Source of the DNA: Candidatus Tectomicrobia bacterium
Lineage (GTDB): Bacteria > UBA8248
Assembly (NCBI GenBank): GCA_016192135.1
Contig: JACPUR010000019.1
Location: 124,001 to 188,000 of the forward strand
Length of the DNA stretch: 64,000 nt
Reading direction: 5' to 3'
In this document: piece after piece, positions 1-64,000 of the stretch
Position numbering within the stretch: the stretch's first letter is position 1
Layout of the letters: every line of letters begins with the position of its first letter
Notes under the pieces: generated by a model
Databases searched by the model: none
Told to the model about the DNA's origin: nothing
What the model saw: only the letters and a program-made list of their open reading frames with translations
Position numbers and translations under genes: made by a program

Positions 1-44
1 GGGGCTGGGGGGAGGGAAAGCCGTCAGGGAATTTCCACCACCCT

Positions 45-75
45 ATCCTCCCCCGGCGGGGGAGGGAGAACCGCG
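45..75. repeat. CCCTCTCCC-family palindrome (short copy)
   Basis: A CTCCCCC / GGGGGAG inverted repeat that belongs to the same low-complexity palindrome family as the larger copies at 150-248, 2855-2893, 4256-4345 and 49547-49683. No gene is seen in the first 310 bases. Confidence 0.5.
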
Positions 76-149
76 GGTGCTACAGCTGGCTGCCAGGGCG
101 GTCCTTGTGGCTGCCCTTCGATCCGGCGATTTGTCGGAGGTTCTTGCTT

Positions 150-248
150 TTCTCCCTCTCCCTATGGGAGAGGGCCGGGGTGAGGGAGGGTTGGTGCCCG
201 GCGTCATGTTCCCTCACCCCCTTCCCCTCTCCCAGAGGGAGAGGGGTG
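150..248. repeat. CCCTCTCCC-family inverted repeat
   Basis: CTCCCTCTCCC and GGGAGAGGG arms are followed by GGTGAGGGAGG. About 50 bases later the arrangement is mirrored (CCTCACCCCC, CCCCTCTCCC, GAGGGAGAGGGG). The whole block is a large imperfect inverted repeat just upstream of the first gene and is not coding. Confidence 0.7.
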
Positions 249-313
249 ACCACAGTTCCATCGCGTCTGTCCCTATGGCGCCGCGATTTATTTGCGGGCG
301 GGAGAAATCCAGC

Positions 314-1336
314 ATGACCCAGCCCCCCGACGAATTCGAGTTCTTCTTCGAGAAGCCCTGGTCGGACGGCCTGCCCGTCGTCATCCCCACGGAAGATCGC
401 ATCGCGCGCATGCTCTCTGGCACCCGGCGCGGCCCGGAGGAGTCCCTCGGCCCCGTCCCGCCCCTCATGGAGGAGGCGACGGTGCGCTCCGTCGCGGTCC
501 ACGCCGTCATGGCGGGCTGCAAGCCCGAGTACCTGCCGGTGGTGCTGGCCGGGCTCGAGGCGATGCTGGAGGATTCCTTCAACCTGAACGGCATCCAGGG
601 GACGCTCAACAGCGTGGCGCCGCTCCTGATCGTGAACGGCCCCTACACCCGGAAGATCGGCCTGCACGGGGGGAGCGGCTGCTTCGGCCCGGGCTTTAGG
701 GCCAACGCCACCATCGGCCGCGCCATCCGGCTCATGCTGCTGAACCTGGGCGGGGGCATCCCGATGGTGGCCTCCATGAGCACCTTCGGCCAGCCCTCGC
801 GCTACACCTACTGCATCGCCGAGAACGAGGCCGAGAGCCCCTGGGAGCCCCTCTCCGTCACCAAGGGCTCGCCCCCCGGGGCGGACGCCGTCACCGTCGT
901 GGCCTGCGAGAACCCCCAGCTCGTGGTGGACGACGGGAGCCGCGGCCCCGAGTCCCTCTGCGCGGCCATCGCGGACGCCATGGCGCACCTCGGCTCCTGG
1001 AACCTGTGGACGCGGACCGACCTCGTGGTGGCGCTGAGCCCCCAGCAGGCGGCCATCTGCGCCCGGGCGGGCTGGAGCAAGGCGGATGTCCACAGGAGGC
1101 TGATGGAGCGCGCGGGGCGGCCACTGGGGGATTTGAAGAAGTCCGGCCACTACCGGCCGGAGCGGATGGTGGGCCTTCCGATCGACCTGGACGACGACGG
1201 CGCCTTCGTCCCCGCCCTGCGCGACCCCTCCGACCTCCACGTGATCGTCGCGGGCGGCGTCCCCGGCCCCCACAGCGCCCTCATGCACGGCTGGAGCGGC
1301 GGGAGCCGGTCGGTGCATAGGAGGTATGAGCCCTAG
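314..1336 (+). CDS. UGSC-associated conserved protein (large partner type), function unknown
   Basis: This 340-residue soluble protein starts at the ATG at 314, ten bases after a GGAG. The longer open frame upstream runs through a non-coding repeat and is not used. Visible landmarks are WSDGLPVVIPTEDRI (about 16-30), AVMAGCKPEYLPVVLA (65-79), VNGP (107-110), GGSGCFGPG (119-127), NATIGRAIRLMLLNLGGG (131-148) and a cysteine at 167. From memory, proteins with the DGLPVVxPT, AVMAGCxPEYLPVV and GPGxRANATIGR pattern occur next to or fused with the small UGSC selenoprotein domain, and a UGSC gene lies 5.4 kb away at 6734-7264. No catalytic activity is known to me. The partnership is inference; the coding call is firm. 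Confidence 0.8.
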   Translation: MTQPPDEFEFFFEKPWSDGLPVVIPTEDRIARMLSGTRRGPEESLGPVPPLMEEATVRSVAVHAVMAGCKPEYLPVVLAGLEAMLEDSFNLNGIQGTLNSVAPLLIVNGPYTRKIGLHGGSGCFGPGFRANATIGRAIRLMLLNLGGGIPMVASMSTFGQPSRYTYCIAENEAESPWEPLSVTKGSPPGADAVTVVACENPQLVVDDGSRGPESLCAAIADAMAHLGSWNLWTRTDLVVALSPQQAAICARAGWSKADVHRRLMERAGRPLGDLKKSGHYRPERMVGLPIDLDDDGAFVPALRDPSDLHVIVAGGVPGPHSALMHGWSGGSRSVHRRYEP

Positions 1337-1842
1337 CGCCGCCCCTCACTTTCTTCCAACTCCAGCAGCGCGGCCTTGAGCCCCGTGAGCCTCTTCCCTC
1401 TCGCGAATCCCCCGAGCCCGCCCGAGCCCGCGACGACGCGGTGTCAGGGCACGACGAGGGGCACGGGGTTGCGGCCCATGGCCTGGCCCACGGCGCGGGC
1501 GGCGCCGGGCCTGCCGATCTTCTGGGCGATCCAGCCGTAGGAGCGCGTCCCGCCGTAGGGGATGCGGGCGGCCTCGCGCAGCACGGCCCGGACGAAGGGG
1601 GTGCAGGCCGAGAGGTCGGCCCGCACGGTGAAGGCGCGGCGCCTGCCGGCCAGGTACTCGGCGATCTCCCGCCGGGCCTTCTTCGCCAGGGGGGAGCCGT
1701 CCTCCCCGCCCTCCGCCTCGTCCTCGCGGAGCATCCCGATCCCGCAGACGCCCCGCGCCGAGGCGCGCACGGTGAACTCGTCCTTCACGCGGGCGAGCCA
1801 GGGGGTGTCATCGGCCGTGAATAATTCCGGATGAGGATTCAT
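1333..1842 (-). CDS. ogt: Methylated-DNA--protein-cysteine methyltransferase with in-frame TGA (probable selenocysteine) at the active site
   Basis: O6-alkylguanine-DNA alkyltransferases remove alkyl groups from guanine by irreversible transfer to a reactive Cys in a PCHR motif. Here the family core is easy to read: FVRAVLREAARIPYGGTRSYG, the Arg-finger region AARAVGQA, then NPVPLVVP. The next codon is TGA at 1446-1444 (residue 133). The same frame then continues H-R-V-V-A-G-S-G-G-L-G-G-F, GLKAALLELE, and stops at TAG (1335-1333). The total of 169 residues matches the family. The TGA therefore replaces exactly the alkyl-accepting Cys. The start ATG at 1842 has a GGGAAG upstream. A 7-bp hairpin with loop GGGC lies 14-31 nt after the TGA. 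The gene overlaps the convergent gene at 314-1336 by 4 bp. The alternative is a pseudogene from a Cys-to-TGA point mutation, but the 36 conserved codons downstream and a second Sec-type gene nearby argue against that. Confidence 0.8.
1413..1430 (-). promoter_or_regulatory. Candidate bacterial SECIS hairpin of the Sec-methyltransferase
   Basis: Downstream of the TGA at 1446-1444 the mRNA can pair CGGGCUC with GGGCUCG (7 bp, two G-U) around a GGGC loop. The loop starts 21 nt after the TGA and its first base is G, as in the bacterial SECIS consensus I know. The region is very GC-rich, so chance pairing is possible. Confidence 0.45.
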
Positions 1843-1874
1843 CGATCTTCCCGTTCTAAGGATCTGCTCGCGCT

Positions 1875-1954
1875 GTCATTCTGAGCGAAGCGAAGAATCT
1901 CGGTGTGGCCTTGAACCGAGATTCTTCACTCCGCTTCGCTCCGTTCAGAATGAC
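1875..1954. repeat. 80-bp GTCATTCTGAGCG inverted-repeat element
   Basis: The left arm starts GTCATTCTGAGCGAAGCG and runs through GAAGAATCTCGG. The right arm is its imperfect reverse complement, ending CCGTTCAGAATGAC. A nearly identical full copy is at 22926-23004 and partial copies at 22536-22554 and 50688-50713. It has the shape of a small non-autonomous or REP-like element and has no coding capacity. Confidence 0.8.
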
Positions 1955-1977
1955 GTCCTTTGGCGGTTGTTCTTGCC

Positions 1978-2694
1978 CTACTTCCTCGCCGCGCTCAGGC
2001 GCTCGCGCAGCAGCGCCCCGCCGAGCCGGCCCCGGCCCTCGTAGCCGGCCGTCCGGAGGGTGTGCCACAGGGCGGTGGTGTTGCTGGTGAGGACGGGCTT
2101 GCCGAGATCGCGCTCGAGCCGGTCGATGACCTCCAGCGAGCGGAAGTTGGTGCAGCTGATGAAGATGCCCTCGGCCTCGGGGGCATCCACCTCGCGGGCC
2201 AGGGCCTCGGCGTTCCCGGGGGGGAGAAAGGCGGGGCACTCGACGTTCTGGCCCTTCTCCCGCACCACCGCGATGCCGTGGTCCTTGAGGAAGCCGCCCA
2301 GGCGGTCGTTCAGCCACTGGGGATAAGGCGAGGCGACGGCCACCTTCGCGATGCCCATCTCCCGCATGGCCTCGACCAGGGCGGTCGCGGTGGTGGTGGC
2401 GGGGATGCCGGTCTTCTCCTGGATGACCTGGGTGATCTCAAGGTCCATGCCCGGGCGCACGAAGCTCCCGCCCGTGCAGCCGAAGCAGATGGCGTCGAGC
2501 CTGGCGTGGCCCAGCAATTCGGCCAGGTGGGGCACCTCGTGGATCATGCGGAGGAGGGTCTCCTCCTCGTCGTTCGTGTGGTGGATGCGGGTGAAGTGGA
2601 CCGAGACGCCCTCGGGGGCCATGCGGGCGCACTCGTATTCCATGACGGTGTTCCAGGAGGGGACGATGAAGCCCAGCTTTTTCACCCAATCCAT
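1978..2694 (-). CDS. Maleate cis-trans isomerase / arylmalonate decarboxylase-like protein (Asp/Glu racemase superfamily)
   Basis: The 238-residue protein begins at the ATG at 2694, preceded by a GAGGAG. It opens with KKLGFIVPSWNTVMEYE, the N-terminal substrate-binding strand of maleate isomerases and related racemases. Two cysteines lie in the typical places: one in CFGCTGGSF near residue 75 and one in ISCTNFRSLEVID in the C-terminal half. In the family these two Cys face each other across the active site and drive cofactor-free isomerisation, racemisation or decarboxylation of a dicarboxylate. The exact substrate cannot be told from the sequence. Its own strand-neighbours are a DUF486 membrane gene upstream and the Sec-methyltransferase downstream, with an 80-bp repeat in between, so it is probably transcribed alone. 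Confidence 0.82.
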   Translation of the reverse strand: MDWVKKLGFIVPSWNTVMEYECARMAPEGVSVHFTRIHHTNDEEETLLRMIHEVPHLAELLGHARLDAICFGCTGGSFVRPGMDLEITQVIQEKTGIPATTTATALVEAMREMGIAKVAVASPYPQWLNDRLGGFLKDHGIAVVREKGQNVECPAFLPPGNAEALAREVDAPEAEGIFISCTNFRSLEVIDRLERDLGKPVLTSNTTALWHTLRTAGYEGRGRLGGALLRERLSAARK

Positions 2695-2854
2695 GATGGC
2701 TCTCCTCGGGATGGGGGGGAGCGGCGCCCTCAAGGCCCAGGCAGCGATCCGTTCATGATAGTGGATGCCCGCGCGGGCGGGCAAGGCGGGGGAAAACGGG
2801 GAGGGTCAAGGGCACCCCCGGCTGTCGGCGCCTTCCTCCCCCTCCCTCCGACCG

Positions 2855-2893
2855 CCCTCACCCTACCCTCTCCCAGGGGGAGAGGGAAAACCC
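2855..2893. repeat. CCCTCTCCC-family palindrome
   Basis: CCCTCACCCTACCCTCTCCC is followed by AGGGGGAGAGGG. It is the same palindrome family as at 150-248 and fills the gap between the isomerase and DUF486 genes. Confidence 0.6.
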
Positions 2894-2908
2894 CTCCTTC
2901 TCTTACCT

Positions 2909-3253
2909 TTACCGCGCCGCTTCTCCCCCCGGCAGGGTGGCCACCGCCACGGCCAGGAACACGAGCCCGATGGCCACGGCCTCGTTCCAGCGGGGCAGCT
3001 CGTTCAGGTAGAGCTTGGCGAAGGCGACGAAGACGGTGAGGGTGATGGCCTCCTGGAGGATCTTGAGCTGGGAGGCGGTGAAGAGGCCGTGCCCCCACCG
3101 GTTGGCGGGCACCTGGAGGCAGTACTCGAAGAACGCGAGCAGCCAGCTCAGGAGCACCACCTTCCAGAGGTCGGTCTGCTTGAACTTGAGGTGGCCGTAC
3201 CAGGCCAGGGTCATGAAGACGTTCGAGGCGACGAGCAGCAGGACGGTGAGCAT
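2909..3253 (-). CDS. DUF486-family four-helix membrane protein (DMT superfamily)
   Basis: The ATG at 3253 gives 114 residues with about four hydrophobic helices (MLTVLLLVASNVFMTLAWY at the start, WKVVLLSWLLAFFEY, LKILQEAITLTVFVAF and AIGLVFLAVAVAT). The phrases FMTLAWYGHLK, EYCLQVPANR and LKILQEAITL are hallmarks of the DUF486 family, small proteins related to half-size drug/metabolite transporters. Residues upstream of this Met in the longer frame are Gly/Pro/Arg-rich and look non-coding. No transport substrate is known. Confidence 0.85.
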   Translation of the reverse strand: MLTVLLLVASNVFMTLAWYGHLKFKQTDLWKVVLLSWLLAFFEYCLQVPANRWGHGLFTASQLKILQEAITLTVFVAFAKLYLNELPRWNEAVAIGLVFLAVAVATLPGGEAAR

Positions 3254-3538
3254 GGGGGGCGCGCTTCCTCCGGCGCGGCGCGAAGGGGCGAAGCGCGGGG
3301 GGCCGGCTTCTCGGCCGGGGGGCGGGCCGCACCCCCGCCCGGCGCGGGCCGACTCTAGCACATCCTGCCCCCGGCCCCCGAGTCCTTTTCCCGGGGATTT
3401 TCCTCCGCCGGCGAAGGTTAATTCCCCGTTACGTTGCGGGCATTCCCGCATTGTGAGGGGCCCGCGCGGGCGGTACACACAGGGGCAGGAGATTCATCCG
3501 CGCGCGTTGCGCGGCCCGGCCGCCGCCGGGGGGCCAGC

Positions 3539-4186
3539 ATGCCCCGCTCGAAGCCCCGGTTCCTTGCACTGGCCGCCGCCCTCTTCTTCCTCTCCCTGGT
3601 TCCCCGGGAGGCCGGCACCGAGCCCGAGATCCCGCCCCGGCTCGAGAGCGCCCTGCGGCTGCTCGAATCCGTGCCCGAGGGCGGGCCGCTCGCCGCCTTC
3701 ATCCGGCGGGGCGGCGTCCGCCTCCATTTCGGGACGTGCCGGATCGCCATCGAGAGCACCCAGGCCTCGGCCTGCTTCGACCACCGCTCCCGGGCCATCA
3801 CCGTCTCGCGGGACCTCGATGAGGCGCCCCTCGACTTCCTCGCCGCCCTCATCGCCCACGAGGCGACCCACGCCGAGCGCAGCGTCCAGACCCAGATCGG
3901 CTACCTCTTCCGGCCCTCCCCCGAGGCCCGCCTCCAGCTCATGCTCGTGGAGGAGGCGGCGGCCTACCGCGCGCAGGTGCGGGTCTGGCGCGTCCTCCGG
4001 AACCGGCCCGGGGCCTCCGAGTCCGAGGGGGCGCCCTGGCAGCGCACCCGGGCGATGGAGCACCTGGCCCGGCGGGTGGAGAAGCAGGCGACGGAGGAGG
4101 ACCTCATCCGCCTCATCGCGCGCGACATGGGCTACAGCGCCTACTACGGCGAGAAGCCCGCGGGGGCCTCGGCGGGGATCGAGTAG
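3539..4186 (+). CDS. Putative secreted HExxH zinc metalloprotease-like protein
   Basis: This 215-residue protein has an N-terminal signal-like stretch (SKPRFLALAAALFFLSLVP) and then a soluble domain. The motif HEATHAE in the middle fits the zinc-binding HExxH of metallopeptidases, followed by an acidic, alpha-helical segment (LMLVEEAAAYRAQVRVWRVL) that could supply the third ligand. Two cysteines lie close together (FGTCRIAIESTQASACF) and may form a disulfide in the periplasm. I do not recognise a named family. It may be a degenerate peptidase-like domain rather than an active enzyme. It stands alone between divergent and convergent neighbours. Confidence 0.65.
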   Translation: MPRSKPRFLALAAALFFLSLVPREAGTEPEIPPRLESALRLLESVPEGGPLAAFIRRGGVRLHFGTCRIAIESTQASACFDHRSRAITVSRDLDEAPLDFLAALIAHEATHAERSVQTQIGYLFRPSPEARLQLMLVEEAAAYRAQVRVWRVLRNRPGASESEGAPWQRTRAMEHLARRVEKQATEEDLIRLIARDMGYSAYYGEKPAGASAGIE

Positions 4187-4255
4187 GGGGCGCCGTTTTT
4201 CTCCCACCCCATTTCTCTGGCGTCGTCTTTAGAGAATATTAGAGGCGTTCATGAA

Positions 4256-4345
4256 TTGGACTTCCCCCCTCCCCCTCCGGGGGAGGGTTGGGGTGGGGGA
4301 GCGCCCATTTGCGGCTTTCCCTCCCCCTGCCCCCTCCCGCCTATG
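4256..4345. repeat. CCCTCTCCC-family inverted repeat
   Basis: CCCCCTCCCCCTCC is followed by GGGGGAGGG, then GGTTGGGGTGGGGGAG, with a second half CCCTCCCCCTGCCCCCTCCC. It is the same low-complexity palindrome family as at 150-248. The gap 4187-4480 holds only this repeat and no gene. Confidence 0.6.
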
Positions 4346-4480
4346 CGGGCCGAAGCCCCTCTAGCCGCCTTCGCGAAGCCCGCTTCGGCGGGCGAAGGCC
4401 CGGCGGGAGGGGGTATTTTCGAGTCATTCACCCGCAGCATGGCCGACCTCTTCCCAGCGGCGGGCTTCCAACCCGCCCCT

Positions 4481-4843
4481 TCACCGGACCAGCACCCCCG
4501 GCGGCCGGCCCCGCCCCTCGACGAAGCCCGCGTCCGCCCCCGCCAGCCCGAGCTGGGCCAGCGCCTCCTCGAGTTCGCCGTCGGGCGAGAGGCGGATGGC
4601 CCGCCGGCTGGGCCGCTCCCCGGCGGCGAGGTCGCCCGCCGTCACGAACACCTCGGGCGCCAGGGCCCCCTCCAGGTCCCTCCCGTCGAGCAGCCCCACC
4701 AGCCGGCCGCCCTCCGGGCGGACACCCTCGAAGACCGCCACCCAGGGCGCGTTCTTGCGGTTCATGGCGAGCCAGGCCTCGCGCGCGTCGTCCTCGGCCT
4801 GGACCAGGACCACGGCCTGGAGGAAGGTCTCGCGGAGCTTCAT
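4481..4843 (-). CDS. Small protein, possible divergent CBS-type domain
   Basis: The ATG at 4843 gives 120 residues. The N-terminal half (TFLQAVVLVQAEDDAREAWLAMNRKNAPWVAVFE) and the phrase GRLVGLLDGRDLEGAL resemble the strand-helix pattern of one CBS module (xxGVVxxRDL). A second weaker half follows (ELEEALAQLGLAGADAGFVEGRGRPPGVLVR). No catalytic residues are visible. The family call is tentative. It lies just downstream of the membrane gene at 4869-5312 on the same strand and could be co-transcribed with it and with arsR-type gene 5370-5723. Confidence 0.55.
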   Translation of the reverse strand: MKLRETFLQAVVLVQAEDDAREAWLAMNRKNAPWVAVFEGVRPEGGRLVGLLDGRDLEGALAPEVFVTAGDLAAGERPSRRAIRLSPDGELEEALAQLGLAGADAGFVEGRGRPPGVLVR

Positions 4844-4868
4844 GGAAGCTCTTTCGACGCTGCCGCCG

Positions 4869-5312
4869 TCACCTTGCGAAGGCCCACCGGCACAACCCCC
4901 AGAGGACGACGGCATACAGGACGTGGGGCACGAGGGAAGCCGGGATCAGCTTTGGGCTCACGCCCAGGCCCAGGAACCCCCACCCCATGAACGGGAAGAA
5001 AACCACCAGGATCACCACCCACAGGAAAAGGCTGAGCGCGAGGGCATTCCAGAAGCTCAGGTTGTCTCGGAACAACACCACGAAGGCCAGGGTCCAGAAG
5101 GTCAGGTAGGCCACGTGGAAGAGAAGCCCCACCGGGAGGGGCAGCGGGCGGCCCAGGAGGGTTTCGGCGAAGGCCAGGCTCGGCTGCTTGGGCATGGGCG
5201 CGAGACCCAGCGCGAAGGCCGGGACCATCACGGCCGATAGGATCAGCGAGACGAGAACCCCCACGGCCAGCGCCTTCCCGATTTCCCTTCCCTCGAGTCG
5301 ATGGATTCTCAT
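4869..5312 (-). CDS. Four-helix integral membrane protein, unknown
   Basis: The 147-residue protein has four clear transmembrane segments: ALAVGVLVSLILSAVMVPAF, VGLLFHVAYLTFWTLAFVVLF, ALALSLFLWVVILVVFFPFM and ASLVPHVLYAVVLWGLCRWA. A charged N-terminus (MRIHRLEGREIGK) precedes the first helix. I do not recognise the family. It is 57 bp downstream of an ArsR-type regulator on the same strand, so it is probably under that regulator's control. Confidence 0.7.
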   Translation of the reverse strand: MRIHRLEGREIGKALAVGVLVSLILSAVMVPAFALGLAPMPKQPSLAFAETLLGRPLPLPVGLLFHVAYLTFWTLAFVVLFRDNLSFWNALALSLFLWVVILVVFFPFMGWGFLGLGVSPKLIPASLVPHVLYAVVLWGLCRWAFAR

Positions 5313-5369
5313 TCTTGCGCCTCCTCATCTTCGTCCGGCCGGCGGCAATGGCGATCCTTTTTTCGGCTC

Positions 5370-5723
5370 TCATGAACGGCGGTTATCGTTGGAGTCCTCC
5401 GGCCTGCAGGCGGGCGGGCACCCCTCGGCGCTCCGCCCGCAGCAGTTCTCGGTCAGGTAGTCCACCAGCCCCCGGATCGTCTCGTAGCTCGCCGCGTACA
5501 CGATGCTCCGCCCCTTCCGCTCGGATGTGATGAGGCCCGCGTGGCGCAGGCGCGCGAGGTGGAAGGAGACGGAGTTCGGGGGCCTCCCGAGCTGGCGGCC
5601 GATCTCGCCTGCGGGCAGCCCCTCCGGCCCCGCCTGGACCAGCAGGCGGAAGAGGGCCAGCCGCGCCCCGTGGGCCAGGGCGGCCAGGCGTTCGACGGAA
5701 TCAGAAGCGGCTCTCATTTCCAT
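5370..5723 (-). CDS. ArsR/SmtB-family winged-helix metalloregulator
   Basis: A 117-residue repressor with the ArsR fold: ERLAALAHGARLALFRLLVQAG, then IGRQLGRPPNSVSFHLARLRHAGLITSERKGRSIVYAAS as recognition helix and wing. The C-terminus is Cys-rich (ENCCG followed by EGCPPAC). A vicinal CC near the C-terminus is seen in thiol-binding ArsR members that sense arsenic or related soft ions. Start choice is between the ATG at 5723 and one at 5717. A perfect palindrome covers the upstream start (5721-5746), suggesting autorepression. The likely downstream gene is the membrane protein at 4869-5312; no arsenic genes are in view. Confidence 0.88.
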   Translation of the reverse strand: MEMRAASDSVERLAALAHGARLALFRLLVQAGPEGLPAGEIGRQLGRPPNSVSFHLARLRHAGLITSERKGRSIVYAASYETIRGLVDYLTENCCGRSAEGCPPACRPEDSNDNRRS

Positions 5724-5746
5724 ATTTCAAGTATATTTGAAATATG
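5721..5746. promoter_or_regulatory. Perfect palindromic operator of the ArsR gene
   Basis: The arms CATATTTCAA and TTGAAATATG are exact reverse complements separated by six bases (GTATAT). It is AT-rich in a GC-rich background, overlaps the first ArsR start codon, and resembles known ArsR sites with TTCAA / TTGAA half-sites. Binding would block both transcription and initiation. Confidence 0.75.
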
Positions 5747-5785
5747 TGGAAGAAGCAACCCTTTCTGGGGAAGCCTCCTCCCGCC

Positions 5786-6568
5786 CTACTCGCCCCTAAA
5801 CACCGGCTTGCGCTTCTCGCGGAAGGCGGCGAGAGCCTCGGCGAAGTCCCGGGTGTAGTTGAGGGGGAGCCTGAGCGCGTTCGAGAACTCGATGGCCTGG
5901 GGCAGCGCCATCTCGGCCGCGTTCTGGATGACCTTCTTGGCGGCGCGCACCCCGAGGGGGCCGTTGTCGCGGATCTGGCCGGCGAGGGCGCGGGCCTCCT
6001 CCATGAGGCGCTCCTTGGGGTGGGCGCGGTTCACGAAGCCGATGCGCTCGGCTTCCCTGCCGTCGAAGCGCTTGGCGGTGTAGATGAGCTCGGCCGCGAG
6101 CCCGGGGGCGAGGAGGCGGGGGAGGCGCACCGTGCCCCCGGCGCCGGGGAAGATGCCCAGCGCGCACTCGGGGAAGCAGAGCACCGCGTCCTCGGCGGCG
6201 AGGCGCATGTCGCAGGCCAGCGCGATCTCCATCCCGAAGCCGAAGCAGGGGCCGTTGATGGCGGCCAGGGTGGGCATGGGGAGGCGCTCCCACAGGGTGA
6301 CGGCCTCCATGCCGGTGAGCTGGAAGCGGTCGGCCTCCTCCTTGGTGTGCGCGGCGCTCTCCTTCAGGTCCCGTCCGGTGGAGAAGGCGCGGCCCCCTCC
6401 GGTCAGGATGACGGCGCGCACGCCCTTTTCCTCCGCCAGCGCGAGGGAGAGGGCGCGCAGCTCCCCGGCCATGTTCATGCCCAGGGCGTTCAGGCGCTCG
6501 GGGCGGTCCAGGGTGACGGTGGCGAGGCCGTCCGCCTCCTCGTAGCGGATCTCCTTGAACGCGCGCAC
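5786..6568 (-). CDS. Enoyl-CoA hydratase/isomerase (crotonase family)
   Basis: The GTG at 6568 has an AGGAGGA six bases upstream, so I prefer it to the ATG 21 bp further out. The protein has 260 residues. Crotonase features are LDRPERLNALG (about 20-30), the oxyanion loop INGPCFGFGME, FPECALGIFPGAGGT and a C-terminal helical domain. Both glutamates used for water addition in enoyl-CoA hydratase are present at 114 and 134, with the family's 20-residue spacing, so true hydratase chemistry is plausible. It acts on acyl-CoA intermediates in the cytoplasm. No beta-oxidation neighbours are seen, and the gene is probably monocistronic. Confidence 0.9.
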   Translation of the reverse strand: MRAFKEIRYEEADGLATVTLDRPERLNALGMNMAGELRALSLALAEEKGVRAVILTGGGRAFSTGRDLKESAAHTKEEADRFQLTGMEAVTLWERLPMPTLAAINGPCFGFGMEIALACDMRLAAEDAVLCFPECALGIFPGAGGTVRLPRLLAPGLAAELIYTAKRFDGREAERIGFVNRAHPKERLMEEARALAGQIRDNGPLGVRAAKKVIQNAAEMALPQAIEFSNALRLPLNYTRDFAEALAAFREKRKPVFRGE

Positions 6569-6607
6569 GGGGCCTCCTCCTGGAATCAATTTGCTCCGCC
6601 CAAATTC

Positions 6608-6635
6608 GTAGGGGCGTTCAATTGAACGCCCCTAC
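6608..6635. repeat. GTAGGGGC-capped palindrome, GTTCAATTGAAC core
   Basis: A perfect 28-bp palindrome with caps GTAGGGGC and GCCCCTAC. The same core recurs at 40385-40412. Confidence 0.85.
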
Positions 6636-6656
6636 GACAAACCGCCATGTCCACCT

Positions 6657-6714
6657 GTAGGGGCGGCCCCCCGTGGCCGCCCCGGCCGGGGCAGGCACGG
6701 GGGCCTGCCCCTAC
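6657..6714. repeat. Compound GTAGGGGC-capped double hairpin
   Basis: Two adjacent hairpins (GGGGCGGCC / GGCCGCCCC and GGGGCAGGC / GCCTGCCCC) lie between one GTAG and one CTAC cap. The element at 23633-23696 holds the same two hairpins in the opposite order. Confidence 0.8.
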
Positions 6715-6733
6715 GGAAATCATCGCCCCCCCC

Positions 6734-7264
6734 TCACGCCTTCAGGTGGCTCACCACCTCGTCGAGGTAGCGCGCGGCGACGGCGCGCATCTCGTGGGGC
6801 TGGAGGTTGCTCACCGGGTGGGGAAGCTGGACGTAGGGATGCCCGGCCATGCCCTTGCCCTTGAACTGGAAGTCCGCCGCGTTCTTGAAGGCCTCGGTGA
6901 TGATGGTGGTGGCGGGGACGCCCCGTTTCTCGAACTCGACCGTGTCGTGCACACTGCACAACGTGCAGGACCCTCACCCCCCCAGCGCCGCGATGGCGAC
7001 GTCCACCTCCTTGGCCATGTCCTCGATCAGATCGTCGGGAGCCGGCTTCGAGTAGTGCTCCTTGCGGCGCATCACGACCTTCGACACGTCGTAGCGCTCG
7101 CGCAGGAGGTCGCCCAGGGTCTGGAGGATGATGTCGGCCTGCTCCTTGGTGTTGTCGAGGAGCCCGACCACCTTGCCGGAGAGGGCCGCGGGGCGGGGCG
7201 CCTTGGGGACGCTCTTCTTGCTCCCCCCCGCCGTGGGGTCCACGAAGCCGAGGTTTCCTGCCAT
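6734..7264 (-). CDS. UGSC-family selenoprotein with in-frame TGA (Sec97)
   Basis: The ATG at 7264 has AAAGGAG upstream. The frame encodes MAGNLGFVDPTAGG, SGKVVGLLDNTKEQADIILQ, an EDMAKEVDVAIAALGG strand, then TGA at 6976-6974. The same frame continues G-S-C-T-L-C-S-V-H-D-T-V-E-F-E-K-R-G-V-P and ends at 6734, giving 176 residues with Sec at 97. The UGSC motif (Sec-Gly-Ser-Cys) defines a selenoprotein family that I know mainly from metagenomes, and the residues after it match that family (VHDTVEFExxGVPxTTIxTExF). The fold looks like a small Rossmann-type thiol/selenol protein; the reaction is unknown. Standard gene callers would split it into two pieces. A candidate SECIS hairpin follows at 6944-6962. 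Confidence 0.85.
6944..6962 (-). promoter_or_regulatory. Candidate bacterial SECIS hairpin of the UGSC gene
   Basis: After the TGA at 6976-6974, nucleotides 12-19 (GUUGUGCA) pair fully with 23-30 (UGCACGAC), an 8-bp stem with one G-U. The three-base loop GUG begins 20 nt after the TGA with G first. Distance and loop base agree with the bacterial SECIS model. Confidence 0.6.
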
Positions 7265-7478
7265 GGAGGGCTCCTTTCGTAAGCCGTTTTGGGGCGCCAT
7301 CTTAGCCCCCGCTCCGGAGGCGTGTCCATAGGGGCACTTCCCGGGGCGGGCCGGAAATTGTATGAATATGGGCAAAACCGGACCCGCTGATTTCGGTCCA
7401 AAAGGTCCGCTAATTCACCGGCCCGCGCGAGCCCCGCGGCTCGCCGCTCCCCGCGCCAATCCGCTTCGGAGGTTCCGC

Positions 7479-9758
7479 ATGAGCGAGTTCGCCATCGTCG
7501 GCAAGCCCAACCCGCGCTTCGACGCCCTGCCCAAGGCCGACGGGTCGCTTCCCTACGGCGAGGACCAGATCCCCGCCAACGCCCTGCACTGCGGCCTCCT
7601 CTACAGTCCGGTGCCCTGCGGCAAGCTCAAGAGGCTCGACACCTCGGCCGCCGAGCGCGTCCCCGGCGTCGCGGCCGTCCTCACGGCCAAGGACGTGCCG
7701 GGCAAGAACGAGCACTACGGCTCGGGCTACCCGCCCCACCCCTCCCAGCCCATCTTCGCGAAGGAGGATATCCGCTACACCGGGGACGTGCTGGCCCTCG
7801 TGGGGGCCGAGACGCGCGATGCGGTGGAGGCCGCCATCGCCGCCATCAAGGTCGAGATCGAGGCGGCCGAGGGCGTCTGGACCACCCGCCACACCGAGCC
7901 CGGCGCCGAGGCGCGCAAGGTGTGCGACTTCGAGGTCCGCCGCGGGAACGCCGAGGAAGCGCTCTCGAGGGCCGACGTGGTGATCGAGCGCACCTACCGC
8001 ACCCAGCTCGCCGAGCACGCCTTCCTCGAGCCGGCCTCCGGCACCTCCTGGATCGACGCGGACGGCGTCGTCACCATCCGGGTGGGCACCCAGCTCATCG
8101 AGAACTACCGGGCGGTGGCGGCGGTGCTGGGGCTCCCCCACAGCAAGGTGCGGGTGCTGGGCACCTTCGTGGGCGGAGGCTTCGGGGCCAAGGGGGTGAT
8201 GACGGTGGAGCCCTACCTCGCCCTCCTGACCTGGAAGACCAAGCGCCCGGCCGTCATGGTGATCGGCCGCGAGCACGGCATCCGCTCCACCATGAAGAAG
8301 CACCCCTTCGAGATGCGCTACCGCACGGGCGTGAGCCGCGACGGGAAGATTCTCGCCGTGGACGCCGACATCGTCGGGGACGCGGGGGCCTACCCGCACA
8401 AGACCAACCTCTTCCTGCTGGGCGCCATGTGCATCGCCGCCGGGCCCTACGAGATCGAGAACGTCCGGGTGCGCGCCCACGGCTATCTCACCAACAACCC
8501 CATCACCAACGCCATGCGCGGGGTGGGCTCGAACCAGGTCTGCTTCGCCTACGAGAGCCAGCTCGAGCTGGCCGCCCAGGCCCTCGGCATGGATGCGATG
8601 GAGCTCCGGCGCCGCAACTTCATCCAGAAGGGGGGCAAGCTCCCGACCGGCCAGCCCATCGTCAACTCGCCCAACCTGGAGGGCTGCCTCGGCGCGGTGC
8701 TCAAGGCGCTCGGGCCCCGGCCCCAGGCCCGGCCCGGCAAGCGCATCGGCCGGGGCGTCGCCGCCAACATCACCGGCTACGGGCGCCCCTTCGACGCGGC
8801 CGAGGCCGCCGTCCACATGGAGAACGACGGGAGCGCCGTGGTGCGGGTGAGCGCCCCCGACATCGGCGCGGGCCAGGGGGCGACGCTACTCTCCATCGCC
8901 GCCGAGGAGCTGGGCCTGGGGCTCGGCCAGGTGAGCATCCACCTCTCCGACTCGGCCACCACGCCGCTCTCGGGCATCACGGCCGGGAGCCGGCAGACCC
9001 TGATGGCGGGCAACTCGGTCCGCGCGGCGGCAGAGACCATCAAGAACGGGCTCTTGAAGGGCGCGGGCGCGCTCTTGGAGGCCGCGGCCGAGGACGTGCG
9101 CATGGCGGGCGGCGAGGCCTGGGTGGCCTCCGCCCCCGAGCGCCGGGTGAAGATGAACCTCGTCGTGGCCAAGGCGAAGGAGCTCAAGCAGCAGCTCCAC
9201 TGCACCCAGAACCTCAACCTCCCCCCCCACGTCTACGAGAACCCCCAGCGCTACATGGGGGGCCTGGGCGGCTGGGCGGACTACACCTTCGGGGTCCACG
9301 CCACCGACGTCGAGGTGGACGCCGAGACGGGCGAGGTGCAGGTGCTCCGCCACGTGGCCTGCCACGACGTGGGCCGGGCCTTGAACCCCATCAGCGTCGA
9401 GGGCCAGTTCGAGGGAGGGGCCGTCATGGGCATCGGCTACGCCCTGCACGAGGAGATCACCATGCAGAAGGGCGTCTGCCGCTCCCAGAGCTTCCACGAG
9501 TACCTGATCCCCACCTCCTCCGACATCGGGGAGTTCCAGTCCATCATCCTCGAGTGCGGGGAGGGGGACGGCCCCTGGGGGGCGCGCGGGGTGGGGGAGC
9601 CTCCCTGCAACAACGCCCCGGCGGCGGTGGCGCTGGCGGTGGGGGACGCGATCGGGACGAGGCTCCTCGACCTCCCCGTCACCCCCGAGCGCGTCGCCCG
9701 CGCCGCGATGGAGGCCAAGAAGAACGGAAGGAACGGGCACGGAAGGCAGGCGGCGTGA
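7479..9758 (+). CDS. Molybdopterin-binding large subunit of a xanthine dehydrogenase/CO dehydrogenase-type hydroxylase
   Basis: The ATG at 7479 follows TCGGAGG and gives 759 residues. Features are an N-terminal aldehyde-oxidase a/b hammerhead domain (LPKADGSLPYGEDQIP, PGVAAVLTAKDVPG) and the molybdopterin domains with VGGGFGAKG (about 231), AMRGVGSNQVCFAYESQLE, GAGQG and AGSRQT. GARGVGEPP near residue 704 holds the glutamate that acts as base in this family. Such subunits hydroxylate purines, aldehydes or aromatic acids at a Mo-MPT centre and need separate 2Fe-2S and FAD subunits. Neither partner lies beside this gene, so they must be encoded elsewhere or the enzyme is atypical. The substrate cannot be assigned. 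Confidence 0.9.
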   Translation: MSEFAIVGKPNPRFDALPKADGSLPYGEDQIPANALHCGLLYSPVPCGKLKRLDTSAAERVPGVAAVLTAKDVPGKNEHYGSGYPPHPSQPIFAKEDIRYTGDVLALVGAETRDAVEAAIAAIKVEIEAAEGVWTTRHTEPGAEARKVCDFEVRRGNAEEALSRADVVIERTYRTQLAEHAFLEPASGTSWIDADGVVTIRVGTQLIENYRAVAAVLGLPHSKVRVLGTFVGGGFGAKGVMTVEPYLALLTWKTKRPAVMVIGREHGIRSTMKKHPFEMRYRTGVSRDGKILAVDADIVGDAGAYPHKTNLFLLGAMCIAAGPYEIENVRVRAHGYLTNNPITNAMRGVGSNQVCFAYESQLELAAQALGMDAMELRRRNFIQKGGKLPTGQPIVNSPNLEGCLGAVLKALGPRPQARPGKRIGRGVAANITGYGRPFDAAEAAVHMENDGSAVVRVSAPDIGAGQGATLLSIAAEELGLGLGQVSIHLSDSATTPLSGITAGSRQTLMAGNSVRAAAETIKNGLLKGAGALLEAAAEDVRMAGGEAWVASAPERRVKMNLVVAKAKELKQQLHCTQNLNLPPHVYENPQRYMGGLGGWADYTFGVHATDVEVDAETGEVQVLRHVACHDVGRALNPISVEGQFEGGAVMGIGYALHEEITMQKGVCRSQSFHEYLIPTSSDIGEFQSIILECGEGDGPWGARGVGEPPCNNAPAAVALAVGDAIGTRLLDLPVTPERVARAAMEAKKNGRNGHGRQAA

Positions 9759-9766
9759 GGGGGGCA

Positions 9767-10006
9767 ATGGACAAGGACGACGAAATGCGGCGGCCGAAGC
9801 TCGAAGCGTTGCACGAGGAACTTGCCCGAGGCGAGGCGAGCGGCATCGCCGAGGGCTTTTCGATGGACCGTTTGTTGGAGGAGTTGGACAAAGGAGCGCA
9901 GGACTTGGCGAACGGCCGAATGATTGTCCTTAAAGATGATAAGGTCTTGCGGAAGTTTTTTGCGAGGTTGAAACGAAATTCCTCCGATTGTGATCCCCGC
10001 CGATAA
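9767..10006 (+). CDS. Small ParD-like antitoxin or regulatory protein, tentative
   Basis: The ATG at 9767 opens a 79-residue soluble protein, nine bases after the hydroxylase gene. The centre (LEALHEELARGEASGIAEGFSMDRLLEEL) resembles the C-terminal helix-turn of ParD-type antitoxins (EALxxGExSGxxxxFDxxxFL), but no ribbon-helix-helix N-terminus is present and no toxin follows. The charged, short, helical composition supports a real gene. Function is uncertain. Confidence 0.5.
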   Translation: MDKDDEMRRPKLEALHEELARGEASGIAEGFSMDRLLEELDKGAQDLANGRMIVLKDDKVLRKFFARLKRNSSDCDPRR

Positions 10007-10058
10007 ATCACGGGCGGCAGAACCATGTTTTCCGTAGGGGAGATGGCCGGATAAGAAA

Positions 10059-10086
10059 TAGGGGCGAACACAAGGTTCGCCCCTGC
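10059..10086. repeat. GTAGGGGC-family palindrome, CGAAC core
   Basis: TAGGGGCGAAC and GTTCGCCCCTG arms with a five-base centre. A degenerate copy of the capped palindrome family, lying between two convergent genes. Confidence 0.65.
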
Positions 10087-10114
10087 CGATCTCAATCCCA
10101 CTGCACCGAGAGGG

Positions 10115-10444
10115 CTACTGCTGTTGCTGCGGCTCGCCCGCGGGGGGCTGGGGCTGGGCGGGCGCCATGCTCCCCGGCGGACGCTCCCTCGTTCTTTGCT
10201 GCTCCTGAACCCCCTGGACCTCGCCGGGGGGCAGGGACCGGCTCTCGCCGGGTCCCCTCATCTGGCCGCCCCCGGTTCCTCCACCGAAGCCTCCGCCGCC
10301 TCCCCCTCCCATCCGGCCTCCGCCCCCCATTCCGCCCCCGCCCCGGGCGGCGAGGAGAAGGGGCTCCGGCCCGCCCGCGCTTGCCCCCAGGGGCGCGGCG
10401 AGGGAGAGGGCGAGCGCGGCGGCCAGGATTGCGGTCCGTTTCAT
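10115..10444 (-). CDS. Secreted glycine-rich small protein
   Basis: The ATG at 10444 follows a GGAGG. The 109 residues start with a good signal peptide (MKRTAILAAALALSLAAPLGASA). A Gly-rich tract of GGGGMGGGGRMGG type follows, then a Pro/Gln-rich tail ending in QQQQ. There is no catalytic motif. Low-complexity secreted proteins like this may act at the cell surface or bind metals; the function here is unknown. The gene stands alone, divergent from the SulP leader region. Confidence 0.65.
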   Translation of the reverse strand: MKRTAILAAALALSLAAPLGASAGGPEPLLLAARGGGGMGGGGRMGGGGGGGFGGGTGGGQMRGPGESRSLPPGEVQGVQEQQRTRERPPGSMAPAQPQPPAGEPQQQQ

Positions 10445-10619
10445 GACGCACCTCCGAAAAGAGCGGGATGGCCCGTACATGACGGGCGATGATGGCCGGG
10501 GCATCTCTTTCCGCAGCCACACGGCAGATTCAGGATTTAATCATCCGCTTTCGTGGGGGATACGACGCGCCCGGGTTCCGGGTGTGGCGCGGGTCGAGAC
10601 GCTACGCTCCTATGAGTGA

Positions 10620-10810
10620 CTTAGGGCTGAGCCGGCCCCTCTTTGCCAGGAATAAGCCGTCACCCGGAGCGTTCCTAGGCCAGATGACATTTCCGGGGGC
10701 GATCGCGCCGTGGCATCCCCGGCAACTGAATAGGGGGCCGGCGACACACCGAGCCCCAGGGCGCAGGAAGGGCCGTGTGGGGCCGCATCTCCACACGGTC
10801 TTTTTTTGTC
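10620..10810 (+). ncRNA. Candidate structured leader RNA upstream of the SulP gene
   Basis: The gap 10445-10868 holds no convincing gene. From about 10660 there are several nested complements (GTCA / TGAC, CCGGGG / CCCCGG around 10693-10722), followed by a strong terminator at 10771-10807 that ends 60 bases before the SulP start. This layout fits a transcription-attenuating leader or a free small RNA. I do not recognise a known riboswitch class. Confidence 0.4.
10771..10807 (+). terminator. Strong intrinsic terminator in the SulP leader
   Basis: CCGTGTGG pairs with CCACACGG around a ten-base loop and is followed at once by a run of seven T. It lies before, not after, the SulP coding region, so it either ends a leader RNA or regulates SulP by attenuation. 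Confidence 0.85.
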
Positions 10811-10868
10811 CGTTGATGAGGGGGGACGGATTTAGATAGGGTCCGCAACCCGCCATCTAAAAAATTTC

Positions 10869-12749
10869 ATGTGCGCTCCGGAGACTTTTTTCGCCGCCGT
10901 TCGGACGTGGCCGAGCGTGTATACGCCAAAGCTTGTCACGGAATTGAAGGGGTACGACAGAGGGAAACTGGTTTCCGATTTGTTCGCGGGGATCACGGTG
11001 GGCGTGGTGGCCCTGCCGCTGGCCATGGCCTTCGCGATCGCCAGCGGCCTCCCGCCCGAGCGCGGCCTGTTCACGGCGATCGTGGCGGGGCTCATGATCT
11101 CCGCCCTGGGTGGGAGCAAGGTCCAGATCGGCGGGCCGACCGGGGCCTTCGTGGTCATCGTCTCCGGCATCGTGGGACAGTACGGCTACGCCGGGCTGGC
11201 GCTGTGCACCCTGATGGCCGGGGTGCTCCTCATCCTCTTCGGGCTGTTCCGGCTGGGGGGACTGATCCGGTTCATCCCGTTCCCGGTCACCACGGGCTTC
11301 ACGACCGGGATCGCCGTGGTCATCTTTTCCACCCAGATCAAGCCGCTGCTCGGCCTGCGCATGGAGGCCGTCCCGTCCGAGTTCCTTCCCCAGTGGCAGG
11401 CCTACCTGGCGCATCTGGACAGCCTGAACTTCTCGGCGGCCGCGCTCGGCGCAGGCACCATCGGGCTCATCCTGCTCGTCCGCAGGCTCTTCCCCCGGTG
11501 GCCCGCGCTGCTCATCGGCATGGCCGCCGCCGCCGCCGCCTCTTCATGGCTGGGGCTGGACGTGGAGACGATAGGCGCCAGGTTCGGCGACCTGCCCCGC
11601 GTCCTCCCCGCGCCCTCGCTGCCCGAGGTCCGCTGGGAGGACATCGGGGGGCTCCTCAAGCCCGCGATGACGGTCGCGCTCCTGGCCGCGGTCGAGTCCC
11701 TGCTCTCGGCCTCGGTGGCAGACGGGATGATCGGCGGCCACCACCGCCCGAACGCGGAGCTGATCGCCCAGGGTGCCGCCAACATCGGCAGCGTCATCTT
11801 CGGAGGGATTCCCGCCACGGGCGCCATCGCCCGCACGGCGACTAACGCGAGGAGCGGCGCCCGGACGCCGGTGGCGGGCATAATCCACGCCCTCGTCCTG
11901 ATGGCGCTCCTCCTCCTCTTCGCGCCCCTGGCCAAGCAAATCCCGCTCGCCGCGCTGGCCGGCATCCTCGTGGTGGTGAGCTACAACATGAGCGAGCTCC
12001 ACCACTTCCGCTCCATCCTGAAGGGGCCGAAGAGCGACGCCTTCGTGCTGGCGCTCACCTTCGTGCTCACCGTGGTGTTCGACCTCACCCTGGCGGTGGA
12101 GGTGGGCATCGCGCTCGCGGCCCTCCTGTTCATCCGGCAGATGTCGAAGATCACCAACGTCAGCATGGTCACCAGCCCGGCGGCGGGGGATGGCGACCGG
12201 CGGGAGGACCTGCGCGCCATCTCCCTGCGGGAAGTTCCCCACGGCGTGGAGGTGTTCGAGGTCAACGGCCCCTTCTTCTTCGGGATGATCGACACCTTCA
12301 AGAACGCCGTCCGGAACGTGAAGTGCCCCACGCCGGTGCTCATCATCCGCATCCGGAACGTCCAGGCGATGGACGCGACCGGCATCCACACGCTGCGGGA
12401 ACTGAGGCACCGGTGCGGCCGGGAGGGGACGGCCCTCGTCTTCTCGGGGGTGAATCCACAGCCCCTCGCCGCCTTCCAGCGTTCCGGGCTGATGCAGGAG
12501 GTCGGCCGGGAGAATTTCTGCGCCAACATCGACGAGGCCCTCGCCCGCGCCCGGGCGATCCTGGCCGGGCTGGAGCGGGAGGAAGCGGTGGAGAGCCCCT
12601 CCCCTTGGGCCCAAGCAAAATGGCCCTCCCCTTTCACGGGGAGGGCCGAACGTTTCCCTCGGGATTTTTCTCAGGGCTTCCCGGGCTCGGGCCCCTTGGC
12701 GACGGGGGCGCCGACGAGGTTGCCCCACTCGGTCCAGGAGCCGTCGTAG
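10869..12749 (+). CDS. SulP-family anion permease with C-terminal STAS domain
   Basis: This 626-residue protein starts at the ATG at 10869. The sulfate-transporter core has about 10-14 membrane segments, beginning with LVSDLFAGITVGVVALPLAMAFAIASGLPPERGLFT. It includes GGPTGAFVV and the conserved ESLLSASVADGMIGGHHRPNAELIAQGAAN segment. The STAS domain follows (residues about 440-560), with MDATGIHTL near residue 500 marking the nucleotide/phospho-site loop. Family members carry sulfate, bicarbonate, molybdate or other anions into the cell. The last 50 residues run through a hairpin (12622-12647) and overlap the convergent rhodanese gene, so the tail may be an extension past an ancestral stop. 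The convergent rhodanese suggests sulfur metabolism, but no true operon joins them. Confidence 0.93.
   Translation: MCAPETFFAAVRTWPSVYTPKLVTELKGYDRGKLVSDLFAGITVGVVALPLAMAFAIASGLPPERGLFTAIVAGLMISALGGSKVQIGGPTGAFVVIVSGIVGQYGYAGLALCTLMAGVLLILFGLFRLGGLIRFIPFPVTTGFTTGIAVVIFSTQIKPLLGLRMEAVPSEFLPQWQAYLAHLDSLNFSAAALGAGTIGLILLVRRLFPRWPALLIGMAAAAAASSWLGLDVETIGARFGDLPRVLPAPSLPEVRWEDIGGLLKPAMTVALLAAVESLLSASVADGMIGGHHRPNAELIAQGAANIGSVIFGGIPATGAIARTATNARSGARTPVAGIIHALVLMALLLLFAPLAKQIPLAALAGILVVVSYNMSELHHFRSILKGPKSDAFVLALTFVLTVVFDLTLAVEVGIALAALLFIRQMSKITNVSMVTSPAAGDGDRREDLRAISLREVPHGVEVFEVNGPFFFGMIDTFKNAVRNVKCPTPVLIIRIRNVQAMDATGIHTLRELRHRCGREGTALVFSGVNPQPLAAFQRSGLMQEVGRENFCANIDEALARARAILAGLEREEAVESPSPWAQAKWPSPFTGRAERFPRDFSQGFPGSGPLATGAPTRLPHSVQEPS
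12610..12647 (-). terminator. Terminator of the rhodanese gene
   Basis: GGCCCTCCCC pairs perfectly with GGGGAGGGCC. On the minus strand ATTTTGCTT follows, making a plausible intrinsic terminator. It lies inside the 3' end of the SulP frame. Confidence 0.7.
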
Positions 12750-13546
12750 TTGCGGACGTTGTCGTAGCCGAGGAGGAACTTGAGCACGAACCAGCTGTGG
12801 CTCGATCGCTCCCCGATGCGGCAGTAGGCGACGACGGGCTTGTCGGGGGTGACGCCCTTGCCCTTGTAGAGGGCCTCGAGCTCCTCGCGCGGCTTGAAGG
12901 AGCCATCCTCCTTCACGGCCTGGCCCCAGGGGATGTTGGCCGCCCCGGGAATGTGGCCGCCCCGCTGGCAGGTCTCGTTCAGCCCCGGAGGGGCGAGGAT
13001 CTTCCCGGTGTACTCGTCCGGGGAGCGTACGTCCACAAGGGCGAAGGACTTCCCGTTGGAGAGCAGCTCCTCCACGTCCCGGCGGTAGGCGCGGAAGCTC
13101 TTGTTCATCCGGGCGGGGTCCACCTTATAGCTCCCGGCGGGATGCTTGGGGGCCCCGGTGGTGAGGGGGCGGTTCTCCTTGAGCCACTTCACGCGCCCCC
13201 CGTCCATGAGGCGGGCGTCCCCGTGGCCGTAGTACTTGAGCTGCCAGACGAACCAGGCGGCGAACCAGTTGTTGTTGTCGCCGTAGGCCACGATGGTGGT
13301 GTTGTTCGAGATGCCGAGGTCGCTCAGCAGCTTCTCCCAGTCCTGGTTCGAGAGGAGATCGCGGCGCACCTGGTCGGTGAGCTGGCTGTCCCAGCTCACC
13401 CCTACGGCGCCCTCGATGTGGCCCTTCTCGTAGGACGAGGTGTCGACGTCCACCTCGACCAGGCGGACGTTGGGATCCTTGCCGTGCTGGGCGACCCAGT
13501 CGGTGGAGGCGAGGACCTCCGGATGGGCGTAGTTGGTGGTAGCCAT
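12671..13546 (-). CDS. Thiosulfate/3-mercaptopyruvate sulfurtransferase (tandem rhodanese)
   Basis: 291 residues in two rhodanese domains. The N-terminal domain (VRLVEVDVDTSSYEKGHIEGAVGVSW) is the inactive half, and the C-terminal domain (ALVDVRSPDEYTG) carries the active-site loop CRIGERSSH with Cys242. The loop resembles thiosulfate sulfurtransferases (CRxGxRS) more than the CGSGVTA loop of mercaptopyruvate enzymes. It transfers sulfane sulfur to cyanide or thiol acceptors. No signal peptide is seen, so it is probably cytoplasmic. An AT-rich promoter region lies upstream at 13600-13660. It is convergent with the SulP gene. Confidence 0.92.
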   Translation of the reverse strand: MATTNYAHPEVLASTDWVAQHGKDPNVRLVEVDVDTSSYEKGHIEGAVGVSWDSQLTDQVRRDLLSNQDWEKLLSDLGISNNTTIVAYGDNNNWFAAWFVWQLKYYGHGDARLMDGGRVKWLKENRPLTTGAPKHPAGSYKVDPARMNKSFRAYRRDVEELLSNGKSFALVDVRSPDEYTGKILAPPGLNETCQRGGHIPGAANIPWGQAVKEDGSFKPREELEALYKGKGVTPDKPVVAYCRIGERSSHSWFVLKFLLGYDNVRNYDGSWTEWGNLVGAPVAKGPEPGKP

Positions 13547-13620
13547 GGGCGGTGACCTCCTTGCTTGATGCGTGACATGCCGGCGGAAAGTACGGATTCG
13601 CGCGAACCATATACAAATAG

Positions 13621-13649
13621 ATATATGACCAAAACAGTCAGTTTTGCAA
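13621..13649 (-). promoter_or_regulatory. Candidate promoter of the rhodanese gene
   Basis: On the minus strand TTGCAA is followed after 17 bases by ATATAT, inside an AT-rich block about 80-100 bases upstream of the start. This is a reasonable sigma-70-like match in an otherwise GC-rich sequence. Confidence 0.35.
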
Positions 13650-13698
13650 GGGAAAATTTGGCCCTTCGGGGTATGGCCCGGAAGGGCTTGTATTTAGG

Positions 13699-14715
13699 CT
13701 ATTTCCGCGGGCTGCGGGCCAGGAGGGCGTAGACCCCGCCCATGAGGATGCCGGGCAGGACCCCCAGGGCGTGAGCCAGGGTGGCGTAGGCGAGGGCCTC
13801 GGCGGAGCCCACCGCGAGCATCCCGGTGAGGAACCGGCTCGCGAAGAAGTGAGTGGTGCCCGTCCCGCCCGGGGAGGGCAGGGCGTAGGCCACCGCCATG
13901 ACCAGCGTCACGCCCAGGGCGTCCCCCAGGCCGGGCGAGGCGGTCCGGGCGAAGCCGAAGGCCTGGAAGAGGAGCCAGAAGCCCACGGCGTAGAAGAACC
14001 AGATGGCCCCGGTCAGCAGGGCGATTCCCGTCGCGGCCTGCCGCTCGAAGATCCCCCCCAGCCCCTTCAGGAAGTGGCCGCTCGCGGCGCCGATCCGCTC
14101 CGCGAGGGAAGGCGCGAGCCGCCGGGAGAGCCCGCCCATCCGCCGGACCGACGCTTCGGGATTTCGGGCGAGCCACCAAGCGGCCCCGAGGGCCGCGGCG
14201 GAGAGGATCGCGGTGAGGAGCATCGCGTTCCCGATCCCCGGGAAGACCCGTTCGAGCCGTCCCCGGTAGATCAGCAGGAGGGGCGGGAAGAGCGCCGCCA
14301 GGGTCACGAGGTCGAGAAGCCGCTCCGTGATCACCGTGCTCAGCCCGGCCCCGAGGGGCACCCCCGCCACCCGCTGCAGGAAGACCGCGCGCGCCACCTC
14401 CCCGCCCCGGGGCAGGGCCACGTTCACCCCGTAGCCCACCATCAGGGCGGCGAAGGCGTCATGGGTCCGGAGATCGGGGCGGGAGCCCAGGAGGAAGAGC
14501 TTCCAGCGCCCGGCCCGCAGCACGTTCGAGAGGATCTGGCAGGCCACCGCCCCCGCCACCGGGAGGAGCTCCACCCCTCCCATCGTCCGCGCGAACTCCC
14601 CCCAAGGGGTCTTCCGGAAGGCCAGCCACAGGAAGAGCACGGTGAGGACGAGGCCGAGGGCGGTCTTCGGCCCGTAGCGCCTCGTCATCGAATGGCCAAG
14701 GGCGGATGAGGCCAA
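13699..14715 (-). CDS. Lysylphosphatidylglycerol-synthase-type transmembrane protein (UPF0104/LPG_synthase_TM)
   Basis: A 338-residue integral membrane protein with about eight helices and the family signatures SNVLRAGRWKLFL, GYGVNVALPRGGEVARAVFLQR, STVITERLLDLV and ALPSPGGTGTTHFF. The catalytic lysyl-transferase domain of MprF is absent, so this is the flippase-like domain alone. Such proteins are thought to move glycosylated or aminoacylated lipids. The first codon at 14715 is TTG with AAGGAAG seven bases before it; an in-frame ATG at 14688 is the alternative. It is likely expressed alone. Confidence 0.85.
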   Translation of the reverse strand: MASSALGHSMTRRYGPKTALGLVLTVLFLWLAFRKTPWGEFARTMGGVELLPVAGAVACQILSNVLRAGRWKLFLLGSRPDLRTHDAFAALMVGYGVNVALPRGGEVARAVFLQRVAGVPLGAGLSTVITERLLDLVTLAALFPPLLLIYRGRLERVFPGIGNAMLLTAILSAAALGAAWWLARNPEASVRRMGGLSRRLAPSLAERIGAASGHFLKGLGGIFERQAATGIALLTGAIWFFYAVGFWLLFQAFGFARTASPGLGDALGVTLVMAVAYALPSPGGTGTTHFFASRFLTGMLAVGSAEALAYATLAHALGVLPGILMGGVYALLARSPRK

Positions 14716-14740
14716 TGGAACGCTTCCTTGTGGCTGAATC

Positions 14741-14768
14741 GTAGGGGCGCACGGCCGTGCGTCCCTAC
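14741..14768. repeat. GTAGGGGC-capped palindrome, GCACGGCCGTGC core
   Basis: A 28-bp near-perfect palindrome (one mismatch, GTCCCTAC instead of GCCCCTAC). It separates the membrane protein from the SDR operon. Confidence 0.8.
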
Positions 14769-14787
14769 CGGGGAGAGCAAATTTTCC

Positions 14788-15492
14788 TCACCAGGGCATG
14801 GGCTGGTGGTCGCGGAAGAAGCCGCCCGTGGGGCCGCCCTCCGGGAGCAGGGCGAGCCAGACGGCGGTGTCGGCCCCCTCCTCGGGAGTGCGGGAGGCGC
14901 CCTCCCCGCCCATCTCCGTCCGCACCCAGCCCGGGTGGCACGCGTTCACGAGCACCCCGCTCCCCTTGAGCTCGTCCGCGAGCTGGCGGGTGATGGCGTT
15001 GAGGGCCACCTTGCTCAGGCGGTAGGCGGGGGAGCCGCCCCCCATCTGGGCGAGGGAGCCCATGCCGCTCGAGACGTTCACCACGCGCCCGGCGCGGCTC
15101 TTCCGGAGCAAGGGCGCCAGCCGCTGGCAGAGGAGCAGGGGCCCCAGCGCGTTCGTCTCCATCGCCGCCCGGAGCACCTCCACGGGCACGTCCAGCGCGC
15201 GGTGATCCCAGTCGTTGCGGATGGCGGCGTTGTTCACCAGGATGTCCAGCCTTCCATATTCCTTTTCGATGAAGGCCGCCAGCGCCTCGATGCTCTTTTC
15301 GTCGCTCGCGTCCAGGGGATGGAAGCGCACCGGGAGGTCCTCCTTCCGGAGCGCGGCCGCCGCGGCCTCTCCCTTCCCTGCGTCGCGGGCGGTGAGGAGG
15401 ACGCCCACGCCCCTCGCCGCGAGCCCCCGGCAGATGGCGAGGCCGATGCCCCGGTTCCCGCCCGTCACGGCGGCGACCCGCTCACCGGCCAC
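14788..15492 (-). CDS. Short-chain dehydrogenase/reductase (carbonyl reductase type), copy 1
   Basis: 234 residues with the classical SDR motifs: TGGNRGIG near the N-terminus binding NAD(P), LDILVNNAAI, VVNVSSGMGS with the catalytic Ser, and YRLSK with catalytic Tyr and Lys. The domain order and PGWVRTEMGG near the C-terminus match carbonyl-reductase-like SDRs. The substrate is unknown. It is the last gene of a three-gene operon with TfoX-like 15482-15895 and a close paralogue at 15889-16599. It overlaps the TfoX gene by 11 bp. Confidence 0.9.
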   Translation of the reverse strand: MAGERVAAVTGGNRGIGLAICRGLAARGVGVLLTARDAGKGEAAAAALRKEDLPVRFHPLDASDEKSIEALAAFIEKEYGRLDILVNNAAIRNDWDHRALDVPVEVLRAAMETNALGPLLLCQRLAPLLRKSRAGRVVNVSSGMGSLAQMGGGSPAYRLSKVALNAITRQLADELKGSGVLVNACHPGWVRTEMGGEGASRTPEEGADTAVWLALLPEGGPTGGFFRDHQPMPW

Positions 15493-15895
15493 GGGCGCGG
15501 CTTCCCTTCGCTTTGGGTCTGGTCTTGGGTTTTTCTTTGCCCTTGGCGGGGGTCTTGCGTGGCCGGGGCTTCTGCTCAGCCTCCCGGCAGGCGAGCGCCC
15601 GCTTGGCCCACTCGACGAGGGCGTCGGCGTCCTCGACGATCTCGACCGGCACCTCGTAGTAGGTCTTGATGATCTGCTTCGGGGTGGGCCGGAAGGGCCC
15701 CATGCCGCGCGAGAGGTACTCGGCGCGGCTCGCCTCGTCCGTCTTGAAGTAGAGCCGCTCCTTGTGCAAGGCGCCGAAGAAGACGCCGTCCTTGTAGACG
15801 CCCGCCCCCCCGAACATGCGGCGGACCTCCACCCGCCCGAGCCCGGCGAGCTGGTCCTCGACGAACTCCTGGAAGCTGTCCGGCTCCCTCACCAT
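15482..15895 (-). CDS. TfoX/Sxy N-terminal-domain protein
   Basis: 137 residues. Residues about 8-100 form a TfoX N-terminal domain (LAGLGRVEVRRMFGGAGVYKDGVFFGAL, RLYFKTDEASRAEY, YYEVPVEIVEDADALVEWAKRAL). The C-terminal 35 residues are a Lys/Arg/Pro-rich tail that probably binds nucleic acid or is disordered. In gammaproteobacteria TfoX regulates competence, but stand-alone N-terminal domains are widespread and mostly uncharacterised. It is sandwiched between two SDR paralogues and overlaps both. Confidence 0.85.
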   Translation of the reverse strand: MVREPDSFQEFVEDQLAGLGRVEVRRMFGGAGVYKDGVFFGALHKERLYFKTDEASRAEYLSRGMGPFRPTPKQIIKTYYEVPVEIVEDADALVEWAKRALACREAEQKPRPRKTPAKGKEKPKTRPKAKGSRARGR

Positions 15896-16599
15896 GCGTA
15901 GGCCCTGCGGTTCTGGAAGAAGCCTCCCGTGGGGCCCCCGTCCGGAAGGAGCGCGAGCCAGGCCGGGGTGTCCGCCCCCTCGTCCGGCGAGAGCGGGGCG
16001 CCCGCGCCGCCCATGTCGGTCCGCACCCAGCCCGGGCAGGCCGCGTTGACCAGGATGCCCGCGCCCTTTAGCTCATCCGCCAGGATGCGCGTCAGCGCGT
16101 TCAGGCAGGCCTTGGAGACGCGGTAGCCCGCATAGCCCCCGCCCTGCATCTCGGCCATGCTCCCGAACCAGCTCGACACGTTCACGACGCGCCCGCCCCC
16201 GCTTTTCCGCATGAGGGGGGCGAGGGCCTGGGCCAGGCGGAGCGGGCCGTAGAGGTTCGTCTCCAGCGTCTCGCGGAGGGAGGGGAGATCGATGGTCAGC
16301 GCGCGCTTCGAGCGGTCGATCAGGATGGCCGCGTTGTTCACCAGGATGTCCAGCCGGCCGAACTCGCGCTCGATGAAGGCGGCGAGCGCCCGGGCCGAGT
16401 CGATGTCCCTCACGTCCAGCGGGTGAAAACGAACGGAAAGCCCCTCCTTCTCCAAGCGGGCGCAGGCGGCCCCGCCTTTTTTCCCGTCGCGCGCGGCCAG
16501 GACGACCGCGCAGCCCTCCCGCGCCAGCCGGCGGCAGAGGGCCAGGCCCACTCCCTTGTTCCCGCCCGTCACGGCGGCGACCTTGGGCTTCGGCGGCAC
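15889..16599 (-). CDS. Short-chain dehydrogenase/reductase, copy 2 (paralogue)
   Basis: The GTG at 16599 has AAGGAG six bases before it; the ATG at 16647 lacks such a site. The 236 residues carry TGGNKGVG, LDILVNNAAI, VVNVSSWFGS and YRVSK. Long stretches match copy 1 (SVRFHPLD, AAFIEREFGRLDILVNNAA, LADELKGAGILVNAACPGWVRTDMGG, LALLPDGGPTGGFF), so the two arose by duplication. It is the first gene of the operon and overlaps the TfoX-like gene by 7 bp. Confidence 0.9.
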   Translation of the reverse strand: MPPKPKVAAVTGGNKGVGLALCRRLAREGCAVVLAARDGKKGGAACARLEKEGLSVRFHPLDVRDIDSARALAAFIEREFGRLDILVNNAAILIDRSKRALTIDLPSLRETLETNLYGPLRLAQALAPLMRKSGGGRVVNVSSWFGSMAEMQGGGYAGYRVSKACLNALTRILADELKGAGILVNAACPGWVRTDMGGAGAPLSPDEGADTPAWLALLPDGGPTGGFFQNRRAYAW

Positions 16600-16691
16600 G
16601 GGGGTCTCCTTCCGGATGAGCCGGGATGCCGCGCCATGATATACCAACCCCCTGGCCGCCGCCGAAGGGGCGCGCGGACGGGAGATTGCCG

Positions 16692-17393
16692 ATGCCCCGC
16701 CGGGTTCACCTCATGCTCTTCGACGTGGACGGCACCCTGCTCCTGAGCGGGGGGGCGGGGGCGCTCGCCCTGAACGACGCCTTCCTCGCCCTCCACGGGG
16801 TGCCGAACGCGATGTCGCGCGTGCACCCGCACGGGAAGACGGACCCCGCCATCTGCCAGGAGATGTTCCAGACCCACTTCGGGCGCGAGGGCGCCGAAGA
16901 AGAGCTGGCCCGACTGATGGAGGCCTACCTCGAGATGCTCCCGGCGCGGGTGGCCGGCTCGCGGAATTACCACATCATGCCCGGCTTCCCTCAAGTGCTG
17001 GACGCCCTCGCGGCGCGGGAGGACGTGCTCCTGGGCCTCGGGACGGGGAACTTCGAGCGGGGGGCGCGCATCAAGCTCGAGCGCGGCGGGCTGAACCCCT
17101 ACTTCCGCTTCGGGGGGTTCGGCTGCGACTCCTCCGACCGGGGCCGTCTGCTCGAGGCGGGCTTCCGGCGCGGGGAGGAGCGCGCCCGGCCGGGGACGGA
17201 GGTGGTCCGCTGGGTGGTGGGGGACACCTGGCGCGACGTGCGGGCGGGCCGGGCCTGCGGGGCGCGCGTCATCGCGGTGGCCACCGGGGGGGACACCCTG
17301 CACGGGCTGGCGGAGGCCGCGCCGGACCACCTCTTCGCCGACTTCCGGCGCGGGGAGGACCTCCTCTCCGTGCTGGACGGCCCCCCCGCATGA
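16692..17393 (+). CDS. HAD-superfamily phosphatase (phosphoglycolate phosphatase-like)
   Basis: The ATG at 16692 follows a GGGAGA. The 233 residues include motif I LMLFDVDGTLL with the nucleophilic Asp, a helical cap domain (residues about 20-85), motif II LGLGTGNFERGA and motif IV VVGDTWRDVRAGRACGARVIAVATG. This is a subfamily I HAD with an alpha cap, like Gph and beta-phosphoglucomutase relatives. The phosphorylated substrate is unknown. It overlaps the next gene by four bases (ATGA), so the two are translationally coupled. Confidence 0.9.
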   Translation: MPRRVHLMLFDVDGTLLLSGGAGALALNDAFLALHGVPNAMSRVHPHGKTDPAICQEMFQTHFGREGAEEELARLMEAYLEMLPARVAGSRNYHIMPGFPQVLDALAAREDVLLGLGTGNFERGARIKLERGGLNPYFRFGGFGCDSSDRGRLLEAGFRRGEERARPGTEVVRWVVGDTWRDVRAGRACGARVIAVATGGDTLHGLAEAAPDHLFADFRRGEDLLSVLDGPPA

Positions 17394-17896
17394 GCGGGCC
17401 CGGCCGGCGGCAGCTCCTCTTCTGGCTGGGGTTCCTCGCCATCGTGGCCGTCCCGGCGGGGGCGCTCTTCCTGGCGAAGCCGCTCTTCCTGGAACGCTCG
17501 GGGGCGGAGGCGGAGCTCCTCCGGCGGGCCGAGGCCCTCCGGGGGCAGCCCCCGGAGCGGGCGGCGGCCGGGGTGGGGCGGATGGCCAAGGAGTATCTCG
17601 ACACCTCCCGCCACGTGAGCCGGGCCGAGGTGGAGGTCCGGGAGGCCTCGGCGCGGCGCCTGGCCTTCACGGTCTTCCTGCCCTGGAGCGAGGTCAGCGC
17701 GAGCCACCGCCGCCGCCGGGCCGAGGCCCTGGGCCGCCTCGCCTCGGGGATGCTCCGGCGGGCGGGGGCGGAGGGGGTGGCGGTCGAGGTGGAGGTGCGG
17801 CGCTGGCGCAAGGACTCCGCCGGGCGGAGCGGCCCGGCCGGCCGCTCCCTCCACGATCCCCGGACGGGCCGGAGCGAGTGGCGCGAGGCGCCCTGA
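17390..17896 (+). CDS. Single-pass membrane protein of unknown function
   Basis: The 168-residue protein has one N-terminal membrane helix (QLLFWLGFLAIVAVPAGALFLAKPLFL). A periplasmic domain rich in Arg, Ala and Glu follows, with a beta-rich core (AEVEVREASARRLAFTVFLPWSEVSAS). I do not recognise the family. Coupling to the HAD phosphatase by an ATGA overlap suggests a shared role. Confidence 0.75.
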   Translation: MSGPGRRQLLFWLGFLAIVAVPAGALFLAKPLFLERSGAEAELLRRAEALRGQPPERAAAGVGRMAKEYLDTSRHVSRAEVEVREASARRLAFTVFLPWSEVSASHRRRRAEALGRLASGMLRRAGAEGVAVEVEVRRWRKDSAGRSGPAGRSLHDPRTGRSEWREAP

Positions 17897-17900
17897 GGGC

Positions 17901-17935
17901 GAAAAAGAACGGCGGCCGCCGGAGCGGCCGCCGTT
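17901..17935 (-). terminator. Bidirectional hairpin, minus-strand terminator of the cold-shock gene
   Basis: AACGGCGGCCGC pairs with GCGGCCGCCGTT around CGGA. On the minus strand it is followed by TTCTTTTT. It also separates the convergent plus-strand gene. Confidence 0.75.
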
Positions 17936-17958
17936 GGGTGTATGGCCGTGTGGAGGGG

Positions 17959-18183
17959 CTAGACGGGCACGCCCTTTCTCACGTTGGCCGCCTGCAGCCC
18001 TTTGGGGCCCTGGACAATCTCGAATGTGACCCGCTCACCCTCCTGAAGCGTCTTGAAGCCCTCTCCCTGGATGGCGGAGAAGTGGACGAACACGTCGTCC
18101 CCTCCGGACTGAGAGATGAATCCATAGCCCTTGGCGTCGTTGAACCACTTGACGGTTCCTTCTGGCACCTTCCTATCTCCCAC
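17959..18183 (-). CDS. Cold-shock domain protein, copy 1
   Basis: 74 residues forming one OB-fold cold-shock domain. The RNP1 motif KGYGFIS and RNP2 motif VFVHFSAI are intact, followed by [29 protein letters not shown]. It binds single-stranded RNA/DNA and melts mRNA structure. About 250 bases without a gene separate it from the second cold-shock gene; long untranslated leaders are usual for this family. It is one of three near-identical paralogues in the window. Confidence 0.95.
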
Positions 18184-18434
18184 GTGATGCAGATGCGGCG
18201 CGCGACGCGGTACACCCCGCGGACGCGGCTTGCCGCGACCGAAACAACGGCATTGTGGAGGCCGACCTTTTTCGGGGGATTTGGTTCAGGCGTGAGGGAG
18301 AGGGCATTTTTCCGTCGTTCCCCGCTCGCAAACCCAACCGCTTTCCTCAACAGCATCAACCGATGAAAGATCGGGCGTAAAAAAAGGCTACTATAAGGTT
18401 ACCCCCGGCGCAACTGAAAATTCCGGCCCTCCGG

Positions 18435-18641
18435 CTACCCCGCCAGCCGGCGGACGTTGCCCGCCTGGAGCCCCTTTGGCCCCTGCACGACCTCGAAGCT
18501 GACCTTCTCGCCCTCCTTGAGGCTCTTGAACCCCTCGCCCTGGATGGCCGAGAAGTGGACGAAGATGTCCTGCCCCCCCTCCTGCGAGATGAACCCGTAC
18601 CCCTTCGAATCGTTGAACCACTTCACCGTTCCTTCGGGCAT
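18435..18641 (-). CDS. Cold-shock domain protein, copy 2
   Basis: The ATG at 18641 gives 68 residues: [19 protein letters not shown], then [42 protein letters not shown]1 and RNP2 are intact. The 43 residues upstream in the open frame do not look like protein and are probably the mRNA leader. It is tandem with copy 1 on the same strand but about 250 bp apart, so separate promoters are likely. Confidence 0.95.
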
Positions 18642-18830
18642 CGAAACGCTCCTAGTGAAAATGGAGAGATAGACCGGATGGGCCATCCCGGCCGGGGACC
18701 CCTCTCCATCCCAATGATACCGCAATGTTACTGGGCGGGCGGGCCTTATGCAAATACGAGTTTTTGACATTTTGGAGGATTGGGTATCGTATTGCCGGTC
18801 GCCGCGTGAGTCTTTTTTGGGAGCCGGCCG

Positions 18831-19502
18831 GTGCCCCAGGCCCGAAAATCATCCGCCCTGGCGCTCTTTCCCGAATATGGGCGCCTGCCGGGCATGTTCG
18901 CCCGGGAGGTGGAAGGATTGCCCGATGAAATTCTCGATCGCGTCCGCCCGGAGAAGAGCTGGGGCGCCTGGAGCATCCGGGTGCAGGTGAGCCACACGGC
19001 CTACATCCCCTACCTTTTTTTCCTGGACCTCCTCGTCCCCGCCCTCTGGCCGGACGGGAAACTCACCCGTGACAAATCCCTCGCGGACACCGGGGGCGCC
19101 GACCGCCGGCTCGACCCCGCCCGCTTCCACGCCATGCCCGGCCTCATCGCCGCCCTCGCGGACGGCTGCGCCCTCGCGCGGGAGGTCCTCGCCCGCGAGA
19201 CCCCCGCCTCCCTCCGGCGCGAGATCCCGCGCCGCGTCCCCCGGGAGCGCCGCTGGGCCAACGGCGAGCGCGTGGCGGACTACTGGGAGAACCTCGTCCT
19301 CCCCGCCAATCCGGACGGCATCCGGCGCGACCCCTCGGACCCCGAGCTCTTCCACCAGACCCTCGGCTGCGCCTTCCGCCACATCCTCTGGGAGGCCTTC
19401 GTCCACCTCAGGACCATCCAGGCCCACAAGCGCGCCGAGGGCCTGCCGCCCCGTGCCGAGGTGCCCGAAGTGGGGTATATTCCCCGGCTCGCCTGGGACT
19501 GA
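18831..19502 (+). CDS. DinB-like/putative thiol-transferase fold protein
   Basis: The GTG at 18831 has GGGAG seven bases upstream. The 223 residues are mainly helical. The phrase [21 protein letters not shown] and the later [20 protein letters not shown] fit the four-helix metal-binding bundle of DinB/YfiT proteins, with His residues in helices 1 and 3. The assignment rests on weak similarity. It is 45 bp upstream of the pyrophosphatase gene and may be co-transcribed. Confidence 0.55.
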
Positions 19503-19547
19503 GCGCCCCGGCGCCGCCGCCCCCTTCACCGGAGCCACGCGAGCCCC

Positions 19548-20093
19548 ATGCCCTTCCACGCCTCCTACATGGACATCTCCCCCGGCACCGGAATCCCCCG
19601 CGTTGCCAACGCCATCATCGAGATCCCCAAGGGCCGCCGGAACAAGTTCGAGGTGGACAAGGAGACGGGGCTCTTCCGCCTCGACCGTTACCTCTACTCC
19701 TCGAGCCACTACCCGGGCGACTACGGCTTCATCCCCCAGACCCTGGCCGAGGACGGCGACCCCCTCGACGTCCTCGTCATGGTGAACGAGCCCACCTTCA
19801 CCGGCTGCCTCATCGAGGCGCGCATCGTGGGCCTCTTCCGCATGCGGGACCGCGGCCAGAACGACTGGAAGGTGCTCGGCGTCCCCCACACCGACCCCCT
19901 CTTCAGCGAGATCAACGGCCTCGGCGGCGTGCCCCCGCACTTCCTCCGCGAGGTGGAGCACTTCTTCCTCACCTACAAGCAGCTCGAGGGCGTCACGGTC
20001 GAGGCCATCGGCTGGGCGGACGCCTCGGAGGCCGTGGCCGAGGTGCGCGCCTCCGTCGACCGCTGGCGCGACCACCACATCGCCCGGCCCTGA
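19548..20093 (+). CDS. ppa: Inorganic pyrophosphatase (family I)
   Basis: 181 residues, the usual length of bacterial family I enzymes. The metal-binding motif EDGDPLDVLV (68-77) supplies the catalytic aspartates 69, 71 and 74. YPGDYGFIP (55-63) and the Lys/Arg of the substrate site near residue 30 (EIPKGRRNKFEVD) are present. It hydrolyses pyrophosphate from biosynthetic reactions in the cytoplasm. The start ATG at 19548 is followed by a normal N-terminus. Confidence 0.95.
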   Translation: MPFHASYMDISPGTGIPRVANAIIEIPKGRRNKFEVDKETGLFRLDRYLYSSSHYPGDYGFIPQTLAEDGDPLDVLVMVNEPTFTGCLIEARIVGLFRMRDRGQNDWKVLGVPHTDPLFSEINGLGGVPPHFLREVEHFFLTYKQLEGVTVEAIGWADASEAVAEVRASVDRWRDHHIARP

Positions 20094-20124
20094 AAAAAAG
20101 GCGCGCGGCCCCCCGCCGCGCGCC
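20093..20124 (-). terminator. Minus-strand terminator of the 66-residue Cys protein
   Basis: GGCGCGCGGC pairs with GCCGCGCGCC around CCCCC. On the minus strand a run of seven T follows. It also lies directly after the ppa stop codon. Confidence 0.8.
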
Positions 20125-20181
20125 CGGAAGAGCGCATCTCCCGTCCCCGGCTTGCGGTCCGTGCCGGGGCGCCCGGTTCCG

Positions 20182-20382
20182 CTACGCCGCCCGCTCGAAC
20201 CCGCTGCAGCCGCTCACCGGCGTGACCATCAGGCGGAGCGGGCTGAGCTGCGGGTGGCCGCACGTCTCCACGAGCGCCTCGGGCGCCTCCTTCTTCTTCC
20301 GGATTTCCTTCACCTCGCTGTTGATGTGGCCCTCGGCGAAGTGCATGCACAGCCCGCACTGGCCCTCTTTCACCTTCATCAT
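20182..20382 (-). CDS. Small cysteine-containing protein, putative metal-binding
   Basis: 66 residues, beginning MMKVKEGQCGLCMHFAEGHINSEVKEIRKKKEAPE. It has a CxxC (residues 9 and 12) followed by two histidines and further Cys at about 41 and 59 (ETCGHPQ, VSGCSGFE). The pattern suggests one zinc or iron site. I do not know the family. It has its own terminator on the minus strand at 20093-20124, which supports it as a real transcript. Confidence 0.65.
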   Translation of the reverse strand: MMKVKEGQCGLCMHFAEGHINSEVKEIRKKKEAPEALVETCGHPQLSPLRLMVTPVSGCSGFERAA

Positions 20383-20590
20383 GGCGCGGCATCCCTCTCG
20401 TTCGCTTCAAGCGGCGGTCTTCGATTCCCAATGTGCGCGCCGCCGGGCGGCCGGGCCACCGTTTCGAGGCGGCTCCGGTCATTTCCCCGGGCGGTCTCCG
20501 GGTTTTCCCCGCCGGGGCGGGCGCCCCTGGCGGGGGGAGGGGGCGTGTGGCAGGATGCAATCGTTCGCCCGGGACGAGATGACCCCGTAT

Positions 20591-20619
20591 GTAGGGGCGG
20601 GTTTCAAACCCGCCCCTAC
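20591..20619. repeat. GTAGGGGC-capped palindrome, GGGTTTCAAACCC core
   Basis: A 29-bp palindrome that ends 10 bases before the methylase start. The same core occurs at 23584-23612. Confidence 0.85.
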
Positions 20620-20628
20620 GGACCCGAG

Positions 20629-21456
20629 ATGCCCACCCGCGCCCCGCAGGCAGAACGCCCCGCCCTCAGGCCCCCCCTCAAGTGGGCCGGGGGCAAGCGC
20701 TGGCTCGTCCCCTACCTTCGGCACATCTGGGAGGGGTATGTAGGGGCGCATGGCCATGCGCCCCGCCTCGTCGAGCCCCTGTGCGGGGGCCTGGCCGTGG
20801 CGCTGGAGATCAGGCCCCGGCGCGCGCTCTTGAACGACATCAACCCCCACGTCGGCAACTTCTACCGCTGGCTCAAGCGGGGCCTCGTCATCCCCGAAGA
20901 CCTGGAGATGGCGAACGATTCGGGCCTCTACTACGCCCACCGCGCACGCTTCAACGAGCTGCTCAAGGAAGGGAAGGAGACGGGCGCCGAGGCCGCCGCG
21001 CTCTTCTACTACCTCAACCGCACCGGCTACAACGGACTCTGCCGCTTCAACAACTCGGGCGGATTCAACGTGCCCTTCGGCCGCTACGCCAAGATCAACT
21101 ACGCCCGCGACTTCACCCCCTACCGCGCCGCCCTGCGCGGCTGGCGCTTCACGAGCGGGGACTTCGAGCGCATCCCCCTGGAGCGCGGCGACTTCGTCTA
21201 CGCCGACCCCCCCTACGACGTGGAGTTCACCAAGTACGCCAAGGAGGGCTTCGGCTGGGACGACCAGGTGCGCCTCGCCGGGTGGCTGGCCCGGCACAAG
21301 GGGCCGGTGGTGGCGTCCAACCAGGCCACGGAGAGGATCGTCAGGCTCTACCGCAAGCTCGGCTTCAGGCTCGCCTTCCTGGAGGCGCCAAGGATGATCA
21401 GCTGCAAGGCGGATGGGCGGAAGCGGGTGATGGAGGTGGTGGGGGTGAGGGGGTAG
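20629..21456 (+). CDS. DNA adenine methylase (Dam/D12 class)
   Basis: 275 residues from the ATG at 20629. N6-adenine methylase motifs are PPLKWAGGKRWLVPYL (about 15-30), the AdoMet loop RLVEPLCGGLAVAL (46-59), RALLNDINPHVGNFYR and the catalytic DPPY at 193-196. This is the D12 class, which includes Dam and solitary GATC-type methylases. No restriction endonuclease is next to it. A capped palindromic repeat (20740-20764) lies in frame between the first motif and the AdoMet loop and encodes YVGAHGHAPR, which looks like an insertion in a surface loop. The longer open frame upstream of 20629 runs through another repeat and is not used. Confidence 0.92.
   Translation: MPTRAPQAERPALRPPLKWAGGKRWLVPYLRHIWEGYVGAHGHAPRLVEPLCGGLAVALEIRPRRALLNDINPHVGNFYRWLKRGLVIPEDLEMANDSGLYYAHRARFNELLKEGKETGAEAAALFYYLNRTGYNGLCRFNNSGGFNVPFGRYAKINYARDFTPYRAALRGWRFTSGDFERIPLERGDFVYADPPYDVEFTKYAKEGFGWDDQVRLAGWLARHKGPVVASNQATERIVRLYRKLGFRLAFLEAPRMISCKADGRKRVMEVVGVRG
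20740..20764. repeat. GTAGGGGC-capped palindrome inside the methylase gene
   Basis: GTAGGGGCGCATGG and CCATGCGCCCC form a half-capped palindrome (the closing TAC is missing). It is translated in frame at methylase residues 38-46. Confidence 0.8.
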
Positions 21457-21512
21457 CTATGAAAATGTAGGTTATTTATGGTAGAATAAATTTAATTTTA
21501 GGAGGTATTGTT

Positions 21513-22532
21513 ATGAACGATGACAAAATTTCAAATGTTTTGCCTCCGCCAATTAGCGAGCCAGCCGATCCGAATGGTAACCCTGGCAAAGAAAGTGAGC
21601 CCGGAGGGAAGGCCGATCCTCAACCATCCCCGGGAAAAGGTACGCAAATTCCCTGGCATGAGTTTGTGCAGAACGCCTCCGATTATGAAATACAGAATCG
21701 CTTTTCTGCAGAAGTGAATCAAATTTTCGTGAGATATGCAGCTAAATTGGCCGATGCCTGCGTTGTGGCTCTAATGGATTTGGAAAGAAGTATCGACGAT
21801 TATGAATTGGATAGAATATACAACGCCCTCAAGACGCAAAACCCTTCAAAGCAAAAAAACGTGATTCTCTTCTTGTTGAGTCGAGGCGGAAAAATCGAGT
21901 CCGCTTATCAAATCAGCAAACTATGCAAGACGTTCTCGAAACAGAAATTCATTGTCTGTGTGCCAAGGCAGGCCAAGTCTGCGGGGACACTGATCGCAAT
22001 TGGAGCCGATGAGATACACATGGGTCTACTAGGACAGCTAGGGCCCATTGATCCTCAATTGGGCCATCCTCCAATTCCTGCATTGGGAGTGACTCAGGCA
22101 CTCGAAGCAATTGCCAAGCTGTCTAATCAATATCCGGGATGCTCAGAGATGTTTGCGGAGTACCTCCGCAACACGCTTACAATTGCTCAAATTGGCTACT
22201 GCGAGCGCGTGAGCGAATCCGCGGCCCAGTATGCGGAGCGGCTTCTCTTAACAAAGCCAAATCTCAAGGATGCTGCCAGTAAGATTTCAAATGAGCTTGT
22301 ATATGAATATAAGGATCATGGATTTGTTATTGACATCGAAGAAGCAAAACGCCATTTGGGTGACGATTGGATTGTGGGCGATTCTGCTTTGATCGAGTTG
22401 GCTGAGGAAGTTTATAGTTTGTTTGATCTCGTTAATTTGTTCTTAGAAGTACGTGCGAATAAATATTTAATTGTGGGCGGAAGCTTTAATTCCGATGTTT
22501 ATGTATTCGACAAGCCTCAGAGAGCGAACTGA
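21513..22532 (+). CDS. SDH-family (Clp/SppA-fold) serine protease-like protein, likely acquired
   Basis: The 339-residue protein has a disordered Pro-rich N-terminus (1-45) and then a ClpP/crotonase-fold core: QKNVILFLLSRGGKIESAYQISKL, VPRQAKSAGTLIAIGADEIHMG and LGQLGPIDPQL. Ser156 in KSAGT is the predicted nucleophile, and the pattern matches the SDH_sah/serine dehydrogenase proteinase family. No membrane anchor is seen. Its codons are much more AT-rich than the neighbours and it has its own AGGAGG ribosome-binding site, which indicates recent transfer. It sits beside a solitary methylase and between palindromic repeats, as a small accessory cassette. Confidence 0.85.
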   Translation: MNDDKISNVLPPPISEPADPNGNPGKESEPGGKADPQPSPGKGTQIPWHEFVQNASDYEIQNRFSAEVNQIFVRYAAKLADACVVALMDLERSIDDYELDRIYNALKTQNPSKQKNVILFLLSRGGKIESAYQISKLCKTFSKQKFIVCVPRQAKSAGTLIAIGADEIHMGLLGQLGPIDPQLGHPPIPALGVTQALEAIAKLSNQYPGCSEMFAEYLRNTLTIAQIGYCERVSESAAQYAERLLLTKPNLKDAASKISNELVYEYKDHGFVIDIEEAKRHLGDDWIVGDSALIELAEEVYSLFDLVNLFLEVRANKYLIVGGSFNSDVYVFDKPQRAN

Positions 22533-22535
22533 AGG

Positions 22536-22554
22536 CCGCTTCGCTCGGAATGAC
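22536..22554. repeat. Half copy of the GTCATTCTGAGCG element
   Basis: CCGCTTCGCTCGGAATGAC matches the right arm of the 80-bp element and lies just after the SDH stop codon. It may mark the edge of the inserted cassette. Confidence 0.6.
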
Positions 22555-22632
22555 ACTGCCGAAACCGCTTCTAACCCCATCGCATATTCCCTCCATGGAA
22601 TCGCTTAAGATAACCTCATTGAGGGATGTTTC

Positions 22633-22935
22633 GTGCCCGGCAACGGCCAAGCGGTCCTGAAAGCCCTCGAACCCCGCCGGGCGGAGCTGCGCCGCCTGGG
22701 GGTGAAGCGGCTCGCTCTCTTCGGCTCATCCGTCCGGGGAGACGCAGAAGAGAAGAGCGACCTGGATTTCCTGGTCGAGCTCGACCCCAAGTCCTTCGAT
22801 GCCTACATGGACGTGAAGTTCTTCCTGGAGGACCTCTTCGGCCGGAAGGTGGACCTCGTCCTGGCCGACGCGCTCAAGCCGCGCCTGCGCCCGCGCATCC
22901 TGGCCGAGGCCGTGGATGTGCCCCTGTCATCCTGA
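22633..22935 (+). CDS. Minimal nucleotidyltransferase (MNT type), orphan
   Basis: The GTG at 22633 opens a 100-residue nucleotidyltransferase domain. The motif FGSSVRGDA (30-38) and the metal-binding SDLDFLVE (42-49; Asp43 and Asp45) are intact, and a third acidic residue lies in KVDLVLADA. MNT proteins pair with HEPN partners as toxin-antitoxin modules, in which the MNT modifies the HEPN toxin. Here no HEPN gene follows: an 80-bp repeat begins at 22926 and supplies the stop codon. The partner may have been lost on insertion of that repeat. Confidence 0.85.
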   Translation: MPGNGQAVLKALEPRRAELRRLGVKRLALFGSSVRGDAEEKSDLDFLVELDPKSFDAYMDVKFFLEDLFGRKVDLVLADALKPRLRPRILAEAVDVPLSS

Positions 22936-23004
22936 GCGCAGCGAAGGATCTGCTTCTGTCTTTGAAGCAGATTCTTCACTTCGCTTCGCTCCGTTCAGAA
23001 TGAC
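22926..23004. repeat. 80-bp GTCATTCTGAGCG inverted-repeat element, second full copy
   Basis: GTCATCCTGAGCGCAGCGAAG on the left and CTTCGCTCCGTTCAGAATGAC on the right. The first bases overlap the end of the nucleotidyltransferase gene. Confidence 0.8.
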
Positions 23005-23025
23005 GGCTCCCGACAGCCACGCTCC

Positions 23026-23053
23026 GTAGGGGCGACCGGCCGGTCGCCCCTGC
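23026..23053. repeat. GTAGGGGC-capped palindrome, GACCGGCCGGTC core
   Basis: A 28-bp palindrome with the core shared with 40333-40360. It directly follows the 80-bp element. Confidence 0.85.
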
Positions 23054-23157
23054 ATCTTTCCCGGCGCCGCCGTCCTCCCCCTTTCGCCCTTTCCCCTCCG
23101 GTATTTCCCCCAGGCTTTTTGGAGTTTTTGAAGGCTTTTCGTTTCGCGGCGCTGGAG

Positions 23158-23163
23158 TATAAT
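23158..23163 (+). promoter_or_regulatory. Candidate -10 box (TATAAT) for the lipoprotein gene
   Basis: A consensus TATAAT lies 54 bases before the GTG at 23217 in a GC-rich region. No clear -35 box is seen at 17 bases. Confidence 0.35.
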
Positions 23164-23216
23164 CGGAAGCGTTGCGTACGCCGCCGTGATCCCCCATCCC
23201 TGTGGAGGGCTGCGCC

Positions 23217-23537
23217 GTGAAGGTCGCCACGCTCGTTTCATCCCTCGTCATTCTCGCATTCCTGTCCGGCTGCGCCGCCACCCAGCAGATCGTGTGGTCC
23301 AAGCCCGGGGTCACGGCGGCGCAGGGGGAGAAGGACCTCGAGGACTGCGCCAACAAGGCGAACATGGTCTACCCCTCCTCCGAGAACATGATCAACCCCA
23401 ATACCCCGGCCGACGGGAAGCTGGAGACGGGCTACATCATCGACTCCGACGTGCTGAAGGACAATTTTTCGAAGTGCATGGGGGCGAAGGGCTACAAGTT
23501 CGCGGGGTCGCAGCCCATCGCCGCCGCCGGGCGGTGA
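23217..23537 (+). CDS. Small lipoprotein
   Basis: The 106-residue protein has a signal sequence and lipobox (KVATLVSSLVILAFLSGCAA) with the acylated Cys at 19. The mature part contains two further cysteines (LEDCANKA and SKCMGAKGYKF), a spacing often seen in small outer-membrane lipoproteins, where a disulfide staples the domain. I recognise the general shape (a glycine-zipper-free small lipoprotein ending CMxxKGY) but not a function. The GTG start follows a GGAGG at 12 bases; an upstream ATG-like codon at 23202 is less likely. Confidence 0.75.
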   Translation: MKVATLVSSLVILAFLSGCAATQQIVWSKPGVTAAQGEKDLEDCANKANMVYPSSENMINPNTPADGKLETGYIIDSDVLKDNFSKCMGAKGYKFAGSQPIAAAGR

Positions 23538-23583
23538 GGAATCTCGGCGTCCGGATTTTTCCCCCGCAGACGGCGATGGGTGG

Positions 23584-23612
23584 GTAGGGGCGGGTTTGAA
23601 ACCCGCCCCTGC
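23584..23612. repeat. GTAGGGGC-capped palindrome, GGGTTTGAAACCC core
   Basis: A 29-bp palindrome with the same core as 20591-20619 in the opposite orientation. Confidence 0.85.
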
Positions 23613-23632
23613 GGATGTGCTTGTCCGTCTCC

Positions 23633-23696
23633 GTAGGGGCAGGCCCCTGTGCCTGCCCCGGCCCCCAGAGGGGCGGCCACGGGGGGCCGCCCCTAC
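23633..23696. repeat. Compound GTAGGGGC-capped double hairpin
   Basis: GGGGCAGGC / GCCTGCCCC and GGGGCGGCC / GGCCGCCCC hairpins lie between GTAG and CTAC. This is the inverted order of 6657-6714. Confidence 0.8.
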
Positions 23697-23724
23697 GAGA
23701 TTCTCTGCGGTGCCCCCAAAAAGA

Positions 23725-23755
23725 AGCGGCGGCCATTCCGGCCGCCGCTCTTTTT
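23725..23755. terminator. Bidirectional intrinsic terminator
   Basis: AGCGGCGGCC pairs with GGCCGCCGCT around ATTCC. CTTTTTG follows on the plus strand and TCTTTTTG on the minus strand. It serves the lipoprotein and the third cold-shock gene. Confidence 0.85.
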
Positions 23756-23793
23756 GAACCGCGTTTGTGTCCGGCCTGCCCGGTGAAGCGGTT

Positions 23794-24003
23794 CTAGTGC
23801 CCTCCCGCCTTTTTCACGTTCGCGGCCTGGGGACCCTTCTTCCCCTGGACGACCTCGAAGGTGACGCGGTCTCCTTCCTGGAGCGACTTAAATCCGTCCC
23901 CCTGGATGGCGGAGAAATGGACGAAGACGTCTTCCCCGTCCTCCCGCGTGATGAACCCATACCCCTTGGCGTCGTTGAACCACTTTACCGTTCCGTCCGT
24001 CAC
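23794..24003 (-). CDS. Cold-shock domain protein, copy 3
   Basis: The GTG at 24003 has AGGAGAA seven bases upstream and opens a 69-residue cold-shock domain. RNP1 KGYGFIT and RNP2 VFVHFSAI are present, followed by [29 protein letters not shown]. It is closest to copy 1 by sequence. An intrinsic terminator follows at 23725-23755. Confidence 0.95.
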
Positions 24004-24198
24004 TGCAGCTTCTCCTGAAACCTGGGCGTTGCCTGGCCCCCTGATGGGCGATGAGGCGCGGCCCGTTTGCCTTTCCCGCGAGCCTGTTGCTGCGGGGAAT
24101 GGAAAAACGCTAGCACAAGGGGGGGCGCCGCACAAGAGTCGGAAATTCGGCAGGATAGGGGGAAAAGACCTGATTTCGGACCTTCGGCGCCGCCTGTT

Positions 24199-24984
24199 TC
24201 AGAAGCGGGGCTTCTCGAAGCGCTCCAGCATGGGGAACACCCGCTCGGCGTTCTCGCGCAGGCCGAAGAAGACCGGGCCGTCCGCCTTCTCGCCCCGGGC
24301 CAGCCCCTCGAGGCCGAGGGGCCGCCCGTCCGGGTGGTAGGCCCAGCCGCCCGTCTCGGCGAGGACGGCCATGGGCCCCAGGATGTCCCACAGGCGGGGG
24401 CGGTCCACCACCGAGCAGAAGGCGGCGCCCGCCGCCGCGTAGGCCACGTGGGCCGCCGCGCAGCCGTAGGCCACCGTCTTGCCCGGGAAGTCGAGCTTGT
24501 AGAAGCGCTTGCGCGAGGCGGGCCCGAAGAAGAGGGTCTGGTTGTCCACCTCGCGGGGGCCGAGGGGCGCGAGGGGCCGCCCGTTTCGTGTGGCGCCCCG
24601 GCCCCGCTCGGCGAGGAACATCTCCCCCGCCGCCGGCATGAAGAAGCCCCCGGCCAGGGGCGCGCCCTCCCGCATCACCCCCACCGCGACCCCCCAGGTG
24701 GGCAGCCCGTGGAGGTAGGGGTTGGTGCCGTCGATGGGGTCCACGGCCCAGAGGCGGCCCGCGGGGGAGAGGGCGGCCCCGGGGGCGAGCCCGCCCGACT
24801 CCTCGGCCAGGACCGGGTCGCCCGGGAAGCGCCGGGCGAGGCGCGCGAGGATGAGGCGCTCCACCTCGCGGTCGGCCTCGCTCACGAGGCTGCGGTCCTC
24901 CTTGCGCTCCGCGCTGGCGCCCGCCGCCAGCGAGAGGGCCAGGGCGCCCGCCTCGCGCAGGGTCTCCTCGATGAAGGCCAGCAC
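24199..24984 (-). CDS. Inositol-monophosphatase-family phosphatase
   Basis: The GTG at 24984 follows GGGAGGGG. The 261 residues carry the Li-sensitive phosphatase motifs: VSEADREVE (34-42), VLAEESGG with Glu61, and WAVDPIDGTNPY (79-90) with the metal-binding Asp pair. The C-terminal LWDILGPMAVLAETGG supplies the last Asp. The family cleaves inositol-1-phosphate, histidinol phosphate, PAP or sugar phosphates in a magnesium-dependent way. The closest match by motif may be histidinol-phosphatase-like enzymes; the substrate is not certain. It is probably monocistronic. Confidence 0.9.
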   Translation of the reverse strand: MLAFIEETLREAGALALSLAAGASAERKEDRSLVSEADREVERLILARLARRFPGDPVLAEESGGLAPGAALSPAGRLWAVDPIDGTNPYLHGLPTWGVAVGVMREGAPLAGGFFMPAAGEMFLAERGRGATRNGRPLAPLGPREVDNQTLFFGPASRKRFYKLDFPGKTVAYGCAAAHVAYAAAGAAFCSVVDRPRLWDILGPMAVLAETGGWAYHPDGRPLGLEGLARGEKADGPVFFGLRENAERVFPMLERFEKPRF

Positions 24985-25212
24985 CGCGCCCCTCCCCGGA
25001 TTCTATGTCACGGACCGTGGGCCTGAGAGATTCCAGACCCTACCCGATGCGCCCGGCCCGCGCCAGCCCCCTCTCCTTGCCTGGCCGGAGCCCCGGCGCG
25101 ATACTCCCCCGCTGTGCGGGGCCCGCCGCCGGGAGCCCGCGGAGGAAAGGATGCCGGCGTCCCCCGTCCCACAGCCCGCCGCCGGGCGCGCCCCATCCGC
25201 GCGCCCCGGGAT

Positions 25213-26631
25213 ATGCGCCCGCCCGGCGCGGCCCCCGGCGTGAGGCGGCTCCGGTACGACTACACTCAGGGACCCATCGGCCGGGGGCTGCTCTATCTCG
25301 CCGTCCCCGTCTTCATGGAACAGATCGCCTGGAACGTGGACACCATCGTCGAGATCTACTGGGTGGGCCGCCTGGGCGAGTCGGCCATCGCCGCCATGTC
25401 CCTGGGCTTCATGGTCACCATGTTCGTCCGCTCGGGCGGGCTCGGCATCCGCGTCGCCGGCCAGGCGCTCGTGGCCCAGCGCATCGGCGCCGGGGACCCG
25501 GAGGGCGCGGCCTCGCTCGCGGGGCAGATGCTCCTCCTGCACGCCCTCTACTTCCTTCCGCTCTCCCTCCTGGGCGCGCTGCTCTCGGAGGAGATCATGC
25601 GCGCCTTCACCCAGGACCCCGAGATCGTCCGCATCGGAGGGGCCTACCTGCGCGCGAGCTTCTGGGTGCTCCTCCTGACGGACGGCATCTTCGCCTTCGC
25701 CTCCATCTTCCGGGCGGCGGGGGAGTCCCTCATCTCCGTCTGGCCCATGGCGGCCAGCTCGGTCGTGACCTTCGCCGCCATGCCGCTGTTCATCCTGGGG
25801 GCGGGCCCCCTTCCCGCCTTCGGCTTGGCGGGGGCCAGCTGGGGGCTGGGCGCGGGGCGGCTCCTCGGCTGCGCGGTGATGGCCGCGGCCCTGCTCGGCG
25901 GCCTCTCGCGCGTGAGGCTGTGGCCCGCGCATCTGCTCCCCTCGCCCGAGCTCATGCGGCGGGTCCTGCGTCTCGCCTGGCCCGCCGGGACCCAGGTGCT
26001 CTTCGAGCGCAGCGCCAACATCGTGCTGGTGGGCATGCTCTCGCGCTTCGGCCCGCTGGCACTGGCCGCCTGGGGGGTGGGCAACCGGGTGAACAACATG
26101 GGGCTGACGCCGGGCTACTCCTTCCAGGGCTCGGGGCGCACCCTGGTGGGGCAGAACATCGGGGCCCGCCTGCCCGAGCGGGCGCGGCGCGCGGCCTGGG
26201 CCTCCCTCGGGGCCTCGGCTGCGGTGATGGCCGTTGTGGCCGCGGGGGTGTTCCTCTGGGCGGAGCCGATGGTGCGCTTCTTCGGGATGCAGGGGGAGGG
26301 GGTCCCCGCCGGCGTCCTCTGCATGCGGGTGCTCAGCCTCGGGATGGCCTTCGAGGCGGCGCGCCGCACCCTCTCCGGCGTCTTCGAGGGGGCCGCCATG
26401 CCGGCCCCCCCGATGGTGGTTGAGGCGGTCGTGCGCTGGGGGGTGCTCCTGCCGGGGGCGTGGCTCCTCTCGACGCCGCTCGGGGCCCGGGAGGCGGGCG
26501 TCTGGTGGGCGGTGGCGGGGAGCCAGGCGGTGGGCGGGGCCGCGCTCTTCGCCTGGTTCGTGACGGCCTGGCAGCGGAGGGTCCGGGCCATGGCCGCGCG
26601 GCCCGCCGAGGGAGGGAGCTCGCGCCCGTGA
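25213..26631 (+). CDS. MATE-family efflux transporter, copy 1
   Basis: About 472 residues and 12 membrane helices. Typical MATE features are RYDYTQGPIGRGLLYLAVPVFMEQIAWNVDTIVEIYWVGRLG at the N-terminus, AQRIGAGDPEGAASLAGQ after helix 2-3, and the second-half repeat GTQVLFERSANIVLVGMLSRFG followed by LVGQNIGARLPERA. It exports drugs or metabolites in exchange for Na+ or H+. I chose the ATG at 25213; the earlier frame is Pro/Arg-rich and probably untranslated. It overlaps the next gene by four bases (GTGA), and the two may form a heterodimeric or coupled pair. Confidence 0.9.
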   Translation: MRPPGAAPGVRRLRYDYTQGPIGRGLLYLAVPVFMEQIAWNVDTIVEIYWVGRLGESAIAAMSLGFMVTMFVRSGGLGIRVAGQALVAQRIGAGDPEGAASLAGQMLLLHALYFLPLSLLGALLSEEIMRAFTQDPEIVRIGGAYLRASFWVLLLTDGIFAFASIFRAAGESLISVWPMAASSVVTFAAMPLFILGAGPLPAFGLAGASWGLGAGRLLGCAVMAAALLGGLSRVRLWPAHLLPSPELMRRVLRLAWPAGTQVLFERSANIVLVGMLSRFGPLALAAWGVGNRVNNMGLTPGYSFQGSGRTLVGQNIGARLPERARRAAWASLGASAAVMAVVAAGVFLWAEPMVRFFGMQGEGVPAGVLCMRVLSLGMAFEAARRTLSGVFEGAAMPAPPMVVEAVVRWGVLLPGAWLLSTPLGAREAGVWWAVAGSQAVGGAALFAWFVTAWQRRVRAMAARPAEGGSSRP

Positions 26632-28037
26632 ACCTTTTCCCGCGCCGCCGGAGGGCCCATGTCCGCTTCGACTACACGAGGGGCTCGCTCGGCTGGGGCC
26701 TCGCGCGCCTGGCGCTGCCCTCCTGCGGGGAGCAGATCGCCTGGAACCTCGACGCCGTGGTGGAGCTCTACTGGGTGGGGCGTCTCGGGCCGGAGTACCT
26801 GGCGGCGGTCGCCTTGTGCTTCATGGTGAGCTTCTTCCTGCGGGCCATCCCCCTCGGCTTCCGCATCGCGGGGGGCGCACTCGTCGCGCAGCGGATAGGC
26901 GCGGGCGACGACCGGGGGGCCGCCCTCGCGGCGGGCCAGTCCATCCTGCTCACCCTCGCCTACACGGGAGTCTTCGCCGTCCTGGGTTATCTCCTCTCCC
27001 CCTGGATGATAGCCCTGATGACGACGGATCCGCTCGTGCGCGAGCTGGGGACGGCCTACTTCCGCATGTCGTTCGTCTTCTTCGTATTCTACGACGGCAT
27101 CGCCACCCTCGCCCACGTGCTGCGCGGCGCGGGCGAGCCGGGCTACTCCCTCGTGGGGATGGTCGCCTCGGCCGGCGTCGCCACGATCATCATGCCCTTC
27201 TGCGTCTTCGGCTGGGGCCAGGTGCCCGGGATGGGCATCGCCGGGGCCCCCTTCGCGGTCGGCATCGGGCGCATCGTGGGCACCGCCATCGTGATGAGTT
27301 TCCTCTTCACCGGCCGCTCCCGGCTCAAGCTGAGCCTGGGCGACCTGCGGCTCGACCGGCCGCTCTCCCGGCGCATCCTGGTGCTGGGCTGGCCGGCCGC
27401 CGCCCAGAACCTGCTCGAGCGCGGCTCGAACCTCATCCTGGTGCGCATCCTCTCGCTCTTCGGGCCGGTGCCCGTCGCCGCCTTCGGGGTGACGAACCGC
27501 ATCACCAACGTCTCCCGCATGCCCGCCTTCGGGGTGCAGGCCGCCCTGCGCACCCTGGTGGGGCAGAACCTGGGGGCGGGCCAGCCCGCCCGCGCCGTGC
27601 AGGCGGTGCGGCTCTCCATGTGGGTCACCGCGTTCTTCATGGGGACGACCGCCCTGGGCCTCTTTCACTTCGCCCCCCAGGTGGTGCTCTTCTTCGGTCT
27701 CACGGGGGAGGGCGCCGAGGTGGGCGCGCTGTGCCTGCGGATCCTGACGGTGGGCCTGCTCTTCGAGTCGGCCCGGCGCGTCCTGGCGGGCGCCTTCCAC
27801 GGCGCCGCCAACACGAAGCCCCCCATGATCGTGGAGGGCCTCGTGCGGTGGGGCGTCGAGATCCCGATCGGCTACCTGGCCGCCGTGGTGCTTGGGCTCG
27901 GGGCCGCCGGGGTGTGGTGGTCCATCACGGGCGGGCAGATCCTCGCCGGGGCCGCCCTCTTCGGGTGGTTCTTTTGGTGGAGCGCGCGGGAGGGCCTCCG
28001 GACCCAGCCCGCCGCGCTCCAGTCCCCGGTCGAGTAG
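26628..28037 (+). CDS. MATE-family efflux transporter, copy 2
   Basis: The GTG at 26628 overlaps the stop of copy 1, with GGAGGGAG about 11 bases before it. The 469 residues repeat the pattern of copy 1: FDYTRGSLGWGLARLALPSCGEQIAWNLDAVVELYWVGRLG, AQRIGAGDDRGAALAAGQ, AAQNLLERGSNLILVRILSLFG and LVGQNLGAGQPARA. The tandem arrangement shows duplication. Translational coupling suggests co-production. No specific regulator is adjacent. Confidence 0.9.
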   Translation: MNLFPRRRRAHVRFDYTRGSLGWGLARLALPSCGEQIAWNLDAVVELYWVGRLGPEYLAAVALCFMVSFFLRAIPLGFRIAGGALVAQRIGAGDDRGAALAAGQSILLTLAYTGVFAVLGYLLSPWMIALMTTDPLVRELGTAYFRMSFVFFVFYDGIATLAHVLRGAGEPGYSLVGMVASAGVATIIMPFCVFGWGQVPGMGIAGAPFAVGIGRIVGTAIVMSFLFTGRSRLKLSLGDLRLDRPLSRRILVLGWPAAAQNLLERGSNLILVRILSLFGPVPVAAFGVTNRITNVSRMPAFGVQAALRTLVGQNLGAGQPARAVQAVRLSMWVTAFFMGTTALGLFHFAPQVVLFFGLTGEGAEVGALCLRILTVGLLFESARRVLAGAFHGAANTKPPMIVEGLVRWGVEIPIGYLAAVVLGLGAAGVWWSITGGQILAGAALFGWFFWWSAREGLRTQPAALQSPVE

Positions 28038-28043
28038 CCTTCC

Positions 28044-29219
28044 TCACCGCTCGTCCGGGAATTCCCATACCGCCGGCCGGCGCGGAATGCCCGGGGGAGA
28101 ACCGAAAGAAACGGGCCCGGTCAGTTCCGCCTGATCCATCGCCTTGCCTTCAAAGAAGGCCCCGGCCGGCCCGAGGTGCCGGCTGTCCAGCCAGCTTCCA
28201 TCCAGCTGCCGGCAGGCGGTGGAGTGATCGACCCAGGTCGGGCCGTTCGTGGTGACCGTCATCCGGAAGTCGCGGCAGGTGCGGCCCGCCTCCGCCGGAT
28301 AGGAGCGCGTGGGCGTCACCCCGCCCAGGTGGCCCGTCTCGGAATTGCTCCAGTTGGCGGTCTGGCCGATCTGGTTGCTCTCGAGCGCCTCCTGCGTGGT
28401 GCGCTCCATGATCTCCTTGTCCCGCTTTGACAGCGGAACGGGGGGAATCTCGTCCGGAGCGGGGCCGAGGGCAACCGGCTGCGCGACGACGAAACGGCTC
28501 CCCGCCAGGGTCCCGTCCTCGCGGTTCACCCAGGCGCCGTCCGGCTGGCGGCAGGCCGTGTGCCGGGCGATTTCGGTCCTGCCCATGGAGGTGACCGTCA
28601 TCTCGTAGTCGCGGCAGGGCGGGTCCAGGCCCGCCCGGTGGTTGCGCAGGGGCGTGACCGCGCCCGTGCGGCCGGTCTCGGGGTTGCTCCAGGCGGCGGA
28701 GCGGCCGACGGGGTGGTTCTCGAGCGCGTTCTGCGCGGCCCGCTCCATGAGCCGCAGATCATGGGCCGTCAGGGCCACAGTGGTTGCCCCGGCGCCGATG
28801 ACCGGCCCGCTCACGATGGGCCGCCCCGCGAACTGGCTCCCGGCCAGGACGGCGGTATCGCGGTCCACCCAATTGCCGCCCGGCTGGCGGCAGGCGGAAT
28901 AGCGGGCGGCTTCCGTCCGGCCCGCGGCCGTGAGCGTCATCTCGTAATCGCGGCAGGGCTGGCCCGCGCCCAGCCGGTAGTTCCGCAGGGGCGTCACGGC
29001 GCCCATGTGGCCGGTCGCCGGATTGCGCCAGCTTTCGCTCTGCCCGATGCGGTTGCCCTCGAGCGCGACCTGCGCCGCGCGCTCCATGAGCCGCTGGTCC
29101 TGCGCCGTCGGCACGATGGTGAGCGCCCCGGCGGAAGTCGCGGCGAGCATCACCATCCCGGCGGCCAGGGCGAGGAAAGCGGCCCTTCCTCTTGACGCCC
29201 TCGAACATGAGATATGCAT
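28044..29219 (-). CDS. Three-repeat surface-antigen protein (RT0821/Lpp0805-like)
   Basis: 391 residues with a signal peptide (RAAFLALAAGMVMLAATSAGA) and three copies of a domain of about 95 residues (starting near 38, 150 and 265). Each copy reads LMERAAQxALExNxxGxSxxWxNPxTGxxGxVTPLRN, then PCRDYEMTVT and ACRQxDGxWVxRxxxxLAGSxF. Two cysteines per copy probably form one disulfide. This matches the domain of RT0821/Lpp0805-type surface proteins and 17-kDa antigens (WxNPxxGxxGxVTP and CRxY). The location is envelope and the function unknown. It is the largest of four paralogues at 28044-31634. The stop lies seven bases from the convergent MATE stop. Confidence 0.85.
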   Translation of the reverse strand: MHISCSRASRGRAAFLALAAGMVMLAATSAGALTIVPTAQDQRLMERAAQVALEGNRIGQSESWRNPATGHMGAVTPLRNYRLGAGQPCRDYEMTLTAAGRTEAARYSACRQPGGNWVDRDTAVLAGSQFAGRPIVSGPVIGAGATTVALTAHDLRLMERAAQNALENHPVGRSAAWSNPETGRTGAVTPLRNHRAGLDPPCRDYEMTVTSMGRTEIARHTACRQPDGAWVNREDGTLAGSRFVVAQPVALGPAPDEIPPVPLSKRDKEIMERTTQEALESNQIGQTANWSNSETGHLGGVTPTRSYPAEAGRTCRDFRMTVTTNGPTWVDHSTACRQLDGSWLDSRHLGPAGAFFEGKAMDQAELTGPVSFGSPPGIPRRPAVWEFPDER

Positions 29220-29415
29220 GACTTGCCTCCTTCCGCCTCAGGGATGGACGATGGGGAGAGGCGGTATCGCGCTGCAGAGGCGGCACTTCCGGATGGCCGG
29301 TGCCTCCGCCGTTCGGGAGAACCGGCCAAAATACCGAACAAGGGGCGGGCGACGCAGCCTCAAGAAGACCGAATCCCCCGGCCGGCTTGGGAATCGCCGC
29401 TCTTGAAGCGGCTCG

Positions 29416-30234
29416 TCACGGCCACACCGGCCGGGGCGGGATGCCCGGAGGCGAGCCGTAGTAGGGCGGCTCCGCGTAGGGAGGGCCCGGCTGCGCGAAG
29501 GTGCCGCCGTCGAAGCGCGAGCCCGCCAGGGTGGAGTCGGCGCGGTTCACCCAGGCGCCGTCGGACCGGCGGCACGCCGCGTAGCGGGCGACCTCGGTGG
29601 TTCCCCCCGTCGCGATCGACATCTCGTAGTTCCGGCAGGGCTGCCCGATGCCCGCTTGCTGGGAATCGAGGGGCGTCACCGCGCCCTGGCGTCCCGTCAC
29701 CGGGTCGCGCCAGATCTCGGCCTGGCCGGAGCGGTTGTTCTCGAGGGCGATCTGCGCGGCGCGCGTCGCCAAGCGCTGCTCCTCGGCCGAGAGAGGCGCG
29801 GCGGTCCGCGCGAACGCAGGCCCGGCCGCCGAAGGCAGCCCCTCGAAGTGGCTCCCCGCCACGCGCGAGGATTCGCGGTTCACCCAGGCGCCGTTCAGCC
29901 GCCTGCAGGCGGAGTAGAGGGCGGTCTCCGTCTGGTTGGCAGAGAGGGTGACCGTCATCTGGTACTCGCGGCAGGACTGGCCGATGCCGGCCTGAAGGTT
30001 GCGCAGCGGGGTCACCGACCCCAGGTGGCCGGTCTGGGGGTTTTGCCAGTTGGCGCTCTGGCCGACCTGGTTCCGGTCGAGGGCGTCCTGCGTCGTGCGC
30101 TCCATGATCCGCCGGTCGCGGCTCGTCAGCCGGTCGGCGTATGGCCCGCCGGCGGCGCACGACGCCAGGAAAGCGCCGGCGATGGCGAGGGCGGCCGTTC
30201 TTCCTGCTATCTGGAGGATGGCTGGTTTTCGCAT
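29416..30234 (-). CDS. Two-repeat surface-antigen lipoprotein
   Basis: 272 residues with a lipobox (ALAIAGAFLASCAAG). Two domain copies (about 35-130 and 148-240) carry ANWQNPQTGHLGSVTPLRN with CREYQMTV and ACRRLNGAWVNRES, and EIWRDPVTGRQGAVTPLDS with CRNYEMSI and ACRRSDGAWVNRADS. A Pro/Tyr-rich tail (PPYAEPPYYGSPPGIPPRPVWP) follows and is shared with the next paralogue. It is the second of four tandem genes, all on the minus strand with short gaps. Confidence 0.85.
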   Translation of the reverse strand: MRKPAILQIAGRTAALAIAGAFLASCAAGGPYADRLTSRDRRIMERTTQDALDRNQVGQSANWQNPQTGHLGSVTPLRNLQAGIGQSCREYQMTVTLSANQTETALYSACRRLNGAWVNRESSRVAGSHFEGLPSAAGPAFARTAAPLSAEEQRLATRAAQIALENNRSGQAEIWRDPVTGRQGAVTPLDSQQAGIGQPCRNYEMSIATGGTTEVARYAACRRSDGAWVNRADSTLAGSRFDGGTFAQPGPPYAEPPYYGSPPGIPPRPVWP

Positions 30235-30310
30235 GGTCGGTCTGTCCGGGCGGCGCTTGCGGCGGCGGTCGGTCGGATGCCGTTCCGGGAGGGCCCGCTG
30301 CGGCCGGAGC

Positions 30311-30811
30311 CTACGGCCACACCGGCGGACGGCGCGGGTAGCCGGGCGGGGAGCCGTAGTAGGGGTCCCTGTCCGGGTCGTACGGGCGGCGGCTGTACGC
30401 CGGCCCCTCGAAGAAGGCCCCGGCCGGGCCCGCGTGCCGGCGGTCCATCCAGCTCCCGTCCGGCATGCGGCACGCGGTGGAGTGACCGGCGCTCGTGGGG
30501 CCGTTGGTCGTGACCGTCATCCGGTAGTCGCGGCACGGCCGCCCCAGCTCCGTCTGGTAGGTGCGCGTCGGCGTTACGGTGCCGTTGTGGCCGGAGGCGG
30601 GGTTGCTCCAGTTGGTGGTCTCGCCGGTGTTGTTGCGCTCGAGCGCCCGCTGCGCTGCGCGCTCCATGAGCCGCCGGTCCCGCTCCGTGAGGACGTCGGG
30701 CGAGATCGGGTCCAGGGCGGCGGGGGAGGCGCATGCGCTGAGCAGCGACCCCGCCGCCAGCGCGAGGAACCACGTTTTTATCCATGAATTACGTGTGAAG
30801 GGGGCTTCCAT
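30311..30811 (-). CDS. Single-repeat surface-antigen lipoprotein
   Basis: The ATG at 30811 gives 166 residues with a lipobox (WFLALAAGSLLSACASP) and one domain: RRLMERAAQRALERNNTGE, NWSNPASGHNGTVTPTRTY, PCRDYRMTVTTNGPTSAGHSTACRMPDGSWMDRR. The tail DPYYGSPPGYPRRPPVWP resembles that of the two-repeat paralogue. The phrases TVTTNGPT and GPAGAFFEG also match repeat 3 of the three-repeat protein, so repeats have been shuffled between genes. Confidence 0.85.
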   Translation of the reverse strand: MEAPFTRNSWIKTWFLALAAGSLLSACASPAALDPISPDVLTERDRRLMERAAQRALERNNTGETTNWSNPASGHNGTVTPTRTYQTELGRPCRDYRMTVTTNGPTSAGHSTACRMPDGSWMDRRHAGPAGAFFEGPAYSRRPYDPDRDPYYGSPPGYPRRPPVWP

Positions 30812-31049
30812 GATGTCTCCGCCTCTGCAGCGGGAAACGGAAGCGGCACTACTTATAAGTGTAGCGATCCGGCGGGCGCTTCCATAGCGGGAGAGAACCG
30901 CAATTTTCCATGAAAAAAGAGGGAAATATTTCGTTCGCGAAAGGCGCCTTGCGCCGTTTGGCGGCCTATAGACGCCGAAAGGAAAAGAAGGCCGAAAGAG
31001 GGCGAACGGAATTCCGGCCGAGGGCGGAGGGCCCGCCGTCGGGAAGGCG

Positions 31050-31634
31050 CTACCTCCGGTGCAGCAGCCGCCGGCGGTAGAGGAAGCGCCCGTGGAACCC
31101 CGGGCCGTAGTAGCGGTGCGGGTACCACGGGTCATACCACGGATCGTAGTAGTACGGGTGGCCGTACCAGGGCGGCGGCGGGAGGTCGGGCCTCCCGTAG
31201 ACGTAGCCGGGCGGCGCCGGCTCGAAGTAGTTGCCCGCCAGGCCGAGCCGCCCGCGGTTGACCCACTGGCCCTCCTTGTTCCGGCAGGCCGAGTAGTAGG
31301 CGAACTCCGTCTGGTTCTCGCGCGTCATCGTCATCTGGTAGTCGCGGCAGGGCTCGTCGGTCTGCGTCCGGAAGGTGCGGATTGGGGTGGTGGTGCCCCG
31401 GCGGCCCGTCTCGGGATTGGTCCAGTTGACGCCCTGGCCGACCGGGTTCTTCTCGAGCGCCTCCTGGGTGGCGCCGGCCATGAGCTCCCGGTCCTTCGGA
31501 GCCAGGGGAGGCCGGGCCGGCCCCTCCGCCGTGGCCGCGGCGCAGGCCCCGAGGAGGAAGGCGGCGAGGAGGAGGGCGGCCGCGCGCGCGCCCGCCGGAA
31601 GGCGGCTTCGGATGCGACGGAGGATGGCCCGCAT
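31050..31634 (-). CDS. Single-repeat surface-antigen lipoprotein with Tyr/Trp-rich tail
   Basis: The ATG at 31634 gives 194 residues. A lipobox (AAALLLAAFLLGACAAA) is followed by one domain copy (NWTNPETGRRGTTTPIRTF, PCRDYQMTMTRENQTEFAYYSACRNKEGQWVNR). The unusual C-terminus is rich in Tyr, Trp, Pro and His (YGHPYYYDPWYDPWYPHRYY), then basic. Such aromatic tails may contact the peptidoglycan or the cell surface. It is the first gene of the cluster in the direction of transcription. Confidence 0.83.
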   Translation of the reverse strand: MRAILRRIRSRLPAGARAAALLLAAFLLGACAAATAEGPARPPLAPKDRELMAGATQEALEKNPVGQGVNWTNPETGRRGTTTPIRTFRTQTDEPCRDYQMTMTRENQTEFAYYSACRNKEGQWVNRGRLGLAGNYFEPAPPGYVYGRPDLPPPPWYGHPYYYDPWYDPWYPHRYYGPGFHGRFLYRRRLLHRR

Positions 31635-31800
31635 GGCTGGCTCTCTTTCCGCCCCCCGGGGGGCGTTCCGAGACGGCCCCATCATTCTAGCGCGCCGCGC
31701 GCCCCGGGTGAAGGCGCCTCCCGCGCGGGCGCCGGGGGAAGGTGACGGGCGATGCGGGTATAATCCCGCGCGGCCGCTCCCGGCCGGGCGAGGAGGCGCG

Positions 31801-32604
31801 ATGGAAACGAAGAAGGCTCCCGCGCGCGCCTCCACGGTGTACGGCCCCGTGGACTCCTGGCGCTTCGGCCGCTCCCTGGGGGTGGACCTCATCCTCCGGG
31901 CGAGCACCTGCTCCTTCAACTGCGTCTACTGTCAGCTCGGGAGCATCCAGGTGGTGACGGCGGAGCGGCGGCTCTTCGTGACGGCGGAGCGCGTGCTGGA
32001 GGACCTCCGCGCCTCGGACTGGCGGGGCTCCGGCCTCGTCACCTTCAGCGGGAGCGGGGAGCCCACCCTGGCCCTGAACCTCGGCGAGGCCCTGCGCGGG
32101 GTGAAGGCTTATACCGGCATCCCCACCCACGTCCTCACCAACGGGACCCTCCTCAACGACCCCGCCGTGCGCCGCGATCTCATGGAGGCCGACCGCGTCT
32201 CGGTCAAGCTCGACGCTCCGGACGAAGAAACCTTCCGGAAGATCAACCGCCCCGCCCCCGGCGTCACCCTGGCCGGGGTGGTGGAAGGGGCGCTGCGCTT
32301 CCGCGCCGAGTACCGCGGCCACCTGGACGCCCAGGTCATGTTCATGCCCGCCAACCGGGGCATGGCCGGGGCGCTCTGCGACCTCCTGAATCGCATCCGC
32401 CCCGACGAGGTGCAGCTCAACACCCCCACGCGCGCCTACCCCTCGGCGTGGTTCCTCGAGACGAGGGGCCGCTACGACCGCGCCCAGGCCCCCGTCAAGG
32501 TGAGCCCCCTGCGCGTCATCTCCCGCGAAGAGGCCGAGGAGGCGGAGCGCGTCATCCGCGAGCGCACCGGGCTCAGGGTCAGCAGCGTGTACGGCGGGGA
32601 GTGA
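31801..32604 (+). CDS. Radical SAM protein
   Basis: 267 residues starting at the ATG at 31801. The cluster-binding motif CSFNCVYC (Cys37, Cys41, Cys44; CX3CX2C) is followed by VTFSGSGEPTLALNLGEAL, where GEP contacts SAM, and by LTNGTLLNDPAVRRDLMEADRVSVKLDA. This pattern fits the COG0731-like radical SAM enzymes of unknown reaction (the GPVPSRRLGxSLGVDL entry motif is seen as GPVDSWRFGRSLGVDL). No substrate-specific neighbour is evident. It is divergent from the surface-antigen cluster. Confidence 0.9.
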   Translation: METKKAPARASTVYGPVDSWRFGRSLGVDLILRASTCSFNCVYCQLGSIQVVTAERRLFVTAERVLEDLRASDWRGSGLVTFSGSGEPTLALNLGEALRGVKAYTGIPTHVLTNGTLLNDPAVRRDLMEADRVSVKLDAPDEETFRKINRPAPGVTLAGVVEGALRFRAEYRGHLDAQVMFMPANRGMAGALCDLLNRIRPDEVQLNTPTRAYPSAWFLETRGRYDRAQAPVKVSPLRVISREEAEEAERVIRERTGLRVSSVYGGE

Positions 32605-32607
32605 GCC

Positions 32608-33099
32608 TCACTCGCACGCCCGCGCGCCCAGCTCCGCCAGGTTCCCCTCCCAGGCCTTCCACCCCTCGTCCTTGAAGTCGGCCCGCGTCACGAGCTCATC
32701 GCCGCCGTCGTAGTACTCCCGGAAGACGCGGCGGTGGGTGCGTGCCGCGCAGTCGAGGATGTGGCCCTCGATCTCCCAGAAGACCGCCCGGCCTTCCGGC
32801 AGAGCCTTGTTGACGGTGATGGAAGGGGACAAGAGCTTGAGGTCGCGCAGCCGGGCCACGCCCACCGCCTCGAGGCAGCCCGGGGTGTCCGTCAGGTTGG
32901 GCCGGCAGTGGACGCGGGTGAGGACCTCCACCCGGCCCCCGGGCTTGCGGGCGTGGATCCGGTACTCCCACGTCCGGACGGCGCCGCGCCGGAACTCCCG
33001 CCACTCCACAGGCGCCTGGGCCGGGGCGCTTGAGGCGAGAGCCGAGGCGAAGAAGACCGCCGCAAGCCCGAGCCCCCATCCCCGCGCGGCCCGCCGCAT
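32608..33099 (-). CDS. Secreted protein of unknown function, paralogue A
   Basis: 163 residues with a signal peptide (GLGLAAVFFASALASSAPAQA). The mature domain contains VEWREFRRG, VLTRVHCRPNLTDTPGCLEAV, FWEIEGHILDCAART and WKAWEGN near the end, with four Cys. The same framework (a WxEY/F start, a CxxxLxxTxxCxEAV pair, YAVDCA, then W-P/G) is found in 33772-34275, so the two are paralogues. They flank a YdcF gene. No enzyme family is recognised. Confidence 0.7.
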   Translation of the reverse strand: MRRAARGWGLGLAAVFFASALASSAPAQAPVEWREFRRGAVRTWEYRIHARKPGGRVEVLTRVHCRPNLTDTPGCLEAVGVARLRDLKLLSPSITVNKALPEGRAVFWEIEGHILDCAARTHRRVFREYYDGGDELVTRADFKDEGWKAWEGNLAELGARACE

Positions 33100-33174
33100 T
33101 GGATGCTCCCCCGGCTCCCGGAAAATACGGTCGTGCGGGGAGTATAGCGTTTGGCGCAGGGGAAGGCCGGGCGG

Positions 33175-33699
33175 TCACATCCGCCCGTTGCGCTTCATCA
33201 GGTAGAGCTGGGCCGCGTGCCAGGGCAGCGCGGCGGCCTCGCGCAGGTGGTAGTACGCCCACCGCCAGGCCGGGTTGGCCTCCCGGCCTCCGGGGGCGGG
33301 GCTGCCGTGGGCCTCCAGGCCCAGCCGCCGGAGCAGCCAGACCCCCCGGTAGAGGTGATAGGGGTCCGAGACCACCAGCACGCGCCTCCAGCCCTCGCGC
33401 GCCAGGATCCGGTGGGAGAAGACCGCGTTCTCCAGCGTCGAGACCGAGCGGTCCTCCAGCACGATGCGCCCGGGCGGCACCCCCTCCGCCAGGGCCAGGG
33501 CGCGCATCGCCTCGGCCTCGGTCCTTGGGGGGCGCCTCCTCCCGCCCGAGAGGAGGAGCACCGGGGCATGGCCCTCCCTCACGAGCGAGGCCCCGTGCAG
33601 GGCCCGCCGCCTGAGGGCCGGGCTCGGCGAGCCGTCCCGGCGCAGGGCCGCGCCCAGCACGAGGACCGCGTCATAGGCCTGGAGGGGTTCGGCCGGCAT
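33175..33699 (-). CDS. YdcF/DUF218-family protein
   Basis: 174 residues. The DUF218 signatures are present: DAVLVLGAALRRDGSPSPALRRRAL, VLLLSGGRRRPPRTEAEAMR, IVLEDRSVSTLENAVFS and VLVVSDPYHLYRGVWLLRRLGL. In the family the conserved acidic and His residues form a Rossmann-like pocket; ElyC and SanA relatives affect envelope precursor handling. It lies between two secreted paralogues on the same strand, which fits an envelope role. The start ATG at 33699 is chosen over an upstream Met at 33759. Confidence 0.85.
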   Translation of the reverse strand: MPAEPLQAYDAVLVLGAALRRDGSPSPALRRRALHGASLVREGHAPVLLLSGGRRRPPRTEAEAMRALALAEGVPPGRIVLEDRSVSTLENAVFSHRILAREGWRRVLVVSDPYHLYRGVWLLRRLGLEAHGSPAPGGREANPAWRWAYYHLREAAALPWHAAQLYLMKRNGRM

Positions 33700-33771
33700 G
33701 GTCGTCCGGAGGATTCGGGCGGCACCCCGGGATTCTGCCCCATCCGCGCGGCGGGGCAATCGGGCGTTTCC

Positions 33772-34275
33772 CTATCTGCACACCTGGGCGGGCAGCTTCT
33801 CGAGCCGCTCGAGGGGGCGCCAGCCGCGCTCGGGGTACTCGATGCGGGTGATGCGGCTCCCGTCCGCCGCCCGCCACTCGATGGAGAGCGGCGCGTAGCG
33901 CCCCCCGGCGCAGTCCACCGCGTAGCCCCCCAGCCGCTCGGCGGGGGCGGGGCGCTCCCCGCCCCCGGGGGGCTTCAGGTTGAAGGTCACCTGGCGCGGC
34001 ATGGCCAGCACCGAGAGCTTGCGGTAGATCTCCAGCACCGCCTCGCAGCTCCAGGTCTCCTCCAGGTCCCTCAGGCAGGCCGTCCGGAGCACGACCTCCT
34101 TCGCCCCGCCCGGCTCCGTCCGGAGCACCCGGTAGGCGCGCGTCTCGGCGTAGGCGCGGTGGTACTCGGTCCAGGTGGCGGATTCCTTCGCGGGCGGCGC
34201 GGCGGCGGAAGCGGCAAAGGCGGAGGAGGGGATAAGAGCGAAGAGCAAAAACGCAAGGGAGAGGTTTCTACGCAT
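33772..34275 (-). CDS. Secreted protein of unknown function, paralogue B
   Basis: 167 residues with a signal peptide (MRRNLSLAFLLFALIPSSAFA). The mature part shares with paralogue A (32608-33099) the order WTEYHRAYAETR, VVLRTACLRDLEETWSCEAV, GYAVDCAGGRYAPL and ERGWRPLERLEKLPAQVC. Four Cys probably make two disulfides. The start overlaps the end of the small HicB-like gene by 8 bases, so the two may be co-transcribed by chance or design. The function is unknown. Confidence 0.72.
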   Translation of the reverse strand: MRRNLSLAFLLFALIPSSAFAASAAAPPAKESATWTEYHRAYAETRAYRVLRTEPGGAKEVVLRTACLRDLEETWSCEAVLEIYRKLSVLAMPRQVTFNLKPPGGGERPAPAERLGGYAVDCAGGRYAPLSIEWRAADGSRITRIEYPERGWRPLERLEKLPAQVCR

Positions 34276-34426
34276 CAAGTGACAAGAGGCAACCCTTCAC
34301 CGCCTCGTAGAGGTTCTGGAGAAGCTCCTCGAAGGCATCACCCTGGGTCGCGCAGCCCGGGATGGCCGGGACATAGGCCCAGCAGCCGCCTTCTTCGGCC
34401 TCGTGAACCAGAATCCAAAGATTCAC
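34268..34426 (-). CDS. Solo HicB-like antitoxin domain protein
   Basis: A 52-residue gene starting at GTG 34426, with GGAGG upstream. It encodes VNLWILVHEAEEGGCWAYVPAIPGCATQGDAFEELLQNLYEAVKGCLLS. This is the compact HicB beta-alpha fold (EEGGxWAxVPxIPGCxTQGDxxEEAxxNxxEAI). No HicA toxin or C-terminal DNA-binding domain is present. A 25-bp dyad sits 55 bases upstream and may be its operator or that of a lost module. Confidence 0.7.
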   Translation of the reverse strand: MNLWILVHEAEEGGCWAYVPAIPGCATQGDAFEELLQNLYEAVKGCLLSLDA

Positions 34427-34480
34427 TTTGCATGTCCTCCCATACGGTCGTTCCTATCATAGCCGAACATCAGCGGCTTT

Positions 34481-34505
34481 TTGAGGTCACAAATTGTTAC
34501 CTCAA
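34481..34505. promoter_or_regulatory. 25-bp operator-like dyad
   Basis: TTGAGGTCACAA and TTGTTACCTCAA are reverse complements except for one base, around a single central A. The dyad lies between the FAH gene and the HicB-like gene. Another TTGAGGT half-site is seen at about 34540. Confidence 0.55.
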
Positions 34506-34564
34506 GCGGGGCCTTTGCAATCACCTCGCCGGCACAATCTTGAGGTCGAAATCCGGCGGTCGGG

Positions 34565-35581
34565 CTAGCGGTAGGTGAAGGGGCGCTTCGGAGGCCGGGG
34601 GCTGATCGTGTTGCGCAGGACGCCGAGGGGTCCCATGTCGATCTCCACGAGGTCGCCGGGTCGGATCCAGCGGTCGATCTCCATGCCGCAGCCGCCAGGG
34701 ACGGTGCCCGAGCCGAGGAGGTCGCCCGGTAGCAGGTTCTCGTCGCGGGAGGTGTAGGAGACGATCTGCTCGAAGGTCCAGTACATCTCGCCGGGAGTGG
34801 TCTCGATCCAGGTCTCGCCGTTGACGCGCGCCGCCATGGGGATGTTCTTCACCTCGCCCACCTCGTCCGCCGTGGCGATCCAGGGCCCGAGGCTCCAGCA
34901 CCAGTCCTTGCCCTTGTAGGGGCCCGTTCCCATGGCCATCTCGCCCGTCTGGGCGTCGCGGGCGCTCCAGTCGTTGAGGATGGCGTAGCCAAGGATGTGC
35001 TCGGTGGCCCTCTCCTCGGGGATGTCGCGCCCCGGCTTGCCCACGACGCAGCAGAACTCGAGCTCGAAGTCCATCTTCTCGGTGTAGCTCGGCCAGGGGA
35101 CCTCCTCGCCGGGCCCGGCCATGTGGGCGCAGCTCGACTTGAAGGCGAGGGGCCGCTCGTACCAGGTCTGGGGGATCTCGAGGCCCATCATGCCGAAGGT
35201 CTTCTTGAGGTGGCGCTCGAAGCCGGCGAAGCCGCGGATGAGCGGGGGGCGCTGGATGGGGGCGAGCAGGCGGGCCTCGCCGGGCCGGTAGAGGAGCTGC
35301 TCTCCGCGCGGTCCCCGCAGGCCGTCCTTGGCGAGGGCGAAAGCCAGCGCCTCCCGGGCGGCGTCGAGGCCGGCGGCCCCGGCGGCGGCTAGGGCGAGCA
35401 TATCGGAGGGCAGGATAGCGTCGGCCATGGCCTGGGGACGGGCCGAGCCCCGCTCCTTGAGGCGGGCGGCAGCGGCGAAGTTGAGGTCCGCGTACACCAC
35501 CTCGCCCCCCTGCGTGGCCACGGCCCCGAGGCGCTCGAAGGGGCCGACCGGCGTCCTGATCTCGAAGGTGCAGAGCTTCAT
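34565..35581 (-). CDS. Fumarylacetoacetate hydrolase (FAH) family protein
   Basis: 338 residues. The N-terminal MKLCTFEIRTPVGPFERLGAV and the core LIRGFAGFERHLKKTFG, EKMDFELEFCCVVGKPGRDIP, YAILNDWSARDAQ and LLGSGTVPGGCGMEIDRWIRPGDLVEIDMGPLGVLRNTI follow the FAH fold, with metal-binding Glu and Asp in the ELEF and ND motifs. The family cleaves C-C bonds in 3-oxo or diketo acids during aromatic catabolism. The gene follows a cupin gene on the same strand with a 28-bp gap, so the two probably work together. The substrate is uncertain. Confidence 0.9.
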   Translation of the reverse strand: MKLCTFEIRTPVGPFERLGAVATQGGEVVYADLNFAAAARLKERGSARPQAMADAILPSDMLALAAAGAAGLDAAREALAFALAKDGLRGPRGEQLLYRPGEARLLAPIQRPPLIRGFAGFERHLKKTFGMMGLEIPQTWYERPLAFKSSCAHMAGPGEEVPWPSYTEKMDFELEFCCVVGKPGRDIPEERATEHILGYAILNDWSARDAQTGEMAMGTGPYKGKDWCWSLGPWIATADEVGEVKNIPMAARVNGETWIETTPGEMYWTFEQIVSYTSRDENLLPGDLLGSGTVPGGCGMEIDRWIRPGDLVEIDMGPLGVLRNTISPRPPKRPFTYR

Positions 35582-35609
35582 GGGGATGCCTCGCGCGCGG
35601 GGGAGGGAG

Positions 35610-36134
35610 CTAGAACTCCACTTTGTCGCGTTCGTCGGTCTCGGGGAAGGGCCCCTCCTTGATCTCGAGGAACTTGGTGCCGTCCTCGAGGAACTCGACC
35701 TCGTGGCCCTCGCACATCAGGATGAACTCGCCCGCCCGCACGACGGCCTCGCCCAGGTGCTGGCCCTCCTTGGTGTAAACGCCGATGCGGGCCGAGCCCT
35801 TGAAGCAGATCATGATTTGGTGGCGCGTGGTGTTGGCGGAGGGGCGCTCCTCCACGACGTGGTAGTGCGCCTTCGTCGTCGCCCCCTTGGGGCGGTTCAG
35901 GAGGATGACCTGGAGCGGCAGCTCGTCCGCCGTCATGTGGGCCTTGGTGCGGCGCTCGACGTCGGGGTCCTGCCCGGCGTAGGCCGTGCGGATGTGGTTC
36001 TTCGCCTCCTCGGTGTCGAGGTAGGGCGGGAAGAGGTCGTAGTCCTGGAAGTTGGCCTTGACGTGCATCGCCACGATGCGCCCGTCGTCGGCCTTGTAGT
36101 AGTCCACCCCCTTGCTTTGCACCTCGAGCGCCAT
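35610..36134 (-). CDS. Cupin-domain protein
   Basis: 174 residues. The cupin metal site is suggested by KAHYHVVEERP, then by RHQIMICFKGSARIGVYTKEGQ and AGEFILMCEGHEVEFLEDGTKFLEIKEGP. The fold is a single beta-barrel, and the N-terminal 80 residues are an extra helical part. Enzyme and regulator members exist in this superfamily; the coupling to the FAH hydrolase suggests a ring-cleavage or binding role in a catabolic pathway, but I cannot name the reaction. Confidence 0.78.
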   Translation of the reverse strand: MALEVQSKGVDYYKADDGRIVAMHVKANFQDYDLFPPYLDTEEAKNHIRTAYAGQDPDVERRTKAHMTADELPLQVILLNRPKGATTKAHYHVVEERPSANTTRHQIMICFKGSARIGVYTKEGQHLGEAVVRAGEFILMCEGHEVEFLEDGTKFLEIKEGPFPETDERDKVEF

Positions 36135-36247
36135 GGCGGGATCCTCCCTGGCCGCGGAAGCCCTACCCCGCGGGGCCGACCGCGCGGGATGTCGGAGACG
36201 GAAAAGATTGGCACAGCCCCCGGGGGCTGTAAAGACTGAGGGGCCCC

Positions 36248-37129
36248 CTATCCCACCTTCACGATCTTCATGTTGAAGTCCAGGGGCGGGGCGGCGCGGA
36301 CGAGGCGGGAGGTGGAGATGAAGTCCACGCCCGCCTCGGCGAGGGCGCGGAAGCCGGCGCCCCCGACCCCCGAGGCCTCGAGGGAGTAGGGCTTGCCGGT
36401 CCGGGAGGCGGTCCCCTTCTGGCGGGCGCGGGAGACGGCCTCCCGCAGGGTGGCGAGGTCCATGTTGTCGAGCAGGATCATGTGCACGCGCCCGTCCGAG
36501 AGCACCTCGTCGAGCTGGGCTAAATCCTGCACCTCGATCTGGATCTCCGTCATGTAGCGGAGGCCCCAGACCCGGTCGATGGCGGGTCGCACGCCGCCCG
36601 CCACGGCGATGTCGTTGTCCTTGATCAGGTCCCCGTCGAAGAACCCCAGGCGGTGGTTGCGGGCGCCCCCCGTGCGCACGGCGTACTTCTCGAAGTGGCG
36701 GAGCCCGGGGGTGTTCTTGCGGGTGTCGATGACGCCCCCGAAGCCGGCGGGGAGGTCCCCGATCTCCTTGAGGACATTCGCGGTGTGGGTGGCGATCTCG
36801 GAGAGGTGGGAGAGGAAATTGAGCAGGGTGCGCTCGGCCTTCAAGAGGGTCTGGGCGTGGCCCCTCGCCCGGCAGACGACGGCCCCGGCCGGGACGCGGG
36901 CGCCCTCTTCATATTCCCACCCGGCCTCGGGGGGCTTGGCGGGGCCCAGGGCGAGGAGGCTCTGGGTCTCCTCGAGGATGGCCAGGACGTAGGGCGCCCC
37001 GCAGAGGAGGGCCGCCGACTTCGCCTTGACGTGGGCCTCGCACCAGGGGTCACGGGCGGCCTCGAAGTGGAAGGGCCCCGGGCCCAGGTCCTCGGCGAGC
37101 CAGGCGCGGATTTGGGCGCGGAGATCCAT
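36248..37129 (-). CDS. nadC: Nicotinate-nucleotide pyrophosphorylase (quinolinate phosphoribosyltransferase)
   Basis: 293 residues. NadC signatures are KAERTLLNFLSHLSEIAT (97-113), DTRKNTPGLRHFEKYAVRTGGARNHR (135-160), DGDLIKDNDIA and IQIEVQDLAQLDEVL, followed by ILLDNMDL. The enzyme joins quinolinate and PRPP to give nicotinate mononucleotide, CO2 and pyrophosphate in de novo NAD synthesis. The conserved KDNH motif reads KDND (Asp173), a noticeable substitution; the Lys and Arg of the active site are present. It directly follows nadA on the same strand. Confidence 0.95.
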   Translation of the reverse strand: MDLRAQIRAWLAEDLGPGPFHFEAARDPWCEAHVKAKSAALLCGAPYVLAILEETQSLLALGPAKPPEAGWEYEEGARVPAGAVVCRARGHAQTLLKAERTLLNFLSHLSEIATHTANVLKEIGDLPAGFGGVIDTRKNTPGLRHFEKYAVRTGGARNHRLGFFDGDLIKDNDIAVAGGVRPAIDRVWGLRYMTEIQIEVQDLAQLDEVLSDGRVHMILLDNMDLATLREAVSRARQKGTASRTGKPYSLEASGVGGAGFRALAEAGVDFISTSRLVRAAPPLDFNMKIVKVG

Positions 37130-37154
37130 GCGGCCGCCTCCCCTCGCGCGCGGG

Positions 37155-38273
37155 CTAGACGATCCGGAGCATCCGCTCGATGGGGAGGCGCGCCCGCCGG
37201 GCCAGCTCGGGATCGACGGTGATCTCGTGGACCATGTCGCGGAGCGAGATGTAGAGGTTCTCGAGGGTGTTCTGCTTCATGTAGGCGCAGAGCGCCTCGC
37301 GGCTGGCGGGGATGAGGGTCTTCTCCGGCACCGCCTTGTGCATGGGGTGGAGGTTCCCCACCTCGGTGGCCACGATGACCTCCTTCTGGGGCACCTCCTT
37401 GATGAGGGCCACCATGCCCTGGGTGGAGCGGAACTGGAGCATGGTCTCGGGCACGATGCCCTCGCGCACCTGGCGCATGCAGGCGCTCGTGCAGCCGCAC
37501 TCGGGATGGACCACCGTGATGGCGCCCGGGTGGAGCCGCCGCTGCTCCTCGACGTGGGAGGGCCGGATGCGCTCGTGCACGTGGCAGGCGCCCATCATGA
37601 GCCAGAGGCGATCGAGGGGCTGGCCCTGCTTCTCGAGCAGGCGCGCGGCGTAGAAGCCCAGGAAGAGGTCCGGCAGGAAGAGGATGGGCTGGCCGGGCCG
37701 CGAGTTCTTGACGACGTGGAGGAGCACCTTGCCCGCGTTGGCCGAGGCGCAGCAGTAGTCGCTCAGGGCCTTCACGTCCAGGTAGGTGTTCACATAGCTG
37801 ATGACGAGGCCGTCCGGGTGCTCCTCACGCCAGGCGCGCACCTTCTCCGCGTCGGCGTGGGCGGCCAGGGAGCAAAGAGCCCCCAGGTGGGGCGCCAGCA
37901 CCTTCTGGTGGGGCTTCTTCAGGGCGGCCAGGATCTGGGTCATGAAGAGGACCGAGGGCTCGACCAGGACGTCGGCGTCCGAGTCCGCGCCCATCCGGGC
38001 CAGGTAGAGCGAGTCGCCCACGGCGTCGGCCACGTCCTGGATGTCGGCGGGGACGTAGTTGTGGGCGAGGACCAGGGCGTTGCGCTCGGTCTTCAGCCGG
38101 CGGATCTCGCCCTGGAGGAAGCCGCGCTCCTCCTCCGTGAGGTTCGCCGAGTCCGCCTCGGGCGGGATCTCCGGGATGTCGATCGTGGGGCCGAGGTCCA
38201 CCTGGTCCATCATCTCGATGGCCTCGGTCGCGGGAAGGATGTCGCCGGCCTCCACCACGCGGTTGTCGAACAT
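37155..38273 (-). CDS. nadA: Quinolinate synthase A
   Basis: 372 residues with the three Cys that bind the 4Fe-4S cluster: Cys134 (GALCSLA), Cys259 (HPECGC) and Cys329 (LCAYM). Triple-domain motifs HNYVPADIQDVADAVGDSLYLA, SYVNTYLDVKALSDYCCASANA and VATEVGNLHPMHK are present. The N-terminal 55 residues precede the usual family core. It condenses iminoaspartate with dihydroxyacetone phosphate. It lies 25 bases upstream of nadC; with the following cupin and FAH genes it forms a four-gene minus-strand run. nadB is not in the window. Confidence 0.96.
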   Translation of the reverse strand: MFDNRVVEAGDILPATEAIEMMDQVDLGPTIDIPEIPPEADSANLTEEERGFLQGEIRRLKTERNALVLAHNYVPADIQDVADAVGDSLYLARMGADSDADVLVEPSVLFMTQILAALKKPHQKVLAPHLGALCSLAAHADAEKVRAWREEHPDGLVISYVNTYLDVKALSDYCCASANAGKVLLHVVKNSRPGQPILFLPDLFLGFYAARLLEKQGQPLDRLWLMMGACHVHERIRPSHVEEQRRLHPGAITVVHPECGCTSACMRQVREGIVPETMLQFRSTQGMVALIKEVPQKEVIVATEVGNLHPMHKAVPEKTLIPASREALCAYMKQNTLENLYISLRDMVHEITVDPELARRARLPIERMLRIV

Positions 38274-38614
38274 TCGGGCGCTCCTTGCGCATTCGGTGCC
38301 CGCCTGGGGCGGGCGGTGGAATGGAGGGGCGGGGGAGGGCTTGTTCTATTTTTCACAAGCCCCGGCCTTCACGTTCCCCGCGCCGCCTGCCGCGGTGCGC
38401 TCTCACGGGAGGCCACCGCCGCCCAGCGGGGCGGCGGGGCGCGATGTCCCAGGCGCGGGTGAATTATTTCACGAAAGTCCCCGGGGAGCAATCGCCCCGG
38501 GGGGTTTGTTCTTGCCCCTGGGGGAGCTTTCTGCTAGTTTTCCTCCGTTGCGCGAGTGCCTCTGGGTAATGGGAGGCGGGTGCCAGCCCCCTCCCTTCCC
38601 CCGGTAGCCGGCTT

Positions 38615-38648
38615 GCGGGCCGCGGGCAGATAGGCCCGCTTTTTTTTG
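38615..38648 (+). terminator. Intrinsic terminator with no plus-strand gene before it
   Basis: GCGGGCC pairs with GGCCCGC around an 11-base loop and is followed by nine T. The 395-base gap 38274-38668 shows no protein gene, so this terminator may end a small RNA or leader transcript on the plus strand. Confidence 0.75.
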
Positions 38649-38668
38649 GCCGAGGGGGAAAAAGCCCC

Positions 38669-38854
38669 ATGCTGCGCGGGTTTCTTTGGCTCGCGGGGAC
38701 CCTGATCCTCGCGGGGCTCCTGCTGTTGTCGCTGAGCGGAATCTGCGGCAGCCCGGGGCGCTTCCCGGGCCTTTCGCGTTATTTTTGCAATCGGCCCTTA
38801 CCGGCTCCTCCGCGGCCCGCTCCCCCCGGGGAGCCCGCCGCCCCGCCCCGTTGA
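38669..38854 (+). CDS. Small membrane peptide, tentative
   Basis: The ATG at 38669 opens a 61-residue frame with one strong hydrophobic helix (MLRGFLWLAGTLILAGLLLLSLSGICG) and a Pro-rich tail. It lies just after a terminator and 45 bases before the MmgE/PrpD gene, and has GGGGGA upstream. It may be a real small membrane protein or a chance frame in GC-rich DNA. Confidence 0.35.
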   Translation: MLRGFLWLAGTLILAGLLLLSLSGICGSPGRFPGLSRYFCNRPLPAPPRPAPPGEPAAPPR

Positions 38855-38899
38855 CCGGGGCCCCGGGGAGCCTCATCCGGCGGCATGAAAGGTGAAACC

Positions 38900-40303
38900 A
38901 TGGCAAAGCCAGAAAGCGCATTGACGGACGCCATCGTCCAATTCGTGCTCGCGACGGACCACGACGGCGTCCCCGAGGACGTGAAGAACATCTCGCGCCG
39001 GTGCTGCGTGGACGGGATAGGGCTCATGGTCGCCGGCTCGACCGAGGCGAGCGGGCGCATCCTCCAGAAGTACGCCCGCGAGCTGGGCGGTGAGCCCGAG
39101 GCGCAGGTGGTGGGGACGGACATGACCGTCCCGGCCAGCCTGGCCGCCCTCCTGAACGGCACCGCCGCCCACGCCATGGACTACGACGACACCCAGCTCA
39201 GCAGCTACCCCGACCGCGTCTACGGCCTCCTGACCCATCCCACCACCCCCGTGCTCGCGGCCTCGCTCGCCATGGCCGAGGCCATGGGCTCGACCGGCCA
39301 GGAGCTCCTGACCGCCTTCGCGGTCGGCTTCGAGGTCGAGTGCAAGGTGGCCGAGGCCATCAAGCCCGACCACTACGTCAAGGGCTTCCACTCGACCGGC
39401 ACCATCGGGGCCATCGGCGCGGCGGCGGCCGCGGCCAAACTCCTGGGGCTCGAGGAGCGGGAGCTCCGCATGTGCTTGGGCATCGCCTGTTCGGAGAGCG
39501 CCGGCCTCCGGGCCAACTTCGGCACCATGACCAAGCCCTTCCACGCCGGACGCGCCGCCGAGAACGGGGTCGTGGCCGCGCGCCTGGCGGCCGGGGGCTT
39601 CACGGCCGACCCGGGCGTCCTCGACGGGCGCTGGGGCTTCTTCCAGATCATGGGCGGGGGCTGCGACCCGGACCACCTCCTCGGCAAGCTCGGCAGCCCC
39701 TGGTCGGCCGTCGATCCGGGCGTCTCCATCAAGCCCTATCCCTCGGGCTCCCTCGGCCACCCGGCCATGGACGCCATGCGCGACCTCGTCATCGAGAAGG
39801 ACATCGACCCCAAGAAGGTCAAGAAGGTGCGCTTCGGCACCACCTCCAAGGTGCTCGAGCCCCTGCGCTACGCCGAGCCCCAGAACGAGCTCGAGGCCAA
39901 GTTCTCCCTCCAGTTCGGGCTGGGCATCCTGCTCCTCGAGCGGAAGGCGGGCATCCACCAGTACCGCGACGAGGTGGTGAGCCGCCCCGACGTGCGCGAG
40001 GCCATGAAGAAGGTCGAGCCCTACAAGGACGAGGAGATCGAGAAGCAGGGCTACGCCCTCATCCGCGGCAAGATCTCCATCGAGATGGAGGACGGCACCG
40101 TCCACGAGCGGATGTCCGAGCTCTCGCGCGGCACCCCGCAGCGCCCCATGGACCGCGAGGAGCTCTACGAGAAGTTCAAGGAGTGCTGCGGCCTGGTGTA
40201 CGGCGAGAAGCAGATCGCCCAGATCGAGCGGCTGCTCTACAAGGTGGACACGATCGAGAACATCCACTCCCTCATCGAGCTTCTGGGGCCGGCGCAGGGG
40301 TAG
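38900..40303 (+). CDS. MmgE/PrpD-family protein
   Basis: 467 residues. The ATG at 38900 is preferred because AGGTGA lies a few bases before it; an ATG 15 bases upstream lacks such a site. MmgE/PrpD signatures are RRCCVDGIGLMVAGS, NGTAAHAMDYDDT, HPTTPVLAASLAMAEAMG, LGIACSESAGLRANFGTMTKPFHAGRAAENGVVAARLAAGGFTADP and KPYPSGSLGHPAMDAM. The family covers 2-methylcitrate dehydratase, cis-aconitate decarboxylase and iminodisuccinate epimerase. The substrate is unknown and no prp genes are nearby. Confidence 0.9.
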   Translation: MAKPESALTDAIVQFVLATDHDGVPEDVKNISRRCCVDGIGLMVAGSTEASGRILQKYARELGGEPEAQVVGTDMTVPASLAALLNGTAAHAMDYDDTQLSSYPDRVYGLLTHPTTPVLAASLAMAEAMGSTGQELLTAFAVGFEVECKVAEAIKPDHYVKGFHSTGTIGAIGAAAAAAKLLGLEERELRMCLGIACSESAGLRANFGTMTKPFHAGRAAENGVVAARLAAGGFTADPGVLDGRWGFFQIMGGGCDPDHLLGKLGSPWSAVDPGVSIKPYPSGSLGHPAMDAMRDLVIEKDIDPKKVKKVRFGTTSKVLEPLRYAEPQNELEAKFSLQFGLGILLLERKAGIHQYRDEVVSRPDVREAMKKVEPYKDEEIEKQGYALIRGKISIEMEDGTVHERMSELSRGTPQRPMDREELYEKFKECCGLVYGEKQIAQIERLLYKVDTIENIHSLIELLGPAQG

Positions 40304-40332
40304 GGCATCTCCATCATCTACAATATTCATCC

Positions 40333-40360
40333 GTAGGGGCGACCGGCCGGTCGCCCCTAC
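40333..40360. repeat. GTAGGGGC-capped palindrome, GACCGGCCGGTC core
   Basis: A perfect 28-bp palindrome sharing its core with 23026-23053. Confidence 0.85.
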
Positions 40361-40384
40361 AAACGCGGACGGCGCTGCACGTTC

Positions 40385-40412
40385 GCAGGGGCGTTCAATT
40401 GAACGCCCCTAC
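40385..40412. repeat. GCAGGGGC-capped palindrome, GTTCAATTGAAC core
   Basis: It shares its core with 6608-6635. Only 24 bases separate it from the previous copy. Confidence 0.85.
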
Positions 40413-40442
40413 ATGAGGCCGTTCCCGCGGCAGGAGCAAGAA

Positions 40443-40841
40443 ATGATCGAAGAGCCCAGGCGGATCCTCGTGGTCTGCTCGGACCTCATGTTCAACGCCA
40501 AGATCCGCGAGGCGGGCCTCTCGCCCGGCGCGGCGCTCGAGTTCGTCGGCACGCCCGAGAAGTACGACGAGGCGCTCAAGAACTTCCGGATCGTCCTCCT
40601 CCTCGTGGACCTCCACCACCCGGCGCTGGGCGGCGCGGCCGCGGGCGAGCTGGTCAAGAAGCTCCGCGAGAGTCCCAAGAACAAGGGCGCCTACGCCATG
40701 GCCTGGGGCGCCCACACCGAGGTGGACCTCCTCAAGGGCGCCGAGCGGGCCGGCTTCGACAAGGTGCTCGCGCGCTCCGCCTTCGTGCGCGAGATGCCCG
40801 AGATCGTCCGCCGCGCCGTGAGCCGCATCCGCACCGCCTGA
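40443..40841 (+). CDS. Receiver-like (pseudo-response-regulator) protein
   Basis: The ATG at 40443 has AGGAG seven bases upstream; an ATG at 40413 lies against a repeat and is rejected. The 132 residues alternate strand and helix in the CheY manner (RRILVVCSDLMFNAKIREAG, FRIVLLLVDLHHPA, AYAMAWGAHTEVDLLKGAERAGFDKVLARSAF). VDLHHP aligns with the phosphoacceptor Asp region, and the late AFV aligns with the KPF position, where Lys is absent. It is probably a degenerate receiver acting by protein contacts. Confidence 0.6.
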   Translation: MIEEPRRILVVCSDLMFNAKIREAGLSPGAALEFVGTPEKYDEALKNFRIVLLLVDLHHPALGGAAAGELVKKLRESPKNKGAYAMAWGAHTEVDLLKGAERAGFDKVLARSAFVREMPEIVRRAVSRIRTA

Positions 40842-40849
40842 TCCCCTCC

Positions 40850-41233
40850 ATGCCGGACCGCCCCGGGGACCCCGCCGAACGGAGTTCGGATGGGGGGAGC
40901 CGTCCCAACCCCGAGCCCTTCCAGGGCAGCCTCGTCTGGTGGATCGAGGTCCCCGCCTCCGAGCAGAACTACCTCCAGGGCGTCCTCGAGGGCCACGAGG
41001 AGCTCGGCTACTACCAGACCCTCGACCAGTGCGTCCGGCGCGGGCCGGACCGCCGGCCCGTCGCCCTGGGGCGCATCACCTCCACCCCGGACATGCGGGA
41101 GCGGCTCGCGCGCCTCCTCGCCGTCCTCGCGGCGGAGTGCGGCGTCTCCCTGCCCGGGCGCGCGCCGGATTTTCTCCCCGACGAGAAGCCGGGGGCCCGG
41201 GCGCGGGGGAAGCGGCCGAGAGGGCGAGGATGA
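40850..41233 (+). CDS. DUF4911-like small protein
   Basis: The ATG at 40850 lies nine bases after the receiver-like gene, so the two are probably co-transcribed. The 127 residues have a disordered N-terminus, a core (SLVWWIEVPASEQNYLQGVLEGHEELGYYQTLD) that fits DUF4911 (short alpha/beta proteins with a YLxxILE motif), and a basic C-terminal tail (GARARGKRPRGRG). The function is unknown and the family call is tentative. Confidence 0.6.
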   Translation: MPDRPGDPAERSSDGGSRPNPEPFQGSLVWWIEVPASEQNYLQGVLEGHEELGYYQTLDQCVRRGPDRRPVALGRITSTPDMRERLARLLAVLAAECGVSLPGRAPDFLPDEKPGARARGKRPRGRG

Positions 41234-41347
41234 GCGGGAGCCTCCGGCCTATCCGGCGAAGACGGCTTCCGGTGGAATTTGAATGGGAGAACGAGAGAAA
41301 GACGAGAATGTTTCGGAGAGAAGGAGAAGCCTATCTATATGTGGCCG

Positions 41348-42109
41348 CTAGGCCGGGATCGGCCTCTTTGCCAGGCCGCCCCGGATGGCGTCGATGAAGC
41401 GCCTGGCCTCCCCTTTCCGGTCGGAAGCCCCCCGGATGGGCCTCCCGACGACGATGCAGGAAGCGCCCTCCGCGACGGCGGTTTCCGGATGGGTGGCCCG
41501 GCTTTGGTGATCGTCCTTGCTTGAATCCGGAAAGCGCATCCCCGGGGTGACGATCAGGAACTCCTCCGGCCGGGAATGGCGGTCCGCGATCCCGCGGATC
41601 AGGCTCACCTCTTTTCCCGAGGAAATCACCCCGTCCAGGCCGTCGTTCAGCGCCTTTTCGGTCCGCTCCCCGACGAGCTGGCTCACCGTTCTGCCGTACA
41701 TGTGCTGGCAGGCGGCGTCGTCCAGGTGGGTCAGGGCGGTCACGCAGAGCAGCCGGATTTCCCTCCCCTCCCCCCTCGCCGCGTTCCGCGCCGCCACGGC
41801 GGCCTGCATGCTCTTCCGGTCGCCGTTCCCGTCGAGGGTGGCGAACGTCACCCCGAAGCGCGCGGCCACCCGGACCGCCTTCGCGACCGTCTCGGGGATG
41901 TCGATCCACTTCAGGTCCAGGAACACTTTCTTGCCTGACCCCACGAGCTCCTTCACGAAGTCGGGGCCGGCCGCGGCGAAGAGCTCCAGCCCGACCTTGT
42001 AGAACGACACGGCCCCCTCCAGCTCCCGGACGAGCGAGCGCGCCTCCTCCCCGCTGTCGACGTCCAGGGCGAGGATGAGGCGTTCTTCCGGCGTCAGGTG
42101 GAGGGGCAT
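41348..42109 (-). CDS. pyrF: Orotidine 5'-phosphate decarboxylase
   Basis: 253 residues with a TIM-barrel pattern. LILALDVDSGEEARSLVREL opens the chain, FYKVGLELF supplies the substrate Lys, and FLDLKWIDIPET (63-74) holds the catalytic Asp65-Lys67-Asp70. IVTPGMRFPDSSKDDHQSRATHPETAVAEGASCIVVGRPI ends the barrel. The usual DLKFHDIP reads DLKWIDIP; the charged catalytic set is intact. It completes UMP synthesis. No other pyr genes are nearby. Confidence 0.93.
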   Translation of the reverse strand: MPLHLTPEERLILALDVDSGEEARSLVRELEGAVSFYKVGLELFAAAGPDFVKELVGSGKKVFLDLKWIDIPETVAKAVRVAARFGVTFATLDGNGDRKSMQAAVAARNAARGEGREIRLLCVTALTHLDDAACQHMYGRTVSQLVGERTEKALNDGLDGVISSGKEVSLIRGIADRHSRPEEFLIVTPGMRFPDSSKDDHQSRATHPETAVAEGASCIVVGRPIRGASDRKGEARRFIDAIRGGLAKRPIPA

Positions 42110-42323
42110 GTGCCGGTCTCTCCCGGGCGGGCGCCGCTAAGGTGAACGAAGCCGCATGAATGATTGTTTGTGTGCAATTCCGCCGGACGGGCCGCTTTTT
42201 AGCCGCAAACCACGGGGCCGTCAAGCCAAGCGGGGGCTCGCATGAGGAAGAGCGCCGGGGGACGCAGGCTCCCGCGGGGCCATCGCCGGCATCGGGGCGA
42301 GCGTTCGCCCGCTCTCTCCGCCC

Positions 42324-44348
42324 CTACCTCCCGAACAGGCCCTTGAGGCCCTGGCCGATCCCCTCGACGCCCTTCTTGAGCTCCTCCGCCGCCTTGCCGG
42401 CCGCGGAGGTGGGCTGCTTGGCGGGGGGCTGGCCGGGGGCGGCCATGAGCTTGAGGCAGGGGTTGTCCGCGGAGCCCAGATCCCCGAGGCCGGCGATGGC
42501 GGCGGGCGGGAAGATGAAGATGCCGGCGATGCCGCCGAGCCGGCGCGCGACGGCCAGCTCGTCCGGGCGGACCTTGGGATTCGCGAGGGTCCCCTGGATG
42601 TTGACCGGCACCGAGAGGTTCAGCGTGGCCGACTTGGGCCGGGGCGTCACCTTCATGTCGAGGGTTTCCCTGCCGAGATCGATTTTCCCCTCGCCCGCGA
42701 TGGTGGAGAACTCGCTGTCCACGACGAGGGCGCGGCTGGTCGCCACCCCGTCCCGCACCAGGAAGTCGCTCACCGCGCAGTTGAGGGCCACCTTGTCGGT
42801 GCCCTTGGAGAGCAGGGTGCCGAGCACCTGGGTGAAGCCGCCGATGGCGTAGTCCAGCCCGGCGGTGCTGGCCCGTCCGTTGGCCATGACGAACTTGGTC
42901 TCCCCGTTCAGGCTGGCCATGATGGCGGCCACGCTCGCGCCCCGGCCCTTGAGGTCCACGGCGAGGTCCGCCCGGCCGCTTACCCAGTCGCGGTGGCCTG
43001 CCTCCTTGAGCAGCGCGCCCAGCTCGAGGCCCTTCACCTTCATCCCGGCGGCCGCCGCCTTCGTCCCCGCGTCGAGGGAGAGCCCGCCCGCCGCCTCCCC
43101 GCCGGCCACCTTCGCGGTGAAGGGCTGGACCGAAAGCTTCCCGCCGCGCAGGACGAGACGGGCCGCGACCTCCCTGAGCGTGGCGCCGGGGGCCACGACC
43201 TCGCCCGCCGTATAGCGCACGTCCGCGTCGAGAAGGCCCAGGGCGTCGAGCGGGAGGGGATCGTTCGGGAAGACCTTGCCCTTGCGGGCCGCGGACTTCT
43301 TCTGCCCGCCCCCCGCCGCCTTCCCGCCCTCCGGGGCGCCGAGGAAATCGGCCAGGACGGCGCGCTTGGACGCCAGCTCGGCCGTGATCAGGGGCTTGGC
43401 CCCCTTGAGGTTCACCCCCGCCTTGCCCGCGAGGTCCGTCCCGCCCAGGGCGAGCTTGAGGTTGTCCGCCTGGAAGATATCGGGGCCTCCCTTCACCTCG
43501 GCGGAGAAGGAGAGCTTGCCGAGGCTCGCGGCCATCTCCCCCGCGATGGGCTTCAGGGCGGCGAGGCTCGCGGCGGAGGCCGAGACGGCGAGGCGCACGC
43601 CGCTCATCTTCTGGAGGTTTCCGATCTCGCCCTTCACCTGGGCTTCCACCCCGGCGAGCGAGGCCTGAATGTCCAAGGGGAAGGTCCCGCCCGAGCCCAG
43701 GATGCGCCCGAGCGCCCCCACCTTCCCCTTCGCCCGGAGCGGGAGATCCATGTAGGCGCCCTTGAGGTCCAGCGTCACGGGCGCCTCGAGGCCCTCGGCC
43801 CGGGTGGTCATCCGCTCGATGGCGAGCTTCTGCACCTCGCCCGTCTGGCCGTCGCGGTAGGTGACGAGGCCGTCCTCGAGCCGGAGCGAGACGCTCAGCC
43901 CGGCGGGCAGGCCCCCCCCGGCGCCGCCCCCCGCGCCCGGCTCGCCGAACATCCAGTTGCCGCGCCCCTGGCGGTCGGTCTCCAGGAGGATGTCGGGCCC
44001 CACGAGGACGAGGCGCTTCAGCCGGATGTCCCTGGAGAGGAGGGGCCAGAGCTCCACCTCCACCTCGAGCCGCCTGAGCCGGGCCATCTCGGGCCGCGTG
44101 CCCCAGGAGGCGTTGGAGAAGCTGGCGCCCTCCACCACCAGCGCCGGGCTCCACCCGATGGCGAGCGAGATGGGGCCCTCGAGCTTGAGGTCCCGGCCCG
44201 TGGCGGCCTTCGCCTGCTGGACGATGTAGCCCTTGTACTGGTTGGGGTCGATGGACTTGATGTAGGCGATTCCGCCCGCGATCGCGAGGACGAGAAGCAG
44301 GGCGAGGGCGCCGGCGACGGTGCGCATGCGCATGGCCGCGTCTCCCAT
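42324..44348 (-). CDS. AsmA-family inner-membrane/periplasmic protein, copy 1
   Basis: 674 residues with one N-terminal membrane helix (VAGALALLLVLAIAGGIAYI). The AsmA repeat follows: DPNQYKGYIVQQAKAATGRDLKLEGPISLAIGWSPALVVEGASFSNASWG. The long beta-rich remainder is typical of lipid-transfer AsmA/TAM proteins. The C-terminal VAVARRLGGIAGIFIFPPAAIAGLGDLGSADNPCLKL, a short hydrophobic segment plus Cys, is shared with the paralogue at 46305-48392. AsmA proteins help phospholipid transport and outer-membrane assembly. Start candidates are 44348 and an ATG 15 bases later. Confidence 0.88.
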   Translation of the reverse strand: MGDAAMRMRTVAGALALLLVLAIAGGIAYIKSIDPNQYKGYIVQQAKAATGRDLKLEGPISLAIGWSPALVVEGASFSNASWGTRPEMARLRRLEVEVELWPLLSRDIRLKRLVLVGPDILLETDRQGRGNWMFGEPGAGGGAGGGLPAGLSVSLRLEDGLVTYRDGQTGEVQKLAIERMTTRAEGLEAPVTLDLKGAYMDLPLRAKGKVGALGRILGSGGTFPLDIQASLAGVEAQVKGEIGNLQKMSGVRLAVSASAASLAALKPIAGEMAASLGKLSFSAEVKGGPDIFQADNLKLALGGTDLAGKAGVNLKGAKPLITAELASKRAVLADFLGAPEGGKAAGGGQKKSAARKGKVFPNDPLPLDALGLLDADVRYTAGEVVAPGATLREVAARLVLRGGKLSVQPFTAKVAGGEAAGGLSLDAGTKAAAAGMKVKGLELGALLKEAGHRDWVSGRADLAVDLKGRGASVAAIMASLNGETKFVMANGRASTAGLDYAIGGFTQVLGTLLSKGTDKVALNCAVSDFLVRDGVATSRALVVDSEFSTIAGEGKIDLGRETLDMKVTPRPKSATLNLSVPVNIQGTLANPKVRPDELAVARRLGGIAGIFIFPPAAIAGLGDLGSADNPCLKLMAAPGQPPAKQPTSAAGKAAEELKKGVEGIGQGLKGLFGR

Positions 44349-44573
44349 GGAAGGGGAAGGGGAAGGGGACAGGCAGGAGGACGGCCGCGCCTTCCGGCGG
44401 CGGGAAGCGGCCTGGGTGACGGGCGGAATTGTATCACGGCGCCGCCGCGGGGAAGGGACAGCGGGCGGCTGGTGTGTCCTAATTTGAATTGGTCCGAGTG
44501 GTCGACATTTGACGAATTGGAGGGGTTCTAAAGATTGGATGGCAGTTTCCGGAAAACCCGTGACGTTGTCAGT

Positions 44574-44819
44574 TTAACTCCCCCAAAAATCCTTGGGGGA
44601 AAGGCCAAAGGCTCTAATAATTGATTGCACAACATGGACGCTGACATCAGAGTTATCGCCGTGGTGCTTGACTGGATAGGTTACTCCCTTTCTTGACCCT
44701 TCTTTTTCAGGCCGCAGAAAAACCACATGGCTTCCCTTGCCTCGATCGGCAAGAGAAAGAATCCCCAAGTCTCGCAATATCCGCTCCAATTCCCGGAATT
44801 TAATAGGGTGAGGATTCAT
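44574..44819 (-). CDS. hicA: HicA-family mRNA interferase toxin
   Basis: 81 residues starting at the ATG at 44819 after GGGAG. The double-stranded-RNA-binding fold of HicA is recognisable: IKFRELERILRDLGI, GKGSHVVFLRPEK with catalytic His31, and GVTYPVKHHGDNSDVSVHVVQSIIRAFGLSPKDF. It would cleave mRNA and be neutralised by the HicB-like protein encoded 7 bases upstream. The gene is AT-richer than the flanking AsmA genes, consistent with acquisition. Confidence 0.85.
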   Translation of the reverse strand: MNPHPIKFRELERILRDLGILSLADRGKGSHVVFLRPEKEGSRKGVTYPVKHHGDNSDVSVHVVQSIIRAFGLSPKDFWGS

Positions 44820-44826
44820 TACTCCC

Positions 44827-45150
44827 TTATACCATTACAGGCACCGCCGAAAGCGATAGCCCAGAGGTTATTGAATCCCACCGGGATATTTTGGTTTCCC
44901 GCTGGCGCTTCTGGGCTTGGGCTTTGGTTTTAAAGAACCGCTGCCATACTTCGGGCGGGGCCGGTCTAAAAATATTTTCAAAATTATCGTTTTCGGCGGC
45001 ATAGACAATTTGGGCCTGGCAAACCTCCAAGAGGTCATCAATGGCCTCATGTTCGCTAGGCGCGGTCACAACCAAATCCAACTGGAGCGCATGGGCCACG
45101 AAAAGTCCATCTTCTTCGTAAACCACAGCGTCAATGTGAAGTTCGGGCAC
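44827..45150 (-). CDS. hicB: HicB-family antitoxin
   Basis: From the GTG at 45150 (GAGGG upstream) the 107 residues begin VPELHIDAVVYEEDGLFVAHALQLDLVVTAPSEHEAIDDLLEVC, a clear HicB domain. The basic C-terminal half (FRPAPPEVWQRFFKTKAQAQKRQRETKISRW) may bind DNA or the toxin. The open frame extends to 45246, but that part would include a palindrome at 45221-45235 that looks like an operator. It is upstream of hicA, the reverse of the most common order. Confidence 0.75.
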   Translation of the reverse strand: MPELHIDAVVYEEDGLFVAHALQLDLVVTAPSEHEAIDDLLEVCQAQIVYAAENDNFENIFRPAPPEVWQRFFKTKAQAQKRQRETKISRWDSITSGLSLSAVPVMV

Positions 45151-45220
45151 CGGGCTACCCTCAGGCGGCCTATTTCGGCCAATTATCCGTTCACCATCCG
45201 GGGTGTACGGCCCTTTTAAT

Positions 45221-45235
45221 TTCGGGTATCCCGAA
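45221..45235. promoter_or_regulatory. Operator-like palindrome of hicBA
   Basis: TTCGGG and CCCGAA surround TAT, about 70 bases before the hicB start. It suits autoregulation by the antitoxin. Confidence 0.45.
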
Positions 45236-45284
45236 TTGCCACACAATAGCTATGTTTTGACTTTGTTTGTTGGCATATAAATCG

Positions 45285-45313
45285 TTGACATATTGCCAAC
45301 AAAATCATACATT
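45285..45313 (+). promoter_or_regulatory. Candidate promoter of the winged-helix gene
   Basis: TTGACA, then 17 bases, then TACATT, about 30 bases before the start at 45344. It is a good sigma-70 match in the AT-rich insert. Confidence 0.55.
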
Positions 45314-45343
45314 GACGGCGGGCTTGGATTGGGAGGTACCACC

Positions 45344-46057
45344 ATGGAGTTCCCGTCGGTTTTGGACAGGGAAACAATCCAAAAAGCAATCGACAATCTC
45401 AAAGATAAAAGAAATCAAATAGATGAGCGAATTTTGGCCCTTGAAATCATGTTGAAATGGCAGGAGGAAGAACCAAACAACAAATCCTCCACTGCGCCTC
45501 CATTCCCTGGCTTACTTCGTAGAAGGCCCCTTTCAAGGCCTTGGGATCCCATTGAGGCACGGAGGCTCTGGGGGGAGGCGATCCAATCCCTCAGACCGGC
45601 GCGGCAAGTCCTCTTCAGGGAAGTTGAAGTGGACACGGAGGCGGAGAGACAGGTACGCCTTCGTTTCCGTGCAGAAAATGTCCCCGCCCAAATTCTCGAC
45701 CTAGTCCGGGACACACTGCCCCTTCTAGAGACTTTCTTTAGGGAGCACGCGCCATGGCGTGTCAGGGTGGCAATTGAAAGTCCGAAGCCTTCTGGCCCCT
45801 CGGAAGAAAAGCTCTTTGAGAATTTAAGCCAAAGGGAGACGTGCCTTAGAATAATAAATAGTTCTAATGATGTATTGACAGTTCGACAAGTGGCCGAGCG
45901 GGCTCAAGGTGGGGGATACAAATTCAGGGCTGAGAGACCAGAACCATCGGTATCTACGACTCTTCGGCGGTTGGCCCAAGAAGGATTGATCAGGTTAATC
46001 TCGACCAACAAGGGCAATTTTTATAAGCGGATAGAAAACGCCCCGCAGGGCACATGA
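45344..46057 (+). CDS. Coiled-coil protein with C-terminal winged-helix domain
   Basis: The ATG at 45344 has GGAGG seven bases upstream; a TTG at 45293 is less likely. The 237 residues comprise an N-terminal coiled coil (ETIQKAIDNLKDKRNQIDERILALEIMLKWQEEE), a middle alpha/beta part (RQVLFREVEVDTEAERQVRLRFRAENVPAQILDLV), and a winged helix (ETCLRIINSSNDVLTVRQVAERA, VSTTLRRLAQEGLIRLIS, NKGNFYKRI). It may be a regulator or an accessory of the HicBA module. It shares the AT-rich composition of the insert. Confidence 0.75.
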   Translation: MEFPSVLDRETIQKAIDNLKDKRNQIDERILALEIMLKWQEEEPNNKSSTAPPFPGLLRRRPLSRPWDPIEARRLWGEAIQSLRPARQVLFREVEVDTEAERQVRLRFRAENVPAQILDLVRDTLPLLETFFREHAPWRVRVAIESPKPSGPSEEKLFENLSQRETCLRIINSSNDVLTVRQVAERAQGGGYKFRAERPEPSVSTTLRRLAQEGLIRLISTNKGNFYKRIENAPQGT

Positions 46058-46082
46058 CCATGCGGGGCTCTTTCTTTTCATC

Positions 46083-46160
46083 GGAGCGTTGGCCGAGTGG
46101 CTTAAGGCACCCGGCTTAGGATTGGGCGGGGGCACCCCCCTCTAAGGAACGCCCCCGCCC
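46083..46160 (+). pseudogene. tRNA-Leu(UAG)-like remnant without a T arm
   Basis: Positions 46083-46126 form an acceptor strand (GGAGCGT), D arm (GCC / GGC) and anticodon stem CCCGG / TTGGG with loop CTTAGGA, U33 and anticodon UAG. A GGGGG / CCCCC variable arm follows, then ACGCCCC, which could close the acceptor with one mismatch. No GTTCGAATC T-loop is present. A larger inverted repeat (GGGCGGGGGC / GCCCCCGCCC) spans the break. It is probably a damaged tRNA at the edge of an insert, not a functional gene. Confidence 0.45.
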
Positions 46161-46304
46161 AGTTAAATTAAAACCACTCTAAAAATTGGTCAAGCGCATC
46201 ATTCCGGCCTCCCCGAATCGCTCATCGGAACACGATTTGCCTCACCATGCGGATGCGGATGCGCCGCCTGACCCGGCTAATTCTCGCGCCCCGCCTTTTG
46301 CGTC

Positions 46305-48392
46305 CTACTTCCCGAGCAGCCCCTTCAGCCCCTCGCCGATCCCCTCGATGCCCTTCTTCAGCTCCTTGCCCACCCCTTCGAGTCCCTTCTTCGGGTCGCC
46401 GTCCTTCGGGTCGCCGTCCTTCGGGGCGCCGGGGGCGGCCCCGCTCTTCATGATGTCGATGCAGGGGTTGCTCCAGGTGCCCAGCTCGCCGAGGCCGATG
46501 ATGGCCGCCGGCGGGAAGACGAAGGCCCCGATCACCCCGGCGAGCCTCCGGGCGACCGCCAGCTCGTCCGGGCGGACGCTCGGCTTCCGGAGGGGGCCCT
46601 CGATCCGGACCGGCACCGACATGCTCAGGGTGACGGACTTGGCCTTCGGCACGACCCGCATGTCGACCGTCTCCCGGCCGAGGTCGATCTTGCCCTCGCC
46701 CGAGATGGTGGAGAACTGGCTGTCGGCCACCAGGGCGCGTGTCTCGGCGACGCCTTTCTTCACGGCGAAGTCGGCCGCCGCGCAGTTGAGCTTCATGTTG
46801 GTGGTGCCCTGCGAGAGGAGGGTGCCGAGCACCTGGGTGAAGCCGCCGACCAGGTAGTCGAGGCCGGCCGTGTTCATGGTCCCCTCGCCGACGAGGAGCC
46901 GGGTCTCCCCGTCCAGGTTACCCATGAGGGTGTCGACGTCCTCGCCCCGGCCCTGGAGGTCCAGGGAGAAGTCGGTCCGGCCGCTCACCCAGGCGGAGGT
47001 GCCCGCGTTCTTGAGGAGCTCGGCCATCTCGAGGTTCCGGCCCGTGACCTTGAGGCCGCCGACCTTGGTGTTGGCGTTGGCGTGGAGGTTCCCCTCCATC
47101 GAGCCGCCCGCGGTCTTGGCCTTGAGGGCGGTGAGGCCGAGGCGGCCGTCCTGGAGGTTGAGGTCGGCCGACACTTCGTGGAAGTACGCGCGCGGGGCGA
47201 TGAGCTCTCCCGCCGAGAGGCGGACGCGGGCGTCCACGTGGCGGAGGCTGTCGTAGGGGATGGGGGTCTTCGGGAAGAGCTCGCCCTTGCCGGCCCCGGG
47301 CTCCTTCTTGGGCGCCTGCTTGGGCGCCTGCCCGCCCTTGGCCGGCTGGATGAACTCCGTCAGCAGGAGGCGCTTCGAGACGAGCTCGCCCTCGAAGCGC
47401 GGGCGGGGGCCCTTGAAGTTCGCCTTGAAGCGCCCGGCGATGTCGCTCTCGCCGGAGCGCAGGGTCATCCCGGTGATCGCGAGGGAGGCCGTGTCTCCCT
47501 TCACCTGGGCGGCGAGCCGGAACTTGCCCGTCCCGCCGATCATGGAGCCGACGAGGGACTTCACGGAGGAGAACCCCCCGCCCTCCGAGGCGAAATGGAG
47601 GTCGATGCCGCTCATGTCTCCGATGTCGCCGATCCGTCCCTTGACCGAGCTCTGGATTTCGCCCACCGAGAAGGAGACCTCGACCGGGAACGGCCCCGTG
47701 CCCTTCAGGACCGTGCCGAAGGGGCCCACCTTGCCGTCCACCGTCACGGGGATCTCCTCGTAGGCGCCCTTGAACTTCAGCGCGACCAGCGAGTCGAGGC
47801 TCTCGGCGTTCGCGGACATGCGCTCGATGGTGACCCGGTGCACCTTGCCCGTCTGGTGGTTGCGGTAGGTGACGGAGGCGTTCTCCACCTGGGTGGCGAG
47901 GGCCAGGCCCGCCGGGACGCCCCGGCCCTCTTTCTTTTGGGGCTGCTTCTCATCCTTCTGGGGCTGCTTCTCATCGGCCGTGCCGAACTGCCAGTTCCCC
48001 CGGCCCTCCTTGTTCCTCTCGAGCAGGATGTCGGGATGGATCAGCACGAGGCGCTTCAGGCGGATCTCCCGGGCCCGGATGAGGGGGAGGATCTCCACCT
48101 CCACCTCGAGCCGCTTCAGGGTGGCCATCTGGGGGCGGCTCCCCCAGGAGGTGTTGGAGAAGCTCGCCCCCTCCACCACGAGCACGGGCCTCAGGCCGAG
48201 CTCGAAGCGGATGGGGCCCTCAATCCTGAGGTCGCGGCCGGTTGCCTCCTTCGCCTTGCCGGCGATGTAGCCCTTGTACTGGTTCGGGTCGAGGGTCTTG
48301 ATGTAAATGAACGCTCCCGCCACCGCGAGAACGATGATCCCCGCGATGGCGCCCAGGAAAATCGCGGCGGTGCGCATGATCGGAATCCCCAT
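46305..48392 (-). CDS. AsmA-family protein, copy 2
   Basis: 695 residues and clearly a paralogue of 42324-44348: membrane helix AIFLGAIAGIIVLAVAGAFIYI, then TLDPNQYKGYIAGKAKEATGRDLRIEGPIRFELGLRPVLVVEGASFSNTSWG, and the shared C-terminal VAVARRLAGVIGAFVFPPAAIIGLGELGTWSNPCIDI. Unlike copy 1 it has a short DEKQPQKDEKQPQKKE repeat near residue 140 and a GDPKDGDPKKG linker at the C-terminus. The function is as for AsmA proteins. The two copies are interrupted by the HicBA/winged-helix insert. Confidence 0.88.
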   Translation of the reverse strand: MGIPIMRTAAIFLGAIAGIIVLAVAGAFIYIKTLDPNQYKGYIAGKAKEATGRDLRIEGPIRFELGLRPVLVVEGASFSNTSWGSRPQMATLKRLEVEVEILPLIRAREIRLKRLVLIHPDILLERNKEGRGNWQFGTADEKQPQKDEKQPQKKEGRGVPAGLALATQVENASVTYRNHQTGKVHRVTIERMSANAESLDSLVALKFKGAYEEIPVTVDGKVGPFGTVLKGTGPFPVEVSFSVGEIQSSVKGRIGDIGDMSGIDLHFASEGGGFSSVKSLVGSMIGGTGKFRLAAQVKGDTASLAITGMTLRSGESDIAGRFKANFKGPRPRFEGELVSKRLLLTEFIQPAKGGQAPKQAPKKEPGAGKGELFPKTPIPYDSLRHVDARVRLSAGELIAPRAYFHEVSADLNLQDGRLGLTALKAKTAGGSMEGNLHANANTKVGGLKVTGRNLEMAELLKNAGTSAWVSGRTDFSLDLQGRGEDVDTLMGNLDGETRLLVGEGTMNTAGLDYLVGGFTQVLGTLLSQGTTNMKLNCAAADFAVKKGVAETRALVADSQFSTISGEGKIDLGRETVDMRVVPKAKSVTLSMSVPVRIEGPLRKPSVRPDELAVARRLAGVIGAFVFPPAAIIGLGELGTWSNPCIDIMKSGAAPGAPKDGDPKDGDPKKGLEGVGKELKKGIEGIGEGLKGLLGK

Positions 48393-48618
48393 TGGGAACC
48401 GCCCCCTCCGGAGGGGGGGCGCTCAGGCGGAAATCTCCAATCCCACGCCTAACGTGAGGGGAGGCCGCCCCCCGGCACAAGGCGGGGAAAAGCGGCAAAG
48501 GCGGCTTGAAAATCCCGATTTTTGGCCGGAATCCGCCGATTTTTGATCGAAAAGTTGTTATTTTTTGTTATTATTTGGAAGGATTTATGCCTGTGCTTGA
48601 TGAGGTCAATGAAATTTC

Positions 48619-49518
48619 ATGGGTGAGATGCTCTCCACGGCCGAGGCGGCGGAGCTCCTGGGCCTGAACGAAAAGAAGGTATATTCCCTTGCCAGGGCGG
48701 GGAAAATTCCCGCCGTCCGCCTCACCGGAAAATGGATCTTCCCCCGGGCGACGCTCGAGGAGTGGCTCGAAAGTCTCGCGCGGGGGGGCGTGCGGGGCGA
48801 GGTCCCCCGCGCGCGACGCCCCGCCGCCCTCGTCCTCGCCGGGAGCGACGACCCCCTCTTCCGCTCCCTCCTGCGCGGCCTGAACCGCCAGCCGGAGCAG
48901 GGCCTCCTGGCCTTCGCCGAGTTGGGGAGCGCCGGGGGGCTGCGGGCCCTGGCCGGGGGGCTGGCCGACCTCGCCTGCTCCCACCTGGAGGAGGAAGGGG
49001 AGTTCAACCTGCCCTTCCTGCCGCGCCTCGCCCCGGGCGTGCGGGGGCGGGTGGTCACCGTGGCCCACCGCCGCCAGGGCATCCTCACCGCCCCGCGCAA
49101 CCCCCTGGGCCTGCGCAGCGTGGCGGACCTGGCGCGCCGCCCCGGCCTCCGCATCGTGAACCGCCAGCCGGGCTCGGGCACCCGGCTCCTGCTGGACGCT
49201 GAGCTGCGCCGCGCCGGCGCCGAGCCCGAGAGCCTCCCCGGCTACAAGATCGAGGTGAGCACCCATGAGGAGGCCGCCCTGCGCGTCGTGCGCGGGGAGG
49301 CCGACGCCGCCATCGCCTGCGAGTGGGCGGGGCGCCAGGCGGGCCTGGGCTTCGTGCCCCTGCGCGAGGAGCGCTTCGACCTCATCGTGCCCCGGGAGGC
49401 GGGCCGGCGCGCCGGAAGCCTCGTCGAGGCGCTGCGCTCGCCCTCCTTTCGGCGCCGGGGGGCCGCCTGGCCGGGCTACGACCTGCGGGAGACGGGGACC
49501 GTCCAGGCCGAATTCTAG
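48619..49518 (+). CDS. HTH (excisionase-type) plus periplasmic-binding-like regulator, probable tungstate/molybdate regulator
   Basis: 299 residues. The N-terminus is a MerR/excisionase-type helix-turn-helix (MLSTAEAAELLGLNEKKVYSLARAGKIPAVRLTGKWIFPRATLEEWL). The C-terminal two-thirds is a PBP-like domain (VTVAHRRQGILTAPRNPLGLRSVADLARRPGLRIVNRQPGSGTRLLLD, HEEAALRVVRGEADAAIACEWAGR), as in molybdate/tungstate-linked regulators. It lies 250 bases before tupA on the same strand, so it probably senses an oxyanion and controls tupABC. The upstream region is AT-rich and holds the promoter; a short unrelated ATG frame lies there. Confidence 0.85.
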   Translation: MGEMLSTAEAAELLGLNEKKVYSLARAGKIPAVRLTGKWIFPRATLEEWLESLARGGVRGEVPRARRPAALVLAGSDDPLFRSLLRGLNRQPEQGLLAFAELGSAGGLRALAGGLADLACSHLEEEGEFNLPFLPRLAPGVRGRVVTVAHRRQGILTAPRNPLGLRSVADLARRPGLRIVNRQPGSGTRLLLDAELRRAGAEPESLPGYKIEVSTHEEAALRVVRGEADAAIACEWAGRQAGLGFVPLREERFDLIVPREAGRRAGSLVEALRSPSFRRRGAAWPGYDLRETGTVQAEF

Positions 49519-49546
49519 ACAGGCCGTCCGATGGTGAGGACGCGCA

Positions 49547-49683
49547 CTTCTCCCTCTCCCTTGGGAGAGGGCAGGGGTGAGGGAGGGATTGGGCGGCGCC
49601 GAGAGATGTTTCCCTCACCCCCGTCCCCTCTCCCCCTCCCGAACCGGCAGGCCGGTTCGGGGACCCGAAAAGACGGGAGAGGG
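49547..49683. repeat. CCCTCTCCC-family inverted repeat
   Basis: CTCCCTCTCCCTTGGGAGAGGG and its mirrored partner flank a short GAACCGG / CCGGTTC palindrome. This is the largest copy of the family. It fills the gap between the regulator and tupA. Confidence 0.7.
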
Positions 49684-49770
49684 GTGCCGAAATCCGCGGG
49701 CGCGAGTGGGCTGACAGTCCTTTTGATTTTTTTCAGTCGGCAAGTAGCGGTTCAGGAAAGGAGAGTTTTC

Positions 49771-50607
49771 ATGCGGATGCGCTCTCTCGCGGGTTTCGCT
49801 CTCTTCTTTGCTTTCGTCACCGCCTCCGCGGGCCTTGCCGGCGCGGCGGAGCGCCTCAAGCTCGCCACCACCACCAGCACGTCCAACTCGGGTCTGCTGA
49901 AGTACCTTCATCCCGTCTTCGAGGAGAAGCATGGGGTGAAGGTGGACGTGATCGCCGTGGGCACAGGCCAGGCGCTGCGCCTCGGGCGGAACAGGGACGT
50001 GGACGTGGTGCTCGTCCACGCCCGCGCCGCCGAGGACAAGTTCGTGGCGGAGGGCCACGGCGTGAACCGCCGGGACGTGATGTACAACGACTTCATCGTG
50101 GCTGGCCCCAAGAAGGACCCAGCGGGGGTCCGGGGGATGAAGGACGCCGTGGCCGCCTTCAAGAAAGTGGCGGGGAAGAAGGCCCTCTGGTTCAGCCGCG
50201 GCGACGACTCGGGCACCCACAAGATGGAGCTCCGGCTCTGGAAGGCGGCGGGCCTGGGCAAGCCCTCGGGCGGGTGGTACCGCTCCCTGGGCCAGGGGAT
50301 GGGCAACACTCTCATTGCGGCGGACGAGAAGGGGGCCTACACCCTCGCCGACCGGGGCACCTACATCGCCCTGACCGCCAAGAAGAAGATCGGGCTCGAG
50401 ATCGCCATCGAGGGCGACAAGAAGCTCTTCAACCCCTACGGCGTCATCGCCGTCAACCCCAAGAAGCATCCCCACGTGAAGTACGACCTGGCGATGAAGT
50501 ACGTGAACTTCCTCGTCTCCCCTGAGGGCCAAAAGCTCATCGGCGGCTTTGCGATGGAGGGGAAGGTGCTCTTCTTCCCCTCGGCGGGGGGGGCTGGCGG
50601 CAACTGA
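49771..50607 (+). CDS. tupA: Tungstate ABC transporter substrate-binding protein
   Basis: The ATG at 49771 follows AAAGGAGAG. The 278 residues begin with a signal peptide (SLAGFALFFAFVTASAGLAGA). The mature protein opens LKLATTTSTSNSGLLKYLHPVFEEKHGVKVDVIAVGTGQALRLGRNRDVDVVLVHA, which carries the TTTS oxyanion site of TupA/WtpA relatives. NDFIVAGPKKDPAGV, FSRGDDSGTHKMELRLW and TLADRGTYIAL complete the family pattern. It captures tungstate (or molybdate) in the periplasm for TupB/TupC. Confidence 0.94.
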   Translation: MRMRSLAGFALFFAFVTASAGLAGAAERLKLATTTSTSNSGLLKYLHPVFEEKHGVKVDVIAVGTGQALRLGRNRDVDVVLVHARAAEDKFVAEGHGVNRRDVMYNDFIVAGPKKDPAGVRGMKDAVAAFKKVAGKKALWFSRGDDSGTHKMELRLWKAAGLGKPSGGWYRSLGQGMGNTLIAADEKGAYTLADRGTYIALTAKKKIGLEIAIEGDKKLFNPYGVIAVNPKKHPHVKYDLAMKYVNFLVSPEGQKLIGGFAMEGKVLFFPSAGGAGGN

Positions 50608-50674
50608 CGGTTCGGGCCTTCTGGTGCATTCCGGCTGGTGCATTCCGGGGTTCCAGGGCCGCAGGTCCAAATAC

Positions 50675-50713
50675 GTAGGGGCGAGGCTTCGCTTCGCTCC
50701 GTTCGGAATGACA
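50675..50713. repeat. Hybrid of a GTAGGGGC cap and a half GTCATTCTGAGCG element
   Basis: GTAGGGGCGAGG is followed directly by CTTCGCTTCGCTCC and GTTCGGAATGAC. It lies between tupA and tupB, next to a short direct duplication of TGGTGCATTCCGG. Confidence 0.7.
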
Positions 50714-50747
50714 CCCTCATGGGTACCGCGCTCGGCCAGGGAAAAAG

Positions 50748-51434
50748 ATGGACTTTCTCATTGAAGGCTTCTACGAAGGCCTCCTCCGCGTCCTGACGGG
50801 AGATCCCGAGGTCTGGCGGGCCGCCGGGGTGACGCTGCAGGTGAGCCTGTGGGCGACTCTCCTGGCCTCTTCGCTCGGGCTCCCGGCGGGGTACCTGCTC
50901 GCCGTGGCGAGGTTCCGGGGACGCGGCCTCGTCGTCGGGCTGCTTCAGAGCCTCCTCGGATTTCCGACAGTCGTCATCGGCCTCCTCGTTTATGGCCTGC
51001 TCTCCCGGCGCGGCCCTCTGGGCGGGATGGACCTGCTCTTCTCGCCCTCGGCGATCGTGGCCGGGCTCTGCGTCCTGGCCCTTCCGATCGCCGCCGTATA
51101 CGGAATGACGTCGGTCGCCGGGGTGGACGCCGGGGCGCGCGAGACGGCGCTCACCCTCGGCGCCTCCGCGGGCCGCGCCGCCTGGACGGTGTTCCGGGAG
51201 GCGCGCTTCGGCCTGATGGCCGCCGTGCTGGGGGCTTTCGGGCGGGTGGCCTCCGAGGTGGGCATCGCCATGATGCTCGGCGGAAACATCGAGGGCCACA
51301 CCCGCACCCTCACCACCGCCATCGCGCTCGAGAGCATGAAGGGCGAGTTCGGCTTCGGCATCGCGCTGGGGATGGTGCTGATGTCGATCATGATCGCGGT
51401 GAGCTTCCTCTCCCGCCTCCTGCAGAGGCCCTGA
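50748..51434 (+). CDS. tupB: Tungstate ABC transporter permease
   Basis: 228 residues with about five membrane helices. It contains WRAAGVTLQVSLWATLLASSLGLPAGYLLAV, GLLQSLLGFPTVVIGLLVYGLLSRRGPLGGMDLLFSP and the ABC coupling loop ETALTLGASAGRAAWTVFREARFGLMAAVLGAFGRVASEVGIAMMLGGNIEGHTRTLTTAIALE, the TupB signature. It moves the oxyanion across the inner membrane. The stop overlaps the tupC start by one base. A repeat element lies in the tupA-tupB gap. Confidence 0.94.
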   Translation: MDFLIEGFYEGLLRVLTGDPEVWRAAGVTLQVSLWATLLASSLGLPAGYLLAVARFRGRGLVVGLLQSLLGFPTVVIGLLVYGLLSRRGPLGGMDLLFSPSAIVAGLCVLALPIAAVYGMTSVAGVDAGARETALTLGASAGRAAWTVFREARFGLMAAVLGAFGRVASEVGIAMMLGGNIEGHTRTLTTAIALESMKGEFGFGIALGMVLMSIMIAVSFLSRLLQRP

Positions 51435-52108
51435 TGGAGGGGAGGACCGTGACGGGCGGGGGCTTCCGGCTGGAAGGCGTGCGCGTGCGCCTGGGCGGGG
51501 CGGTTGTCCTCGATGTGGAGGAATTGGCCATCCCCGCCGGGGGCGCCACCCTCCTCACCGGGCCGAACGGGGCGGGCAAGACCACCCTCCTGCGCCTGCT
51601 CGCGGGCCTCCTCCCGCCGGAGGACGGCGCGCTGACCTACCGGGGGAACCCGGTCCCCTTCGGACAGGCGGGCCTCGCCCACCGCCGCCGGGTGACGATG
51701 CTCGCCCAGTCGCCATTCCTCTTCAGCGGGAGCGTTCTCTACAACGCGGCCTACGGCCTGAGGGCGAGGGGGGTCCCCCGGGCCGAGGCGGAAGGGGGAG
51801 CCCGCGAGGCGCTCGAGGCGGCGGGACTGCTCCACCTCTCCCAGCGGAGCGCCCATTCCCTCTCGGGCGGGGAGCGCAAGCGCGCCGCCCTGGCGCGGGC
51901 GATTGCCTGCGGGGCCGAGACCCTCCTGCTGGACGAGCCGACGGCCGAGGTGGACCGGGAATCGGCCGAGCGCATCCGCGCGGCCGTCCAGGCGCTGACC
52001 GGGGCGGGAAAGACCGTGGTGGTGTGCAGCCATCAGCCGGAATGGGCCGGCGTCCGGGGGGAAATCCGCCTGGAGCACGGCCGGTTGGCCGCCCTTCCGA
52101 ATTCCTGA
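51434..52108 (+). CDS. tupC: Tungstate ABC transporter ATP-binding protein
   Basis: 224 residues from the ATG at 51434, which overlaps the tupB stop (TGATG). Walker A GPNGAGKTT, signature LSGGERKR, and Walker B LLLDEPTAEVD are intact, with the Q-loop QSPFLF and switch His CSHQ. It powers TupB. As part of tupABC it supports tungsten or molybdenum cofactor enzymes such as the hydroxylase encoded at 7479-9758. Confidence 0.93.
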   Translation: MEGRTVTGGGFRLEGVRVRLGGAVVLDVEELAIPAGGATLLTGPNGAGKTTLLRLLAGLLPPEDGALTYRGNPVPFGQAGLAHRRRVTMLAQSPFLFSGSVLYNAAYGLRARGVPRAEAEGGAREALEAAGLLHLSQRSAHSLSGGERKRAALARAIACGAETLLLDEPTAEVDRESAERIRAAVQALTGAGKTVVVCSHQPEWAGVRGEIRLEHGRLAALPNS

Positions 52109-52164
52109 TAGGGTTATCTCGAATTGAGATGCCCCGGCGGAAGCGGGGTCAGGAAAATCAGCAA

Positions 52165-52704
52165 ATGGCGGTGTTTCGCATGCTCGCGGTTGTGGTCGCC
52201 ATCTGGACTTTGTCGGCGGACGCCGCGCTCGCGGCGCCGCAGGAAGTGCACCCCCTCACGCGGAGCGAGTGCGCGGCGGTGCGCGAGATGCTGGAGGAGG
52301 CGGTGCCCATCGGGCCCGGCTGGCGGATGTCGGAATCCGCCTTCCCGCCAGGCGTCCCTTGGGTGAGCGGGCGGTTCTGCCGGCTGCTGGCGGTGGGAAC
52401 GGGCGAGCACGTGGAGAGCGAGAAGATTCGCTCCGCCGAGGACATCGCCGGATACATCGCCGGCGCCCTCCGGCGCGCCGACTGGTCGGAGGAGCATTTC
52501 GCGCGGAAGTTCCGGGCCGAGGAGAACGGGCAGAGGGCGTTCGCCCTTGAGAAGGGCCGGGCGGTCTGCCGGGTGACGCTGGTTTCCAAGCCTGTGAGCG
52601 CCGTCTCCGCCCGTCCGGTCCGGGAGGCCCGGAAGAACGGGGCGGGTTCCCTCTCGCCCTATGAGCGGTCCTACTGGATCGGGGTGGACTGCTTCAAGCG
52701 CTAG
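52165..52704 (+). CDS. Secreted protein of unknown function
   Basis: The ATG at 52165 (AGGA upstream) gives 179 residues with a signal peptide (MAVFRMLAVVVAIWTLSADAALA). Four Cys are spread through the mature part (RSECAAVRE, RFCRLLAV, AVCRVTL, GVDCFKR). I recognise no family. It lies 56 bp after tupC on the same strand but has a separate character. The region 52705-52898 after it is AT-rich, with a TATAAT at 52791, and probably contains the promoter of the transglycosylase gene. Confidence 0.68.
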   Translation: MAVFRMLAVVVAIWTLSADAALAAPQEVHPLTRSECAAVREMLEEAVPIGPGWRMSESAFPPGVPWVSGRFCRLLAVGTGEHVESEKIRSAEDIAGYIAGALRRADWSEEHFARKFRAEENGQRAFALEKGRAVCRVTLVSKPVSAVSARPVREARKNGAGSLSPYERSYWIGVDCFKR

Positions 52705-52790
52705 AATCCCTCGCCCATTCCCTCCGTTTTCGCCGAACCTTCTTTAAAAAAACTTTAACGTCATATCTTTCAGTCATCACAGATTTCTCA

Positions 52791-52796
52791 TATAAT
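52791..52796 (+). promoter_or_regulatory. Candidate -10 box for the lytic transglycosylase gene
   Basis: TATAAT, preceded after 17 bases by TTTCAG (weak -35), inside an AT-rich gap about 100 bases before the start. Confidence 0.4.
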
Positions 52797-52898
52797 CGAA
52801 ACCTTAAAGTCACCCGATAAGAAAGGGTCAGCCCGTTATTTCCGCCCCGCCGGTTCGCAAGAGCGTGAGCCGGCTCGGCCAAAAAGGATGAAGCCGCC

Positions 52899-55250
52899 TT
52901 GAGCTGGAGCCGGAAACTCGTTCTCGGAGCCGCCGCCCTCGCCATTCTCGCCTCTCCCGCCAGGCCCTCCGAGGGGGCGAAAAATCCCTCCCTTTTCCCC
53001 GTTTCGGGCGTGATTCAAGAACAAAAACAGTTCTGGGTGAGGGTTTTCGCCCGGGTGTCGACCTCGGAAGTCGTCATCCACGACGAGGAGACCCTCCAGG
53101 TCTTCTCCGTCATGCGGCTCGACGCTCCCTGGGACGGCCGGAGCAGCCAGCGCCACGCCATCCGGGCCGAGCGGGAGCGGCACGAGGCGGTCCTCCTGGC
53201 GCTGGCCGACGGGCGGACGCCGCCCCCCGGGACCGCGGCGCTGGCCGAGCGCCTGCGCAAGGCGCTCGCCGGGGAGAGCCGCCAGGAGATGCGGCGCGCC
53301 GCCTACAGCCTGCGGGCCCAGCCGGGCCTGAAGGAGAAGTTCCGGGAGGGGTATATCCGCTCGGGCCGCTACCTGCCGCGCTTCGAGGCGATCTTCCGGT
53401 CGCGGAACCTGCCGGCCGACCTCGCCCTGCTCCCCCACGTCGAGAGCGGTTTCGAGGAGCGCGCCTACAGCAAGGCCCGCGCGGTCGGGATGTGGCAGTT
53501 CATGCAGCCGACGGCGCGCCTCTTCATGCGGGCGGACGGCGCGGTGGACGGGCGCCGCGATCCGTTCATCGCGGCGGAGGGAGCCGCCGATCTCCTGCGC
53601 CAGAACTACCAGGAGCTCGGCGCCTGGCCCCTCGCCCTCACCGCCTACAACCACGGCGCCCAGGGGATGCAGCGGGCGGTGGCCACGGTGGGCTCGCGCG
53701 ACATGGACCTAATCGTGAGGCGCTACAAGGGGCGCCTCTTCGGCTTCGCCTCGCGCAACTTCTACGGGGAGTTCCTGGCGGCGGTCCACATCCACCGCAA
53801 CATCCGGGAGTTCTACGGCCCGCTGCGGCAGGACCCGCCCGCGCGCTTCGACGTCTTCCACGTGCCCCGGCCCGTCTCGCTGACCGATCTCGCGGGCCGC
53901 ATCGGCGTCCCGCGCGAGGCCCTGCGCCCCATGAATCCGGCGCTGGGTGCCTGGGTGGCGCGGGGGAAGGGGCACATCCCGAGAGGGTATCCCCTGCGCG
54001 TGCCGGCGGGGCAGGGGACCCAGGTGGCACGGGCCTACGCGGCGGGGGCCTCCCAGCCCGCGGCCGCTCCGGAGGGCTCCGAGTGGGCCTTCGTCGCCCC
54101 CGGCGACACCCTGAGCGCCATCGCCTCGCGCCATAAGGTCACGGTGGCGGCTCTCATGTCCGCGAACGGGCTCCAGGACGCCCTGATCCATCCGGGGGAC
54201 CGCCTGAGCGTCCCGGCCGTGTCCTCAAGGAAGCCCGAGAAGAAGGCGCCGGAGAAGCGGGAGGCCGCCCCCGTCCAGGTGGCGAAGAAGGAGGCCGCCC
54301 CCGTCCAGGCCGCGAGGAAGGAGGAGCCCCCCGCGGTGGAGCCCGGCGAGGCGCTGAAGGAGATCGCCCGCGCGGACGGCCTCACCATTCAGGACTTCAT
54401 CGAGGCGGCCGAGCTGGAGGACATCGAGACGCAGTCGGAGGACGGCTTCCTCCTGGCCGAGGCGGTCCCCCAAAAGGAGGGGCCGCCGGCCCCGCTCCAG
54501 GCCCGGGAAGAGACCGCCCCGCGCGTGGCCGTCGTGAAGAAGGGCGATACGCTCGTCGAAATCGCCGCGCGACACAAGGTCAGCGTGCAGGACCTCATGG
54601 CGGCGAACAAGCTGCGGGGCACCCTCATCCGCCCGGGCGACAGGCTCGCGCTGCCGGGGATGCCCGCTCCGGAGAAGCCGAAGAAGAAGGAAGCGCCGGT
54701 CCAGGCGGCCCTCGTCCCGGCGGCGCCCCCGTCCGTGAAGTCCCCGGCCTCGCTCGATGCCAAGGAGGCGGCGCCCACCGCGCCGCTCGCGGCCCTCCGC
54801 GAGGAGGCCCTCCGGCAGGCGCTGGCCGTCTCGGTTCCGAACGGAAGCCAGATCGGCCGGGTCAGCATCTACGAGAGCGAGACGATCAGCCATTTCGCCG
54901 AATGGCTGGAGGTGTCGCCCGTCCGGCTCCGGCAGCTCAACGACATCCGGGGGGGCCGCGCCATGCCCATGGGCCGGACCCTGAAGGTCCCGCTGGACCG
55001 GGTGTCGCGGGCGGAGTTCCTGGAACGGCGGCTCTCCTATCACCGGGGCCTCAAGGAGGAGTTCGACCGCAAGTTCGAGGTATCGGGAACGGTGCGGCAC
55101 AAGCTCGCGCCCAAGGAAAACGTCTGGGTGCTGGTCACCCGGACCTACAAGATCCCGCTCTGGCTCGTCCGGGGCTACAATCCCGGAAAAGACCTCCGCC
55201 GCCTGGCCGCGGGCGAAGAGATCGTGTTTCCTCTCGTTAAGCCCCGGTGA
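52899..55250 (+). CDS. Membrane-bound lytic murein transglycosylase with LysM repeats (MltD-like)
   Basis: 783 residues from a TTG at 52899 with AAAAAGGA upstream (the nearby ATG frame ends after four codons). A signal sequence is followed by an SLT domain (YLPRFEAIFRSRNLPADLALLPHVESGFEERAYSKARAVGMWQFMQPTARLF) whose catalytic Glu is residue 182. LALTAYNHGAQGM is also typical. Then come four LysM-like repeats (GDTLSAIASRHKVTVAALM, GEALKEIARADGLTIQDFI, GDTLVEIAARHKVSVQDLM, ETISHFAEWLEVSPVRLRQ), joined by Ala/Pro/Lys linkers. It cleaves peptidoglycan glycan strands in the periplasm. A C-terminal domain after residue 700 is unassigned. Confidence 0.92.
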   Translation: MSWSRKLVLGAAALAILASPARPSEGAKNPSLFPVSGVIQEQKQFWVRVFARVSTSEVVIHDEETLQVFSVMRLDAPWDGRSSQRHAIRAERERHEAVLLALADGRTPPPGTAALAERLRKALAGESRQEMRRAAYSLRAQPGLKEKFREGYIRSGRYLPRFEAIFRSRNLPADLALLPHVESGFEERAYSKARAVGMWQFMQPTARLFMRADGAVDGRRDPFIAAEGAADLLRQNYQELGAWPLALTAYNHGAQGMQRAVATVGSRDMDLIVRRYKGRLFGFASRNFYGEFLAAVHIHRNIREFYGPLRQDPPARFDVFHVPRPVSLTDLAGRIGVPREALRPMNPALGAWVARGKGHIPRGYPLRVPAGQGTQVARAYAAGASQPAAAPEGSEWAFVAPGDTLSAIASRHKVTVAALMSANGLQDALIHPGDRLSVPAVSSRKPEKKAPEKREAAPVQVAKKEAAPVQAARKEEPPAVEPGEALKEIARADGLTIQDFIEAAELEDIETQSEDGFLLAEAVPQKEGPPAPLQAREETAPRVAVVKKGDTLVEIAARHKVSVQDLMAANKLRGTLIRPGDRLALPGMPAPEKPKKKEAPVQAALVPAAPPSVKSPASLDAKEAAPTAPLAALREEALRQALAVSVPNGSQIGRVSIYESETISHFAEWLEVSPVRLRQLNDIRGGRAMPMGRTLKVPLDRVSRAEFLERRLSYHRGLKEEFDRKFEVSGTVRHKLAPKENVWVLVTRTYKIPLWLVRGYNPGKDLRRLAAGEEIVFPLVKPR

Positions 55251-55411
55251 AAACTCCGCCCCGGGAGGACGCCGGGGGCCTCCTTGTCCCCGGGGGCGCT
55301 TTGGTTTATAGGAGAGGTCCGTCCGGCGGTCCGCAGGCACGGGCCTTTGTATTCATTTCGCCTTGATTCAGGCGAGGTTGGCGTCCCGCCCTGGCGTTGG
55401 GAGGCGGAATC

Positions 55412-56512
55412 GTGGAGATCACGGTCAAGCGCGACACGCTGCTTCGCGCCCTCCAGATGATGCAGGGCGTGGCCGAGAGCCGCAGCAGCGCCATGCCGAT
55501 CCTCCAGAACGTCCTCATCGAGACCGAGGGCAAGAAGAAGTTCCGGATGCTCGGGACGAACCTCGACATCAGCCTCAAGGCCGCCTTCGAGGCCGAGGTC
55601 GGCAAGGCGGGGAAGACCACCCTGAACGCCCGCCGCTTCTTCGACATCGTGCGGGAGCTGCCCGAAGCCGACGTGCGCCTGGCCGAGGAGCAGGGCCAGT
55701 GGGCGCGCATCGTCTGCGAGCGCTCGAGCTTCCGCCTGCCGGGCCTGCCCCCGGCGGATTTCCCGAGCCTGCCGGAGGCCAAGGGGGCCGAGTCCCACAA
55801 GCTCCCGGCCAAGACCCTGGGCGACATGATCCGCAAGACCATGTTCGCCATCTCGCAGGACGAGACCCGCTACACTTACAACGGCGTCTTCATGGAGTCC
55901 GAGGACGAGAAGCTGCGTCTCGTGGCCACCGACGGCCACCGGCTCGCCCTCATCGAGCGCCCCTGCCCGGGGCTCAAGCTGGAGCGCGGGGTGATCGTCC
56001 ACAAGAAGGCGCTCGGGGAGCTGGTGAAGCTCCTGCAGGGCTCGGGCGAGGAGGTGGCGGTCGCGCTCACCCAGAACCACATCCTCTTCCAGATGGAGAG
56101 CGTGGAGCTCTCCGCGCGCCTCATCGACGGCGAGTTCCCCAAGTACCGCCAGGTGATCCCCAAGCACGACGGCAGCGCCATCCTCACCGACCGCGAGGCG
56201 CTGGTGCGCGCGCTCCGGCGCGTGTCGCTGCTCTCGAACGAGACGCGCATGGTCAAGTTCGTCTTCCAGCCGGGCCAGCTCACGCTGACCACCAACGGCT
56301 CGGAGGCGGGCGAGGCCGAGGAGGTCCTGGAATCCGACTACGGCGGCGAGAAGCTCGAGATCGGCTTCAACTCGCGCTATTGCCTCGACGTGCTGGGAAT
56401 CCTCGACGAGCCCAAGGTGCGGTTCGAGCTGAAGGACTCCCTCAGCCCCGGCGTCATCACGCCCGAGGGATCCGAGGGCTACACCTACGTCGTCATGCCC
56501 ATGCGGGTGTAG
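55412..56512 (+). CDS. dnaN: DNA polymerase III beta subunit (sliding clamp)
   Basis: 366 residues from the GTG at 55412 with GGAGG eight bases upstream. Three clamp domains are visible: VEITVKRDTLLRALQMMQGVAESRSSAMPILQNVLI, FAISQDETRYTYNGVFME with VATDGHRLAL, and the C-terminal VLGILDEPKVRFELKDSLSPGVI, ending YVVMPMRV. It encircles DNA and tethers polymerase and repair factors. It is not next to dnaA, recF or gyrB here, so this locus gives no sign of an origin. Confidence 0.97.
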   Translation: MEITVKRDTLLRALQMMQGVAESRSSAMPILQNVLIETEGKKKFRMLGTNLDISLKAAFEAEVGKAGKTTLNARRFFDIVRELPEADVRLAEEQGQWARIVCERSSFRLPGLPPADFPSLPEAKGAESHKLPAKTLGDMIRKTMFAISQDETRYTYNGVFMESEDEKLRLVATDGHRLALIERPCPGLKLERGVIVHKKALGELVKLLQGSGEEVAVALTQNHILFQMESVELSARLIDGEFPKYRQVIPKHDGSAILTDREALVRALRRVSLLSNETRMVKFVFQPGQLTLTTNGSEAGEAEEVLESDYGGEKLEIGFNSRYCLDVLGILDEPKVRFELKDSLSPGVITPEGSEGYTYVVMPMRV

Positions 56513-56682
56513 GGCCCGCTCCGGCTGGACATTCCAGACATCCCAATGTTAGCCTGAGAGCCGCTGGACGGTAGGATCATCTCAAAGCCCATCGAAAAGT
56601 GAACGGCGTTGCCTTGCCGCCAGGGTCCCGGTTCCTCCAACCGGATATGCGTTTGGTGGGAGCAATGAGGATAAACTCGGAA

Positions 56683-57318
56683 ATGGCGAATGGAAGCCGC
56701 CCCGCGGCGCGGGGCCCGAAGGCCGGCAAGGGTGCCGGCCGCAGGAAGGGCGCCGTGCAGGTGCCCGAGGTCCGGATCGGTGAGAAGGTGCGCGGCCTGC
56801 GCAAGAAGCAGGGGTACTCCATCCAGAAGCTCGCGGAGCTGTCGGGCGTCTCCCCGGCCGGCATCTACAAGATCGAAACCAACGGAATGGTCCCCACGGT
56901 CACGACCCTGGTGAAGCTCGCGGTCGCGCTCGAGCAGCCGGTGAGCTACTTCGTGGAGCAGGGGGAGAGCCTGCCCGAGGTCCGCTGCATCCGAAAGGGC
57001 GAGCGCATGCTCCTGGCGAGCGGCCAGGAAGGGCGCACCGAGGTGGTCGCCGAGCGCCTGCGCGGGGGAAGGCTGGAGACGCTCTTCCGCACCCTGGAGG
57101 CCGGCGCCAGGAGCCGCGCCCCCCACGTCCAGGCCGGGTGCGAGCACTTCGTCTACTGCCTCAAGGGCGAGCTGGCCGTTCAGCGGGGAGACGAGACGTT
57201 CCAGCTCAAGGAAGGCGATTCCCTCCACTACCAAGCCAACGGGCGGGTGACCTTCGAGAACACGGCGCGCTCGGTCGCGCAGTTCCTGATCGTCCATGCC
57301 CACGCCACGGCCAACTGA
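56683..57318 (+). CDS. XRE-family regulator with C-terminal cupin domain
   Basis: The ATG at 56683 gives 211 residues; ATG and GTG codons further upstream at 56668, 56647 and 56599 are alternatives. A basic Gly/Lys linker precedes a helix-turn-helix (EKVRGLRKKQGYSIQKLAELSGVSPAGIYKIETNGMVPTVTTLVKLAVAL). The C-terminal cupin (VQAGCEHFVYCLKGELAVQRGDETFQLKEGDSLHYQA) binds a small ligand. Such HTH-cupin proteins regulate catabolic genes. It lies upstream of an MFS transporter on the same strand and probably controls it. Confidence 0.9.
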   Translation: MANGSRPAARGPKAGKGAGRRKGAVQVPEVRIGEKVRGLRKKQGYSIQKLAELSGVSPAGIYKIETNGMVPTVTTLVKLAVALEQPVSYFVEQGESLPEVRCIRKGERMLLASGQEGRTEVVAERLRGGRLETLFRTLEAGARSRAPHVQAGCEHFVYCLKGELAVQRGDETFQLKEGDSLHYQANGRVTFENTARSVAQFLIVHAHATAN

Positions 57319-57384
57319 GCCGGCCGGAGGGCCCGGGGAAGCCTCCCGGGCCCCCCGGCCGGGCTTCGCCCGCCCGGCCCCCGC

Positions 57385-58626
57385 TTGAAAAATCCCTTCA
57401 CCGCCGAAGCCGGCGAGACGAGCCTCCGCTACTACGGCTGGCTCGCCGTCGGCCTGACGTTCCTCACGATGGCGACGGGCGGCGCCGTCGTGGGCACTTT
57501 CTCCGTCTTCTACGTGGCCTTCCTCGAGGAGTTCGGCTGGTCGCGCGGCGACACCGCCCTGGGCTTCTCCTTCTCCATGGTGACCTTCGCCCTCTCGGCC
57601 GGGGCGATCGGCTCGCTCATCGACCGCTGGGGGCCCCGGGCCGTCATCCCCTGCGGGGTCGCGGTGCTGGGGGCGGGCCTGGCGCTGATGTCCACGGTGG
57701 ACAGCCTGGCCGAGCTCTATATCTACTACGGGGTCGTGGTGGCGCTCGGCATCACCCTCATCGGGTTCGTCCCGACGAGCACGGTGGTCAGCCGGTGGTT
57801 CCGCCGCCGGCGGGCGACCGCCATGGGCCTCGCCCTCTCGGGCCGCAGCTTCGGCGGAATGCTGCTGGTGCCCTTCTCCGCCTACCTCATCGGCGCCTAC
57901 GGCTGGCGCGGGGCCTACCTCATCCTGGCCGCGGGGATCGCCCTGCCGCTGCTCCCCCTGACGGCCGCCTTGCACCGGCGGCCTCCCCTCCCGGCGGAGG
58001 AGCGCTCCCTGGCCCCGGGCTCCCCGCCCGAGGAGGGGCTCTGGGGCCCGGCCTTCTGGTTCGTCTTCACGGCGGGCCTCCTCCACGGCGTCGGCTTCAG
58101 CATCGTGGGCCTCCACCAGGTGGCCCATTTGGTGGACGCCGGGGTGGGCGCCATGACGGCGGCCTCCCTCATGGGCGCGCTGGCCGCGCTCAGGACCCTG
58201 GGGGGCATGGCGGGCGGGTGGTGCGGCGACCGGCTCGGGCGGACGCGCACCTATTTTATCTCCAGCGCGGCGGGCCTCGCGGGGGTGTTTCTGCTGATGA
58301 ACGTGAACGCGGAGCGCTGGCTGCTGGCCTACCTCTACGTCGTTTTCCTCGGCCTGGGGGATGGCGCGCGCGGGATCACCTTCCTGTCCATCAAGGCCGA
58401 TCTCTTCCCGGCGCGGAGCTTCGGCCGCATCCTGGGCTACAGCCAGATCGGCTCCGGGCTGGCCGCGGCGGCGGGGCCGTGGCTCGCGGGCTACATCTAT
58501 GACGTCCTGGGAAGCTACCGGTATGCCTTCTGGCTGGTGGTGATCGTGGACGTGCTCTCGCTCGCGACGGTCGCGGCGGCGGCGGTGCGGGGGGGCACGG
58601 GCGCCCGCCGGCGCGAAGCGGCCTAG
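57385..58626 (+). CDS. Major facilitator superfamily transporter (oxalate/formate antiporter-like)
   Basis: 413 residues and 12 helices. The start is a TTG at 57385; no better codon lies near. YYGWLAVGLTFLTMATGGAVVGTFSVFYVAFLEEFGWSRGDTALGFSFSM and the later RWGPRAVIPCGVAVLGAGLALMST are typical of monocarboxylate/OFA-type permeases. SRWFRRRRATAMGLALSGRSFGGMLLVP lies in the centre. It probably imports an organic acid, in line with the HTH-cupin regulator 66 bases upstream. The stop overlaps the convergent kinase gene. Confidence 0.88.
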   Translation: MKNPFTAEAGETSLRYYGWLAVGLTFLTMATGGAVVGTFSVFYVAFLEEFGWSRGDTALGFSFSMVTFALSAGAIGSLIDRWGPRAVIPCGVAVLGAGLALMSTVDSLAELYIYYGVVVALGITLIGFVPTSTVVSRWFRRRRATAMGLALSGRSFGGMLLVPFSAYLIGAYGWRGAYLILAAGIALPLLPLTAALHRRPPLPAEERSLAPGSPPEEGLWGPAFWFVFTAGLLHGVGFSIVGLHQVAHLVDAGVGAMTAASLMGALAALRTLGGMAGGWCGDRLGRTRTYFISSAAGLAGVFLLMNVNAERWLLAYLYVVFLGLGDGARGITFLSIKADLFPARSFGRILGYSQIGSGLAAAAGPWLAGYIYDVLGSYRYAFWLVVIVDVLSLATVAAAAVRGGTGARRREAA

Positions 58627-59195
58627 GAAACCGCCTGCGTCTTCTCGTGGAGCATGGCGTGGATGAAGTCGATCATCCCGTCCTGCGAGAAGCGCTCGAT
58701 GTTCAGCACGGCGTGGTAGAGCTTGGGGTCCGCGAAGTCCACGCCGAAGAAATACTCCGAGAAGAGCTTCTGGTCGCGGTCGGCGTTCTTGACGATGTCC
58801 TCGGCGGCCGACCTCGTCACCCCCCCGCTCTCCATGAGCTGGTGTATGCGCGCCTCGTTGCTCCCCACCACCCGGATGTGCAGGGCGTCGGACCGCTCCT
58901 TGAGGAGCACCTGGCTGCCCCAGCCCCCGATGACGACGCCGCCGGCCCGCGCGGCCTCCTCCATCGTCTCCTTGAGCGCGCGGCGCAGCTTCTCCGGGTT
59001 CACGCCGAAGAGGCGCTCGATGACGTTGGGCGCCCGCCCCTCCATCCGGTCGAGGTCGATGTCCAGCCCGCGCTCGCGGCAGCCCCGGGCCAGCTCCTCC
59101 CGGAATACGAAGGTGTAGCCCAGCCGCTGGGCAAGGTGATTGCCCATGGTCATGCCGCCTGTGCCGTATTGACGGGAGACTGTGATGACGGCCAT
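58623..59195 (-). CDS. Cytidylate-kinase-like protein
   Basis: 190 residues. The N-terminal MAVITVSRQYGTGGMTMGNHLAQRLGYTFV is the P-loop of the cytidylate-kinase-like family (SRQ-x-G-x-GG, not the usual GxxxxGK). LLKERSDALHIRVVGSNEARIHQLM and KNADRDQKLFSEYFFGVDFADPKLYHAVLN complete the pattern. Real substrate use by this family is poorly known. It lies just 3' of the YihY gene on the same strand and could be co-transcribed. Confidence 0.88.
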   Translation of the reverse strand: MAVITVSRQYGTGGMTMGNHLAQRLGYTFVFREELARGCRERGLDIDLDRMEGRAPNVIERLFGVNPEKLRRALKETMEEAARAGGVVIGGWGSQVLLKERSDALHIRVVGSNEARIHQLMESGGVTRSAAEDIVKNADRDQKLFSEYFFGVDFADPKLYHAVLNIERFSQDGMIDFIHAMLHEKTQAVS

Positions 59196-59229
59196 GGGAC
59201 CCTCCTCTGCGCGGGTCGGCGCGCGGATG

Positions 59230-60552
59230 TCACCCCTCCGGGCCGGCCGCCGGCTCCTCGGCGGGGGCCGCGGCGCGGGGCGCCGGCTTGTCGTCTTCCC
59301 GGGTCTTTTCCGGCGCGAGGCGCAGGTCCTCGAGCGTCAGGCCCTCCAGAGCGGACCGCTCCCTGCGGCGCATCTCCTGGATGACCATCTCGGCGCCGGG
59401 AGAGCAGTGGGGCTGCGGGGGGGTGAAGAGATCCCACGCCTCCACCGCCCGGATGCTGGCCGGGTGAACGGTCAGCATGAACCTCCCGCCCTCGCGCGTC
59501 TCCGTCAGGTAGCCTCGCGTTTGCAGCTGATCCAGGACAGTTTCCAGGATTTCCGGCTGGACGTCCAGCCCCCTCCGGGCGTCCTCCCGGGCGAGAGGGG
59601 GCTGCGCCTTCGCCAGGCGCACCGCCGCCTCGGTCAGGATGTGGAGGGCCAGCTCCCGCGGGTCCGTCGGGTGGCGCGCCTCGCCCGGCTCCGGAGGGGG
59701 GCGGCGCCCCTCGGCCAGGGCCGCCAGGGCGGCCGCGTAGAGCAGGGCGCACCAAGAGAGATAGACCCAGGCCATGAAGAGGGGGAGCTGGGCCAGGGCC
59801 CCGTAGATGGCCTCGTTGCGGGCGAAGCCCACCTGGAAGCGCACGTACCCCCATTGCAGGAAAAACCAGATCGCCCCTCCGACCACCCCGCCCCACGCCG
59901 CCGCCCGGGGGGACACCTGGGTATTCGGCATGACGATGATGATCCAAGAAAAGAGCAGGATCGCGCCCAGAATGGGCACCAGGCGCAGGGCCAGCTCCAG
60001 GGCCTCGGAGAGGAGCCAGATGCCGCCGAGCGTCTCCCGGACCTGAAGCAATGTGATGCCGCTCATGATGATGGCGATCATCAGCGGGCTCAGGAACAGG
60101 ATGGCGAAATAATCGGTGACCTTCCGGACCCAGGTGCGCTCCCGGCGGGCGCCGAAGGTGGCGTTCAGGGCGCGCTCGACGGTGCCGAGGGTGAGCCACA
60201 CCGAGAACAGGAGGCCGGCCAGCCCCGCGACCCCCAGCGTCCCCGCGTTGACCTGGCGGACGTAGGTCAGGAGCTTCTCGTGCAGGCCCTGGTCCGTGGC
60301 GGGGAAGTACTGGAGGATGAGGTACGTCAGGAGGTTCTCCTCGAAGCCCAGCCCGCGCAGCATCGAGAAGGCGAAGGCCAGCACGGGCACCAGCGAGAGG
60401 AGCGATGTGTAGGTGAGGGCCGCCGCCCGCAGGTGGGCCTGGTCGGAGAGGAAGAGCCCGAATGCTAGAATGGGCAGGCGGAGCGGGTGGGGCAAGGCCC
60501 GCCCGATGATCGCGACGTGCTCCTCGGCGGCCCTCGGGCGGGACTCGGGCAT
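59230..60552 (-). CDS. YihY/virulence-factor BrkB-family membrane protein
   Basis: 440 residues from the ATG at 60552. Six membrane helices with YihY signatures: HLRAAALTYTSLLSLVPVLAFAFSML, FSVWLTLGTVERALNATFGARRERTW and MAWVYLSWCALLYAAALAALAEG. After residue 290 a soluble C-terminal domain follows with winged-helix character (ILETVLDQLQTRGYLTETREGGRFMLT). YihY is not the tRNA-processing RNase BN; it is probably a transport-like envelope protein. Its start faces the divergent small gene at 60662. Confidence 0.9.
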   Translation of the reverse strand: MPESRPRAAEEHVAIIGRALPHPLRLPILAFGLFLSDQAHLRAAALTYTSLLSLVPVLAFAFSMLRGLGFEENLLTYLILQYFPATDQGLHEKLLTYVRQVNAGTLGVAGLAGLLFSVWLTLGTVERALNATFGARRERTWVRKVTDYFAILFLSPLMIAIIMSGITLLQVRETLGGIWLLSEALELALRLVPILGAILLFSWIIIVMPNTQVSPRAAAWGGVVGGAIWFFLQWGYVRFQVGFARNEAIYGALAQLPLFMAWVYLSWCALLYAAALAALAEGRRPPPEPGEARHPTDPRELALHILTEAAVRLAKAQPPLAREDARRGLDVQPEILETVLDQLQTRGYLTETREGGRFMLTVHPASIRAVEAWDLFTPPQPHCSPGAEMVIQEMRRRERSALEGLTLEDLRLAPEKTREDDKPAPRAAAPAEEPAAGPEG

Positions 60553-60661
60553 CGGGGACCCCCGTGGAAGAGAAGCCGGCCGGCGGCTCCGGCGCGCGCC
60601 GAGATGATCCCAGGATTGCCGGGCGGGCCGCAAGTCGGGCTTTGCCGTAGGGAGATGGCGG

Positions 60662-61225
60662 ATGATTCCGGCGGAGGAGCTCCTCGTCCGGCTCGGGGTG
60701 CACACCCCCCTCTATGCCGCGAGCGGGCGGCACGTCTTTGCCGCCCTGAACGGCCGCGACCGGGGCCACTTCTTCGCCGTGGACCGCGAGAAGGGGAACT
60801 TCCTCTGGCGCGTCGAGAACTCGGCGGGCTGGGTCATCGCCCCGCCGCTCATCTGGGAGGACCTCTTCATCGTGGGGACGAGCACGGCCGACATGCGCCG
60901 CCGCGAGGAGGGCGGGGAATTCGCCCAGGTGGACTGGCGCCGGGGCGGGGCGGTCTACGCCTTCGAGGCCTTGGGCGGCAAGGTGCGCTTCTGGGACGAC
61001 CGCACCGGCGTGGTGCGCCGGACCCCGCGCGCCGAGGGGGACGTGCTCGTAGTGGAGGGCGAGGTCCGCTCGGGCGGCTTCCGGGAAGGGGCCCCCTGGT
61101 CCACCTCCGTCCAGATGGAGAGCCGCTTCGCGCTGCCCTCGGGGCGGCTGCTGGGCCGTAAGGCGCGCGGCCAGGCGCCCGAGGGCTACTTCAAGGGAGA
61201 GCCCGCGCCCGGCCGGTGGGACTAG
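60662..61225 (+). CDS. PQQ-like beta-propeller fragment protein
   Basis: 187 residues. The repeat FAALNGRDRGHFFAVDREKGNFLWRVENSAGWVIAPPLIWEDLFIVGTS is the strand pattern of PQQ-binding-like propellers (AxDxxTGxxxW), and VYAFEALGGKVRFW starts a second blade. Full propellers need about six to eight blades, so this is a partial or minimal version. No signal peptide is seen. It lies between divergent YihY and TerC genes. Confidence 0.65.
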   Translation: MIPAEELLVRLGVHTPLYAASGRHVFAALNGRDRGHFFAVDREKGNFLWRVENSAGWVIAPPLIWEDLFIVGTSTADMRRREEGGEFAQVDWRRGGAVYAFEALGGKVRFWDDRTGVVRRTPRAEGDVLVVEGEVRSGGFREGAPWSTSVQMESRFALPSGRLLGRKARGQAPEGYFKGEPAPGRWD

Positions 61226-61337
61226 GCGCGGGAATCCCCCGGGCGGACCCCGGCCCGCCCGGCCGCTTTCGCCTTTCCTGAATGCCTCAATCCGTCCGCT
61301 CATCGCCGCCATCCCGCGGACGCCTCGCCGCCGATCG

Positions 61338-62468
61338 ATGTCCAATGCACCGGGCCCGTCCCGGCGGAGGAGTGGCATGCCCTGGTCCTGGCTGATTTTC
61401 CTCGTCATCGTCTTGTTGCTGCTGGCGCTGGACCTGGGCCTTCACCGCAAGTCGCATGCGGTGTCGATGCGGGAGGCGCTCGCCTGGTCCGGCTTCTGGG
61501 TCGCGCTCGGCCTCGCCTTCACCGCGTTCATCTATCTCGGCTACGAGAACCAATGGCTGGGGCTGGGGAAGGCCCGCGACGCCGTGGACGGCGCCCCGAA
61601 CGACGGCTCGGCGGCCGCGGTGAAGTACCTCACCGGCTATGTCATCGAGAAGTCCCTGAGCGTGGACAACATCTTCGTCATCGCCATGCTCTTCCGGTAC
61701 TTCGCCGTCCCGGCGCGCTACCAGCACCGGGTGCTCTTCTGGGGCATCCTGGGCGCCCTGGCGATGCGCGGCGCGATGATCGCCGTGGGGGTGCGGCTCA
61801 TCGAGGAGTTCGAGTGGCTGCTCTACGCCTTCGGCGCCTTCCTCCTCTTCGCGGCCGTCCAGATGCTCTGGACGGGGGGGAAGCACGGGGGCGACCCGGG
61901 AAAGAACCCCGTGGTGCGGCTGGCGCGGCGTTTCTTCCCGGTGGCAGACGAGTTCCACGGCCCGCACTTCATGGTGCGGGCCGGGACCCCGGAGGCGCGG
62001 GAGACGGACTCGCACGCCCCGGACCGGGCGGCCGAGCGCGCAGGGGCGGGGACATGGATGCTCACCCCGCTGGCCCTCGCCCTCATCATGGTGGAGACGA
62101 CGGACCTGATCTTCGCCGTGGACTCCATCCCGGCCATCTTCGCCATCACCACCGACCCCTACCTGGTCTTCACCAGCAACGTGTTCGCCATCCTGGGACT
62201 CCGGGCGCTCTACTTCGCGCTGGCCGGGCTGATGGACAAGTTCCGCTACCTCAACGTCTCGCTCGCGGCGGTGCTGGCGCTGGTGGGAGCGAAGATGCTG
62301 GCGGCGGACTGGATCAAGGAGATGCTCGGGAAGAACTACAACTTCCATCTGCTGGGGGCGATCCTGCTCATCCTCGCGGCGGGCGTCGCGGCCTCGCTCC
62401 TCGCGGGGCCCAAGCCCGAGCACGCCGACGTCGCGCGGCGGGCCCGCGAGGCGGGCGAGGAAACGTGA
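61338..62468 (+). CDS. TerC-family integral membrane protein
   Basis: 376 residues with about eight to nine helices. TerC motifs: ALDLGLHRKSHAVSMREALAWSGFWVALGLAFTAFIY, GYVIEKSLSVDNIFVIAMLFRYFAVPARYQHRVLFWGILGALAMRG, and ALIMVETTDLIFAVDSIPAIFAITTDPYLVFTSNVFAILGLRALYFALAG. The conserved acidic pairs SVDNIF and AVDSIP are characteristic. The family (Alx, TerC) has been linked to manganese export and metal loading of exported proteins. The 112-base leader has no clear yybP-ykoY fold. Confidence 0.93.
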   Translation: MSNAPGPSRRRSGMPWSWLIFLVIVLLLLALDLGLHRKSHAVSMREALAWSGFWVALGLAFTAFIYLGYENQWLGLGKARDAVDGAPNDGSAAAVKYLTGYVIEKSLSVDNIFVIAMLFRYFAVPARYQHRVLFWGILGALAMRGAMIAVGVRLIEEFEWLLYAFGAFLLFAAVQMLWTGGKHGGDPGKNPVVRLARRFFPVADEFHGPHFMVRAGTPEARETDSHAPDRAAERAGAGTWMLTPLALALIMVETTDLIFAVDSIPAIFAITTDPYLVFTSNVFAILGLRALYFALAGLMDKFRYLNVSLAAVLALVGAKMLAADWIKEMLGKNYNFHLLGAILLILAAGVAASLLAGPKPEHADVARRAREAGEET

Positions 62469-62483
62469 GGGAGCACGGGAACC

Positions 62484-63362
62484 CTATTTCCTCTTCCCCT
62501 TCAGCTCCTGTGCCATCTTGAGGGCGTTCACGCCCACGTTCCCGTAGCGGAACCAGCGCCGGTATTCGGGCATCTGCACGAGCTGGGCGGCCTTCTCGGG
62601 CGCCTTGGCCTTGCGCAGGGCGGCCTGGGCGCGCTCGCGCAGGCGCAGGAGGCAGTCGCGGTTCTCCTTGATGATCCCCTTGCCGGCGGGGGGGAGCGGC
62701 CCGTGGCCGGGCACGATGCGCCGGACCGGGAACATGTCGAGCACGTCGAGCGCCGCGATCCAGTTGGCGAAGTTCCCCAGCCGGTTCACCGGCAGGGTGC
62801 GGTGGGTGAGGAGGTCGCCCGAGAAGAGCACCCGCTCCTCGGGCATCCACACCACCGTGTCCCCCAGGGTGTGGCAGTGATCGATGTAGATCATCTGGAA
62901 GGCGCGCCCGCCGTAGCGGACCGTAATCATCTCCTCGAAGGTCACCATGGGGGGCGCGACGTGGAGCTTGCCCACCAGGTGGTCCACCTTGGGGCCCCGG
63001 CCCACCATCTGTTTCACCCAGACGCCCGCCTTCTCCTCGCGCTCCATCTCCTCGGCGGTGAGCTCGCAGCCGAAGGAGACGGCGCCGTGCCCGTGGTAGA
63101 AGCCGTTGTCCGAGGTGTGGTCGAAGTTGTGGTGGGTGTTGAGGACGAGCCCCGGCATCTTGCGGGTGAGGCTGCGCATCCCCGCGAGGAAGGGCTTGCG
63201 GACCCGGATGTCGTTGTCGATGATGACCGGCCGATCCTTCGTCAGCGCCAAGCCGAAGTTGGTGGCGCCGTTCCCCCCGATGTAGGCGTACACCCCCTTG
63301 ACCACCTGGACGAAGCCTTGCGTCTTGGCTGGAGCGGGAAGGACCTTCGCGGCGCGCGCCAT
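62484..63362 (-). CDS. Metallo-beta-lactamase-fold hydrolase
   Basis: 292 residues. The metal site motif is THHNFDHTSDN (76-86), so the second His of HxHxDH is Asn here. Later ligands are HCHTLGDTVVWMP, LFSGDLL and VPGHGPLPP. The fold is complete. Related enzymes with HHxxDH patterns include lactonases and hydroxyacylglutathione-hydrolase-like proteins; the altered site may bind one metal or none in the second position. A signal peptide is not evident. The substrate is unknown. Confidence 0.87.
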   Translation of the reverse strand: MARAAKVLPAPAKTQGFVQVVKGVYAYIGGNGATNFGLALTKDRPVIIDNDIRVRKPFLAGMRSLTRKMPGLVLNTHHNFDHTSDNGFYHGHGAVSFGCELTAEEMEREEKAGVWVKQMVGRGPKVDHLVGKLHVAPPMVTFEEMITVRYGGRAFQMIYIDHCHTLGDTVVWMPEERVLFSGDLLTHRTLPVNRLGNFANWIAALDVLDMFPVRRIVPGHGPLPPAGKGIIKENRDCLLRLRERAQAALRKAKAPEKAAQLVQMPEYRRWFRYGNVGVNALKMAQELKGKRK

Positions 63363-63500
63363 CGGGCTCTCCTTGCAGGGGGCTCGGGGATGCGGGTATC
63401 TTGGCTCGTGGGAAGGCACCCTATCAAAGCGCCCCGGCCCGCACAACGCCCCATGGATGCGGCGGAGGCGGCCGGGCCCCCGCCTCCGGGGGGACGAGCC

Positions 63501-63914
63501 GTGATCGAGATCACCCGCCGGGAAGAGTTCTCGGCCGCGCACCGCCTCTTCAACGCCGCCTGGCCGGCCGAGCGCAACGAGGCCCTCTACGGCCTGTGCG
63601 CGAACCCCCACTACCACGGCCACAACTACGTCGTGGAGGTGACGCTCCGCGGCCCCGTGGACCCCGAGACGGGCATGATCTACAACCTCGCCGACCTCAA
63701 GGGCCTCCTGCGCCGCCAGGTGGTCGAGCCGCTCGACCACAAGAACCTGAACGAGGACGCCGCGCCCTACCTGAAGGGCCGCATCCCGACGGCGGAGAAC
63801 ATCGCCATGGCCATCTGGGAGCGCCTGGCCGAGCACCTTCCGCCGGGCCTCCTCCACCGCGTCCGCCTGTTCGAGAACGAGCGCAACTTCGTGGACTACC
63901 GGGGGGGGAGCTGA
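63501..63914 (+). CDS. queD: 6-carboxytetrahydropterin synthase / PTPS family
   Basis: 137 residues from the GTG at 63501 (an ATG at 63453 adds 16 Pro/Gly-rich residues). The zinc ligands His14 (SAAHRLFN), His39 and His41 (HYHGHNY) and catalytic Cys33 are present. GPVDPETGMIYNLADLKGLL and LDHKNLNED follow the family pattern. QueD turns dihydroneopterin triphosphate into 6-carboxytetrahydropterin for queuosine; the related PTPS makes tetrahydropterin. It overlaps the next gene by the ATGA sequence. Confidence 0.93.
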   Translation: MIEITRREEFSAAHRLFNAAWPAERNEALYGLCANPHYHGHNYVVEVTLRGPVDPETGMIYNLADLKGLLRRQVVEPLDHKNLNEDAAPYLKGRIPTAENIAMAIWERLAEHLPPGLLHRVRLFENERNFVDYRGGS

Positions 63915-64000
63915 TGGCCGCCGGGGGCCTCCGGCCGCTGGCGGGGCGGCGGATCGTCCTGACCGGGGCCTCGCGCGGCATCGGCCGGGCGGCGGCCCTG
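63914..64000 (+). CDS. Short-chain dehydrogenase/reductase, partial
   Basis: The ATG at 63914 overlaps the queD stop. The 29 visible residues contain LTGASRGIGRAAA, the NAD(P)-binding TGxxxGIG motif of SDRs. The gene continues past the window end. Coupling to queD suggests a pterin-linked reductase (such as a dihydropteridine/sepiapterin-type SDR), which is inference. Confidence 0.75.
   Translation, partial: MAAGGLRPLAGRRIVLTGASRGIGRAAAL

Follow-up and report, generated by a model that had tools for sequence, protein, structure and literature searches.

We looked at a gene carried by a window of 64,000 nucleotides from a Candidatus Tectomicrobia bacterium (contig JACPUR010000019.1, positions 124,001 to 188,000), the window being the whole stretch of DNA that was analysed. 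The gene is encoded on the minus strand, a point that the original prediction had left unstated, and runs from an ATG at position 7264 to a TGA stop codon at 6736-6734. Two small open reading frames separated by an in-frame TGA had been proposed to form one product of 176 residues. Translation with TGA read as U confirmed this length, and the joined frame (MAGNLGFVDP...AALGG-U-GSCTLCSVHDTVEFEKRG...SHLKA) contains a single internal TGA. The claimed ribosome-binding site was also recovered. As had been anticipated for gene callers, ordinary ORF calling cut the gene into two fragments, 6974-7375 and 6734-6961, a misreading that arises because the stop codon between them is one that we read as encoding selenocysteine. 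The plus-strand reading of the same stretch was rejected, its frame being unrelated. The features of the locus are collected in Table 1; the true start of the divergent molybdopterin-binding frame is probably at about 7480. Elsewhere in the window, a SulP-type sulfate permease frame (10869-12749, plus strand) converges and overlaps with a rhodanese-like sulfurtransferase frame that was named from its sequence only (12671-13546, minus strand), and a frame at 3434-4186 (plus strand) that contains a HEATHAE motif gave a weak, below-cut-off match to the DUF6782 putative metallopeptidase family.

Table 1. Position, strand and basis of the features at and around the UGSC gene (window coordinates).
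Feature	Position	Strand	Basis
Candidate UGSC partner protein, about 340 aa	314..1336	+	family alignment, no Pfam/NCBIfam model, UGSC linkage, natural fusions
Arylmalonate decarboxylase / Asp-Glu racemase superfamily protein	1978..2784	-	PF17645, 102 bits
Enoyl-CoA hydratase/isomerase, next gene downstream of UGSC, same strand	5786..6589	-	PF00378, 195 bits
UGSC selenoprotein gene with its stop codon	6734..7264	-	translation, PF24696, NF041046
Bacterial SECIS-type hairpin, 8-bp stem GUUGUGCA/UGCACGAC, GUG apical loop	6944..6962	-	covariation
Predicted UGA selenocysteine codon, Sec97 of the U-G-S-C motif	6974..6976	-	TGA conservation in homologues
Ribosome-binding site AGGAG, 6 nt 5' of the ATG	7271..7275	-	sequence
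Molybdopterin-binding xanthine dehydrogenase/aldehyde oxidase-like large subunit, divergent from UGSC	7362..9758	+	PF02738, PF20256, PF01315

The joined product had been assigned to the UGSC family from its signature. In line with this, the Pfam model PF24696 matched residues 8-175 with 182.9 bits (cut-off 25), and the NCBIfam model NF041046 (UGSC_fam) matched nearly the whole length with 148.7 bits (cut-off 125). The motif region reads GG-U-GSCTLC, and U97, G98 and S99 are conserved among the homologues. UGSC selenoproteins were already known by 2008 or earlier (Zhang and Gladyshev 2008). The present gene shares with this family the full-length match, the U-G-S-C motif, the position of the Sec, the length and the bacterial SECIS, and its homologues, like the family, are almost devoid of Cys forms; it departs from the family in nothing. 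The assignment as a true, intact new member of a known, uncharacterised selenoprotein family is well supported. The reviews consulted give no enzyme activity for UGSC, and the literature found contains no biochemistry for any UGSC protein. A second UGSC gene, also with a single TGA, is present in the same genome (G000:C25:29050-30685; loci L010, L136 and L138), and up to eight paralogues per genome were counted in 18 genomes of the same taxonomic family.

To define the status of the TGA, homologues were collected as the 80 closest homologous loci from genome_contigs, sharing 50-88% identity. A TGA was found at the identical codon in all 80. The original prediction had considered that homologues might lose conservation beyond the TGA; the protein is strongly conserved on either side of it. 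In the 18 family genomes, 89 of 90 UGSC matches crossed exactly one TGA, and the exception was a fragment starting downstream of the Sec codon. The phylum-wide search covered these same 18 genomes, so that beyond the taxonomic family the Sec/Cys counts draw on PMC2398784 and the 80 fetched loci. As to whether homologues carry Cys or Sec, which had been raised as a check, Sec is nearly always present. The one Cys paralogue seen is a UGSC fusion to the partner protein described below, with TGC in place of the Sec codon (L093:4151-5794), and the neighbouring UGSC copy in that genome has Sec. The machinery for selenocysteine, on which the prediction also depended, was recovered in part. SelB (389 bits), SelA (540 bits) and tRNA-Sec (74.8 bits) were found in the genome, but no SelD above cut-off in this assembly, which is 96.8% complete. 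In 14 of the 18 family genomes, a SelD that has a TGA of its own scored above cut-off. Since these genomes include both congeners and most other members of the family (12/15), the missing SelD is likely to be an assembly gap.

The hairpin proposed downstream of the TGA coincides exactly with a conserved stem that spans +12 to +30 after the UGA. In 24 sequences, 90.6% of the stem cells were paired and six of the eight stem pairs showed compensatory changes on both sides. None of 500 shuffles reached the observed pairing value, and slid registers gave 21-65% paired cells. By eye, the fusion paralogues L078 and L082 show a like stem with a GUG loop, shifted by two bases. Folded alone, the sequence did not exceed shuffles in stability (z = +0.93) and had a competing hairpin as its minimum-energy structure. 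Because this single-sequence stability is not unusual, it is the covariation that carries the SECIS case. At gathering thresholds, nothing in the window matched an Rfam family. Altogether, the TGA conservation, the machinery, the hairpin and the single TGA of the second UGSC gene agree and therefore support the reading of the UGA as Sec. The contrary reading, in which the TGA is a real stop or an artefact (a pseudogene, a sequencing error or two separate genes), could draw on the undetected SelD and on the unremarkable stability of the single-sequence hairpin. It has to face a TGA fixed in position across the homologous loci and crossed once by nearly every family match, conservation on both its sides, the SelA, SelB and tRNA-Sec of the genome and the covarying stem, and it is so improbable that we consider it refuted for practical purposes.

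We then considered the genes around UGSC. The enoyl-CoA hydratase-type cluster was found in 12 of the 80 loci, and the family of the arylmalonate decarboxylase (Amdase) recurs near UGSC in Burkholderiales, e.g. at L041. Recurrent neighbours are TctC receptors, CoA transferases, Amdase and MmgE/PrpD-type genes, which, together with the enoyl-CoA hydratase and the molybdenum hydroxylase-like gene, point to carboxylate catabolism. The most frequent neighbour, present in 74/80 loci, usually upstream and on the same strand, encodes a protein of about 340 residues. In the family genomes, it was linked to at least 77 of the 88 UGSC copies, which is a lower bound because contigs end. It lies no more than 400 bp from at least 58 of these copies and, on the same strand, within about 5 kb of at least 19 more. 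UGSC and this protein even form a single protein, with UGSC first, in L052, L073, L078, L082, L086 and L093. In the window, the corresponding gene is on the strand opposite to UGSC and about 5.4 kb away; it is the last of three tandem copies (C19:121802-125330), the other two lying just before the window. A fourth copy in the genome directly follows the second UGSC gene, and the paralogues of the family genomes mostly have a copy of their own. These linkages and fusions, seen at the level of sequence, support a partnership between UGSC and the 340-residue protein.

By sequence, the partner matched neither a Pfam or NCBIfam family nor a PDB entry. The model of a UGSC-partner fusion reached a pTM of 0.88, and a structure search with it returned no convincing match for the partner half, its few significant matches being those of UGSC alone. 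In GOS data, UGSC was previously described as fused to a conserved domain of unknown function, 'Unknown_1' (PMC2398784, Figure S1A). The partner, which is likewise found fused to UGSC, may be this domain; its occurrence as a linked gene of its own beside UGSC is shown in the present analysis. Except for that reported fusion, the pairing goes beyond the searched literature. At L024 and L026-L029 (about 1060-5390), four tandem partner copies precede one UGSC gene, which suggests several substrate-binding versions or a hetero-oligomer.

UGSC could be a general thiol/selenol oxidoreductase, of the thioredoxin-like or peroxide/disulfide reductase kind, acting through its U-x-x-C with the partner as a protein substrate or accessory. 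A thioredoxin-like fold was indeed proposed for UGSC in 2008 (PMC2398784), the U-x-x-C spacing is that of thioredoxin-like selenoproteins (UxxC), and Cys100 is present in 45 of the 49 aligned sequences. However, the AlphaFold model built on this alignment is confident (mean pLDDT 94.3) and shows alternating strands and helices in the order E-H-E-H-E(Sec)-H-E-H-E. Sec97 is placed at the end of strand 3 and the start of the next helix, between E89-95 and H98-113. This predicted order does not match the b-a-b-a-b-b-a topology of thioredoxin with UxxC at the first helix. The top Foldseek matches of the model were Rossmann, flavodoxin and SIS-type domains, with modest TM-scores, and no thioredoxin fold was among the top 50 PDB matches. 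The model order and these matches therefore argue against the fold of the 2008 proposal and support, at the level of prediction, a single Rossmann/flavodoxin-like domain, a fold assignment that goes beyond the searched literature. By sequence search, no solved relative was found for UGSC, GrdB or the partner. The near-invariant motifs DNTKE and PHP fall just after strands 1 and 5, respectively, and we infer from the model that they would share one active-site edge with the Sec. The resolving cysteine, moreover, is not strictly conserved in UGSC: position 100 is S in 4/49 sequences, and Ser replaces Cys100 in paralogues that keep their Sec. The up to eight paralogues per genome, mostly with a partner of their own, also fit substrate-specific enzymes better, and we regard a general oxidoreductase as unlikely.

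A different kinship was found with the B subunits of glycine and proline reductases. At E values up to 1, the UGSC proteins matched the NCBIfam models for GrdB (TIGR01917, 45/49), GrdH (40/49), GrdF (28/49), TIGR01918 (26/49) and PrdB (16/49), with a best single-sequence E value of 1.5e-4 for these types. The next family was AhpD, matched by 14/49. Aligned with hhalign to the long GRDB set, UGSC scored 39.8 (probability 65%) with Sec on Sec, while 60 column shuffles gave at most 21.9 and 13 other profiles at most 21.2; with the short PrdB-like set alone the score of 28.8 was marginal, shuffles reaching up to 28.1. Since the family cut-offs (TIGR01917, TIGR04483, PF07355) were not reached by UGSC, with TIGR01917 giving 14.5 bits against 602, UGSC is a relative and not a member of the GrdB/PrdB family. 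The two share UGA-encoded Sec and, at the Sec site, the order strand-Sec-x-x-C/S/T-helix-ExxGIP-strand, seen in GrdB, GrdH and GrdF (PF07355, TIGR01917) as in PrdB (TIGR04483); the long N-terminal part of GrdB is missing from UGSC. In our reading, UGSC is the Sec domain of GrdB/PrdB in stand-alone form, these comparisons supporting remote homology of its Sec region with the C-terminal Sec domain of those proteins. No paper of the searched literature states this relation. If the U-x-x-C after a beta strand had instead arisen by convergence, UGSC could have a role foreign to Grd/Prd chemistry, e.g. as a redox-regulated binding protein. The similarity is indeed weak and lies mainly around the motif, and AhpD, which also attracts matches, has a redox-cysteine motif as well. 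Yet all five GrdB/PrdB-type models were matched, and for most of them the matches came from far more members than for any other family. The hhalign alignment, in addition, covers the protein almost from end to end and scored above 180 shuffles and 13 unrelated profiles. We therefore consider convergence rather improbable. Nor does the homology at the Sec site make UGSC an alternative B-type subunit working with the pyruvoyl subunit GrdE/PrdA (PF09338), although relatives of this genome do encode GrdE beside a Sec-containing GrdB. PF09338 had no match in this genome with its two UGSC genes, in G009 (seven UGSC genes) or in G011 (two), and the unrelated partner adjoins UGSC copies instead. UGSC thus occurs without needing GrdE, which disfavours this role and leaves it very improbable.

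In Grd and Prd enzymes, substrate binding falls to subunit B, whose Sec participates in the reductive cleavage (PMC13188914). With the kinship and the partner taken together, our best hypothesis is that UGSC and its partner form a selenol-dependent reductase of two components, with small carboxylates as substrates. Its chemistry and substrate and the partner's role are inferred, the type of substrate from the neighbouring genes only. SelB- and SECIS-directed insertion of Sec at the UGA would make the UGSC protein, and the partner would bind a substrate that is most likely a small carboxylate or carboxamide. The Sec selenolate would then attack the bound substrate in a GrdB/PrdB-like reductive cleavage and be reset afterwards by a thiol donor. 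The partner is proposed to take the place of the pyruvoyl subunit as the substrate-binding component because this genome, G009 and G011 lack PF09338 and have at least two UGSC genes each. The many UGSC-partner pairs would differ in substrate. The literal Grd/Prd mechanism is not simply transferable, since no pyruvoyl-type site could be recognised in the partner, and L047 and the fusions L073 and L082 do not keep the partner's near-invariant Cys. For this explanation as a whole, a Sec-decoded, Rossmann/flavodoxin-like relative of GrdB/PrdB that carries out partner-dependent reductive cleavage of their kind, we consider the chances slightly better than even. More tentatively, and with somewhat less than even confidence, UGSC and its partner could represent a widespread, unrecognised class of selenium-dependent two-component reductases, in which a minimal GrdB/PrdB-type Sec domain is combined with a new substrate-binding protein in place of the pyruvoyl subunit. 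In Tectomicrobia-like bacteria, a single genome would contain up to eight substrate-specific copies of it, and the class would also occur in SAR202 and beta-proteobacteria. The GrdB/PrdB link and the partner gene would give an orphan selenoprotein a concrete, testable enzyme hypothesis, and would explain the many Sec-dependent copies in several bacterial groups. In annotation, the UGSC gene and its paralogues are likely lost or split, and neither Pfam nor NCBIfam has an entry for the partner family.

GRDB proteins were also looked at in the related genomes. The Pfam GRDB model cannot show the relation to UGSC because its 347 positions end before the Sec. The mechanical frames of the GRDB proteins end at a TGA, which is followed by U-G-T-x-T-R-S-G...E-x-x-x-I-P when the TGA is read as U, and by U-P-x-C in the shorter proteins. 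Those at L103-L115 are likely Sec-containing GrdB proteins, with GrdE (PF09338) alongside. Three short GRDB/PrdB-like proteins are encoded in the present genome, at C30:61266-61619 (L119), C21:4500-4892 and C23:99108-99497. The frame of L119 ends at a TGA followed by P-N-C-T-R and is probably that of a further selenoprotein.

Follow-up and report, generated by a model that had tools for sequence, protein, structure and literature searches.

A GTAG-tagged REP palindrome of the RAYT-dispersed kind has, with a probability that we put at about 0.86, entered a dam gene in the past and is now translated there as VGAHGHAP. The gene lies in a stretch of 64,000 nucleotides, called the window below, which belongs to a genome of 3.92 Mb in 41 contigs (G000); two further genomes, G001 and G002, are of the same genus. 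A small mobile DNA palindrome should thus have been made part of a conserved enzyme, and its likely agents are encoded in the same genome and carry matching repeats within their own genes.

The palindrome within the dam reading frame

The initial annotation had placed a palindrome in frame within a DNA adenine methylase and had read it as part of the peptide YVGAHGHAPR. We have found the 25-mer there (Table 1), where it codes for V38–P45, and the peptide is identical to residues 37–46 of the 275-aa dam product. The perfect part of the palindrome is 22 nt long with arms of 11 bp. The element has GTAG at the foot of a palindrome in the 20–40 bp range, and the CGTC tag of Rickettsia palindromic elements is absent from it. 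The family unit is often a 28-mer running from GTAG to CTAC, as the CTAC end is present in 56 of the 83 oriented family matches sampled. In the dam copy the TAC on the right is missing, and CGCCCC is followed by GCC, that is, this copy is not double-footed. In the flanks of 56 two-ended oriented matches, T occupies position −3 in 42 cases and C or T occupies position −1 in 54.

Table 1 Features of the dam locus and REP copies in the window (positions are those of the window).
Feature	Position	Strand	Remark
REP palindrome GTAGGGGCGCATGGCCATGCGCCCC, in frame within dam	20740..20764	+	perfect palindrome at 20743-20764
TAT (Tyr37) before the dam REP	20737..20739	+	agrees with the T-N-Y sequence that often precedes family copies
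dam, D12-class DNA adenine-N6 methyltransferase, 275 aa, intact	20629..21456	+	ATG start at 20629, stop ends at 21456; PF02086, TIGR00571, DPPY motif
Perfect double-foot REP of another subtype	20591..20619	.	9 nt before the dam start codon; predicted RNA hairpin −27.9 kcal/mol
REP copy with the GCACGGCCGTGC core (subtype closest to that in dam)	14741..14768	+	one arm decayed
Perfect double-foot REP	6608..6635	.	orthologous G002 copy has a different, equally perfect core
REP copy, GACCGGCCGGTC core	23026..23050	+	
REP copy, GGGTTTGAAACCC core	23584..23609	+	
Perfect double-foot REP, GACCGGCCGGTC core	40333..40360	.	

The dam product belongs to the D12/Dam family by both profile and motif. Its residues 19–246 match MethyltransfD12 (PF02086) in Pfam with an E value of 3.8e-37, the NCBIfam dam family TIGR00571 gives 177.6 bits against a cut-off of 114.85, and the DPPY motif is found within YADPPYDVEF. 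The nearest solved folds are E. coli Dam and DpnM. In an alignment of 38 sequences (the window's dam and 37 of 80 homologues), all the invariant columns are kept. The AlphaFold model has a mean pLDDT of 88.1, with 93–94 across residues 31–50, and it places the REP-coded residues at the end of helix 24–41 and in the turn preceding strand 47–49. The methylase activity was probably retained.

In addition, the REP hairpin at 20591–20619 could affect the translation of dam. The gene after dam (21513–22532) is similar to SDH-type/ClpP-like proteases (PF01972, E 1.6e-12) and sits in a stretch of lower G+C.

Loop length in Dam homologues

A short loop had been expected at this place in related Dam proteins, and the D12/Dam alignment agrees with this expectation. 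The spacing from KWAGGKRW to CGGL is 33 residues in 75 of the 80 homologues from the genome collection and 34, 36, 36, 37 and 37 in the other five, i.e., never above 37, while it is 38 in the window (for L092, L101, L131 and L133 the spacing was read from alignments). All seven orthologues from genus g5 of the same family, with 61.7–65.1% identity by tblastn, have the short loop without the palindrome. None of the 80 homologue loci carries a family palindrome at the loop site, and the one palindrome-like string (L081) is located elsewhere. Homologues with the same residues and no repeat, which the initial annotation had named as the case against its proposal, were looked for among these homologues and not found. 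In homologue L054, for example, WQGYKHRRLVEPL stands at the position of the window's WEGYVGAHGHAPRLVEPL.

By this comparison, about 8 REP-coded residues took the place of about 3; with Tyr37 counted in the element, the exchange is 9 for 4. Since this leaves a net gain of just 5 residues, or 15 nt against an element of 25–28 nt, host codons should have been replaced too, and the event was not a plain insertion. The proposal that the repeat moved into the gene and is tolerated there as a peptide is supported by the extra residues and the preserved invariant columns, with the qualification that the insertion is not a clean one. A few bases of the palindrome could be ancestral, as the homologues commonly have A/G-H-R-H-R-R-L at the site, which partly resembles A-H-G-H-A-P-R-L.

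The sister genomes offer no empty site for comparison, because neither G001 (only 67% complete) nor G002 has a dam match. When positions 5000–24999 of the window were compared with these two genomes at the DNA level, none of the matches listed lay over the dam gene.

The dispersed family and its RAYT genes

The claimed membership in a dispersed palindrome family is well borne out by the counts. In the window, the left end GTAGGGGCG has 15 occurrences, where 0.84 would be expected. Genome-wide, the pattern GTAGGGGCN{3,20}GCCCC gives 516 strand-hits (260+256) against 65 (32+33) for the reversed control, where perfect palindrome copies score on both strands, and a pattern with tighter spacing gives 439 against 27. 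The copies share constant ends and have variable cores. The exact dam 25-mer has a single occurrence in G000, so there is no identical donor copy. With up to two mismatches, it gives 16+21 strand-hits in G000, 11+11 in G002 and 2+1 in G001, and zero in the remaining 11 of the 14 genomes searched. The nearest common subtype has the core GCACGGCCGTGC, which differs from the dam core by one change per arm, i.e., two symmetric changes.

At an orthologous intergenic site, window 6608–6635 and L211 (G002:C51), the cores are GTTCAATTGAAC and GTTCCATGGAAC, respectively. The site in G002 is not empty but occupied by the orthologous REP copy. Because both palindromes are perfect while their cores differ, both arms should have changed together.

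Among 61 genomes, the highest palindrome counts are those of G000, G002, G057 and G001, and several other genomes of the same family, together with a few distant ones, show a smaller yet clear excess over the control. G057, which belongs to another family in the domain, has 165 palindrome strand-hits and 19 PF01797 matches. Several 25-mers are identical between G057 and G000, that is, the same REP cores exist in a distant lineage.

In G000 we have also located the copies relative to genes, over ~380 kb drawn from contig C19 (up to 220 kb) and contig C13 (from 1 to 160 kb), ~80% of which is called coding. Of 29 copies, 23 lie between genes, 2 extend across an ORF edge and 4 lie inside an ORF call. 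These four are the dam copy, the REP at 20591 (5′ of the dam start), and two that adjoin the first possible ORF starts; being at most ~60 nt from such a start, the latter two probably sit upstream of the true one. Within this sample the dam copy is exceptional, since it lies inside a conserved domain. A second sample consisted of 74 distinct copies drawn from several hundred in G000, G001 and G002, in which 17 reading frames with an in-frame copy passed a base-composition filter that would drop RAYT genes. Two of the 17 come from the dam frame of the window. From the remainder, nine ORFs were run on Pfam, and a domain was found in four, with the copy preceding the domain in every case.

For the transposase, PF01797 (Y1_Tnp) has no match in G000, G001 or G002; in G000 and G002, whose RAYT genes it misses, this is likely because a REP insert splits the domain. 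A weak match does occur in G017 of the same family, in a 173-aa ORF (L243, G017:C248) that has the palindrome on both sides and also carries it in frame after MPNHFHGILII. With this protein as the tblastn query, six matches were obtained in G000, six in G002 and none in G001. An orphan, transposase-free mobile repeat had been considered as well, and was rejected on account of these six loci in each of G000 and G002. For three ORFs (G000:C1, G002:C127 and the one from G017), the best NCBIfam family is REP_Tyr_transpos, with E values from 1.3e-17 to 7.6e-22; their NF047646 scores are 69.2, 77.8 and 64.0 bits, where the curated cut-off is 80.

The RAYT genes themselves have the HuH motif MPNH[VLF]HG followed by an in-frame REP, read as VGAHGRAPLQ, VGARHASPLQ, RRGGSRTAPT and similar peptides. 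On G000:C1 (L254:1477-2040) there is an intact ORF of 187 aa, which has YVGADFKSAPT, a decayed REP copy, in the loop and takes its stop codon from the GTAG of a REP. The gene on G000:C15 (L265), which is frameshifted near the N-terminus, contains VGAHGRAPLQ and has the same REP upstream; these are GCACGGCCGTGC REPs, i.e., the subtype closest to that in dam is found both inside and beside this gene. The in-frame REP of G000:C35 (L283) is read as RRGESRIRPLE. In G002, the gene on C127 (L255) contains VGARHASPLQ, with the same REP found at its end, and that on C139 (L285) has one and the same core inside and beside it. The agreement between inner and outer subtypes is not universal, since the in-frame REP of G002:C76 has a core different from the one outside. 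REP copies were also found inside or beside further RAYT stretches on G000:C6, G000:C30, G002:C139 and G002:C200. Overall, these repeats flank the RAYT genes of G000:C1, G000:C15, G002:C127, G002:C139 and G017:C248. Since their own genes contain such palindromes in frame, the RAYTs are a plausible agent of REP movement into genes.

The RAYT ORFs of genus g5 (L246, L258, L259 and L266) have two facing REP-like peptides in the loop, VGADLCVRP or VGADPCVRP together with GGHTGPPLQ or GGHMGPPLQ, an arrangement that would fit the translation of two paired REPs.

Origin of the insert and comparison with known systems

Under the proposed explanation, a REP of the VGAHGxAP subtype would have been inserted or copied into dam, possibly by single-strand cleavage and joining of the RAYT type, and the right foot of the REP and some host codons would have been lost at the junction. 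RAYTs are described as HuH enzymes that act on single strands and recognise both the GTAG foot and the hairpin (PMC8266576), and their movement of REPs is called poorly understood in a 2021 TnpA-REP paper. The REP unit is open in two of the three frames on each strand, and because of this and of its landing in the VGA frame, the copy is translated as VGAHGHAP. The gene may have survived because of frame and place, the landing site being a stretch that tolerates changes in length, after the N-terminal helix and before the first beta strand, in a turn that also varies in length in the homologues. The unique dam core could have been made by arm-to-arm correction. We have also considered a wider idea, which seems to us rather unlikely: double-foot REPs would be shaped to be harmless when translated, seeding Gly/Ala/Pro-rich linkers (VGAxxxAPL, RGAxxxAP) into loops such as Dam's, with the RAYT-internal copy as the template that fixes each subtype. 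The dam REP offers a defined target for testing the movement of REPs by RAYTs and the neutrality of the inserted loop.

It may be argued that the palindrome arose by codon chance or was formed in place, through a small insertion and template switching between the arms, from assumed ancestral codons such as GCG CAT CGC CAT CGC CGC CTC and without the arrival of a REP. The resemblance to the common homologue residues, the net gain of only 15 nt and the single genomic occurrence of the exact 25-mer all agree with this, as does the orthologous pair at 6608, which implies that some process keeps the arms matched. However, the dispersed family has the same left end, GTAGGGGCG, and the same right end, CGCCCC, and cores that differ from this one by one or two changes are present elsewhere. 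Moreover, when the codon order of dam was shuffled 300 times, the longest perfect arm had a mean of 5.75 bp and never exceeded 9 bp, against 11 bp in the real gene. We thus regard formation in place as improbable, and the arrival of a REP as the better account.

A different objection is that the dam gene is a decaying pseudogene, in which the insert is tolerated as the enzyme is dead. The missing dam matches in G001 and G002 would make the gene dispensable in the genus, with the incompleteness of G001 kept in mind, but the frame is open over 275 codons, no invariant column has been lost and the structure model is confident, so that decay is very improbable. We consider least probable of all that the palindrome is kept for a function, e.g., as a hairpin that slows the translation or transcription of dam or as a mark of the gene for RAYT cleavage. 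Stable RNA hairpins are indeed predicted, at −23.3 kcal/mol (z −3.0) for the copy in dam and somewhat lower for the one before its start, yet any REP yields a stable hairpin, and the absence of the palindrome from all of the homologues gives no comparative sign of maintenance.

Palindromes inside protein-coding genes are not without precedent, as Rickettsia palindromic elements (RPEs) have reportedly been described there by Ogata and colleagues. The likeness to our case is that a palindrome is translated in frame inside ordinary genes with the ORF kept. No transposase is known for CGTC repeats. The occurrence of RPEs in protein-coding genes is also cited in PMC6649704. According to the main text of PMC3733652, some RPEs are CGTC-tagged, while the present element has a GTAG tag and is linked to RAYTs.

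The GTAG REPs described by Di Nocera, De Gregorio and Rocco in 2013 are closer. In the main text of PMC3733652 they have a GTAG foot, a palindrome of 20–40 bp and hundreds of mostly intergenic copies, and their GTAG sometimes provides a TAG stop codon, all as in the present family; the differences are that the stem here begins with GGGGC and that the core is varied. In-frame REPs within genes are reported there too, many of these genes having a role in DNA repair, and the main text makes no mention of a methylase. Among the literature matches listed for a REP inside a Dam gene, none is on the subject by its title or the start of its abstract, and those listed for GTAGGGGCG as a string look unrelated by title. 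The REP in dam is a new instance of an already described type of event, and we do not claim that it is unreported.

The RAYT side of the system resembles TnpA-REP subclass 2.4, or RAYT group 4, as described by Quentin et al. in 2018 (PMC6006769), a likeness by description. The dam copy differs from that subclass in being single-footed. On the other hand, the shared features are a GT[AG]G foot paired with an opposite C[TC]AC end, REPs that flank the transposase gene, and a REP in frame after the HuH motif, in-frame REPs within the transposase gene being given in that account as a feature of the subclass.
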